DNA of 33,360 bases, taken from IMG/VR virus record IMGVR_UViG_3300025088_000023, positions 1 to 33,360 of that record. The stretch is one strand, 5' to 3'. The DNA comes from a virus. The notes under the pieces are model-generated. The model had not been told where the DNA came from and ran no database searches. It saw only the letters and a list, made by a program, of their open reading frames with translations. This document shows, one piece after another, positions 1 to 33,360 of this stretch. Every line of letters starts with the position of its first letter. The stretch's first letter is position 1. The position numbers and the translations under genes are program-made.

Positions 1-259
1 CTGCAAACCCAAGCTTTCGTTGGATGGAGGCTTTGACGCTGTCACGATTGAGGATTTCCCCCTCTATCGCAGAGGTACTAATCGCTTCATTCATCAGTGC
101 TTCGAGCTGTCTTTGGGCGATATTGTTACGGTCCATCGTTTGGGTTATGGCGATCAGATACCCCTGCTCCAATGAAACCTCTTGAATCAAATGCTCAAGT
201 CGGTTCAAATCATAGGTAAAATGAGGATAAGTCTCCCTCTCCCATATCCAGCGTTTCAT
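1..259 (-). CDS. Fic family protein, N-terminal part (host, cut by window edge)
   Basis: The minus strand reads as an open frame of 86 codons from an ATG at 257-259 to the window edge. It begins MKRWIWERETYPHFTYDLNR and continues through a segment with NEAISTSAIEGEILNRDSV. This matches the N-terminal DUF4172-type region of Fic proteins, including the S/TxxxE(G) inhibitory-helix motif (here STSAIEGE) that in this family obstructs the AMP-transfer site. The catalytic HPFxxGNG motif would lie beyond the window. Fic enzymes modify target proteins, usually by AMPylation; the target here is unknown. The gene is host DNA: the prophage terminus lies 82 bp upstream of its start and may have displaced its natural promoter. 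An in-frame TTG further upstream is an alternative start but fits the family less well. Confidence 0.8.
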   Translation of the reverse strand, partial: MKRWIWERETYPHFTYDLNRLEHLIQEVSLEQGYLIAITQTMDRNNIAQRQLEALMNEAISTSAIEGEILNRDSVKASIQRKLGFA

Positions 260-341
260 CTGCGGTATTGCCTTATGTAGATCAATTATTTTCAAACGGG
301 TTGAATAATTAATTTAATCATACCATATTTGGTACGAATAT
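260..341. promoter_or_regulatory. Host spacer upstream of the fic gene, with a small dyad
   Basis: This short AT-rich host segment lies between the fic start and the prophage. It contains the dyad TACCA-TATT-TGGTA at 321-334, which could be an operator. The last five bases (337-341, AATAT) are repeated just beyond the right prophage end and are read as one copy of the target-site duplication. No clear promoter for the fic gene was identified. Confidence 0.4.
337..341. repeat. Target-site duplication, left copy (AATAT)
   Basis: AATAT immediately precedes the TG at the left prophage terminus and is repeated directly after the CA of the right terminus. Mu-type transposition makes 5-bp duplications. 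The region is AT-rich, so the match alone is weak; it gains weight from the symmetric position of the terminal boxes. Confidence 0.7.
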
Positions 342-371
342 TGTGAGGGGTAGGATGAAATGAGAGTGATT
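342..371 (+). repeat. Left end of the prophage with transposase-type box L1
   Basis: The terminal TGTGAGGGGTAGGAT is followed at 357-371 by GAAATGAGAGTGATT. The right end has a near-identical box at the same 15-bp distance from its terminus. Such paired boxes are expected to be the end-proximal binding sites of the MuA-type transposase encoded at 3476-5650. Direct binding is inferred. Confidence 0.7.
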
Positions 372-472
372 CCAAAAAGGCGCGAATCCCTGAAATAGGG
401 AGTTTTAAGCGTAAATCACTTGTGTTTCATTTTCAAAGCAACACGTCGTTTCTTCACTCTCGCGCTGTTTCG

Positions 473-513
473 CGAAAATATCCTCTACGTTTACGAAAAT
501 AACCCCGAAAATA
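473..513 (+). repeat. Three CGAAAATA direct repeats
   Basis: CGAAAATA occurs at 473-480, 494-501 and 506-513. The first two extend leftward as GTTTCG and GTTTA, giving longer similar units. MuA sites of phage Mu also contain CGAAA, but the full Mu consensus is not present, so a role in transposase binding is only a possibility. Confidence 0.4.
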
Positions 514-606
514 CCAATCGATAGACTGAGGATAGATCGCCGTTTTAACGGCATTTGTGGCGCGGATACGGGTATGAAAATTTTAGTGAAGAGTGAGCAG
601 CTTATT

Positions 607-633
607 CACGCGAAGATTTGAGGTCTTCGTGTG
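607..633. other. Hairpin near the left end
   Basis: CACGCGAAGA (607-616) pairs with TCTTCGTGTG (624-633), ten base pairs including one G-T, around a 7-nt loop. It lies past the end of the minus-strand repressor-cargo operon and could stop or protect that transcript, but no T-run follows on either strand. Confidence 0.45.
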
Positions 634-647
634 TTGTAAAGTTGTGG

Positions 648-718
648 TAAAGGAACACGAGAAAGGAATACTTAGGAACATATAGAAAGGAACACTTTTT
701 AGCATATAAAGGAACAAA
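648..718 (+). repeat. Cluster of five AAAGGAACA-type repeats
   Basis: Units AAAGGAACAC, AAAGGAATA, TTAGGAACAT, AAAGGAACAC and AAAGGAACAA have their GGAA at 652, 665, 675, 689 and 711. The spacings of 13, 10, 14 and 22 bp are near one or two helical turns. No counterpart is visible at the right end. They may bind a phage or host protein at the left end. Confidence 0.55.
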
Positions 719-721
719 ACA

Positions 722-737
722 GCATTTTAAATTCAAA
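722..737 (+). repeat. GCATTTTAAATTCAAA motif, copy 1
   Basis: This copy lies 5 bp past the stop of the membrane-protein gene. It equals 9431-9446 exactly. Related copies are on the minus strand at 1699-1711 and 32923-32937. Copies 1 and 2 point toward each other and bracket the two-gene cargo. Confidence 0.55.
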
Positions 738-742
738 TAGCG

Positions 743-1432
743 TTAATTGTTTGATGGATGGGCGCTATTGTATTTACTATAAAACTCAGTTAGCCATTCT
801 TCCGCATCTACACTGCCGCTCATAGGTTTTGTATGTGAGAAAAATTCAAGATACGTCAACTCTTCCCATTTCTGAGGCAATTGCTTTCTGTCAACTTCGA
901 TACGTGCCCAATCTAATGTATGATCATCATTCCAAACTACAAATGAGATTTTCCCTATATCGGGTCTTTTAAACAGTGATTTGCTAAGATCAAATATCAT
1001 CAAAGCTACGCCATTCCAATCTTGAGCACCGCCCCAAAACGCTGTAGTTTTTATGTGGACATCTATATTTTTCAACCCTTTATTATCTCCAGCGTACTGT
1101 TCATAGATCTCGGCAGATAATATTTGAGGAGATACGCTTTTGATAGATTCAGCTGTCAAAGTTTTATTGTCAATGTATGGGTTTTTACTGACAACTTCAA
1201 TAGGTACGTTTTTAAACACATTCTGCACGTCATCCATAGGTTTATTCATGGGTACATCTACAAATAAAGCGACACCTATACTGGTCACAAAAAAAGAAAC
1301 CAAGAATCCTGATGCTACACCGACTATATGTGAATTTAGTTTGCTTTTACCGCTATTTATGCGACTTACCGATACCTTTTTCCACGTGATATATGCGGCA
1401 ATTATGCCTATTATGAAAAATAAAAACTGCAT
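743..1432 (-). CDS. Hypothetical two-helix membrane protein (prophage cargo)
   Basis: This 229-aa protein is not recognised. The ATG at 1432 is chosen because AAGGAT lies just upstream and because it falls 10 nt after the stop of the preceding gene; a longer frame to 1510 would overlap that gene. It starts with a hydrophobic helix (MQFLFFIIGIIAAYITW), then a short basic loop, then a second helix around residues 36-58. The remaining roughly 170 residues are soluble and polar and probably lie outside the membrane. It is the last gene of a minus-strand operon with the repressor and the Excalibur protein, so it may be expressed in the lysogen. A role in host protection or envelope change is possible but unsupported. 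Confidence 0.7.
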   Translation of the reverse strand: MQFLFFIIGIIAAYITWKKVSVSRINSGKSKLNSHIVGVASGFLVSFFVTSIGVALFVDVPMNKPMDDVQNVFKNVPIEVVSKNPYIDNKTLTAESIKSVSPQILSAEIYEQYAGDNKGLKNIDVHIKTTAFWGGAQDWNGVALMIFDLSKSLFKRPDIGKISFVVWNDDHTLDWARIEVDRKQLPQKWEELTYLEFFSHTKPMSGSVDAEEWLTEFYSKYNSAHPSNN

Positions 1433-1442
1433 CAAAATATCC

Positions 1443-1688
1443 TTAATTACAAATAGATTCACATGGCACACCATCGTGATCTCTATCAAGTTTTTTATTT
1501 CCGCATTCATTTAGTTGGAACATCGCCTCATCGCATGAACTCATTTGTTTACATGTACGCTTTCCCTCACATGAAAAACGTTCGGACTTTTGTTTAGGTT
1601 CTTTTTTGGGCTGTTTTTCTGATGCTATCGCCGTGCATACGATAGAAATCAATAGTACACTCGAAACCAATACCTTTGATAAACGCAT
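1443..1688 (-). CDS. Secreted Excalibur calcium-binding domain protein
   Basis: An 81-aa protein. Residues 1-23 form a signal peptide (MRLSKVLVSSVLLISIVCTAIAS). A lysine-rich linker follows, then a Cys-rich Excalibur-type domain of about 45 residues ending DRDHDGVPCESICN. The DxDxDGxPCE loop is the calcium-binding signature of this family, and paired cysteines suggest disulphides outside the cytoplasm. A strong ribosome site (AAAGGAG) lies at the junction with the repressor gene, and the membrane-protein gene follows after 10 nt. The three genes probably form one lysogeny-expressed transcript. In other bacteria the domain is found in secreted proteins and beside nucleases; its task here is unknown. 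Confidence 0.8.
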   Translation of the reverse strand: MRLSKVLVSSVLLISIVCTAIASEKQPKKEPKQKSERFSCEGKRTCKQMSSCDEAMFQLNECGNKKLDRDHDGVPCESICN

Positions 1689-1698
1689 AACCTACTCC

Positions 1699-1711
1699 TT
1701 TGAATTTAAAA
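1699..1711 (-). repeat. TTTTAAATTCAAA motif, copy 2
   Basis: The minus strand reads GCGTTTTAAATTCAAAGGAG across the end of the repressor gene and the ribosome site of the Excalibur gene. It is inverted relative to copy 1 at 722-737. Confidence 0.5.
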
Positions 1712-2392
1712 CGCTTTGATCTTGGCTCTCACGATTCCAATGATTGTGAGGTATTGAAGTTCATCTCCACTAAGCGGTATCTCATCATAGTGGGAGTTAT
1801 CGCTGATAAGTTTTACCCATCGCCCGAATGGATCGGCATGAAATCTCTTTATGTAGATAGAGCCGTTGACGTTTGCGATTACCGTGTCTCCGTTGCGTGC
1901 CTCGGTCGTGCGCTCGATCAATACCGTTTCACCATTGTGTACAAAAGGTTCCATCGAATCACCGAAAACGGTGATGATGTCAATACTATCGAAACGACGA
2001 ACGTTTAGGAACTGCTCTAAAAATCGGCGGTCGAAGCGCATCACCTGCGCTTGAAATCCGGTCTCATTTACTGCGCCGTACCCTGCTGCCGCCACAATGT
2101 CGGGAAAATAGTTTAACGCCACTGTATTTTCATCGTCTTCGGGATGGCTTGCTATGGCTATTGGGAGATTATCTACCTCTTCTATTAGTATCTTACCTTT
2201 TCCGGTAAGAAGCCAGTTTGAGTTAATATTAAACATATTTGTTAATTTTGCTAAGAATTCTACAGATGGCTTAACCTTATTTTTTTCATATCTGACTAAT
2301 GATTGCGCAGCTAAATCAATCTTATCAGCAAGATCTGACTGGCTTAAACCTAACATTTCACGAGCTTTAACGAGTCTTTCTCCAAATTCCAT
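1706..2392 (-). CDS. Phage repressor, HTH plus S24/LexA-type peptidase
   Basis: A 228-aa CI-type repressor that should keep the prophage silent. Residues 4-65 form an XRE helix-turn-helix (GLSQSDLADKIDLAAQSLVRYE). Residues 95-228 form an S24 peptidase: the self-cleavage Ala103-Gly104 lies in IVAAAGYGA, the nucleophile Ser146 in GDSMEP, and the general-base Lys182 in YIKR. This implies RecA-stimulated autocleavage, so the prophage is probably inducible by DNA damage. This differs from Mu itself, whose repressor is not of the S24 type. The start is fixed by AAAGGAGG just upstream. The gene diverges from the early operon, and AACATATTTGTT-type operators lie between them. One exact operator copy also lies inside this gene. 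Confidence 0.9.
   Translation of the reverse strand: MEFGERLVKAREMLGLSQSDLADKIDLAAQSLVRYEKNKVKPSVEFLAKLTNMFNINSNWLLTGKGKILIEEVDNLPIAIASHPEDDENTVALNYFPDIVAAAGYGAVNETGFQAQVMRFDRRFLEQFLNVRRFDSIDIITVFGDSMEPFVHNGETVLIERTTEARNGDTVIANVNGSIYIKRFHADPFGRWVKLISDNSHYDEIPLSGDELQYLTIIGIVRAKIKAF
2232..2243. promoter_or_regulatory. Operator-like AACATATTTGTT inside the repressor gene
   Basis: This is an exact copy of the 12-bp near-palindrome found in the early promoter at 2438-2449. It lies about 150 bp inside the repressor coding region. It could be an auxiliary operator for looping or autoregulation, or chance in AT-rich DNA. Confidence 0.45.
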
Positions 2393-2404
2393 CTAACCTC
2401 CTTT

Positions 2405-2449
2405 AACAAATATGATAATTTACCCTTGACATTCATTAACATATTTGTT
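2405..2449. promoter_or_regulatory. Repressor operator pair between repressor and early operon
   Basis: AACAAATATGAT (2405-2416) and AACATATTTGTT (2438-2449) are related dyads of the form AACA-N4-TGTT. Their shared parts AACAAATATG and CATATTTGTT are inverted with respect to each other. The second sits in the spacer of the early promoter and abuts its -10 box, so bound repressor would block early transcription. The first lies just before the repressor ribosome site and could control the repressor's own synthesis. Confidence 0.7.
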
Positions 2450-2455
2450 TATAAT
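2426..2455 (+). promoter_or_regulatory. Early promoter of the lytic operon
   Basis: TTGACA (2426-2431) and TATAAT (2450-2455) are perfect sigma-70-type boxes with an 18-bp spacer that carries the operator AACATATTTGTT. Transcription would start near 2462 and run through the structured leader into the transposition genes. Confidence 0.85.
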
Positions 2456-2720
2456 GCCCTAAGCCAAAAACATTCCACTTTGTTTTTTTGGCTGTGTTCG
2501 CCTTTGGTGTCAATTATACACTTTTGTAATTAAAGGCGTCTATATTGCAACCTAAGGTTTTGATTTACTGCTTCGGTGCTACGACACATCGAAGCCGGGG
2601 AGACCCGATGTCAAACTAAACGGCTTTGCGCCAACCGCGTACTCATGGGATGGGGGGTATGTGTGTGAATATACTTGAATGATCCCCCTTCGGGGAGATC
2701 ATCAAAGTATTGGAGATGAG
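2456..2720 (+). ncRNA. Structured leader of the early transcript
   Basis: About 265 nt between the early promoter and the first gene, rich in inverted repeats: AGCCAAAAA/TTTTTGGCT (2462-2493), CGCCTTT/AAAGGCG (2499-2538), CTTCG/CGAAG (2571-2594), ACATCG/CGATGT (2586-2611), and AAGCCG (2592-2597) with CGGCTT (2621-2626). The last two pairings interlock as an H-type pseudoknot. A final long hairpin (2671-2710) has a cUUCGg tetraloop just before the ribosome site at 2712-2720. No known riboswitch class was recognised. It may control translation or elongation of the early operon, or be processed into a small RNA. Confidence 0.45.
2671..2710 (+). promoter_or_regulatory. UUCG-capped hairpin before the first early gene
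   Basis: ATACTT (2671-2676) and ATGATC (2679-2684) pair with GATCAT and AAGTAT on the other side, with CCC-TTCG-GGG at the tip. No T-run follows, so it is not a simple terminator. It ends 10 nt before the ATG at 2721, so it may affect ribosome access. Confidence 0.6.
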
Positions 2721-2933
2721 ATGAAATTAAGCACACTAATATCTGAATATGGAGATGAAAACGTAACGTTTCAACATCTTGATAGTTGCTTCATCGAGGC
2801 TAGAACTAAAAAGGGACATAACGAAGTTACATTCGGAACGAATGCAAGTTTCGGGGCAAACGGCATGACACAAATAGGATTAATTGTATGGATGGATCGC
2901 GATAAAGTTGATGAGATCATGGGAAAAAATTAA
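2721..2933 (+). CDS. Hypothetical early protein
   Basis: A 70-aa protein beginning MKLSTLISEYGDENVTFQHL. The ATG at 2721 is chosen because GGAG sits just upstream; a longer frame from 2679 would translate the UUCG hairpin. No family is recognised. It is predicted soluble and mixed alpha/beta, with a glycine-rich middle (TFGTNASFGANG). As the first gene after the early promoter, it occupies the place of ner in Mu, but no helix-turn-helix is evident, so Ner function is not claimed. Its 3' end overlaps a possible antisense small gene. Confidence 0.6.
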   Translation: MKLSTLISEYGDENVTFQHLDSCFIEARTKKGHNEVTFGTNASFGANGMTQIGLIVWMDRDKVDEIMGKN

Positions 2934-2996
2934 TGCACTGCTAATCATTGCCACGCCTGCGTATATTGCGTAGGCTACATTGTTCTCTTTATCCAT
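2880..2996 (-). CDS. Possible small membrane protein, antisense to the early operon
   Basis: A 38-codon frame (MDKENNVAYAIYAGVAMISS and on to IHPYN) with a hydrophobic helix at about residues 8-25. A good ribosome site (AAAAGGA) precedes the ATG at 2996, and TATAAT on the same strand lies at about 3032-3037. It overlaps the end of the 2721-2933 gene on the opposite strand by 54 bp. Small single-helix proteins occur elsewhere in this prophage. Short length and overlap make it uncertain. Confidence 0.35.
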   Translation of the reverse strand: MDKENNVAYAIYAGVAMISSALIFSHDLINFIAIHPYN

Positions 2997-3000
2997 ACCT

Positions 3001-3046
3001 AAGTCCTTTTATTTTTAATGTTCCAACACCATTATAACAAGGACTT
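3001..3046. repeat. AAGTCCTT/AAGGACTT inverted repeat
   Basis: Eight-base arms at 3001-3008 and 3039-3046 flank a 30-nt AT-rich loop. It lies between the first and second early genes and overlaps the leader of the possible antisense gene. It may be a transcription control site. Confidence 0.45.
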
Positions 3047-3050
3047 CGGT

Positions 3051-3065
3051 GTGGGTATTACCCAC
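3051..3065. promoter_or_regulatory. GTGGGTATTACCCAC palindrome upstream of the second early gene
   Basis: Seven-base arms (GTGGGTA/TACCCAC) around a single T, centred about 37 bp before the ATG at 3095. The short loop suits a dimeric DNA-binding protein better than an RNA hairpin. A Ner-like or other early regulator could bind it. Confidence 0.5.
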
Positions 3066-3094
3066 GTTTACCCCATCTTTTTAAAGGAATCATT

Positions 3095-3466
3095 ATGGAT
3101 GCAATCGAACAAATGCAACTGATCATGGCTACGATCTCCGAAGCCAAAGCAAGCGGGAAAGAGATCACTATCGAGCAGGCTCAACGTAAACTGCATCGCG
3201 AGTACATCACGCGGCAGCTTTGGAACAAACACGGACTTCGACCGAAAGGGTTTCTCGTTATCAGCGGTTTTATCGATAACGAGGAAGAGGGATTTGTCTT
3301 ACCTGATCCGAAGATCGATACGATCTTTAACAGCTACCTGAACATGAGCAACAAACTCACCGGAGCGACTGGGCGAAAGCTCAGGGCGGCAATGGATGAT
3401 ATGGGCATCGATTATCAGAACTCACCGACCTACCCGCTCGACAATCTCGAAGAGAATGCGGCGTAG
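3095..3466 (+). CDS. Hypothetical early protein preceding the transposase
   Basis: A 123-aa soluble protein with no family recognised. A helical N-terminus (about residues 1-50, with the basic stretch REYITRQLWNKHGLRPKG) is followed by an acidic segment and a C-terminal helix. The ribosome site AAAGGA lies upstream, and the stop directly adjoins the possible GTG start of the transposase gene, so the two are translationally linked. Its position between regulator and MuA homologue suggests an accessory role in early regulation or transposition; this is inference from context only. Confidence 0.7.
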   Translation: MDAIEQMQLIMATISEAKASGKEITIEQAQRKLHREYITRQLWNKHGLRPKGFLVISGFIDNEEEGFVLPDPKIDTIFNSYLNMSNKLTGATGRKLRAAMDDMGIDYQNSPTYPLDNLEENAA

Positions 3467-3475
3467 GTGGCCGCC

Positions 3476-5650
3476 ATGAAATACTTGGAAACGAGGATAG
3501 CATCGGCTATTTATAAGATTGGTGAGAGAGGGTTAAGAGCTTCTATTGATCGCGGATCTATACAATACCAATCTATCACCATCAAAGGCAACGGTCGCGG
3601 CGGTAAGAAGTTGCTGATCGGGGTGAGTGATGATGCTCTGATGGAAGCGTTACGGAACGAGAGTGTTGATGAGAACATCGATTTGTATGACGATTGCGGG
3701 ATGTTGTGCTCTATGGAAGAGCGAAACACTCTCATTACAAAGGCAAAAGAGAAAAAAGAGGTAGTCGAAGCGGTGTTGATCGCTCCGGATATGAAGCCGT
3801 ATTTGAATGCGTCACCGGACCAGCGTACTAAAACGCTGTTAAGGATAGAGGTCGTCGAGGGGTACGAGCGAAGAGATCGTAGGATAAGTGCTAAGGAATA
3901 TATCGAAAGCCTCGATAATCGGTTTGAGTCCATCGGGGTAAATGAAGCGAAGCTGTTCCGGTGGAAAAAAGAGGTAGACGAAGCTCGAAAGAGTGGAGAG
4001 AGTCCACTTGTAGCCCTGCTCGATAGTCGCGGTCGTGCTAAAGGCTCAGTGAGTATGAATAAAAAGATGCAAGAGATGGCGGTGCGGATGTTCGCCCGTC
4101 GTGATAACCCGCTGAGAGTATCAGCTATCTATCAAAATATGCTCCTTGAGTACGGTGATGGCATGTGCAGCTATGACGTGCTCAATAACTTCTTGAACCA
4201 ATGGAAACGGCTTAATCATTCGCTCTATGCGTTTGCTCAGAGTGCGGATAAATGGAAAAACAGCTACTTACCCGCATTCGGAAGCCTCTCTGAAAAAGCT
4301 CTATTCCCAAATCACTATTGGGAACTGGATTCTACCCCTGCGGACATCATCTGTCGGGATGGGAAACGGTATGCCATCCTTGGGATGATCGACGTGTATT
4401 CGAGACGATGTGTGTTTTGGGTGGATGAGCGATCAAGCAGTTACAGCATCGCTCGGCTGCTTCGTAAAGCAATCCTACGGTTGGGAATACCTGAGAACGT
4501 AGTCGTGGATAACGGGAAAGATTATCAATCCAACCACTTCGACTCGATCTGCTACAACCTCGGTATCGCAAAGGTAACGGTTCCGCCGTTTAGCGGTGAT
4601 ATGAAGCCGCATATCGAACGGATGTTCGGGACACTGAGCCGTGAGCTATTCGAAGAGTTAGAGGGGTATATCGGTCACTCGGTGGCGGAGCGTTCCGCAA
4701 TCCAATCACGGAGAGGATTCGCTCACAAGATTGAGTCTCAAGCCAAATGGAGAGAGGAAGCACGAAAGGCAGAACAAAAAGAGTTTGAGAACCGATTCGC
4801 TATCAAAAAAAGCAATCTTGGATTAGAGCTCAAGCTTCCGATAGAGGCTGATCAGTTACAAAAGATTATTGATCAATGGTGCGACAACATCTATGAGCAC
4901 AAAGGTCATAGCGGTATTAAAGATAAAACACCTGTAGCGAAATGGCAAGAGCAGGCAATGCCTGTCAAGGGCATCAGCGATTCTAGGATGTTGGATCTTC
5001 TCCTCGGAGAGAGCTTTGAACGTAAGGTCGGGAAGAAAGGTATCAGACTCGATGGTGCGCTCTATCAACATGTGGCGTTAGCCGAACATGTCGGAGAGAT
5101 CGTTCGGATCATGACTCACTCCGACATGGGTTATGTGAGCGTGTACCGGATGAACTATGAGCCGATCTGCGTTGCTGAGGATTACGAGTACATGGGTAAA
5201 AGCCGTGCTGAACTCGCCGAAGGTAAACGGATCGGGCACCGAATCGCGAGAGAGTATGCGAAGTTGCTTGAAACTTGGGAAGAGACAAGCCGCCGACTTG
5301 ATCCAACGATCCGAGATCGTATCGAAGCATCGATGGAAGAGAGAAGCGGATGGAGTGGCGCGGCTACTATCGCCGTATCCAAAACAACCGAGACGATACG
5401 TGCAGTTAACGACGGGGTTAAAGCGTTTGCGAGAGCAGATGAAAGAGCCCTCGAAGAATCCAACATCATCAACATGGAAGGAGAAAAACTACTACCGAGC
5501 GGACGACCGGCATTTAATCAGCTGATAGACCGCTTCATGTGGGATTTAGAGCATGGCACGGTGGATGAGTCAACCGAGAAGCTCAAACAAAAACAACCTG
5601 ATCTGTGGGATATCGCATATCGGGAATATGAACGTAAAAAGATTGGATAG
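3476..5650 (+). CDS. MuA-type DDE transposase
   Basis: A transposase of about 724 aa, somewhat longer than MuA of Mu (663 aa). It would pair the two prophage ends, cut them and join them to target DNA, for both integration and replicative lytic growth. The catalytic triad is visible as Asp285 (ELDSTPAD), Asp345 (VVDNGKDY) and Glu381 (HIERMFG), a D-59-D-35-E layout. The N-terminal part carries DNA-binding regions, and the region after about residue 500 carries the Mu-type C-terminal barrel and a MuB-contact tail. ATG 3476 is preferred because AGGTGG lies just before it; GTG 3467, directly after the preceding stop, is the alternative. The MuB-type gene follows after 71 bp. Confidence 0.93.
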   Translation: MKYLETRIASAIYKIGERGLRASIDRGSIQYQSITIKGNGRGGKKLLIGVSDDALMEALRNESVDENIDLYDDCGMLCSMEERNTLITKAKEKKEVVEAVLIAPDMKPYLNASPDQRTKTLLRIEVVEGYERRDRRISAKEYIESLDNRFESIGVNEAKLFRWKKEVDEARKSGESPLVALLDSRGRAKGSVSMNKKMQEMAVRMFARRDNPLRVSAIYQNMLLEYGDGMCSYDVLNNFLNQWKRLNHSLYAFAQSADKWKNSYLPAFGSLSEKALFPNHYWELDSTPADIICRDGKRYAILGMIDVYSRRCVFWVDERSSSYSIARLLRKAILRLGIPENVVVDNGKDYQSNHFDSICYNLGIAKVTVPPFSGDMKPHIERMFGTLSRELFEELEGYIGHSVAERSAIQSRRGFAHKIESQAKWREEARKAEQKEFENRFAIKKSNLGLELKLPIEADQLQKIIDQWCDNIYEHKGHSGIKDKTPVAKWQEQAMPVKGISDSRMLDLLLGESFERKVGKKGIRLDGALYQHVALAEHVGEIVRIMTHSDMGYVSVYRMNYEPICVAEDYEYMGKSRAELAEGKRIGHRIAREYAKLLETWEETSRRLDPTIRDRIEASMEERSGWSGAATIAVSKTTETIRAVNDGVKAFARADERALEESNIINMEGEKLLPSGRPAFNQLIDRFMWDLEHGTVDESTEKLKQKQPDLWDIAYREYERKKIG

Positions 5651-5670
5651 CGGGGTGATTCGTCACTCCG
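5651..5670 (+). other. UUCG hairpin directly after the transposase stop
   Basis: CGGGGTGA pairs with TCACTCCG over eight base pairs (one G-T) with the loop TTCG. It begins at the base after the stop codon. No T-run follows, so it may set mRNA stability or partial readthrough between transposase and MuB rather than termination. Confidence 0.6.
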
Positions 5671-5721
5671 TGGTCGAGTCTTTGCTGGAACAAGGACTAC
5701 AAAAACACTCAGGGAGCAACC

Positions 5722-6444
5722 ATGATCGAAGAATTTATTGAAACACGAAATTATACCAACCTTTTGGCTGGTTTTTTAAATCTAAAGGCTTTGCCTACTA
5801 CAGCACCGCGTATGGGGCTAGGGTTTGGTAATTTCGGGTTAGGAAAAACGGTGGGATTGGAGCGGATCGCCGCGAAAGAAAACGCTATTTTGTTGAGAGC
5901 TGCTCAAACATGGAGCAAAACCAGTCTACTCATCAAACTATGTACCGAGCTTGGGCTTGATACCAAAGGGCACAGCTCACAGATGTATGAGCGCGTCAAA
6001 GAGTCATTCTTGATCGATCCTCGTATCGTGATCATCGACGAGGTGGATGCGCTGCTAAAAGCTGAAAAGACACCAGTGCTTGAACTGCTCCGCGATCTGC
6101 ACGACGAAACGCAGATCATCGTCTTTTTCATCGGTATGGAAGAGGCAAACGCCAAGTTTAAGCGGCATAACCACTACTACAGCCGGATTGTAGAACTGAT
6201 CAAGTTTGAAGCGATACCAAGAGCGGACGTTGAGAAGTTTTGTGCGCTCAGTAGCGTAAAGATTGAAGCGGATTTGATGGACTTATTTGTTCAGCGCTAT
6301 CCAAATCTACGACAAATTAAGGTGATGCTGCTCCGACTGGAGAACTGGTGCGATATGAATGGCATCGAAAGCGTCAACTTGAACACATTTAAAACGAGCG
6401 GGGTTGAACATGGGCTTGGCGTACAAACGAGTAAGGCGAAGTAA
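5722..6444 (+). CDS. MuB-type AAA+ ATPase, target DNA activator
   Basis: A 240-aa ATPase that in Mu binds DNA, selects the target and stimulates the transposase. The Walker A motif GFGNFGLGKT (residues 34-43) and Walker B IVIIDEVDA (102-110) are intact, and FFIGMEEAN fits sensor-1. The C-terminal part is basic and helical as in MuB. It is shorter than Mu's 312-aa MuB because it lacks the separate N-terminal helix-turn-helix domain, a form common in Mu-like phages outside enterobacteria. It follows the transposase gene and overlaps the next gene by 35 bp. Confidence 0.88.
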   Translation: MIEEFIETRNYTNLLAGFLNLKALPTTAPRMGLGFGNFGLGKTVGLERIAAKENAILLRAAQTWSKTSLLIKLCTELGLDTKGHSSQMYERVKESFLIDPRIVIIDEVDALLKAEKTPVLELLRDLHDETQIIVFFIGMEEANAKFKRHNHYYSRIVELIKFEAIPRADVEKFCALSSVKIEADLMDLFVQRYPNLRQIKVMLLRLENWCDMNGIESVNLNTFKTSGVEHGLGVQTSKAK

Positions 6445-6997
6445 AAAACAGCAGATTTGGGAGTTTATGCGGAGAAACCGACAGTTCAGAGCCGGAGATT
6501 TAATGATGATCTTGGATGTTTCCCAAGATTTTCTAATGCCTATCTTCCGAGCACTTGAACTATGCGGCTATCTCCAACTGAAAGCCGGAACCGATACATT
6601 TAAAGATCGTATGTATCGACTCAATAAAGATACCGGCATTCGATCACCGAGCGTCCTCAAAAAACCGTGCGATATTGTACGAGATATCAATACCAAAGAA
6701 GAGTTTATCCTCGATGGTACTCACCCCGTACAGATTACTGATCGCCTCACCCTCCTCTATGCTATGAAATACAAAGAGATGTTTCGTGAGCAGATTGCAG
6801 TAGTCGCCAATATCCACCTGTACTCGGCAAAGATGATCCGGTATATGGATGAGTTTACGGAATGCGGGATCATGGAGCGGCTTCCACGATCATCCAAGCG
6901 TCGTGATGATCGCAGAGTATTTAAAATCGACATGGAGAAACGCGATGACCTCATTAGAACGCTTGAAGAAAGCCTGCGACCTGCACGGTCAGCGTAA
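6410..6997 (+). CDS. Winged-helix DNA-binding protein (early)
   Basis: A 195-aa basic protein not assigned to a named family. The first half (about residues 10-65: KKQQIWEFMRRNRQFRAGDL then a recognition-like helix and RALELCGYLQLK) reads as a winged helix of the type that joins a phage ATPase or replication module. A second helical region (about 110-185) has the shape of another helix-turn-helix (EQIAVVANIHLYSAKMIRYM). The ATG at 6410 is chosen over an upstream TTG. The gene overlaps MuB at its start and the next gene at its end, so the three are translationally coupled. A role in early transcription or transposition is inferred. Confidence 0.65.
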   Translation: MGLAYKRVRRSKKQQIWEFMRRNRQFRAGDLMMILDVSQDFLMPIFRALELCGYLQLKAGTDTFKDRMYRLNKDTGIRSPSVLKKPCDIVRDINTKEEFILDGTHPVQITDRLTLLYAMKYKEMFREQIAVVANIHLYSAKMIRYMDEFTECGIMERLPRSSKRRDDRRVFKIDMEKRDDLIRTLEESLRPARSA

Positions 6998-7268
6998 AGC
7001 GGCTAAGGAAATCGGATACAGCGGAACGACTGTTAATCAGGTTCTAAACGGAACGTATCCAAAGCCTGATCCGATACTCAAAAAGGTTGATGTTGTATTT
7101 TCATATCTTAACAGCGATGAGACTTTATGCCCTACATTGGGAGTGATACATAACCAAACGTGTGAGCGGTACCGAGAGTGGGCAAAGGCAGAAAAGGTGC
7201 ATCCTGACCGACTGTATCGGGATGTTAAAGATAAGTGTGTGAACTGCACGATAGGAGGGAAACTATGA
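6945..7268 (+). CDS. HTH protein with Cys-rich C-terminus
   Basis: A 107-aa protein. Residues 1-40 form an XRE-like helix-turn-helix (AAKEIGYSGTTVNQVLNGTY). The C-terminal half has CPTLGVIHNQTC, then LYRDVKDKCVNC, giving two Cys pairs. This HTH-plus-CPxLGxI...C...C arrangement recurs in early regions of transposable phages and is usually annotated as a transcriptional regulator. The paired Cys may bind zinc. The ATG at 6945 is chosen because GGAG lies 7 nt before it; the longer frame from 6849 would run deep into the previous gene. It is the fourth gene of a tightly overlapping early set. Confidence 0.75.
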   Translation: MTSLERLKKACDLHGQRKAAKEIGYSGTTVNQVLNGTYPKPDPILKKVDVVFSYLNSDETLCPTLGVIHNQTCERYREWAKAEKVHPDRLYRDVKDKCVNCTIGGKL

Positions 7269-7384
7269 AACAAGTTTATGTTTGGGAAAAGAAAAAGGTG
7301 CATACCTATGCGTGGTTAATCGCTTTGATTATCGTGGCTTTAGGCGGAACGGTCATTGATTTAACGATGGGGGTAACGGGATGA
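7265..7384 (+). CDS. Small single-helix membrane protein
   Basis: A 39-aa frame starting MKQVYVWEKKKVHTYAWLIA with a hydrophobic helix at about residues 15-32. A perfect AGGAGG precedes the ATG at 7265. It overlaps the preceding gene by 4 bp and the next by 4 bp (ATGA), which strongly suggests it is real. Function unknown; a small membrane protein in an early operon may act on the host or on superinfecting phage, but nothing shows this. Confidence 0.65.
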   Translation: MKQVYVWEKKKVHTYAWLIALIIVALGGTVIDLTMGVTG

Positions 7385-7566
7385 GCCAAAATAAAAAAGG
7401 TATCAAAGAGAAACAATGGGTCAGAGTAGGACTTTTTCGAGGGATCGTTACTCGGATTCGTATTTTTAAGGGTGAAGTTTGGATCGACGTTGAGATAGAC
7501 GGAGCGGTAGAACCGTATAAAATCGATGATGTTGAACCGGAGCAAAGCGATGAAAGCGGTCGATGA
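7381..7566 (+). CDS. Hypothetical small early protein
   Basis: A 61-aa protein starting MSQNKKGIKEKQWVRVGLFR. The pattern of short beta strands with alternating hydrophobic residues (GIVTRIRIFKGEVWIDVEID) suggests a small SH3/OB-like barrel; no family is recognised. Start and stop overlap both neighbours. Confidence 0.6.
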   Translation: MSQNKKGIKEKQWVRVGLFRGIVTRIRIFKGEVWIDVEIDGAVEPYKIDDVEPEQSDESGR

Positions 7567-7783
7567 GTTTGTATCGCATGATGAAATAATCGAGCGAATC
7601 AAAGACATTGTAAGTCGGAACAATGGGGGGGGTAGAGTATTCGATGCCGACATAGAAGGAATACTAAAACTTCCTGTAAATTATCTTGGAACCGTAAAGG
7701 CGAGAGAGTCTAAAACACTTTATATAGATGTGTTAAGACTTTGTGCACGTACTGGGCTTGATCCGATGAAGTTGTTGTTTTGA
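7550..7783 (+). CDS. Small CI-like HTH protein
   Basis: A 77-aa protein beginning MKAVDEFVSHDEIIERIKDI. The sequence DADIEGILKLPVNYLGTVKA followed by YIDVLRLCARTGLDPMKLLF has the layout of the N-terminal domain of phage CI repressors (PF07022 type): a helix-turn-helix, then a helix ending in an L-L pair. No peptidase part is present, so it is an HTH-only protein. The ATG at 7550 is chosen because GGAG lies 7 nt upstream; the frame extends back to 7526. It could regulate early or middle genes. Confidence 0.6.
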   Translation: MKAVDEFVSHDEIIERIKDIVSRNNGGGRVFDADIEGILKLPVNYLGTVKARESKTLYIDVLRLCARTGLDPMKLLF

Positions 7784-7794
7784 GTGTTTCTCAA

Positions 7795-7812
7795 GATCGC
7801 CGACGGGCGGTC
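7795..7812 (+). other. Hairpin in the spacer before gam
   Basis: GATCGCC pairs with GGCGGTC (one T-G) around GACG. A second small hairpin, GGAG-TT-CTCC, follows a few bases later. No T-run is present, so a processing or stabilising element is more likely than a terminator. Confidence 0.45.
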
Positions 7813-7922
7813 TGAAGGAGTTCTCCAAAACAATTAGGTGGTTCACTATGGGACTCAGGATAAAGAAGCCGATCAAGATTGCGGTAGCTACGCAATACGG
7901 GTATGTATATTGGGAGAAAATG

Positions 7923-8435
7923 ATGGCAAAAGAAAAACGCAGTAAACCGGTAGTGGAGACTCGAAAAATAACGTCTCTATCCGAAGCAGACAGTATATTG
8001 CATGAGATGGCGGATTTGAAAGCGAAGATCCGAAAGGTTCAAGCCGATGCCGATATCGCTGTCAATGCGATTAAAGAGTCGATGATGGATACGGTGCGTC
8101 CGATGCTGGAGCAGATCGAAGCAATGGAAAAATCACTGGCCGTTTACAGCGAGTACAACCGTACCGAGCTGTTCAGCGACAAAAAGACGATCGAGCTTCA
8201 GTTCGGACTCTTCGGGTATCGTCAGAGTACAAGCGTTTCGGTCAAGAAAACAACGCTTGAGCTGCTTCAAAAACATGGGTTCGATGAAGCGATATCGATT
8301 AAACCAACCGTCAATAAAGAGATCATGCGAAGCTGGAGCGTTGAGCGTTTGGCTCTCGTCGATGCGACACTGGTCATCGAAGATAAATTTTGGATCGAGA
8401 CGAAAGAGAACGATCTCGAAGGAAGTGCGGCATGA
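7923..8435 (+). CDS. gam: Gam-type host-nuclease inhibitor
   Basis: A 170-aa homologue of Mu Gam, which binds the ends of linear double-stranded DNA as a Ku-like dimer and shields them from exonucleases. The N-terminal helical region (about residues 20-80) and the C-terminal beta/alpha part with a conserved NKE motif (KPTVNKEIMRSW) match the family, and the length matches Mu's 174 aa. The ATG at 7923 (MAKEKRSKPVV) is chosen because GGGAG lies 6 nt upstream and Mu Gam also begins MAK. An in-frame ATG at 7848 with AGGTGG would add 25 residues. The stop overlaps the next start. Confidence 0.85.
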   Translation: MAKEKRSKPVVETRKITSLSEADSILHEMADLKAKIRKVQADADIAVNAIKESMMDTVRPMLEQIEAMEKSLAVYSEYNRTELFSDKKTIELQFGLFGYRQSTSVSVKKTTLELLQKHGFDEAISIKPTVNKEIMRSWSVERLALVDATLVIEDKFWIETKENDLEGSAA

Positions 8436-8677
8436 GTGCCGGTCCTGATTTTGCCCCAATCATCCGAAAGGTTGCTTTTGGCGGTGTGATGTACTCAAAC
8501 AAGAGATATAAACATGAAGCATTAGAGCCGTATGAAGGTCAAAATGTACTCTTAGACATGGAAGTAGATGTGCGAACCGAGACGCAAAGCTTTCGTATCT
8601 ATGATACAGATGAAAACGAAATCTGCCTGATAGAGCCAGATGAAATCAAATCTATCGGAGAGGTATCCCATGCCTAG
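8432..8677 (+). CDS. Small protein resembling a Mu transposase C-terminal barrel
   Basis: An 81-aa protein. The stretch VMYSNKRYKHEALEPYEGQN, then RIYDTDENEICLIEPDE, resembles the small beta-barrel that follows the catalytic core of Mu-type transposases (PF09299-like: a Y-S...L.PY.G..V segment followed by V-YD-DG). Here it is a separate protein made from a gene overlapping gam, with AAGGA upstream. It could compete with or assist the transposase, or be an unrelated barrel. This assignment rests on pattern recognition only. Confidence 0.5.
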   Translation: MSAGPDFAPIIRKVAFGGVMYSNKRYKHEALEPYEGQNVLLDMEVDVRTETQSFRIYDTDENEICLIEPDEIKSIGEVSHA

Positions 8678-9194
8678 CGCAAACTTTATGACAACCATAT
8701 CCGGCAAGCGGATCAACTATGAGAACCCGACGGTGGAGATGTTCGATATTACCGACATCGCTCACTCCCTTTCAAACCTATGCCGCTTCGGAGGGCATAT
8801 CAATCGCTTCTACAGTGTCGCACAGCACAGCGTGATGGTGTCCAATCTTGTACCTCATCATTTGGCGTTGGCGGCATTGCTGCATGATGCCAGCGAAGCG
8901 TATCTGAGCGACATCGTCCGACCTGCTAAACGTATGCTGCCACAGTACAAAGATTTGGAGTTGAAGTTTCAGGGTGTGATCGAACAACGGTTCGCCGTGA
9001 CATTCGATCATGAAGAGATCCACATCGCTGATAACAAGGCTCTCTACGCTGAGGCATTTCATTTCTATGGTGACATCGATGATTGGGGACTGGATGGGTT
9101 TGAGCATTACGCGACCATCACACCTCTTCATGCAGAGCACGCGAGACTGATGTTTATGTGTCGGTTTAGTGAGCTGACGGTTGGCGGTGGGTGA
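8670..9194 (+). CDS. HD-domain phosphohydrolase (YfbR-like)
   Basis: A 174-aa metal-dependent phosphohydrolase. The HD motif residues are His53 (VAQHSVMV), His72-Asp73 (LLHDASEAYLSD) and Asp121 (HIADNKAL). The segment NLCRFGGHINRFYSVAQHS is typical of the phage and YfbR-type group, whose members act on deoxynucleoside monophosphates. This suggests a role in nucleotide pools during replication. The start at 8670 is set by GGAGAGG, and the gene slightly overlaps its upstream neighbour. Mu lacks this gene, so it is an accessory of this phage type. Confidence 0.85.
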   Translation: MPSANFMTTISGKRINYENPTVEMFDITDIAHSLSNLCRFGGHINRFYSVAQHSVMVSNLVPHHLALAALLHDASEAYLSDIVRPAKRMLPQYKDLELKFQGVIEQRFAVTFDHEEIHIADNKALYAEAFHFYGDIDDWGLDGFEHYATITPLHAEHARLMFMCRFSELTVGGG

Positions 9195-9376
9195 TGATTA
9201 GATATTCAGCATGCGGTTCAACAGTAGGTGAATTAATTGAGCAATTAAAACTAGCAGATCAAAATGCAATTGTAAAAATTTATGATCCTGATGCAGACGG
9301 TATTTACCCAGTAACGGGGTTCACTTATGACAAGGAAGAAGTGAAACTTTATTGCGACAGTGATGATGAAGACTGA
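9194..9376 (+). CDS. Hypothetical small acidic protein
   Basis: A 60-aa acidic protein (MIRYSACGSTVGELIEQLKL and on to CDSDDED). It starts on an ATG that overlaps the HD-protein stop (TGATG). An N-terminal TVGELIEQLKLADQNAIVKI segment resembles small phage proteins of unknown role that begin with a helix and a strand. No function is assigned. Confidence 0.6.
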   Translation: MIRYSACGSTVGELIEQLKLADQNAIVKIYDPDADGIYPVTGFTYDKEEVKLYCDSDDED

Positions 9377-9396
9377 ACAATGACGTAGATTTAACA

Positions 9397-9416
9397 GCCT
9401 CCATAGTAATGGGGGC
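9397..9416 (+). other. Hairpin before the RepA-like gene
   Basis: GCCTCCAT pairs with ATGGGGGC over eight base pairs (one T-G) around AGTA. It ends 41 bp before the ATG at 9458. It is not followed by a T-run. Confidence 0.45.
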
Positions 9417-9430
9417 GATTGAGTCAACTT

Positions 9431-9446
9431 GCATTTTAAATTCAAA
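9431..9446 (+). repeat. GCATTTTAAATTCAAA motif, copy 3
   Basis: Exactly equal to 722-737. It lies directly before the ribosome site (AAAGG) of the RepA-like gene. It could be a regulatory site or a module junction. Confidence 0.55.
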
Positions 9447-9457
9447 AGGTAAAAAAA

Positions 9458-10360
9458 ATGAATCCATTTCGCGGTCAAGGACTAAAGTCCGAACATTTTA
9501 ATCATGAAGTTAACTATATCATCGATAACTTCTTGGTCGAGCAAGCGATCACGATCTACTTTGCCCCACCTAAACAGGGGAAGAGTCGATACAGTCTCGG
9601 ATTGACGAAGTACCTTTATGAAAATACTGACAAGATTATTCAGTATTTCGACTTTGACAATCCGCTTTCCGCTCTAAAAGAGCGCGGAGCTTCAAAGATC
9701 ATCGAGGAGTTGTGTGATCGGCTCGACTATGTTCACCCTGAAACGGCCGCTATGACTTCGCATGAGGTTTTAAAGCTTCTCGTTGAGGGTGCGATAGGAG
9801 ATGCTTATCGGGATTACATCTTCTTCTTCGACTCAATCACCGACTTCGTACGTGACGTACAGAATGAAGCGATGGCTAAAAGCTTTATGAACGCGATGAA
9901 GCGATTACGCAATGCCGGAGCGACTGTAATCCTACTGCATCACACGAACAAGAACGAGAAGAACTATCAGGGAGCCGGAGTATTTAAGTCGGCGGCTGAC
10001 AATGTGTACTTTATGCGTCAAGGTAACGGCACTGTAGAGTACGATCTCTTCTTACTCGATGTCGAAGCGGGACGATTCCATGTCGAGAACTCAGCGTTCT
10101 ATCTCGATAAAAAAACCTATGACCTCAGCATCGTAGCGTATGAGCAAGCAATGATCCGCCCTGAAGAACAATCGTTCATCGACTCGATCAAAGAGGTGAT
10201 CAAAAAGAATCCTGACGGTATCGGTCAGAGCCAACTCCTCGCCGAGATCGGAAAAGCCAAAGACGACAAACTCGCTCGAACTAATCTCGCTAAATATACG
10301 GGGCGTTTTTGGGAAGTCAAAGACGGCAAAGGCAAGTTAAAACTCTACTTTCTCCTATAG
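9458..10360 (+). CDS. RepA/AAA_25-like RecA-fold ATPase
   Basis: A 300-aa ATPase of the RepA/KaiC-related group that includes plasmid replicative helicases. Walker A is APPKQGKS (residues 36-43), Walker B is IFFFDS (121-126), and VILLHHTNK (157-165) matches the sensor motif usual in the AAA_25 family. Residues from about 236 to 300 form a winged-helix-like DNA-binding tail. The gene is followed within 5 bp by a symmetric cluster of CCAC boxes, a likely binding target. Mu uses host replication after transposition and has no such gene, so this enzyme may help load replication machinery or process forks. A helicase role is inferred. Confidence 0.75.
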   Translation: MNPFRGQGLKSEHFNHEVNYIIDNFLVEQAITIYFAPPKQGKSRYSLGLTKYLYENTDKIIQYFDFDNPLSALKERGASKIIEELCDRLDYVHPETAAMTSHEVLKLLVEGAIGDAYRDYIFFFDSITDFVRDVQNEAMAKSFMNAMKRLRNAGATVILLHHTNKNEKNYQGAGVFKSAADNVYFMRQGNGTVEYDLFLLDVEAGRFHVENSAFYLDKKTYDLSIVAYEQAMIRPEEQSFIDSIKEVIKKNPDGIGQSQLLAEIGKAKDDKLARTNLAKYTGRFWEVKDGKGKLKLYFLL

Positions 10361-10362
10361 CC

Positions 10363-10464
10363 TACCACACGAACCACACAACCACAACCACTTACAAAAC
10401 CCCATAAATAGCCATTTTATCAACCATATAGTTGTGGTAAGTGGTTGAGTGGTTTAAGTGGTAG
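10363..10464. repeat. Symmetric CCAC-box dyad after the ATPase gene
   Basis: Four CCAC boxes at 10365, 10374, 10382 and 10388 face four inverted copies (GTGG) at 10434, 10441, 10449 and 10458. Steps are 9, 8 and 6 bp on the left and 7, 8 and 9 bp on the right, so the arrangement is nearly mirror-symmetric. The outer 23 bp of the two arms match with four mismatches. An AT-rich middle (about 10397-10430) separates them. This could be an iteron-type replication or loading site for the adjacent ATPase, or an operator or RNA structure. Confidence 0.7.
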
Positions 10465-10489
10465 AAGATCACAAAATAAGGACTTTGAC

Positions 10490-10894
10490 ATGACCCAAAG
10501 ACAAAAGATCGTACATGCAGCACTAATCAAGCAGGTGCATACATCGATACGGTATCAGAACTATTATCGTAATGAGAGAGAGGATTACGTCGAGATGCTC
10601 GAAGCCTCTTTCGGTAAAAACTCATCGGTTGCGCTGAGTGTGTCTGAACTGATCATACTCGTTGATTATCTGAATATGAAGCGTCATGAGCTGCCGACAT
10701 TCACCCCGAAGCAATCAACTCCGGCACAGGTATGGAAGATCATGCAGATATGGGAAACCAAAGCACGAGACAAGAGCGACACGGCGTTGCTGTCGTTTTG
10801 TAAACGGATCATTAAAAAAGAGTATGAAACACCAAATCAGATGGAATTCAATGAGGCACAGAAGGTGATAGTCGCTTTGGAGAAGATGAAATGA
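10490..10894 (+). CDS. GemA-like regulatory protein (Mu gp16 family, DUF1018)
   Basis: A 134-aa protein. The N-terminal TQRQKIVHAALIKQVHTSIR and the segment YVEMLEASFGKNSSVALSVS fit the GemA/DUF1018 pattern (helical bundle with Y..ML....G..S...L). In Mu, GemA affects host gene expression and DNA supercoiling and sits just before mor, as it does here. The start at 10490 is chosen because AAGGA lies upstream; the longer frame from 10445 would translate the CCAC-box dyad. Confidence 0.8.
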   Translation: MTQRQKIVHAALIKQVHTSIRYQNYYRNEREDYVEMLEASFGKNSSVALSVSELIILVDYLNMKRHELPTFTPKQSTPAQVWKIMQIWETKARDKSDTALLSFCKRIIKKEYETPNQMEFNEAQKVIVALEKMK

Positions 10895-10973
10895 AGGTAA
10901 CGCCCCTCGAAAGAGAGACGTGTAATTGGGTCTGGACAACCGAATTATACATCAATAATCAGAGGGGATTGCA

Positions 10974-11240
10974 ATGGCTATCACAAATAAAGATATTTTT
11001 GAAGAGTTTTGCCGTAAAATCCGAGAGGACAACGCGACTGATGAAGAACTCATGCAAGAGTATGGCGGAATGCCTATCTATGTCCCTTCATGGTGTATGA
11101 ACGGGAGAAACGACGAAATTATCAAAGACTACACCGAAGAAAAACTGCAGCCAAAAGAACTGGCTATGAAGTACCGGCTCAGTCTCAGCCGAATATATGA
11201 GATCATCGATACGGTACGGAACCCTCAACTACTCTCCTAA
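10974..11240 (+). CDS. Mor/C-type transcription activator
   Basis: An 88-aa protein with the hallmarks of the Mor family. GGMPIYVPSWCMNGRNDEII gives the dimerisation part with a conserved GG-x-IYVP strand, and ELAMKYRLSLSRIYEIIDTV is the C-terminal helix-turn-helix. In Mu, Mor activates the middle promoter and its relative C activates late promoters. Only one such gene is seen here, so it may itself drive the late operons, probably from the divergent region near 19.85-20.02 kb. It ends the early operon and overlaps the end of the convergent head operon by 12 bp. Confidence 0.85.
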   Translation: MAITNKDIFEEFCRKIREDNATDEELMQEYGGMPIYVPSWCMNGRNDEIIKDYTEEKLQPKELAMKYRLSLSRIYEIIDTVRNPQLLS

Positions 11241-11705
11241 ATACCCCAATAAAATATCCAACACTTCAACATTAACATTGTCATATAACTCACCATCCTG
11301 CGTGATCGGCATAAACGGTCGCGCTTCAATCTTCCCGTCTTCAGTCCCGAACTGGTGAACGATAGGATAGGGATAACGATCTTTACTGTACGCGTTTACC
11401 CCTACGATCACACTCGTATCATCGGCACTGTATCCGGTACTCTCACGAAGATTACGATCACCGCTTTGCAGTATTTTGCTTCCTCCGTGCTTCTCTTTGT
11501 ATGCCTTTGTCGAATCGGCGATGGGATGCCATGCGTGACCGTCGGGTGATGTCTCGCTGTCGAAGCTCTCTTCCATGATATTCGTGAGATAGGAACCCAC
11601 TGCACTGAAAGGCTTTTGAAGGTTTTGCATTTTATGCAGCAGATCCGCAATCGCATGATCTACCTGATCCGCTCCGGTGACTTGAATATTTATCATCTCC
11701 GACAT
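11229..11705 (-). CDS. Virion morphogenesis protein (Mu gpG family)
   Basis: A 158-aa protein of the phage virion morphogenesis family (PF05069). It shows the typical path MINIQVTGADQVDHAI..., FDSETSPDGHAWHPI and the late VHQFGTEDGKIEARPFMPIT. The family is linked to head completion or tail joining. The ATG at 11705 is chosen because AAAGGAG precedes it; a longer frame to 11780 has no such site. It is the last gene of the minus-strand head operon, following the gpF gene. Confidence 0.88.
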   Translation of the reverse strand: MSEMINIQVTGADQVDHAIADLLHKMQNLQKPFSAVGSYLTNIMEESFDSETSPDGHAWHPIADSTKAYKEKHGGSKILQSGDRNLRESTGYSADDTSVIVGVNAYSKDRYPYPIVHQFGTEDGKIEARPFMPITQDGELYDNVNVEVLDILLGYLGE

Positions 11706-11795
11706 TAGGGCTCCTTTGTGGTATAATTTTTTATTCAATCGAAAAGATACGCCGCATGGAATGAGCAATGAGCACTCCATCGTGTAAAGATGCGG

Positions 11796-12959
11796 TTAAC
11801 GGGTGCCTTCTTTTCGATAGATCAACTTCTCATATCTCTTTTTCTCCACAGTCGATGCACTGTCAATCAAATACAAGCTAACTCCCTGAGTCTTATCGCT
11901 CTGATATTCAAACACTGCCATAAGTGCCTTTTTCTTCCCTTTTTCATCCGTAAAATATCGGAACATCTTTTTAACTAAACGCCCCGCTTTAGCATCCCAC
12001 TCCAAATAAATCTCATCGGGACCACTGATCGTATTGGCAAACTCATCGATGAAGAGGTGCCGGTCTTTTTTAGTGATCTTCGAGTGTCCGCTAAAAGAGT
12101 GAAAGAGACTATCATCGATCACGGTCGGATCACCAACGGCATCGATATGCGTTCCACCCGGCTTGATCTTCAGATCATCATAAAACTTTTGCTTGAGGGC
12201 ATTATCACTGAGCTCTTTATATTCTCGTTTTGGGAGTATCGTCGGAAGTGTGAGGAGGCTTTTATCAAGATCGATCTTCGAGAGCTTCCCGACACGATTA
12301 CCGGCTCCCGGATTGTATGACCACTCAGGAGAGGCGATGTTCTCATGAGTAGCAGTCGATACGCTCCACCCGCGTCGTTTGATCTGTGCTTCGCTCCATG
12401 CTCTGACCTCACAATGACATAGCCATGCATTCGGTGGATAGTTATATGCCCACCACGGATCAGTTTTAGGGAGTACAATGCCGTTTTTCGCCTTGTGGCT
12501 CATACGCGGATGTTCGGAGAGCCCACCGATATATTGGAGATACGGAAGATCACTCGCCATCTGCTGATCGTACCGCGCGGTGGAGCGGGCGACCATCGTG
12601 TTGGTTTTGAAGATCGTTTTGAGTCGGCGACCGCCGATTACGATCTCTTTGACCTCTCCGGTAGAAGGGTTTACGATCTCTTTTTTACCCCACCATCCTT
12701 TCGCCTCAAGCGTTGGAATGATCTGTTTTTTCCAATCCTCGAAGCGTGTGCCGTTCGACATCGCTTCAGTGATAGAGCCGTGAATGTCGCTGAGCAGATC
12801 CGCGCGGGTTACTTTGGCAACGGTGAACGCTTTATGGTGAGCTTCTCGCTGCATCTCTTTGTAATCAAAAGTGAGCTTGTAGCCTTTGGATCGGAGGTAC
12901 TCTATCGCTGCAGTGGGTTTAAGTCCAAAGGCAAACGACGGCTTAGGGAGCGGAGGCAT
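11796..12959 (-). CDS. Head morphogenesis protein (Mu gpF) with C-terminal extension
   Basis: A 387-aa protein. Residues 1 to about 230 are the Mu gpF/SPP1 gp7 minor head domain, with the signature MVARSTARYDQQMASDLPYL and the late NAWLCHCEVRAWSEAQIKRR. After a linker, residues of about 265-387 form an extra domain (FHSFSGHSKITKKDRHLFID through ISGPDEIYLE and MAVFEYQSDKTQGVSLYLID). This resembles the phage nuclease-like PBECR domains (barnase/EndoU/ColicinE5/RelE fold) often fused to gpF-type proteins. Such a domain would be carried in the capsid and might enter the next host with the DNA. The toxin-like assignment is tentative. Confidence 0.85.
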   Translation of the reverse strand: MPPLPKPSFAFGLKPTAAIEYLRSKGYKLTFDYKEMQREAHHKAFTVAKVTRADLLSDIHGSITEAMSNGTRFEDWKKQIIPTLEAKGWWGKKEIVNPSTGEVKEIVIGGRRLKTIFKTNTMVARSTARYDQQMASDLPYLQYIGGLSEHPRMSHKAKNGIVLPKTDPWWAYNYPPNAWLCHCEVRAWSEAQIKRRGWSVSTATHENIASPEWSYNPGAGNRVGKLSKIDLDKSLLTLPTILPKREYKELSDNALKQKFYDDLKIKPGGTHIDAVGDPTVIDDSLFHSFSGHSKITKKDRHLFIDEFANTISGPDEIYLEWDAKAGRLVKKMFRYFTDEKGKKKALMAVFEYQSDKTQGVSLYLIDSASTVEKKRYEKLIYRKEGTR

Positions 12960-12961
12960 TA

Positions 12962-14362
12962 TTAATCCTCTTCGCTCTCACGCTCTACTTCAGCGGTACC
13001 GAGAATATAAGAGCTTTGCAACGCCATATCCATCGTGTCTTGTAGCTCTGCGATATCCATCCCCGGATAAGCTGCGTGTAAAAGATCAATCGCCTCTTCG
13101 AAACTGTTTGCCTGATCGATTATTTCTACGATTTGAGTTTGAAATGATAGTGCTATCTTGTGGATATCGACACTGTCGCTCAATTCATCAGTCGTTGTGA
13201 TTGGCTTTGTTGCGCTTAGAGCATAGAGCTTTTGCATCAGTGCGCGGTTCGCTATTTTGGAGGGTTCGATAGCTTCAACGGTGATGTTGTAGGTCTTCTC
13301 GATGTACTCCTGTGTTGGACGGTACCCCATTTTAGTGATCCGCTCGTCCCGTTCTGCGAGAGAGAGGTTCGGATCATCTTTATCTTTTAGGGTCACTTCA
13401 ATCGTGATACTGAGATTGTTGATCGCAATAAATGCTTCAATTACCCGTTCGATCAATACGATAGTCATGTTCTCATCTGCCATCGCTATATCTTCTCGGA
13501 TGTCATTATGGGTCTCTGCAGCCGCGTAGCTCCCCCCTTTGACGTTCCCGGTTAGATTGCCTCCGAGGATTGCTTCTCGAATCTGATCATCGAGGTAGGC
13601 GGTAATCTTGTCAAAGTCACCCGTTTTATCAGCGGTGATGATTTCGATACTATCTTCGGTATCAAGAACTGCCGCATCTCCGGAGAGCATGGAATAGATC
13701 TCATCCGCCATAGTGTCTTTATCTCCGTCTGTTTTGCCGATAGCCCACGGTACCCCGTATTTTTCGAGAAACTTAACCCAAAACTGCAACGAAGCGTTTT
13801 TAAACTTCACGTACCAAAACAGTGACTCAGCAAGCGGTGTCCCCATCGGGCGGTGGTACTTATCTTCATAGAGAGCATAGACCGCTTTGTGTTCCGGTAT
13901 CTCTTCAAGTGAACCATACGGTGCGAAGTAGAGAATCTCATTCTTGATCACAAACTGCGTGTAATCACGCTCGATGAGCTTGGGTACCAATACAGCGTCC
14001 TGATCACTCCAGTTGATCTCAAAGATAGCCGCACCCTGAAACGGAGCATCAAGAACTTTACGAAGTGTTCCGGGATGAAATACGCCATAGAGTTTATTCG
14101 CGATGTCTTCATTATCACTGGTAAAGATGATCTCTTTTTTGAGGGTTGCCGCTTTGCGACTTCCCAATGATGAAATGACCGTAGCATCTCTGCTGATGCG
14201 GTCAAGCTCATCACGGCTCATCCATTCATTTTGTATCGGTAGATTGTCCATCATGCTTCGCAGAATATCAACCGCCGGAGCTGCTGCAGCTGAACGTGAT
14301 TTAGAAGCCGAGGCAGTGGTTTGTTTGGCAGCAAATAGATTTTTAAATGATGGAAATTTCAT
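12962..14362 (-). CDS. Portal protein (DUF935, Mu gp29)
   Basis: A 466-aa portal of the DUF935 family. The N-terminal LRSMMDNLPIQNEWMSRDEL, the central FEINWSDQDAVLVPKLIERD and EKYGVPWAIGKTDGDKD are typical of Mu gp29. The portal forms the dodecameric ring through which the terminase packages DNA. The ATG at 14362 overlaps the terminase stop by one base (TAATG), with GGAGAGGATA upstream, and the gpF gene follows after 2 bp. Length is usual for the family. Confidence 0.9.
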   Translation of the reverse strand: MKFPSFKNLFAAKQTTASASKSRSAAAAPAVDILRSMMDNLPIQNEWMSRDELDRISRDATVISSLGSRKAATLKKEIIFTSDNEDIANKLYGVFHPGTLRKVLDAPFQGAAIFEINWSDQDAVLVPKLIERDYTQFVIKNEILYFAPYGSLEEIPEHKAVYALYEDKYHRPMGTPLAESLFWYVKFKNASLQFWVKFLEKYGVPWAIGKTDGDKDTMADEIYSMLSGDAAVLDTEDSIEIITADKTGDFDKITAYLDDQIREAILGGNLTGNVKGGSYAAAETHNDIREDIAMADENMTIVLIERVIEAFIAINNLSITIEVTLKDKDDPNLSLAERDERITKMGYRPTQEYIEKTYNITVEAIEPSKIANRALMQKLYALSATKPITTTDELSDSVDIHKIALSFQTQIVEIIDQANSFEEAIDLLHAAYPGMDIAELQDTMDMALQSSYILGTAEVERESEED

Positions 14363-16089
14363 TATCCTCTCCTATGTGAATTTCGGGGTCGAACGGATCG
14401 TCGGTTACTACGGGGGGCAGATACATGCTGTTTCTTGGCGAGCTTGCTGAGGCGATAGGCTCCCGCTAATCCGTCCGGGGCATCATCGTTTTTACCTTCA
14501 GGATGATCCTCAAGCTGCTCGATGAGAATAATTTGATCTTCATGGAGTAGAACTTCTCCGTTTTCAATAGGAAGCTCCAGCTCTTCAATACGGGAATCTT
14601 TGTTATCGCTATTGTGTATCCCCTTGAGCGGCATGTGTACACCGCGCTCAAATGCCTCTCTTAAGATAAAAGGCTTGAGGTGGAACTGTCCTCCATTCGT
14701 CTCTACACCAAAGACCTTGCACCCATAACGTTCTTGCAACGTTACTACCCGCTTGATAATTTCAATTGATCCAATCACTTCATTGATCGATTCGAGGACG
14801 TACCCCTTGAGGGCTTTATCATCAACTCCAAAAATCGTAAAGTTTGTAAAGTCGCTCTTTTTTCCGCTTCCTGCCGGATCACACCATCCGTAAATAGTAA
14901 GCTGCTTGAGCGGCGGATAAGAGCGCCAAAAGTGCATTGATTCACGCTTGAAGTTTTGGGTGTCTAAACTTGGGTTATTTTGGAGTTCTTTAGCAAATGA
15001 GCGAGGCGCCTCGGCTCGTTTACGCATGAGTGTTTCGATGGGAACGGCATCCGGCCATAAAACGCGAGACCCTGCATCCATCTCCGGCTTTTGGCTCATA
15101 TAAAAATCGTGTGCCTCTTGTGTACCGCGTGATTTGTAGATTTGAGCATACCGTTCCCATAGATCAAGACGATCCGGGAAGGTGATGATTGCTCGGAAGA
15201 TCTTCGGGTTCCAAAACCCAAGCTTTAATTTACGAGCGAGTACTGAATCGCGGTGTAAGATGGTTCCGATGTAGATGATGTCCATATTGCCATCCACAGA
15301 ACCGAGGTTAACTACGGCTTCATCTATCCATGCTTCCAGTTTATCACGCTGATCACGGCTGCGGACATTTTCGTCGTTCTCAAGATCATCGATAATGACA
15401 AGGTCTACGCGATATACTCCGTGTTTAATACCACGGACACGCTTACCGGAACCAAATCCTTTTACCCGGATACCGTTACGTGTAACGATATCTCCGATCT
15501 TCCATACTTTTCCGATTCCGGTTGCATGTGGAAAGTCGGCTTTGAGGTTATCGTTCTCTGAGAGTTCGGCTTTGATCGATTCGATTAGAGTCTCGGTTAG
15601 CTCTATCGCATCGGAGAAGATGGTGATGAAGTGCTTGAGGTCATTGACGATACACCATATCACGAACGCTACCGATACGTCGGTGGACTTACCGTGACCG
15701 CGCGGCGCGGCGATGGCAAACTTGTAACCCATCGCTGAAGCGGCGCTATTGCTCGTAGAGCATCGATCCGCTATACGATGATAGACACCCTCAAGATGCT
15801 CTTGAAGATCCGACTTGCCCGAAAGATAATAGTAATGCGGGAAGTAAGTTGTTCGGAAAAAATGGAAGTCATGGCGTTGACGATCTCTACGTTCGTCTCC
15901 CTGCTCTGGAGGAAGTGTGGCATTGGATCGGATCGTCTCTTTTAGATCACTCGTATAATCGCCGATCCATTTGATGTATTCACGGCGGGTGAGCCGCTCT
16001 GCCATGTGTTCACTATTGCCATCGGCTAACAGATCGGCTTTAGTATCGATTAGGAGACGACGGAGTTCTTCTTTGTCAAATAGCGACAT
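14362..16089 (-). CDS. Terminase large subunit (Mu gp28-like)
   Basis: A packaging motor and nuclease of about 575 aa. Walker A is APRGHGKST (about residues 128-136), Walker B VDLVIIDDLE (about 228-237), and the C-terminal nuclease begins with IYGWCDPAGSGKKSDFTNFT (catalytic Asp). The C-terminus ends in a basic, arginine-rich tail. The second ATG, at 16089, is preferred because AGGGG sits at the right distance; the first, at 16098, is only three residues longer. The gene overlaps the small-terminase gene, and the portal gene follows directly. Mu-type terminases package by headful from the left end, which fits the terminal structure of the prophage. Confidence 0.92.
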   Translation of the reverse strand: MSLFDKEELRRLLIDTKADLLADGNSEHMAERLTRREYIKWIGDYTSDLKETIRSNATLPPEQGDERRDRQRHDFHFFRTTYFPHYYYLSGKSDLQEHLEGVYHRIADRCSTSNSAASAMGYKFAIAAPRGHGKSTDVSVAFVIWCIVNDLKHFITIFSDAIELTETLIESIKAELSENDNLKADFPHATGIGKVWKIGDIVTRNGIRVKGFGSGKRVRGIKHGVYRVDLVIIDDLENDENVRSRDQRDKLEAWIDEAVVNLGSVDGNMDIIYIGTILHRDSVLARKLKLGFWNPKIFRAIITFPDRLDLWERYAQIYKSRGTQEAHDFYMSQKPEMDAGSRVLWPDAVPIETLMRKRAEAPRSFAKELQNNPSLDTQNFKRESMHFWRSYPPLKQLTIYGWCDPAGSGKKSDFTNFTIFGVDDKALKGYVLESINEVIGSIEIIKRVVTLQERYGCKVFGVETNGGQFHLKPFILREAFERGVHMPLKGIHNSDNKDSRIEELELPIENGEVLLHEDQIILIEQLEDHPEGKNDDAPDGLAGAYRLSKLAKKQHVSAPRSNRRSVRPRNSHRRG

Positions 16090-16564
16090 CGAGTCCATCC
16101 CCTATTCGTTCAACGACCTCGATAAACCGTTCCAACATCACTTTGTCACCAAAGGCTTTTAGCTCTTCGGCAATCGCATGGATGACGTGCTTGATGATTC
16201 CGTGTTTATAGGCTATCGGGTCTTCATGACGGACGATACCGCGCATTTTGGAAAAGGCATCGGCGAGCTTTACGATCTTATCCGCTTTGTCCTCAGCCGG
16301 CATTTTAGAATCGCGCACCTCTTTGAGGGTATCATGCATATATCCGACGAAGTCACTATAGAGATGCTCACGGCGAGGAGAGTCTGCGGCGATATGCTTC
16401 TCGGCTCTGAGTACGTCCCAATCATACCCTGCTGCTGCGTCGGCTGATTTGTAGTTTTGGATGGTGCGTTTGCTCGATTCGAGGATAGCGGCGATCTCTT
16501 CTTCGTTTTTGCCTACGAGGTATAGAGCTCGTGCTATCTCGATCTTTTGTTCTCGCGTTGCCAT
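16076..16564 (-). CDS. Terminase small subunit (DUF1804)
   Basis: A 162-aa protein of the DUF1804 type found before the Mu-like large terminase (Mu gp27 position). The N-terminal helix-turn-helix (EIARALYLVGKNEEEIAAIL then SKRTIQNYK) would recognise the packaging site near the left end. The C-terminal helical half likely drives oligomer formation. The ATG overlaps the stop of the Gp36 gene (ATGA), and the 3' end overlaps the large terminase. Confidence 0.85.
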   Translation of the reverse strand: MATREQKIEIARALYLVGKNEEEIAAILESSKRTIQNYKSADAAAGYDWDVLRAEKHIAADSPRREHLYSDFVGYMHDTLKEVRDSKMPAEDKADKIVKLADAFSKMRGIVRHEDPIAYKHGIIKHVIHAIAEELKAFGDKVMLERFIEVVERIGDGLDVAI

Positions 16565-16947
16565 CAGTTAAATCCTCTGAAATTGATCGGTCGGGTGCCG
16601 TGTCGGAATGCGCTTGAGGTACCTTTGGGCTTTTGCGGTTGGCTCATCGTTGTCGGGATCGTCCCTTTGCCCATTTTCGTCAGAGCCGATTCGATCTCTT
16701 TGCGATCTTTCGGATCGTGGAGGTCGTGGAGCTTTCTGAGTTCATAGATAGCGAGATCGACGGCGATGGTTTTTAGGTATGGTGTTGGGTTTGAGGGAAT
16801 GACTAGAAATGAAGAGATAAAGGCTATCGCATCATTGATGGCTTCACCCACTACTGCGGTATCAATCTCTCCCGTACCGTTGAGATCGCTCATCTGAGTC
16901 AGCTCTGTAGTACTGAGTTCTTTTTCTAAGTCTTCGATACTAATCAT
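16564..16947 (-). CDS. Gp36 family protein (DUF1320)
   Basis: A 127-aa protein of the Mu gp36/DUF1320 family, a small head-tail connector. ISIEDLEKELSTTELTQMSD, the segment VVGEAINDAIAFISSFLV and the motif AVDLAIYELRKLHD match the family's helical N-terminus. AGAGAGG precedes the ATG at 16947. It follows the capsid gene across a 141-bp spacer with inverted repeats and overlaps the small terminase. Confidence 0.85.
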   Translation of the reverse strand: MISIEDLEKELSTTELTQMSDLNGTGEIDTAVVGEAINDAIAFISSFLVIPSNPTPYLKTIAVDLAIYELRKLHDLHDPKDRKEIESALTKMGKGTIPTTMSQPQKPKGTSSAFRHGTRPINFRGFN

Positions 16948-17088
16948 ACAACCCTCTCTAGTAGTGTTTAATAGGTGTTTAAAATCGCGTAGAAACGATT
17001 TAAACCTTTTCGGCGATAAATGACGCTGATTAAGACTTAAATCGTTTTTAGGGCTATTTATGAGGCTATCCCCAAAAGGGGAAAGCGA
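16948..17088 (-). promoter_or_regulatory. Spacer with inverted repeats after the capsid gene
   Basis: On the minus-strand transcript, TCCCC-TTTT-GGGGA (17069-17082) forms a small hairpin just after the capsid stop. A larger dyad, AAACGATTTAA (16993-17003) and TTAAATCGTTT (17037-17047), follows. Without a clear T-run these may attenuate rather than end transcription, which would keep capsid mRNA more abundant than the downstream connector and terminase genes. Confidence 0.5.
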
Positions 17089-18063
17089 TTAGACTTTTTT
17101 ACCGCGAATGACCGCGTTTGGATTGAGACAAATCGGAAGAGGTCTTGATTCACTCAAGACAACGAGTCCGGCACCTTTTGGAAGTGGTTCGGTTGAACCA
17201 AAGAAAAGAGCTGGAGGACTTTTGACCGCTGCAGTGTGGTTTGCACGACTATAGATAAAGTCAGTGAAGTTGTCACTATTTGGGATCGCTGCCATTTCGT
17301 TATCACCTACGTATGAGACGAGTTGCCCCTGCGTGTTTTGATACTTGACTGTGTACGCTTCAAAACGTCGACCGTGAACAACGAGAAAAATCGTCTCACC
17401 CTCATTGATGACAGAGGCGAGTTTTTTATCAAACAAGCCTTCTGTCTCGGCTAAACTCATAACATGGTTGTAGAATCCGCGACCGCATTTAATGACATAG
17501 CCCGGATTAATACCAAGCTCTTCAACAATAGCATCATCGATCTCAGTGATTGACGTTAGCAGTTTTTTATTAGCTTTAAATTCAACTTGAGATCGGGTAG
17601 AGGCAAACTCAAAAAGTGTTGCGCCTGTTCCATCCATGACTTTACCGAAGAGTGCTCCGGTACACATATATTCGATTGTTGTGTCGAAACTGAGGCGGTG
17701 TTCTTTTTGAATTACTCCAATCTCAGAAGCGAGTTGAATCGGCTGCGATTTATCTTCCAAACTTGAGATATTATTGAGGCTCGTTGCATCAATCGTATTC
17801 TCAAGAGGAAAACGCGGAAATTTAATAGGGATTTCAAATAAAGTCGGGCGTTCGTGAACCAAATGCTCTGCATTAGGTGCTACTGATTGAAGAATCAATC
17901 CTGAGCCTTTCATAATTTTTACCGTAGTTGTATTTCCGATAACTCCGTGAGCTTTGCTTTTGAAATATTTATCAAAAATCGGAGTGCTGGTCACTTTCAT
18001 TTGTGACAACGTTAAGCTTGTGTTTTGGACGTCCCAGCGTTTTGCTGCTTCTTCTGCGGTCAT
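17089..18063 (-). CDS. Major capsid protein (lambda gpE type)
   Basis: A 324-aa capsid protein that fits the phage major capsid E family (PF03864) rather than Mu gpT. Evidence includes VHERPTLFEIPIKFPRFPLE in the N-terminal arm region, the alpha-helical E-loop zone, and the C-terminal SESRPLPICLNPNAVIRGKK, where the S-R-PLP-I..NP ending is typical. It would form the icosahedral shell with the HK97 fold. AAGGAT lies upstream of the ATG at 18063. The gene follows the decoration-like gene by 10 bp, the order used in lambda-type heads (decoration, then capsid). Confidence 0.82.
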   Translation of the reverse strand: MTAEEAAKRWDVQNTSLTLSQMKVTSTPIFDKYFKSKAHGVIGNTTTVKIMKGSGLILQSVAPNAEHLVHERPTLFEIPIKFPRFPLENTIDATSLNNISSLEDKSQPIQLASEIGVIQKEHRLSFDTTIEYMCTGALFGKVMDGTGATLFEFASTRSQVEFKANKKLLTSITEIDDAIVEELGINPGYVIKCGRGFYNHVMSLAETEGLFDKKLASVINEGETIFLVVHGRRFEAYTVKYQNTQGQLVSYVGDNEMAAIPNSDNFTDFIYSRANHTAAVKSPPALFFGSTEPLPKGAGLVVLSESRPLPICLNPNAVIRGKKV

Positions 18064-18073
18064 CGTTTTATCC

Positions 18074-18523
18074 TTATTGCATTGTGATTTTGTTTTTGAA
18101 CAATGTGTGACGCATTGCCGAATTGTAGCCGCGTAGTTTGTTCTCTACGGCAACACCTGTAATCAGAATCGAAGTCATACTTGTAACATCGATGTTTTCC
18201 ATCAGGATACCGTTAGCATCCCAGCCCCCATCATCATGCCACTTGGTTGCATCTGTTCCCGGTTCTGCAGTATTCAAATCTGCAAGTGATGTGTAAATAT
18301 GTCCATTGTGATAAACAACAACATCAATGGCATGCTCACCTGCAGCCCAATGAGGTGTAGTCATAGCATCGAAAGTCTGCCCCCCGTCTGTAGTGCGCAG
18401 AACTTTTCCGATGAAATATTCATCCCCTTCTGTTACGGGTACTGGTACGTTTACGGTCGCATAGATAACACGCTCTTTTTTGACGATGACCTCATCGACG
18501 AGCGGTGGACGTGTGTAAATCAT
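18074..18523 (-). CDS. Head decoration-like protein
   Basis: A 149-aa protein between the protease/scaffold and capsid genes, the usual place of a decoration (lambda gpD-like) protein. The C-terminal WDANGILMENIDVTSMTSIL and VAVENKLRGYNSA resemble the end of the gpD family (G-I-L..D.......). The middle DGGQTFDAMTTPHWAAGEHA and VVVYHNGHIYTSLADLN form an inserted segment that looks like a carbohydrate-binding or immunoglobulin-like repeat. The role is inferred from position and pattern. GGAGGAG precedes the ATG at 18523. Confidence 0.65.
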   Translation of the reverse strand: MIYTRPPLVDEVIVKKERVIYATVNVPVPVTEGDEYFIGKVLRTTDGGQTFDAMTTPHWAAGEHAIDVVVYHNGHIYTSLADLNTAEPGTDATKWHDDGGWDANGILMENIDVTSMTSILITGVAVENKLRGYNSAMRHTLFKNKITMQ

Positions 18524-18855
18524 TGAACTCCTCCTACGGCAGCTTTAATTTCTTCGGGGCTTAGTTCCCCATCATCTTTTTTTGGATTGTTTTTGTTGTC
18601 AAACATATCGTCGCCCGGTTTTTGGATCATCGGTTTGGCAGCACTCATAAACGTATCAAATCCTGCCGGATCTGCTTTACACATTTTTAACGCCGATTCT
18701 TTTTGATCCGGGTGCAGTTTTTTGGCTGCTATTGCCGCCTCTACTTTTGCTTCCGCCTGAGCTTCCACATGAGCTTCGTTTTGCTTTTGCAAGTTTTCAT
18801 TCTCCTGCTTGAGCTTTTCGTTCTCGTCTTGTAATTTTTTTTCCGCTTCGGTCAT
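18520..18855 (-). CDS. Scaffold protein from an internal start (Mu gpZ-like)
   Basis: Within the gpI gene an ATG at 18855 is preceded by AAAGGAG at a distance suited to translation. It would give a 111-aa protein starting MTEAEKKLQDENEKLKQENE, the whole coiled-coil scaffold region. Mu and lambda make their scaffold in the same nested way (I/Z and C/Nu3). This is a strong sequence cue, but internal initiation has not been shown here. Confidence 0.7.
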   Translation of the reverse strand: MTEAEKKLQDENEKLKQENENLQKQNEAHVEAQAEAKVEAAIAAKKLHPDQKESALKMCKADPAGFDTFMSAAKPMIQKPGDDMFDNKNNPKKDDGELSPEEIKAAVGGVQ

Positions 18856-19413
18856 CGTTTCGTTCTCCTTTTGATGATGAATTTGGGTGAATTTGTTGAG
18901 TCGTACCTCTCCGAGCTCTTCGAGGAACGGTTTATTCGTCAGCGCGACCGAATGGAGAGTCCACCCGATGTTGCTGGCATCCGTTTGAGAGATCGTGTTT
19001 GGTGCGAACACCGGTGAGAGGTAACGGTATTCTTTGGCTTCGATATAGGCTTTCGCATTGTCTGTCCATTCGATAGCGGCGAATAGTTCACCTCCCTCTG
19101 CTTTTAAACTGATCGGTTCTTTTTTAATCCATCCCGATGCCGGAGCCGTATCCCCGAAAAGCGTTTGATGCTCATAGTCGCATACGACATCAATGCCGGC
19201 ATTTTCATAATTAGCAACCATCTGATCGAATGTGATTTGATCCATCTCAAATGAACCGGCACGATGTCCCTCCCATTTCCCAGATACCCCGATTTTTAGC
19301 CACGGTGTATTTGTATCAATAGGGATTGATGCTTTGAGCACATAGAGATTTTGGTTGTTGTCATTATTGGAAAGCGCAATCACACTTGAAAGTGCGATCA
19401 GGTGTTTTTTCAT
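18520..19413 (-). CDS. Mu gpI-like prohead protease and scaffold
   Basis: A 297-aa protein of the Mu I-protein family (PF10123). The N-terminal part (about residues 20-175) carries WLKIGVSGKWEGHRAGSFEM, DVVCDYEHQTLFGDTAPASG and the late SVALTNKPFLEEL; His and Ser residues in these segments are the likely catalytic ones. The C-terminal part is a highly charged coiled coil (EKKLQDENEKLKQENENLQK) that serves as scaffold. The start at 19413 is preceded by GAGGAG. The gene is preceded by Gp37 and followed by the decoration-like and capsid genes. Confidence 0.88.
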   Translation of the reverse strand: MKKHLIALSSVIALSNNDNNQNLYVLKASIPIDTNTPWLKIGVSGKWEGHRAGSFEMDQITFDQMVANYENAGIDVVCDYEHQTLFGDTAPASGWIKKEPISLKAEGGELFAAIEWTDNAKAYIEAKEYRYLSPVFAPNTISQTDASNIGWTLHSVALTNKPFLEELGEVRLNKFTQIHHQKENETMTEAEKKLQDENEKLKQENENLQKQNEAHVEAQAEAKVEAAIAAKKLHPDQKESALKMCKADPAGFDTFMSAAKPMIQKPGDDMFDNKNNPKKDDGELSPEEIKAAVGGVQ

Positions 19414-19853
19414 TGTATCTCCTCGTCGAGTGGGGTTAAGTCATTGAGCGTTGCAGTGATCACCATCTGATAGACGGTCAAATATGCCGAGTCTTTTGCG
19501 TCGTCATAGATCTTCTTGATCCGGGTGATCTCTATCGGGTCAGAGTTATCTATAGATATACGCATAAGCGATCGGCGGATGGAGTGGATGAAGTCTAAGA
19601 GGGTCACGTCTGTTTTTGTACGGAGATCTTCTTGTTTGGAATAAGTAGCATGAACAATATATAAAGAGAAGGTCACGTTATCGCGGTTCAGTCCGTCGGG
19701 TTTGGACTCGACAAAATCGACCATAATCCCCGGTAAGAATGTTTTGAGCAGTTTAGCTTCACTCGGACGAGTAAACTCCCCAAAATAATCTTTGGTATTA
19801 AACCCGGCAGTTTTCAAATGTTCGATAAGAGCGGTCTGAAATGCTGCGATCAC
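19410..19853 (-). CDS. Gp37 family protein (DUF1834)
   Basis: A 147-aa protein of the Mu gp37/DUF1834 family, thought to act in head-tail joining or tail completion. FQTALIEHLKTAGFNTKDYF, LPGIMVDFVESKP and LLDFIHSIRRSLM fit the family. The start is GTG at 19853, chosen because AAGGAG lies 7 nt upstream; the longer frame to 19937 would run into the promoter region. It is the first gene of the minus-strand head operon, although in Mu this gene lies after the head genes. Confidence 0.8.
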   Translation of the reverse strand: MIAAFQTALIEHLKTAGFNTKDYFGEFTRPSEAKLLKTFLPGIMVDFVESKPDGLNRDNVTFSLYIVHATYSKQEDLRTKTDVTLLDFIHSIRRSLMRISIDNSDPIEITRIKKIYDDAKDSAYLTVYQMVITATLNDLTPLDEEIQ

Positions 19854-20018
19854 TATGGGTCTCCTTGTACGAATTAAAATGATAAGCGTATGGTAGCCCC
19901 CGACCTTCCCGACCCGCCACTCACCCCTATGAAACAAGAAGATGAAACAAGGAGTTGAATAGAAAACCGGAACGCTATCGCGGCATCATTCGGCTAACAA
20001 TAAAAAAAGGATGTGCGG
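19854..20018. promoter_or_regulatory. Divergent late promoter region
   Basis: The head operon (minus) and the tail-lysis operon (plus) diverge from this 165-bp spacer, so late promoters should lie here. ATGAAACAAG occurs twice in tandem (19929-19938 and 19942-19951, 13-bp step) and may be an activator site for the Mor-like protein. No strong -35 is visible on either strand, as expected for activator-dependent promoters. On the minus strand an AT-rich -10-like stretch lies at about 19873-19885. Confidence 0.5.
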
Positions 20019-20261
20019 ATGGAAGAGTTAAATAAATGGTTGCCTCTTATACAGTTGGTTGCAGTCGTATTTATTATTCCTCTTCTAAGAGCTGCTTATC
20101 GCACCATACAAAATCAAGAGATCCAAATCGGAGAGCTAAAAGTGATTATCACGGCTCAACAAAGACAAATTGACCTACTTGAAGCGATAGTTCTTGAAAC
20201 GGCCGCTCCTGAGACTATCAAAAAGCATCTGATCCGCAGAGGCGAACATGCCAAACACTGA
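20019..20261 (+). CDS. Small membrane protein with coiled coil
   Basis: An 80-aa protein (MEELNKWLPLIQLVAVVFII and on). One membrane helix (about residues 7-27) is followed by a coiled coil (IQNQEIQIGELKVIITAQQR). A-rich sequence with AAAGG precedes the ATG at 20019. As the first gene of the tail operon it might be a small holin-like or tail-chaperone protein. Not recognised. Confidence 0.6.
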   Translation: MEELNKWLPLIQLVAVVFIIPLLRAAYRTIQNQEIQIGELKVIITAQQRQIDLLEAIVLETAAPETIKKHLIRRGEHAKH

Positions 20262-20742
20262 CAACCTCATCCAACTCGGAACCATTGTCGGAGTCGATCC
20301 AGCTAACCGTGCTTTGGTTCGTGTGCAGATCGATGATCGCGTTACCGATTGGATTCCCTATGCTATGAAAGCCAGCAAGTACATCAAGATATGGATTCCT
20401 CCTCAAATCGGGGAGCAAGTTGAAGTTCACTCGCCATACGGTGAAGGGGATGACGGTGTAGCACATGGGTCAATATATAACAAGGATTGCAAAGAGCCTA
20501 CGGGGGCAAATGGATTCACGACGATTATCGAATGGTCGGACGGTACTCGTGTCGAAGTAGATACTCAAGCCCATACTATTAAGCTCAAAAGTCCGAGCGA
20601 AGTTATGATCGATGCCCCAACGACACACTTAAATGGCAATCTCATCGTAGATGGAACTATCACCGACGAAAAAGGTTCTGTTACTTCACACAACCATACT
20701 GACGTTATGCCGGGTACAGCACTTAGTGGAGATCGTCCATGA
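20248..20742 (+). CDS. Baseplate assembly protein V, spike
   Basis: A 164-aa spike protein of the P2 gpV/Mu gp45 family. It has an N-terminal OB-fold (LIQLGTIVGVDPANRALVRV), a middle with WIPPQIGEQVEVHSPYGEGD, and a C-terminal beta-helix (TIKLKSPSEVMIDAPTTHLN) ending in an HNHTD iron-binding-type tip motif. It would puncture the host outer membrane. It overlaps both neighbours slightly. Confidence 0.92.
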   Translation: MPNTDNLIQLGTIVGVDPANRALVRVQIDDRVTDWIPYAMKASKYIKIWIPPQIGEQVEVHSPYGEGDDGVAHGSIYNKDCKEPTGANGFTTIIEWSDGTRVEVDTQAHTIKLKSPSEVMIDAPTTHLNGNLIVDGTITDEKGSVTSHNHTDVMPGTALSGDRP

Positions 20743-21020
20743 CACAAGTCCAACGCATTATCCGTATTTTGACTACCCGACTGGGTGAGCGTGTCGGGCG
20801 TCCGACGTATGGGTCTGAACTTTACCTGCTGCGTGATCGCCCTATGAATGCGCAAACGAGACTACTCTTCGCCAAATACTGTAAAGAGGCGATTGAGAAG
20901 TGGGAAAACGTCAAAGTTACCAAAGCCGAGCTGACATCACTTGATGCAGTAAACGGTGTATTTGGGTTTACGATTACCTTATCCAACGGTGAGACTATCA
21001 CCGGGGAGGCTGCGGCATGA
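20739..21020 (+). CDS. Baseplate protein W (gp25 family)
   Basis: A 93-aa protein of the GPW/gp25 family (P2 gpW, T4 gp25), a wedge component that starts sheath assembly. It shows the typical IRIIRILTTRLGERVGRPTYGSEL followed by RPMNAQTRLLFAKYCKEAIE. The EPR-type core is reduced to RPTYGS. The gene overlaps V and J by 4 bp each (ATGA), a standard baseplate cluster. Confidence 0.88.
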   Translation: MTQVQRIIRILTTRLGERVGRPTYGSELYLLRDRPMNAQTRLLFAKYCKEAIEKWENVKVTKAELTSLDAVNGVFGFTITLSNGETITGEAAA

Positions 21021-22087
21021 GTATTGAATTTGTAGCCACAAAAACCTTTGACGAGATTGTGAGCGAATACGTTGCCATTCATCAGACATTCAACCCCGCC
21101 TATGTACCTAATGAATCCGATGACATATTGCCGACGTTGCAGACATGCGCCTATCGCGAGCTGCTTTTACGTACAGAGATGAATATCGGATGGATGAACT
21201 CATATTGGATGACTGCCAAAGGTGCTGCTCTTGATTTTTGTGCCGAGTACTTCGGGCTTGAACGGTTGCTTGGTGCCAAACCGTATACACCATTTGATTT
21301 TGAACTATCCACCCCATTATCGGTCGATTATCGTATCCCGCTGGGACTGATGCTTTCATCAACGGACGGGGTAAGTGCCGAGTTGATCGAGGATGTTGTT
21401 ATTCCATCCGGAACACTAACAGGAACCGGTCGTGTAGAGCTGAGTGTGTACATCAATACGACTACTATGAAAACCGAGCAGATCATCACACCGCTTCCGT
21501 ATCTTTTGGGTGCGGTTCAGGCAGGTGACTTTGTCGGAGGAAGTAATCCGGAAAGCGATGAAGAGCTACGTGCACGTATTGCTTTGGCGTATGAGCGGTT
21601 CAGCACCGCAGGCGCTGCAGGGGCATACAAGTTTTTTGCTATCAGTGCAGATGAACGCATCGACGACGTAGGTGTTTACAGTACATCTGACGCGGTAGTT
21701 CACGTGAGTTTGCATAGCCTAGGTGGTGTTGATCAAATGATGATCGACCGGGTAGAGAGTGCTTTGAATACTGATGAAGTCAGACCGCTTACCGATCACG
21801 TTCTCGTAGCGGCAGCCGTTGCCGTAGATTATACGATATCTGGGACTGTCACTATCGATCCTTCTTTCGACACTGCAACCGTATTGGCAAAAGTATCGGA
21901 GAATTTGAACACTATGACTCAGTCGGTAAAAATCGGAGAGAGTGTTTCGATTTCCAAAATAACCGGTGCGATTATGAAAGTGGATGGGGTAACGGATATG
22001 ACACTGGTATCTCCTGTCTCCAATGTTACCGTCCCGGATAAATCAAAAGTAGCTATCTGCACGTTAGTGGAGGTCGTCAATGCTTGA
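21017..22087 (+). CDS. Baseplate assembly protein J (Mu gp47-like)
   Basis: A 356-aa wedge protein of the P2 gpJ/Mu gp47 family. Evidence includes LLLRTEMNIGWMNSYWMTAK, AALDFCAEYFGLERLLGAKP (the L-D..A...G..R typical of the family) and the central PESDEELRARIALAYERFST followed by G-A-A-GAYKFFA. The VTIDP segment begins the C-terminal domain. J, I and W form the P2-type contractile tail baseplate. Confidence 0.92.
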   Translation: MSIEFVATKTFDEIVSEYVAIHQTFNPAYVPNESDDILPTLQTCAYRELLLRTEMNIGWMNSYWMTAKGAALDFCAEYFGLERLLGAKPYTPFDFELSTPLSVDYRIPLGLMLSSTDGVSAELIEDVVIPSGTLTGTGRVELSVYINTTTMKTEQIITPLPYLLGAVQAGDFVGGSNPESDEELRARIALAYERFSTAGAAGAYKFFAISADERIDDVGVYSTSDAVVHVSLHSLGGVDQMMIDRVESALNTDEVRPLTDHVLVAAAVAVDYTISGTVTIDPSFDTATVLAKVSENLNTMTQSVKIGESVSISKITGAIMKVDGVTDMTLVSPVSNVTVPDKSKVAICTLVEVVNA

Positions 22088-22709
22088 TCCACTATTACCG
22101 AAGCACTATACGCAACGAGAACATGATCTTGATTTAACCGGGGCTGAAGGCATTACTCAATTTCGTCCTGCGATAGATGAAGTATCACGGCTTCTTGATT
22201 CGACACGATGCGATGCTAAATTCTTACCGTTGCTTGCTCAGTTTTACTGTGTGGATATGTGGTCGGATGCCATGAGCGAGACCGATAAGCGTACCTATAT
22301 CAAAAATGCGATGCTGATCAAGCTTCGAAAAGGGACAGTATGGGCGCTGAAACAATCTCTCGCCTCTATCGGAGTCGAAACCAATCTTGAGGAATGGTTC
22401 GATTATGCCGGTGATCCTTTCCATTTTAGAGTCTCGGTCAATGTCAAAGACAGAGGTTTGGATGATGCGACTATCGAAATGATTGAGAAAATGGTGGGTA
22501 CGCATAAGAATGAACGTTCACAGCTCGATGCGATCATGATCTATCTATCCAATACCTGCTCTATGCATTACGCATCGGCTTCAACGTCGGGAGAGGTTAC
22601 GACGGTCTATCCGTATTTTCCGGAACCTATCAATGTAATCGCTCCTCAGTATATGGGTGCAGCATATCACACCGTCGATACGACGGTCATCTATCCACAA
22701 GGAGCTTAA
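22080..22709 (+). CDS. Tail protein I (Mu gp48-like)
   Basis: A 209-aa baseplate protein of the P2 gpI family. LLPKHYTQREHDLDLTGAEG, LPLLAQFYCVDMWSDAMSET, and KNAMLIKLRKGTVWALKQSL (the R..GT..A......G sequence typical of gpI) identify it. It would link the baseplate to the tail fibres. It overlaps J by 8 bp, and the fibre gene follows directly. Confidence 0.9.
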   Translation: MLDPLLPKHYTQREHDLDLTGAEGITQFRPAIDEVSRLLDSTRCDAKFLPLLAQFYCVDMWSDAMSETDKRTYIKNAMLIKLRKGTVWALKQSLASIGVETNLEEWFDYAGDPFHFRVSVNVKDRGLDDATIEMIEKMVGTHKNERSQLDAIMIYLSNTCSMHYASASTSGEVTTVYPYFPEPINVIAPQYMGAAYHTVDTTVIYPQGA

Positions 22710-23747
22710 ATGGCGTTCTATACTCTTTTGACCAATATCGGTAAAGCGAAACTGGCCAATGCTACTGCACTTGGAACTACTGTACAGCTGACGCATATCG
22801 CCGTAGGTGACGGTAACGGTGCGGCTATTACACCTGTCGATACGGCAACAGTTCTAACGCATGAAGTCTGGAGAGCTGCTCTAAATAGTATCGCGGTTGA
22901 TCCGGTAAATACCAACTGGATTGTCGCTGAAGGATATATCCCATCAACGAGTGGAGGATTTACGGTACGTGAGGTCGGATTGTTCGATATCGACGGTGAT
23001 CTGATCGCAATCGGAAGTTATCCTGATACCTATAAGCCGACTCTTGCAAGCGGATCAGCAAAAGACCTCTACATCAAAGTGATCATCGAGGTAACCAACT
23101 CAAGCACGGTCACGCTCAAAATCGATCCGGCAGTAGTGCTATCCACCCGAAGCTATGTGGATTCCAAAGTCGTAGAGCATGAGGCAAAAGCAGATCCACA
23201 TTCGCAGTATTTGACGGCCGCAAAAATAAACAGTGCCATTGCCGAAGATCCGGGTGATACGGATGTATTTGGATTTTATGATAGCTTCACCGGATTACTT
23301 AGAAAACTCACTTTATCTAATTTGAAAGTAATTATTAAATCATACATTTTCGGAGTTTTTTCTTACAACAATAACTCTTCATCATTTATATCAAATACAT
23401 TGCCCAGCGGCGCAATTATAGAGTATGGAACCAATTCGAACGGCGAATATGTTAAATATGCAGATGGGACATTAATCTGTACCATGAATATATCCGTGAG
23501 CGACCAAGGCATAACGAGTGCATACGGAACATTTTATACCGGTTCGAGAGCTTGGATATTTCCGCATTCTTTCGTAAATAATCCATCGACATTTTGCGGA
23601 AAAGCGGATTGGGGAACGTCATTGTCGTGGGGTTCGGTAAGAGCTGAATCGCCAACTAATGCAACTCTTAGTTTTTACGATTACGCTTCCCGCTCATCAG
23701 GTACACAGATGGATATATCCGCAACTGCAATAGGGAGATGGAAATAA
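22710..23747 (+). CDS. Tail fibre protein with conserved collar-type N-terminus
   Basis: A 345-aa fibre. Residues 1-150 are the P2 gpH-type N-terminal (DUF3751) domain: FYTLLTNIGKAKLANATALG, LTHIAVGDGNG, then GGFTVREVGLFDIDGDLIAI. The C-terminal third (from about residue 230) is Ser/Thr/Asn-rich and likely binds the host surface; its base composition is more AT-rich than the gene's first part. This suggests exchange of host-range modules. No invertible segment or second fibre cassette is visible. GGAG precedes the ATG. Confidence 0.85.
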   Translation: MAFYTLLTNIGKAKLANATALGTTVQLTHIAVGDGNGAAITPVDTATVLTHEVWRAALNSIAVDPVNTNWIVAEGYIPSTSGGFTVREVGLFDIDGDLIAIGSYPDTYKPTLASGSAKDLYIKVIIEVTNSSTVTLKIDPAVVLSTRSYVDSKVVEHEAKADPHSQYLTAAKINSAIAEDPGDTDVFGFYDSFTGLLRKLTLSNLKVIIKSYIFGVFSYNNNSSSFISNTLPSGAIIEYGTNSNGEYVKYADGTLICTMNISVSDQGITSAYGTFYTGSRAWIFPHSFVNNPSTFCGKADWGTSLSWGSVRAESPTNATLSFYDYASRSSGTQMDISATAIGRWK

Positions 23748-24022
23748 TGAAAATATCACTTAGTCCGACCGCCTCAAATAAAACAACCAACATCAGCGTT
23801 AGCGGTGAGGTAATCACCTATGATGGAGTTGATTACGATTTAAGTTTAATCCCTGACGGTGGCGAAGTAGAGGCTGACTATCCTGCCGTAGGAATTATCA
23901 AACGTGTAGATGGAGAGATAGAGGTGACTCTGTTTTATTTTTATGATAGCAGAACCGCTACGGAGGAACAACGCTTTCCGAATAACCCGTATTCAATTAC
24001 AGAGGGGATTTTAAATGTTTGA
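23747..24022 (+). CDS. Hypothetical tail-fibre-associated protein
   Basis: A 91-aa protein beginning MKISLSPTASNKTTNISVSG. It is rich in beta strands and acidic, and lies between fibre and fibre-assembly-like genes. The start at 23747 overlaps the fibre stop (TAATG) with GGGAG upstream. It may be a fibre chaperone or tail component; unrecognised. Confidence 0.65.
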   Translation: MKISLSPTASNKTTNISVSGEVITYDGVDYDLSLIPDGGEVEADYPAVGIIKRVDGEIEVTLFYFYDSRTATEEQRFPNNPYSITEGILNV

Positions 24023-24323
24023 TAAAAATAACATAAAAACAGCTTCGGTACTACAAATGGAAGCTGTTTTGCTCCTAAAAAGCGAAGCCAAAAAAACCGG
24101 CAAGCCCTACACACTAAACGGCAAAGAGCACATTGTACCGCTCGACAAAGATGCACAAGACACCGTAACAGCGATCAGTGTCGCACACATTGCAGGTCTT
24201 TTCGTATCAACGACGATGGAATTCTCTAACGGTGTGAAGATGCCTATCGTCGCCGCTGATTGGATGACGTTTGCTCAATGGTTTGTTACTGAACGAAATT
24301 CGTTTTTTGAGGTAGCACCATGA
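24015..24323 (+). CDS. DUF4376-like tail fibre assembly protein
   Basis: A 102-aa protein. The pattern GKPYTLNGKEHIVPLDKDAQ, then TVTAISVAHIAG and PIVAADWMTFAQWFVTERNS resembles the DUF4376 domain found in phage proteins next to tail fibres. It probably helps fibre folding or attachment. It overlaps both neighbours. Confidence 0.6.
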   Translation: MFDKNNIKTASVLQMEAVLLLKSEAKKTGKPYTLNGKEHIVPLDKDAQDTVTAISVAHIAGLFVSTTMEFSNGVKMPIVAADWMTFAQWFVTERNSFFEVAP

Positions 24324-24538
24324 AGCGGATTTGGATCGCATTGATCACGCTAGATGTATGGGCAAACGTCAAAATATTTCGCGGTCAAAAAGAGACTATG
24401 TCTGATCGGATGGGTGAAAACCTGATCGAGAAAGATTATGGTTGTTGTAAGTGGCGAGTGGCGGTGTGCAAGGTACTTTCGTGGATTGATCCGCGCAAAG
24501 GTAACCATTGCATCGAATCGATTGATAAGATCGACTAA
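24320..24538 (+). CDS. Hypothetical Cys-rich small protein
   Basis: A 72-aa basic protein beginning MKRIWIALITLDVWANVKIF, with a short hydrophobic N-terminus and a Cys-containing end (YGCCKWRVAVCKVLSWIDPR, then GNHCIES). The ATG overlaps the previous stop (ATGA). No family was recognised. Its place between fibre-assembly and sheath genes suggests a small structural or accessory protein. Confidence 0.6.
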   Translation: MKRIWIALITLDVWANVKIFRGQKETMSDRMGENLIEKDYGCCKWRVAVCKVLSWIDPRKGNHCIESIDKID

Positions 24539-24564
24539 GTTATCAAAATCAAAGGAGGTAACAA

Positions 24565-25659
24565 ATGTTATTTGGAATCAATGGAAATATCAGTGCAGAT
24601 GCAGCACGTCCGACCACGGTCATATCGACTACACCGATCGCCATCGTAGGAACAACGGATGCGGGAACGCTCGGTTTACAGTTTTTCGGAAGTGTAGAAC
24701 TAGCGATCACTGCTTTCGCTTCGGCAACAACCGGGACGATTAGAGAGGCATTGAGTGCTATCGATGCTCAGGGGGTAACGTGCCCAATCATCATCAACGC
24801 TTTGGACGATGAAGCAGTCGAAGCAGATATCATCGCAGCCGTTACAGCACTTAATAATGCTTATGCTTATACCGGATACCGCCCTGATCTGATCATTTGT
24901 CCAGAATGGTCAGGCACAGCAACGGTTGGTACCGCTATGGACGCGGTAGCAACACGACTATGGGCGACAGCTATCGTCGATGTAACAGCCACGACCGAGA
25001 GTGCTGCTTTGGCTTATGCCGGAAACTTTGGAAGCCGCCATGTATTATTGGCTGGTCCGGAGTCAAATACAATCAATGGAATCGTAGCGACCAGTTCTGC
25101 AGCAGGTGCGGGGCTTATCGCGGCGATGGATGCATCCAATCCGTTCGGGTGGGCTGAGTCTGCATCGAACCGTGTTGTTAAAGGTGTGAGTTCTACCACG
25201 CGCATCGTTGATTATGCCGAGGGGCAAGATTGTGAAGCCCGCCGTTTGCGTAATGCAGGCATCGCTTCAATAGTTCGTGATGTAGGCTGGAGATGGTATG
25301 GGTTCGAGACAACCGACATCGATCCTATTTGGCAATCGCTAGAGCGTGTTCGAACGTTTTATCGTATGCTCCGCGCGATGATGGATGCTGCCAAATGGGC
25401 ACGTGACCGTCAAGCGGATGAGCTGCTTATGGTCAAAAAGTCGGTCGAAGAGTTTATGCGTGAACTCATCGGTAATGGTGTGGGTCTAGGCTTCGAAGTC
25501 TATTTTGACAGTACGAAGAATACGAAAGCGACGGTCACAGCCGGTAAGTTCTACCTCACCGTCCGTTTCCAAAACATGCCAACCATTCGTGAGCTCAACA
25601 TCGAACTCGTCTACACCGACGATTACAGCGATGTATTGCTCAACATCATCAACGGTTAA
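24565..25659 (+). CDS. Tail sheath protein (P2 FI/Mu gpL type)
   Basis: A 364-aa contractile sheath protein. It opens with LFGINGNISADAARPTTVIS and TPIAIVGTTDAG, and ends with the beta strand QNMPTIRELNIELVYTDDYS typical of the C-terminal arm. The DLIICPEWSG core and the WFGWAESASNR-like part (NPFGWAESASNRVVKGVSST) also match. A perfect AAAGGAGG before the ATG suggests high expression, as expected for a sheath. Confidence 0.92.
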   Translation: MLFGINGNISADAARPTTVISTTPIAIVGTTDAGTLGLQFFGSVELAITAFASATTGTIREALSAIDAQGVTCPIIINALDDEAVEADIIAAVTALNNAYAYTGYRPDLIICPEWSGTATVGTAMDAVATRLWATAIVDVTATTESAALAYAGNFGSRHVLLAGPESNTINGIVATSSAAGAGLIAAMDASNPFGWAESASNRVVKGVSSTTRIVDYAEGQDCEARRLRNAGIASIVRDVGWRWYGFETTDIDPIWQSLERVRTFYRMLRAMMDAAKWARDRQADELLMVKKSVEEFMRELIGNGVGLGFEVYFDSTKNTKATVTAGKFYLTVRFQNMPTIRELNIELVYTDDYSDVLLNIING

Positions 25660-25669
25660 GGGGTAGAAG

Positions 25670-26164
25670 ATGAAACAACGTCAAATTTGGAGAGACCATA
25701 ATATCTTGGTCAACGGTATCGGAAATCTAGGGGTTAGTAAGTCGCTGAAAACCCCTGAGATCGAGTTTTTAACAAGCGAGCGCGACGGCGCGATGGCGAT
25801 CGAGGAAGTGATCCCGATGATCAAAGCGATGAGTGCTGAGATCGTACTCAATGAGTACAACACGGAAGTCTATTTCGCCGTTGCCAAACAATTCAGCAAC
25901 GCGCCGACATTTTTCTGTAAAGGCTCGATGGTTCAAGGTGATCAAAAGATCCAAGTGCTGCACACGATCAAAGGTAAGGTCAAAAAGCTCGGCAATCCGA
26001 TCCCTGATCGAGGCAAAGAGGTCGAGATGACGCTGGAGATTTCAGTCACTGCGTTTAGCAAAGAGATCAACGGAGTCAAGGTGATCGATATCGATTTTGA
26101 AAACATGATCTGCATGATCGACGGTGTAGATATTTACGCAGAGCTTCGTGCTCATATTCAGTAA
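25670..26164 (+). CDS. Tail tube protein (P2 FII/Mu gpM type)
   Basis: A 164-aa tube protein. LVNGIGNLGVSKSLKTPEIE is followed by a long beta-strand core, ending with TLEISVTAFSKEINGVKVID. This is the P2 FII pattern, and it follows the sheath gene by 10 bp, as in P2 and Mu. Confidence 0.9.
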   Translation: MKQRQIWRDHNILVNGIGNLGVSKSLKTPEIEFLTSERDGAMAIEEVIPMIKAMSAEIVLNEYNTEVYFAVAKQFSNAPTFFCKGSMVQGDQKIQVLHTIKGKVKKLGNPIPDRGKEVEMTLEISVTAFSKEINGVKVIDIDFENMICMIDGVDIYAELRAHIQ

Positions 26165-26176
26165 AAAGAGGGACAA

Positions 26177-26410
26177 ATGGAAAAAGTACGCGAACAAAGT
26201 AAAAAAATTACGTTGCATGATGGCAAAGAAATCACCATGCGCCGACCAAAAGCACGAGATCTTATTACTGCTTCTGAAGCGAGCAATAACCCGGCTAGAC
26301 AAGAGGCAGTCATTGTTGCGAATCTTTGCATGATGACCGTTGTGGAAGTCGAAGACCTCGACGCAGATGATTTCTTAAAATTGACGGCGGAACGTAACAA
26401 TTTTTTGTAA
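26177..26410 (+). CDS. Tail assembly chaperone E, zero frame
   Basis: A 77-aa protein of the P2 gpE/Mu gp41 family (EKVREQSKKITLHDGKEITM). It ends at a TAA that follows directly after the slippery sequence T-TTT-TTG. The short product is the usual major form. It lies between tube and tape-measure genes, the universal place of the tail assembly chaperones. Confidence 0.85.
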   Translation: MEKVREQSKKITLHDGKEITMRRPKARDLITASEASNNPARQEAVIVANLCMMTVVEVEDLDADDFLKLTAERNNFL

Positions 26411-26556
26411 TCAGTCGAGAAGACTGTATTAGTGCTATAGCTATCGTGGGGCACTGGCTCCACTTTAGCTATAGAGACATGATCGATATGGACATAGAGC
26501 TTTTGCTGTGTTTTTTAGATGAAGCCAAAGAGATAGGAAGGAGACAAGATGGATAA
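26177..26556 (+). CDS. Tail assembly chaperone E-E' by -1 frameshift
   Basis: The frame -1 to the E gene stays open for 49 codons after the slip at 26401-26407. It begins VISREDCISAIAIVGHWLHF and ends KEIGRRQDG, giving a product of about 126 aa. The added part has the typical M-EL-L...A helix of E'. P2, Mu and lambda tail chaperones use this strategy to set the ratio of two forms bound to the tape measure. The extension ends 5 bp inside the tape-measure gene. Confidence 0.8.
26401..26407 (+). promoter_or_regulatory. Slippery heptamer TTTTTTG for -1 frameshifting
   Basis: In the zero frame the codons read xxT-TTT-TTG-TAA, the X-XXY-YYZ form. The same T6G heptamer is used in P2 gene E. The immediate stop codon would add pausing. 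No strong hairpin was identified downstream. Confidence 0.85.
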
Positions 26557-28405
26557 AACATTAACACTCGGTATTTTGTTGATGGCAAAAGATGCTTTTA
26601 GCCCAGTATTCTCCTCTTTTAAAAGCTCTCTATCTAACATGACAAAAAGTACTCAAGCATTTGGTACTGTCATGGCAGGAATCGGTACCGGACTCAAGGG
26701 GGCTTCTCTTGCCTCACAAGGAACCACCGATACCATCATAAAATCTTTCGTTGATTTAGAAAATGCACGGACTCGGCTTGAAAACACTCTGATGAAGAGC
26801 GATGGAAGCGTCAGCCCATTTTTTAAATCAATCAATGATGAAGCGACAAAACTCGGAAACACACTACCGGGGACAACTGCCGATTTTTATGATATGGCAT
26901 CAACGTTAAAGTCTCTCGGAGTTGAAGAAAAGAGCATCGTCAATGGTGCTCTTAAATCAGCTGCTTATCTCGGTGTCGTATTAAAGATCCCTTATGAAGA
27001 AGCAGCGACCGCAACAGCAAAGTTCAAAGAAGCTCTTGGTATTTCAGATAATGAATTACTCGATTTTATCAATGATATTCAGCGTCTTTCTCATATGGGT
27101 GTCCAAGTCGGAGAGATGAGTTTTGCGTTTTCAAAAATCGGGGCGACGATGAAAGGGCTTGGGATGAGCGGATTAAAAGCCGCTCGCGATGTAGAGCCGT
27201 TGATCGGGATGTTGATTAAATCAGGTTTTTCAGGAGAAACAGTCGGGTCTAATCTAGGGAGTATCATAACAGATGCCGTCTCATTCAAGGGCAATAAAAA
27301 TCTTGATGCGCTTGGGATCAAGCTGAACTTCACCGATGCCGGAGGAAAATTCAAAGGCACTGAAAATATGATCAAAGAGCTTGAGAAGCTCAAAGCGATC
27401 AAAAGCGACACTGCTCGGATCGGTGTTTTAGAATCAATATTCGGGAAAGGTACCGCATCCGGGATGGTAAGTGTACTGATCAATAACGGAACAAAAGGGC
27501 TGGGAGCATTTAATCAAAAGATGGCAGAGCAGGCTGATCTCAATGCACGCGTCAAGAACTCATCGCAAACGCTCGGAAATATGTGGGAATCTTTAACAGG
27601 AACAGCCACTGGTTTTGCAGCCATCATCGGAGAGGGCTTATCCCCTGAATTAAAAGGGATGACCACGTGGTTTAATGGAGCTACTTCAGCATTATCATCA
27701 TTTGCACAAGAACATCCGGGTATCACAAAGTTTGTGGGAGTTGCTATCGTAGGGTTTACAGTTGTAACCGGAGTACTCGGTACGCTTGGAATCGCGGTCG
27801 GAGCAGTAACAATGGCGTTGGGAGCATTGGGGATCACATCTATGGTAACTTTTGGATGGATCATTGGCGGTGTAGCGCTGATCGCCGGAGCTGCTTATTT
27901 GATCATGTCGACATGGACTCCGCTTAAAAGCTTTTTTGCTGGAGTATGGAATGGTATATCTACGGGTGTGTCTGTCGCTTGGGGAGTAGTCAAAGCTATT
28001 TTCGGGTGGACTCCTCTCGGTCTTATTATCAATAATTGGACTCCGATCGTAGGTACCTTTAAATCCATTATCGGGATGATCATCAAACCTTTTGCAGATT
28101 TCTTTAACTGGGTGGAGTCAAAACTAAACTTCGTCTCCAGCAATCTGCAAGGTATAGGGTCATTTTTTGGAGTCGGTGGTTCTGCTCCTACTCCGGCACG
28201 TGTTGCCGTGCGTAATCCGCGTGTCGCTGAAGCAAGAGCGATACCTACTCGCGGCGGAACCAATAATACAGTAGCCGTAACGATCAATAACCCTAACTTC
28301 ACTTCAAAAGAGCACGCTGCACAAACTCAAAAGCAGATCGATGAGCAGGTTCGACGTGCAATGAATAAACAGGCGAATGATAAAAAAGATCGGAGCTATT
28401 CATGA
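26549..28405 (+). CDS. Tail tape measure protein
   Basis: A 618-aa tape measure protein. The N-terminal 350 residues form the TP901-type core (FVDLENARTRLENTLMKSDG, GTTADFYDMASTLKSLGVEE). Membrane-type helices lie at about residues 394-455 (FVGVAIVGFTVVTGVLGTLG and GGVALIAGAAYLIM). The C-terminus is basic and rich in Asn/Gln. It sets tail length and helps deliver DNA across the membrane. The length implies a modest tail. GGAAGGAG precedes the ATG, and the U gene overlaps the end. Confidence 0.92.
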   Translation: MDKTLTLGILLMAKDAFSPVFSSFKSSLSNMTKSTQAFGTVMAGIGTGLKGASLASQGTTDTIIKSFVDLENARTRLENTLMKSDGSVSPFFKSINDEATKLGNTLPGTTADFYDMASTLKSLGVEEKSIVNGALKSAAYLGVVLKIPYEEAATATAKFKEALGISDNELLDFINDIQRLSHMGVQVGEMSFAFSKIGATMKGLGMSGLKAARDVEPLIGMLIKSGFSGETVGSNLGSIITDAVSFKGNKNLDALGIKLNFTDAGGKFKGTENMIKELEKLKAIKSDTARIGVLESIFGKGTASGMVSVLINNGTKGLGAFNQKMAEQADLNARVKNSSQTLGNMWESLTGTATGFAAIIGEGLSPELKGMTTWFNGATSALSSFAQEHPGITKFVGVAIVGFTVVTGVLGTLGIAVGAVTMALGALGITSMVTFGWIIGGVALIAGAAYLIMSTWTPLKSFFAGVWNGISTGVSVAWGVVKAIFGWTPLGLIINNWTPIVGTFKSIIGMIIKPFADFFNWVESKLNFVSSNLQGIGSFFGVGGSAPTPARVAVRNPRVAEARAIPTRGGTNNTVAVTINNPNFTSKEHAAQTQKQIDEQVRRAMNKQANDKKDRSYS

Positions 28406-28776
28406 TGGCAATGATCGGCGATTTCGCTTTTAATCTCAATGACAAATACTTCGACCGTATGAATCGAACCGTGACCTATAGCTTTGCTGACATTCCAAAA
28501 GCTCAGGACTATGAAAGCTCTCAAAGCGTCGGTAAAGATGTCGAAGAGATCAGTATCAGCGGAAACCTAATCACACTCAAAAGCGGTCTGAAACCTCTCG
28601 CCGCTCTCGAAGCAATAGCCGATAAAAAGCAAGCCGTACCTTTTATTATGGGGTATGGGGATGTCCTCGGAGATTTTAAGATAACCAAGATCAGCGAAGA
28701 TCGATCCGTATTCCTCGATGATGGTAAATCGGTAAAAATTGGTTTCGATATCGATCTAAAAAGAGTCAGATCATGA
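28402..28776 (+). CDS. Tail protein U (P2 gpU)
   Basis: A 124-aa protein of the P2 gpU family (MIGDFAFNLNDKYFDRMNRT ... EISISGNLITLKSGLKPLAA), which ends or stabilises the tail tube. The GYGDVLGDFKITKISEDRSV segment is characteristic. The start overlaps the tape-measure stop, with ATG also at 28405. Confidence 0.85.
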   Translation: MMAMIGDFAFNLNDKYFDRMNRTVTYSFADIPKAQDYESSQSVGKDVEEISISGNLITLKSGLKPLAALEAIADKKQAVPFIMGYGDVLGDFKITKISEDRSVFLDDGKSVKIGFDIDLKRVRS

Positions 28777-28973
28777 GATACACTGTAGCGACTAAAGGCG
28801 ACCGCCTCGACGTGATTATCTATCAGCATTACGGAACACTCGATGTCATGAATGAGGTGATGATGAACAATTCGCATCTCATGAGTACTCCGATCCTCCA
28901 AAGTGGTGACAAAGTGTATCTGCCTGATATCGCCGAACCTGAACAATCAGAGACGGGAGTTAGCCTATGGTAA
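28773..28973 (+). CDS. Tail protein X (P2 gpX, LysM-like)
   Basis: A 66-aa protein. YTVATKGDRLDVIIYQHYGT and the GDKVYLPD ending match P2 gpX, a short LysM-like tail protein. The gene is tightly overlapped by U and D, the order used in P2. Confidence 0.85.
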   Translation: MRYTVATKGDRLDVIIYQHYGTLDVMNEVMMNNSHLMSTPILQSGDKVYLPDIAEPEQSETGVSLW

Positions 28974-29911
28974 AGTTTCCGGATTTTAAGATCACCGTTA
29001 ATGGCAAAGATGTGACCGAGAGACTGCGCCCTTATCTGATCGGGATCGAATATACGGATGACATCGACGATACAGCGGACGGGCTTACCCTCAAATTCCA
29101 AGGTGAATCATTCACACCGCCATCGTTCAAGGACAAGCTAAAGGTATGGCTAGGATACAAAGGCAATCTTTGGTATATCGGCTCATTTAGCGTCCTCAAG
29201 CCTCGTCTCGAATATGAGACGATGCATATTGAAGTTACAGCAACTCCAGTGAACTTCGGAAGCGGAATCAAAGAGAAGCGTACCGAGTCTTTCGACAATG
29301 TAACGCTTAATCAGATCCTCCATAAAATCGCTACACGTCACGGGCTGAAAGTCAAAAACAGTTTTCCAAAACACTCCTACACCCATAAGAGCCATACGAA
29401 TACGAGTGATTTAGAGTTTATGCGCCGCCTCGCCAAAGAGCTGGGGGCTACGTTCGCAATCAAGAACGATACGATCCTCTTCCGACCTAAAAACGGAGGA
29501 GATCAAAATAGTGAGCTTCCGATCATGCAGATCGATGCCAAACAGACAAAAAACCTTTCGATAGAGATCCTCGATAAAACCTCTTACGGCTCCGCCAAAG
29601 CTTCATGGCATAGCACTAAAGACAATAAGACGAAAAGCGTCACGGTTGGAAGCGGTAAGCCCGTCCTGCAAGTAAAAGGCTCATTCAAGGGTGAGAGTGA
29701 CGCTCGAACAAAAGCTAAATCCAAATTGGAAGCTGCCAATCGCGGAACGGGTCGAGGCGACTTTGAATATGAGGGGATCAACGTGATCGCCGGGGCGAAG
29801 ATGAAACTATCCAACATTCCACCGGGATGGCCGTCATCGTTTGGGATCAAACAGGTGCGTCATTCGTGGAGTGAATCTGGATACACGGTAAACGTGGAAC
29901 TTGAAAACTAA
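28967..29911 (+). CDS. Tail protein D (P2 late control D type)
   Basis: A 314-aa baseplate hub protein of the P2 gpD/T4 gp27 family. FKITVNGKDVTERLRPYLIG, then TDDIDDTADGLTLKFQG, and the motif FMRRLAKELGATFAIKND are characteristic. The hub carries the spike V. The C-terminal GIKQVRHSWSESGYTVNVEL is a typical family ending. Confidence 0.92.
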   Translation: MVKFPDFKITVNGKDVTERLRPYLIGIEYTDDIDDTADGLTLKFQGESFTPPSFKDKLKVWLGYKGNLWYIGSFSVLKPRLEYETMHIEVTATPVNFGSGIKEKRTESFDNVTLNQILHKIATRHGLKVKNSFPKHSYTHKSHTNTSDLEFMRRLAKELGATFAIKNDTILFRPKNGGDQNSELPIMQIDAKQTKNLSIEILDKTSYGSAKASWHSTKDNKTKSVTVGSGKPVLQVKGSFKGESDARTKAKSKLEAANRGTGRGDFEYEGINVIAGAKMKLSNIPPGWPSSFGIKQVRHSWSESGYTVNVELEN

Positions 29912-29921
29912 GGAGAAAAAA

Positions 29922-30197
29922 GTGAAGAAAGAGTTTAAAAGATTGTGGTTTGCGGTAATTGTATCGCTTGGATTGTTGTTTGTATTTTTGAGCGGGTTGT
30001 ATGAAATATTGCCTCCAATCATACAGCTGGTATTGTCAAAAACATTGCTTGTGACGGTTGGAGTGGTAGTCGCTCATATTTTGCGTAAGCATCTCTTTGA
30101 AGAAGTGGACTGGGGTAATGATAATAATTGGCAGCATACGACGATGGTAATCGCTTTTTATATCATCATAATCTACTGTTTCGCAATGGGTGGATGA
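29922..30197 (+). CDS. Holin-like membrane protein
   Basis: A 91-aa protein with a basic N-terminus and three hydrophobic helices at about residues 8-30, 34-52 and 70-90 (VIVSLGLLFVFLSGLYEI, LLVTVGVVVAHIL, MVIAFYIIIIYCFAMGG). The start is GTG at 29922, preceded by AAGGAG. Its place just before the transglycosylase and spanin genes makes a holin likely. The family was not recognised by sequence. Confidence 0.65.
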   Translation: MKKEFKRLWFAVIVSLGLLFVFLSGLYEILPPIIQLVLSKTLLVTVGVVVAHILRKHLFEEVDWGNDNNWQHTTMVIAFYIIIIYCFAMGG

Positions 30198-30199
30198 TT

Positions 30200-30778
30200 A
30201 TGAAGATTATCGTACTTTTTTTCGTATCTATGACACTGTATGCCGGATCGATACAACGGTGTCGATCATACGTTCAGGATGTACGAAAAGCGCATTATTC
30301 GCAGTTCGGTGTTAATTACCCGTATCAAAACGGCGTCGGTCAGCTCGTTCAAGAGTCCGGGTGTCGAAATATCCTATCTCTCGACGGTGTAGGGTCAGAA
30401 GGACTACCTCAGATCACGTATCGTCTTTGGCAAAAACCGCTCAAGGCTAAAGGGGTAGCGAGTATCAAGGCAATCCCTGATCAACTCAAAGCTCAAGCGA
30501 TTATTATGAAGTCGGTCTATCAGCCTAAGTATGGTTTATGGGTAACGTATCAGGTTTACAACGGGGGCGGATTGGTTCTTAAAGAAATCAACCGTGCCGG
30601 AGGTGAGAATTGGGAAAAAGCAAAAGCACAATGCCGTCGAGGGCAGAGTTGCTTTACATGGAAAGGTCAACGGTCATGTCGATCTAACTGCGACATCAAT
30701 TACGAGTACTCGGTGCTCGTCTATAAATACGGAGAGAAATATGCGACTGTCAGAAGTAAGCAGTACCGTTATTGGTAA
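30200..30778 (+). CDS. Lytic transglycosylase-type endolysin with signal peptide
   Basis: A 192-aa enzyme. Residues 1-16 form a signal or SAR-type helix (MKIIVLFFVSMTLYAGS). The catalytic Glu52 lies in VGQLVQESGCRN, followed by DGVGSEGLPQITYRLW, the SLT-type E-S-G...G..GL.Q pattern. Tyr/Gly residues in YNGGG also fit the family. It would cut peptidoglycan for lysis. The C-terminus has four Cys that may form disulphides after export. It overlaps the next gene. Confidence 0.8.
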   Translation: MKIIVLFFVSMTLYAGSIQRCRSYVQDVRKAHYSQFGVNYPYQNGVGQLVQESGCRNILSLDGVGSEGLPQITYRLWQKPLKAKGVASIKAIPDQLKAQAIIMKSVYQPKYGLWVTYQVYNGGGLVLKEINRAGGENWEKAKAQCRRGQSCFTWKGQRSCRSNCDINYEYSVLVYKYGEKYATVRSKQYRYW

Positions 30779-31115
30779 GGTACTGATCTGGGTTATTGTA
30801 GGTTTAATCGGGGTGATCATCGCTCTTGGATTTTATAATTTAAGCGTCTCCGGAGAGCGCAACGTTCTCCAGCAAACTCTTAAGACTAAAGAGGCTGAGA
30901 TTGCCGGCAAAGTCAAAGATGTCGCTTTCATGAAAGCTTGGATGGCGCGTGATAAGTTGGACGCTATCGCTAAAGATGCAGAGTTCAATCGAACTATGGC
31001 AGCTAAGCCTAAGTACATCACATCGATCAAGTATGTACCAACCGGAGATAAGTGTACTGATCTGAATGCTATCGCAGAGGAAGCGCGTAAAAATGCTGAG
31101 GGAGGTAAATTATGA
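30741..31115 (+). CDS. Inner-membrane spanin (Rz-like)
   Basis: A 124-aa protein with an N-terminal membrane helix (about residues 12-34, VLIWVIVGLIGVIIALGFY) and then a helical periplasmic part (LQQTLKTKEAEIAGKVKDVA). This is the i-spanin layout. GGAGAG precedes the ATG at 30741; the longer frame from 30594 lies within the endolysin. Partner of the lipoprotein gene that follows. Confidence 0.7.
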   Translation: MRLSEVSSTVIGKVLIWVIVGLIGVIIALGFYNLSVSGERNVLQQTLKTKEAEIAGKVKDVAFMKAWMARDKLDAIAKDAEFNRTMAAKPKYITSIKYVPTGDKCTDLNAIAEEARKNAEGGKL

Positions 31116-31354
31116 AAGCATTGTATTTGATGGTTTTAACTGCCGTTTTGATCTTCTCCGGGTGCGCTACGAAACAAGCCCCATGTGATCCGATAACGAT
31201 CACGAAAAAATGTGAAACGAAAAAACCAAAATGTGAAGATCCAACTCCTGAAAGCGGAGATATCGTTCAGTGGACTAAAGCACGTTTGGAAAACTATCCG
31301 AAGTTACAGAGTTGTCTTTATGATTTTGAAGCAGCACTGGATAAGTGCCTGTAA
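31112..31354 (+). CDS. Outer-membrane spanin lipoprotein (Rz1-like)
   Basis: An 80-aa lipoprotein: signal peptide with lipobox FSGC (lipidated Cys18) and a short Cys- and Pro-containing mature part. It overlaps the i-spanin gene by 4 bp. With it, the pair would join inner and outer membranes at lysis in a Gram-negative host. This is the last gene of the tail-lysis operon. Confidence 0.75.
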   Translation: MKALYLMVLTAVLIFSGCATKQAPCDPITITKKCETKKPKCEDPTPESGDIVQWTKARLENYPKLQSCLYDFEAALDKCL

Positions 31355-31390
31355 GAAGCTCCCGCGCTACCCTCTTCACAAGATAGCTGC

Positions 31391-31414
31391 GGTACCGGAA
31401 TTATCTCCGGTATC
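31391..31414 (+). terminator. Hairpin after the spanin genes, probable terminator
   Basis: GGTACCGGA pairs with TCCGGTATC over nine base pairs (one G-T) around ATTATC and is followed by TTAATT. A second hairpin (ACCGTG 31423-31428, CACGGT 31438-31443) lies next to it. The T-run is weak, so termination may be partial. Confidence 0.6.
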
Positions 31415-31456
31415 TTAATTCGACCGTGAAAATATGACACGGTGTCAGGAAATTAT

Positions 31457-32242
31457 ATGCAGCATCGCAAAGTCCCCCTCAAAGCCCCATTTGCATGGAT
31501 AGGCGGAAAGTCAAAACTCGCCGACGATATCGTCGCACTCTTCCCGGATCATCGGCTCTATGTCGAAGTGTTCGGAGGTGCTCTCAACGTTCTATACCGC
31601 AAGCCATGTACTATCAAACAATCCGAAGTCGTCAACGACATCAACGGTGAGCTGATCAACCTCCATCGTGCTATCCGAACTAATCCTCAATCACTCTCAA
31701 TGTACCTCAATACTCTACTGATCAGCCGGGAACTATTCGCTGATATTCTCTCCGGACGCATGAAGCCACGAAACAATATCGAGAGAGCTGCTTTCTACTA
31801 TTACCAGCTATCTCAGAGCTTCGGAGCCAAAGGGACAACGTTTGCTATGATGGCCAAGAGTGGACGTCGACCGAAAGATATCTACAAAGACTTCGGTCAG
31901 TGGTCTAAACGACTGAAGTTTGTCACGATTGAGCACATGAGCTTCGATAAGCTAATCAACACCTATGACAAAGAGGATGCGTTCTTTTACTGTGATCCTC
32001 CATACGTGTCGACCGAGAAGTACTATCAGCATACGGGCGGGTTTGGAGAGGTAGAGCATCGTAAACTTGCAGAGCTGCTTCACGGCATCAAGGGTAAGTT
32101 TCTATTGAGCTATAACGATTGTGAACTGGTCAGAGAGCTCTATTCGGACATGAAAATCACGTCCACCAAAGAGATCAACTATACCCTTCGAGGAGCTGGA
32201 AGCAAGAAAACGGTTCGGGAGGTGTTTATTACAAACTACTGA
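31457..32242 (+). CDS. DNA adenine methylase (Dam/D12 class)
   Basis: A 261-aa N6-adenine methyltransferase. Motif I is FAWIGGKSKL (residues 12-21) with EVFGGALNV (37-45), and the catalytic motif IV is DPPY (180-183). The start at 31457 is preceded by AGGAA 6 nt upstream; the frame extends to a GTG at 31442. No restriction enzyme lies beside it, so it is an orphan methylase. It probably protects phage DNA from host nucleases or tunes regulation, the role that Mom serves in Mu by a different chemistry. The recognition site cannot be read from the sequence. Confidence 0.88.
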   Translation: MQHRKVPLKAPFAWIGGKSKLADDIVALFPDHRLYVEVFGGALNVLYRKPCTIKQSEVVNDINGELINLHRAIRTNPQSLSMYLNTLLISRELFADILSGRMKPRNNIERAAFYYYQLSQSFGAKGTTFAMMAKSGRRPKDIYKDFGQWSKRLKFVTIEHMSFDKLINTYDKEDAFFYCDPPYVSTEKYYQHTGGFGEVEHRKLAELLHGIKGKFLLSYNDCELVRELYSDMKITSTKEINYTLRGAGSKKTVREVFITNY

Positions 32243-32249
32243 TATACAT

Positions 32250-32269
32250 GGCCAGTAATATTACTGGCC
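32250..32269. terminator. Perfect 20-bp palindrome between convergent genes
   Basis: GGCCAGTAATATTACTGGCC is a perfect palindrome that lies between the methylase (plus) and the DUF6037-like gene (minus), and it contains the stop codon of the latter. It is probably a two-way transcription stop. The T-run is weak on both strands. Confidence 0.6.
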
Positions 32270-32842
32270 TATTTCAAGATAAAAAAAGTCTTTTGCCAAG
32301 TTGACATCATCCGTCCATCTTGTACTAACATTATTCTGCTGTGAAAATAAATAGGCATCTTCGCCTAATAATCTTCTCGTTTTGTCTAAGTTAGAATCTC
32401 CAACATGCTCATTAGTAGCATTATTTCTCCATCCAATAAAATATATTCTATCTGCCTCTTCTACGTCTGGATAATATGGTGCAATCTGATTAGGTTGAAC
32501 GCGATTATTTCGATTTATATTGACATTTATATTTTGATTAAAATGTTCAAATATTGCACTTGGTTTGAATGGACTATTCGGATCATATTGTAAATTCAGT
32601 AGTCGACATATCAAAGAATATATGTCGCTTGGAATAATAGGATCGATATTGTATCCGGGTCTAACATCTACCTGAAATGCTACGTTGTGACCAATTAATC
32701 CAAACATTAAAATGTACGGTGATTTATCAGTCAAAAAGAAAACATCAAAATTTAGTATCTGGTAAGTGTAATGGAATCGGCATCTTGTAATATCATTAGC
32801 TCGCATGTTAGCGTGCAACTCTCGTAGTCTTGTAAGCGTCAT
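32261..32842 (-). CDS. DUF6037-like protein, right-end cargo
   Basis: A 193-aa soluble protein. CRFHYTYQILNFDVFFLTDK, then LMFGLIGHNVAFQVDVRPGY and near the end RIYFIGWRNNATNEHVGDSN and DKTRRLLGEDAYLF ... WTDD resemble DUF6037, whose function is unknown. This identification is from memory of the family pattern. The gene is markedly AT-rich and points against the late operon, with TAAGGAG upstream, so it is probably a separately expressed cargo gene. Its place at the extreme right end matches the position where Mu-like phages carry variable genes. Confidence 0.7.
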   Translation of the reverse strand: MTLTRLRELHANMRANDITRCRFHYTYQILNFDVFFLTDKSPYILMFGLIGHNVAFQVDVRPGYNIDPIIPSDIYSLICRLLNLQYDPNSPFKPSAIFEHFNQNINVNINRNNRVQPNQIAPYYPDVEEADRIYFIGWRNNATNEHVGDSNLDKTRRLLGEDAYLFSQQNNVSTRWTDDVNLAKDFFYLEIGQ

Positions 32843-32922
32843 AGGATACTCCTTAATTTAAATATCCGATATTATGACCTATCCGATTCAAGCAATTTGA
32901 AAAAAAAATGTAAAAGTATTTT

Positions 32923-32937
32923 TTTGAATTTAAAATG
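32923..32937 (-). repeat. CATTTTAAATTCAAA motif, copy 4
   Basis: The minus strand reads CATTTTAAATTCAAA about 80 bp before the DUF6037-like start. It is inverted relative to copy 1 near the left end. See copies at 722-737, 1699-1711 and 9431-9446. Confidence 0.5.
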
Positions 32938-32988
32938 TAAGTGTATACTGATTTTGAGGAGCTATTATAATTTTTTAGATTTGAATTA

Positions 32989-33003
32989 GAAATGATAGTG
33001 ATT
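32989..33003 (+). repeat. Right-end box R3 in opposite orientation
   Basis: GAAATGATAGTGATT lies on the plus strand, inverted relative to R1 and R2. Together with R2 it forms a near-perfect inverted repeat of about 21 bp (arms 32980-33000 and 33034-33054, one mismatch). It may be a third transposase site or part of regulation of the neighbouring minus-strand gene. Confidence 0.5.
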
Positions 33004-33029
33004 TGCCCACATGAGAGCTAAAAAAGGTA

Positions 33030-33044
33030 CGTTACTATCATTTC
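33030..33044 (-). repeat. Right-end transposase-type box R2
   Basis: The minus strand reads GAAATGATAGTAACG, a close copy of R1 displaced by exactly 22 bp. MuA sites are about 22 bp long and the right end of Mu carries adjacent sites, so R1-R2 spacing fits that pattern. Confidence 0.6.
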
Positions 33045-33051
33045 TAATCCA

Positions 33052-33081
33052 AATTACTATCATTTTAAAAACGGTTGTACA
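33052..33081 (-). repeat. Right end of the prophage with transposase-type box R1
   Basis: Read inward on the minus strand, TGTACAACCGTTTTT is followed by AAAATGATAGTAATT (33066 down to 33052). This is the counterpart of L1 at 357-371. A second box, R2, lies exactly 22 bp further in. Confidence 0.7.
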
Positions 33082-33086
33082 AATAT
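33082..33086. repeat. Target-site duplication, right copy (AATAT)
   Basis: AATAT directly follows the terminal CA (33080-33081) of the right prophage end and equals 337-341 in direct orientation. Joining 341 to 33087 rebuilds an imperfect host dyad, GTACGA (332-337) and TCGTAC (33096-33101), which supports these positions as the two halves of one insertion site. Confidence 0.7.
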
Positions 33087-33234
33087 ATATAATAATCGTA
33101 CTTTTATCTCAAAAATATTTAATATTTTGATTGTGGAGATGGATTAATTTGGAGATAAAAAATAGGCAAAGTGGCTAAACAAGGGGTTTATGCGGGATTT
33201 TTTGGATGATTTTGGACTGATTTAAATAAGGGAG
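33087..33234. other. Host spacer between prophage and tRNA gene
   Basis: AT-rich host DNA without a gene. It includes TCGTAC (33096-33101), the partner of GTACGA left of the prophage. No clear terminator of the tRNA transcript was found. Confidence 0.5.
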
Positions 33235-33318
33235 TGGTACCAGTGGCCGGACTCGAACCGGCACATATCGCTATACCGGATTTTGAATCCGGCGTGTCTA
33301 CCATTTCACCACACTGGC
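33235..33318 (-). tRNA. tRNA-Leu (anticodon CAA)
   Basis: On the minus strand the 84-nt gene starts GCCAGTG and ends CACTGGT-A-CCA, with the CCA encoded. The acceptor stem pairs over seven positions (first G-T). The anticodon stem-loop is CCGGA-TTCAAAA-TCCGG with CAA, reading UUG codons. The T-arm is GCCGGTTCGAGTCCGGC. It has a short variable arm for a leucine tRNA. The prophage right end lies 153 bp past its 3' end, so the tRNA is not the attachment site, in line with transposition-based insertion. Confidence 0.93.
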
Positions 33319-33337
33319 ATGTGTTTGAAGAGGTGAA

Positions 33338-33343
33338 ATTATA
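33338..33343 (-). promoter_or_regulatory. -10 box of the tRNA-Leu promoter
   Basis: The minus strand reads TATAAT at 33343-33338, about 20 bp before the tRNA start. With a 17-bp spacer, the -35 box would begin just outside the window. Confidence 0.6.
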
Positions 33344-33360
33344 GGGAGGCTTTGCTTAAA

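Follow-up and report, generated by a model that had tools for sequence, protein, structure and literature searches.

Introduction

The SCCmec protein Cch2 and the SaPI Rep proteins, which are helicases of Staphylococcus islands, are the closest described counterparts of the locus studied here. The C-terminal domain of Cch2 was shown in binding tests to recognize 5-nt iterons (AAGTG); these belong to a region of direct repeats, 23 bp long, that immediately follows the gene, and the SaPI Rep helicases likewise have their origins just behind rep (PMC7581432). A step of 9 bp would accommodate three such iterons in the 23 bp (5+4+5+4+5). In the case of RSF1010, the iterons are read by RepC; to our knowledge, its ATPase RepA lacks a winged helix and takes no part in iteron recognition.

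The classic example of replication by transposition, without a dedicated origin, is provided by Mu-type phages. We know of no ATPase and no array in phage Mu of the kind described below. The accessible parts of the accounts of the Campylobacterota Mu-like phages CMLP1 and AMLP1 describe no origin (PMC2147049, PMC3519530). Our literature search found nothing on an origin in transposable phages, and the paper on a Leptospira transposable prophage mentions neither RepA nor a helicase nor an origin of replication.

Here, we describe an ATPase gene and an adjoining box array in a transposable phage. The locus resembles those of Cch2 and SaPI Rep in that a helicase-type ATPase with a predicted C-terminal DNA-binding domain, here of the winged-helix type, is encoded directly upstream of short iterons. 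In contrast to these D5/MCM-like helicases of Staphylococcus islands, the ATPase has a RecA-type core without a D5 domain and resides in a transposable phage; moreover, its array, known from sequence alone, is usually a mirrored pair of arms.

Results

The analysed stretch of DNA, hereafter the window, comprises all 33,360 nucleotides of the IMG/VR record IMGVR_UViG_3300025088_000023 and holds a genuine Mu-type transposing prophage. We mapped the ends of this 32,740-bp element (342..33081), which are of the TG...CA type, by comparison with a related prophage in Sulfuricurvum (L007), to which similarity ends sharply at positions 342 and 33081. The prophage is flanked by 5-bp target duplications AATAT (337-341 and 33082-33086), and the junctions read AATAT/TGTGAGG on the left and GTTGTACA/AATAT on the right. 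The Sulfuricurvum copy lies at another site with another duplication, CAAGA (junctions CAAGA/TGTGAGG and TTGTACA/CAAGA). Such ends, combined with 5-bp target duplications at differing sites, are the hallmark of Mu-type transposition. On the + strand, we identified genes for a MuA-type transposase (3467..5650; Pfam, PHROGs and the catalytic DDE residues D288-D348-E384), a MuB-type target-binding ATPase (5722..6444; TniB, AAA_22, phrog_296), a Mu Gam-like end-protection protein (7848..8435; Pfam, 5.2e-31), a GemA-like protein encoded next in the early operon after the array (10490..10894; Pfam GemA, 2.1e-12) and a Mor/late-activator-like protein (10974..11240; phrog_532, 9.9e-9). MuA, MuB, Gam, GemA and Mor follow the same order in Mu and in CMLP1 and AMLP1 (PMC2147049, PMC3519530). 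The phage had been called transposing in an earlier note on this DNA, and the ends, the AATAT duplication, the intact DDE transposase and the MuB, Gam, GemA and Mor-like genes all bear this out. No primase was detected with Pfam and PHROGs profiles among the window proteins examined, which represent part of the ORFs, and the GC skew, inspected for a signal of bidirectional replication, showed no turn separable from gene orientation.

Several other elements were observed in the window. Close to the left phage end, AAAGGAACA motifs recur (648-716) and may be an operator or a transposase-binding region, and direct and inverted TTACTATCATTT repeats at the right end (32979-33065) are probable MuA binding sites. 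A deoxyribonucleoside 5'-monophosphate phosphatase-like gene (phrog_318) is located in the early operon shortly before the ATPase gene (8640-9194), and a DNA methyltransferase gene lies near the right phage end (31442-32242). A host tRNA-Leu (CAA) is found close to the right insertion junction (33235-33318); it was ruled out as an attachment site, since the related prophage sits elsewhere in its host.

The ATPase gene (9458..10360, + strand) encodes a 300-aa protein with a RecA-fold motor. We found a Walker A motif (APPKQGKS, residues 36-43), a Walker B motif (FFFDS, ending at residue 126) and an HHTNK motif. The protein matched phrog_6357, a family listed as of unknown function, with an E value of 5e-60, and Pfam AAA_25 above the cut-off of that family (3e-7), which relates it distantly to AAA_25/RepA proteins. 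A match to AAA_24 (Sak4) remained below the cut-off (14 bits versus 27; E value, 0.045), and Pfam gave no match in the ATPase to the Rep_3 initiator domain or to the D5 family, the fold being of the RecA type instead. In profile searches of the Protein Data Bank, the highest-ranking matches, to fused RecA chains, were discarded as an artefact of summed repeats, and the best match outside such fused tandem chains was RSF1010 RepA (1g8y; E value, 2e-4), with which the ATPase shares, besides this distant similarity, the RecA-type fold and the Walker A and B motifs. The invariant residue after strand 2 is an aspartate (D67), and its putative equivalence to the catalytic glutamate of RepA was judged by eye. 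RSF1010 RepA was absent among the 50 structural matches listed, which we did not count as evidence. Of the RepA/AAA_25-type assignment made in the earlier note, the AAA_25 class holds, whereas membership in the RSF1010 RepA family is indicated only by a distant profile match.

The full-length AlphaFold model of the ATPase, built from 44 sequences (mean pLDDT, 91.9), predicts a RecA-type motor (residues 1 to ~230) followed by a winged helix (residues 235-299; 10160..10354, + strand), which is the presumed reader of the boxes. Modelled alone, the winged helix adopted the same H-H-H-E-E fold (mean pLDDT, 87.0); Foldseek searches with this domain alone returned weak and generic matches, mostly to winged-helix proteins, none with an E value below 0.001. 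The winged-helix tail that had been proposed for the protein is supported by this model. Structural neighbours of the ATPase included the RadA helicase (Z score, 18.0), fused RecA chains, the DnaB-type G40P motor (Z score, 17.3) and DnaB, and the best matches among viral models were replicative helicases and the helicase part of primase-polymerase-helicase fusions.

Directly 3' of the ATPase stop codon (10360), we observed eight ACCAC boxes, four per strand, at 10364, 10373, 10381 and 10387 on the + strand and at 10434, 10441, 10449 and 10458 on the - strand. The steps between boxes, counted from the outside inwards, are 9, 8 and 6 on the left and 9, 8 and 7 on the right. The left arm (10362..10395, + strand) and the right arm (10431..10464, - strand) are supported by inverted-repeat and box searches, shuffles and box-column conservation; they enclose a core that is AT-rich by base composition (10396..10430) and that varies in length in relatives, where it is sometimes almost nil. 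The arms form a 24-nt inverted repeat with 83% identity (10362-10385/10441-10464) and contain a second, perfect one of 11 nt (10385-10395/10437-10447). The array reached a mirror score of 8, compared to a maximum of 5 when the 129-nt intergenic stretch was shuffled 5,000 times with its dinucleotides preserved, and none of the shuffled sequences contained eight boxes. The runner-up mirror cluster within the window also scored 5. Since ACCAC is not enriched across the whole window (37 found versus 38 expected), the signal lies in clustering and orientation. Neither a sigma-70-like promoter nor a terminator-like site was matched inside the array of the window. The eight boxes, their near mirror symmetry beside the ATPase gene and the AT-rich core had all been pointed out before and are confirmed here, the shuffles never coming near; the box itself, previously read as CCAC, is real as a cluster but is better given as ACCAC and is specific to the lineage.

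We then compared relatives of the ATPase drawn from IMG/VR, GTDB genomes and annotated phages. Annotated phages contributed only two relatives, and the one plasmid record with a match holds an inserted Mu-like phage. Mirrored arrays were found behind homologous ATPase genes, with a box sequence that differs by lineage: ACCAC in the window and in L002, L003, L004, L007 and L074, AACAC(T) in L005 and L006, CAACA in L042, ACGAC in L073 and ACAAC in many relatives. In most of these array-bearing relatives, the best mirror cluster of the fetched locus lies directly behind the ATPase gene. With a strict detector, 20 of 55 non-redundant ATPase genes proved to be followed by a mirror array, compared to mirror arrays in 6 of 1,630 control stretches from the same loci. 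At least three direct boxes were present behind 12 of the 55 genes, a less specific class (83 control matches). Over the 55 loci, 74 of 100 box-to-box steps measured 9 bp. The detector needs two G/C per box, so that AT-rich boxes would escape it, and it misses arrays that are visible by eye in L069, L070, L096 and L108. Among six close relatives, 35 of 40 box columns were invariant, as opposed to 26 of 65 remaining array columns.

The arrangement varies among relatives. Helicobacter-type and some other relatives carry just two or three boxes in direct orientation at the 3' end of the gene and in this respect resemble the Cch2 site. In L108 and L123, the array is located ~0.6 kb from the ATPase gene, beside gemA, and in L110 and L136 the core between the arms is nearly absent, indicating that a long AT-rich melting element is not obligatory. 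These four loci carry near-perfect palindromes of six TACAACNNN 9-mers with almost no core. No array was visible behind the ATPase gene in relatives of the Campylobacter jejuni/coli type or in L055, L077, L093, L094 and L097, the detector being blind to AT-rich boxes. In Campylobacter phage CAM-P21 (L009, 8558-8665), TGTTAAA/TTTAACA boxes lie upstream of the ATPase gene and may be an AT-rich counterpart of the array. Conservation of the box pattern beside homologues had been named as a check of the initial proposal; the mirror array is indeed kept behind ATPase genes even though the box sequence changes. What is conserved is thus the architecture and not the sequence of the box.

The association between array and gene was also approached from the DNA side, using a pattern blind to genes (ACAACNNNNACAAC, 2-32 nt, mirror image). 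Applied to 397 Campylobacterota genomes, this pattern retrieved five distinct arrays, all of them ~10 bp behind a gene of the ATPase family. One of these, the L189 array in genome G396, has only the 3' part of the ATPase gene left beside it, which indicates a prophage in decay. In IMG/VR, 40 stretches matched, of which about 21 adjoin the ATPase family; for two of these, the assignment relied on the parent contig or on a cut-off gene. Mu-like phages whose MuA/MuB are only distantly related (L150, L151, L162, L167 and L168) are among them. Three further arrays adjoin the 3' end of genes for other replication proteins, namely, a Toprim-AAA_25 protein (L139) and DUF3987 proteins (L149 and L154). 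The remaining matches include four copies of one operator-like element, and others fall in repetitive coding sequence. The operator-like element, a mirrored AACAAC/GTTGTT in related phages without the ATPase (L138, L157, L158 and L176), looks like a repressor operator.

Exchange of the gene was observed between two close relatives. L075 and L006 share 95% identity in MuA, 99% in the preceding gene, 82% in GemA and 93% in the Mor-like gene; their ATPases, in contrast, are only 34% identical. Directly behind its foreign ATPase gene, L075 carries another array type, GCATCACC/GCACCACC, and an ACCAC-type array persists further on, before gemA. The retained array is not of the AACAC type seen in L006 and hence descends from an earlier state. 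Taken together, linkage and joint exchange are strong evidence that the array belongs to the ATPase gene. The presence of two different tandem arrays in L075 (8331-8570), and also in L073 and L119, appears to be a relic of the exchange of ATPase-plus-array cassettes and is useful for dating it.

Scans of the whole collection with ACCAC- and AACAC-type patterns yielded mostly repetitive coding sequence and were useful only for L204 and L220. In L204 (842-905), an ACCAC mirror array with 9-bp steps lies just behind an ORF of unknown family. In L220 (IMG/VR; 1795-1841), an AACAC mirror array with 9-bp steps is located ~20 bp downstream of the stop codon of a helicase gene; the helicase is of the D5/DUF5906 type, and its C-terminal domain is of the RFX/Pox_D5 type. 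The arrays behind the Toprim-AAA_25 and DUF3987 proteins of L139, L149 and L154 consist of ACAAC boxes and lie in stretches without MuA/MuB matches. With the phage Toprim-AAA_25, primase-polymerase and DUF3987 proteins, the ATPase of the window shares the ATPase class (in the case of the AAA_25 proteins), the closest predicted viral structures and arrays in these three loci; it differs in consisting of a motor and a predicted winged helix alone, whereas those proteins carry primase or other domains. The layout thus seems common to unrelated motors.

Discussion

The likeliest reading of these observations, and one we consider probable, is that the transposable phage encodes a self-recognizing helicase-initiator and carries the origin on which it acts. 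The ATPase would be a ring-forming, helicase-type motor of the RecA fold that recognizes its own origin, its C-terminal winged helix reading the 5-bp box and the 9-bp spacing positioning successive subunits. Binding of the ATPase to the boxes is very likely, and the array is probably an origin. The two mirrored arms might further assemble two oppositely facing rings around the core, a geometry to which we give about even chances; ATP-driven remodelling would then open the DNA between the arms, and the rings would become, or load, the helicases of two forks. The earlier note had likewise proposed an initiator/helicase with an iteron-type site. The anatomy supports this proposal well, as the array is kept behind homologues and travels with the gene, but relatives of the Campylobacter jejuni/coli type, L055 and L077 lack a visible array.

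Other readings of the array were weighed against an origin. The boxes could be an autoregulatory or operon operator, bound by the ATPase or another early protein to regulate transcription that starts in, or runs through, the gap upstream of gemA/mor. Indeed, winged helices are common repressor folds, the array occupies the early-operon gap just before gemA in most Campylobacterota phages, and the displaced arrays of L108 and L123 stay beside gemA. However, arrays also follow the ATPase gene where gemA is not next (L162 and L168; the next gene in L150 is unidentified), which weakens the case for a gemA/mor operator, and in L075 the replaced ATPase is directly followed by a new array type while another array was left before gemA. 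Together with the lack of a sigma-70-like promoter match within the array, this makes an operator possible but unlikely. Alternatively, the ATPase could dock on the array to serve MuA/MuB forks, e.g., as a helicase pool on phage DNA or by shaping the transpososome. Such a loading or accessory site for transposition, which the earlier note had offered as a second option, suits a phage that transposes and whose ATPase is encoded in the early region together with MuA, MuB and Gam. As is generally known, however, Mu forks start at the phage ends and not at an internal site; moreover, arrays of this layout are also found behind phage primase-helicases and a D5 helicase where the locus has no MuA/MuB match. 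A fixed site that is swapped with its gene is less well explained in this way than by an origin, and we regard helicase loading for transposition as improbable.

We also considered that the inverted repeat might act in the early transcript, as an RNA hairpin or a bidirectional terminator/attenuator. The arms are indeed inverted repeats, and a small G+C stem is present within the core of some relatives, e.g., L005 and L042. However, several relatives have direct repeats only, and in ACAAC arrays the complementarity of spacers between arms (0.50) hardly exceeded that between different loci (0.45). The conservation of box columns but not of spacers points to a protein site rather than a hairpin, and the joint change of all boxes of an array between lineages, which a hairpin would not need, suits a repeated protein site. 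Since the spacers do not pair beyond background and the array of the window contains no terminator-like site, a hairpin or terminator was rejected as the main explanation and is very unlikely. Least credible is the notion that the ATPase is a recombinase of the Sak4/RadA type and that the boxes are an unrelated site for a host protein. The best structural matches do include RadA, RecA and RAD51, and there is the very weak AAA_24 (Sak4) match (E value, 0.045), but the genome-wide coupling of array and gene, their joint exchange, the predicted C-terminal winged helix and the viral structure matches, which are to primase-helicases, all speak against it.

On the reading as a helicase-initiator with its own origin, the phage would own a conventional origin besides replicative transposition. 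Such an origin may serve to amplify phage DNA in place, to maintain an episome before or between transpositions or to provide forks where host restart suits Mu poorly. The ATPase family is functionally undescribed in the literature and databases that we searched; the kind of system, a helicase-initiator with downstream iterons, is known and is found here with another motor and in a host where it was not expected. The family phrog_6357, so far listed without a function, thereby gains a concrete hypothesis. The natural series of matched protein/box pairs (ACCAC, AACAC, CAACA, ACGAC and ACAAC) offers material for reading the specificity of the winged helix. That AAA_25, DUF3987 and D5 proteins are all followed by arrays of matching layout suggests convergence on one origin design, for which raw DNA can be scanned. 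We give about even odds to the wider proposition that, in one branch of transposable phages, a self-recognizing RecA-fold helicase-initiator and a mirrored 9-bp iteron origin provide a second and conventional mode of replication, and that the same design, with the site behind its own gene, is common to the unrelated RecA-fold AAA_25, DUF3987 and D5 cores. If true, the conserved initiator-and-origin cassette would mean that some Mu-type phages have two modes of replication.
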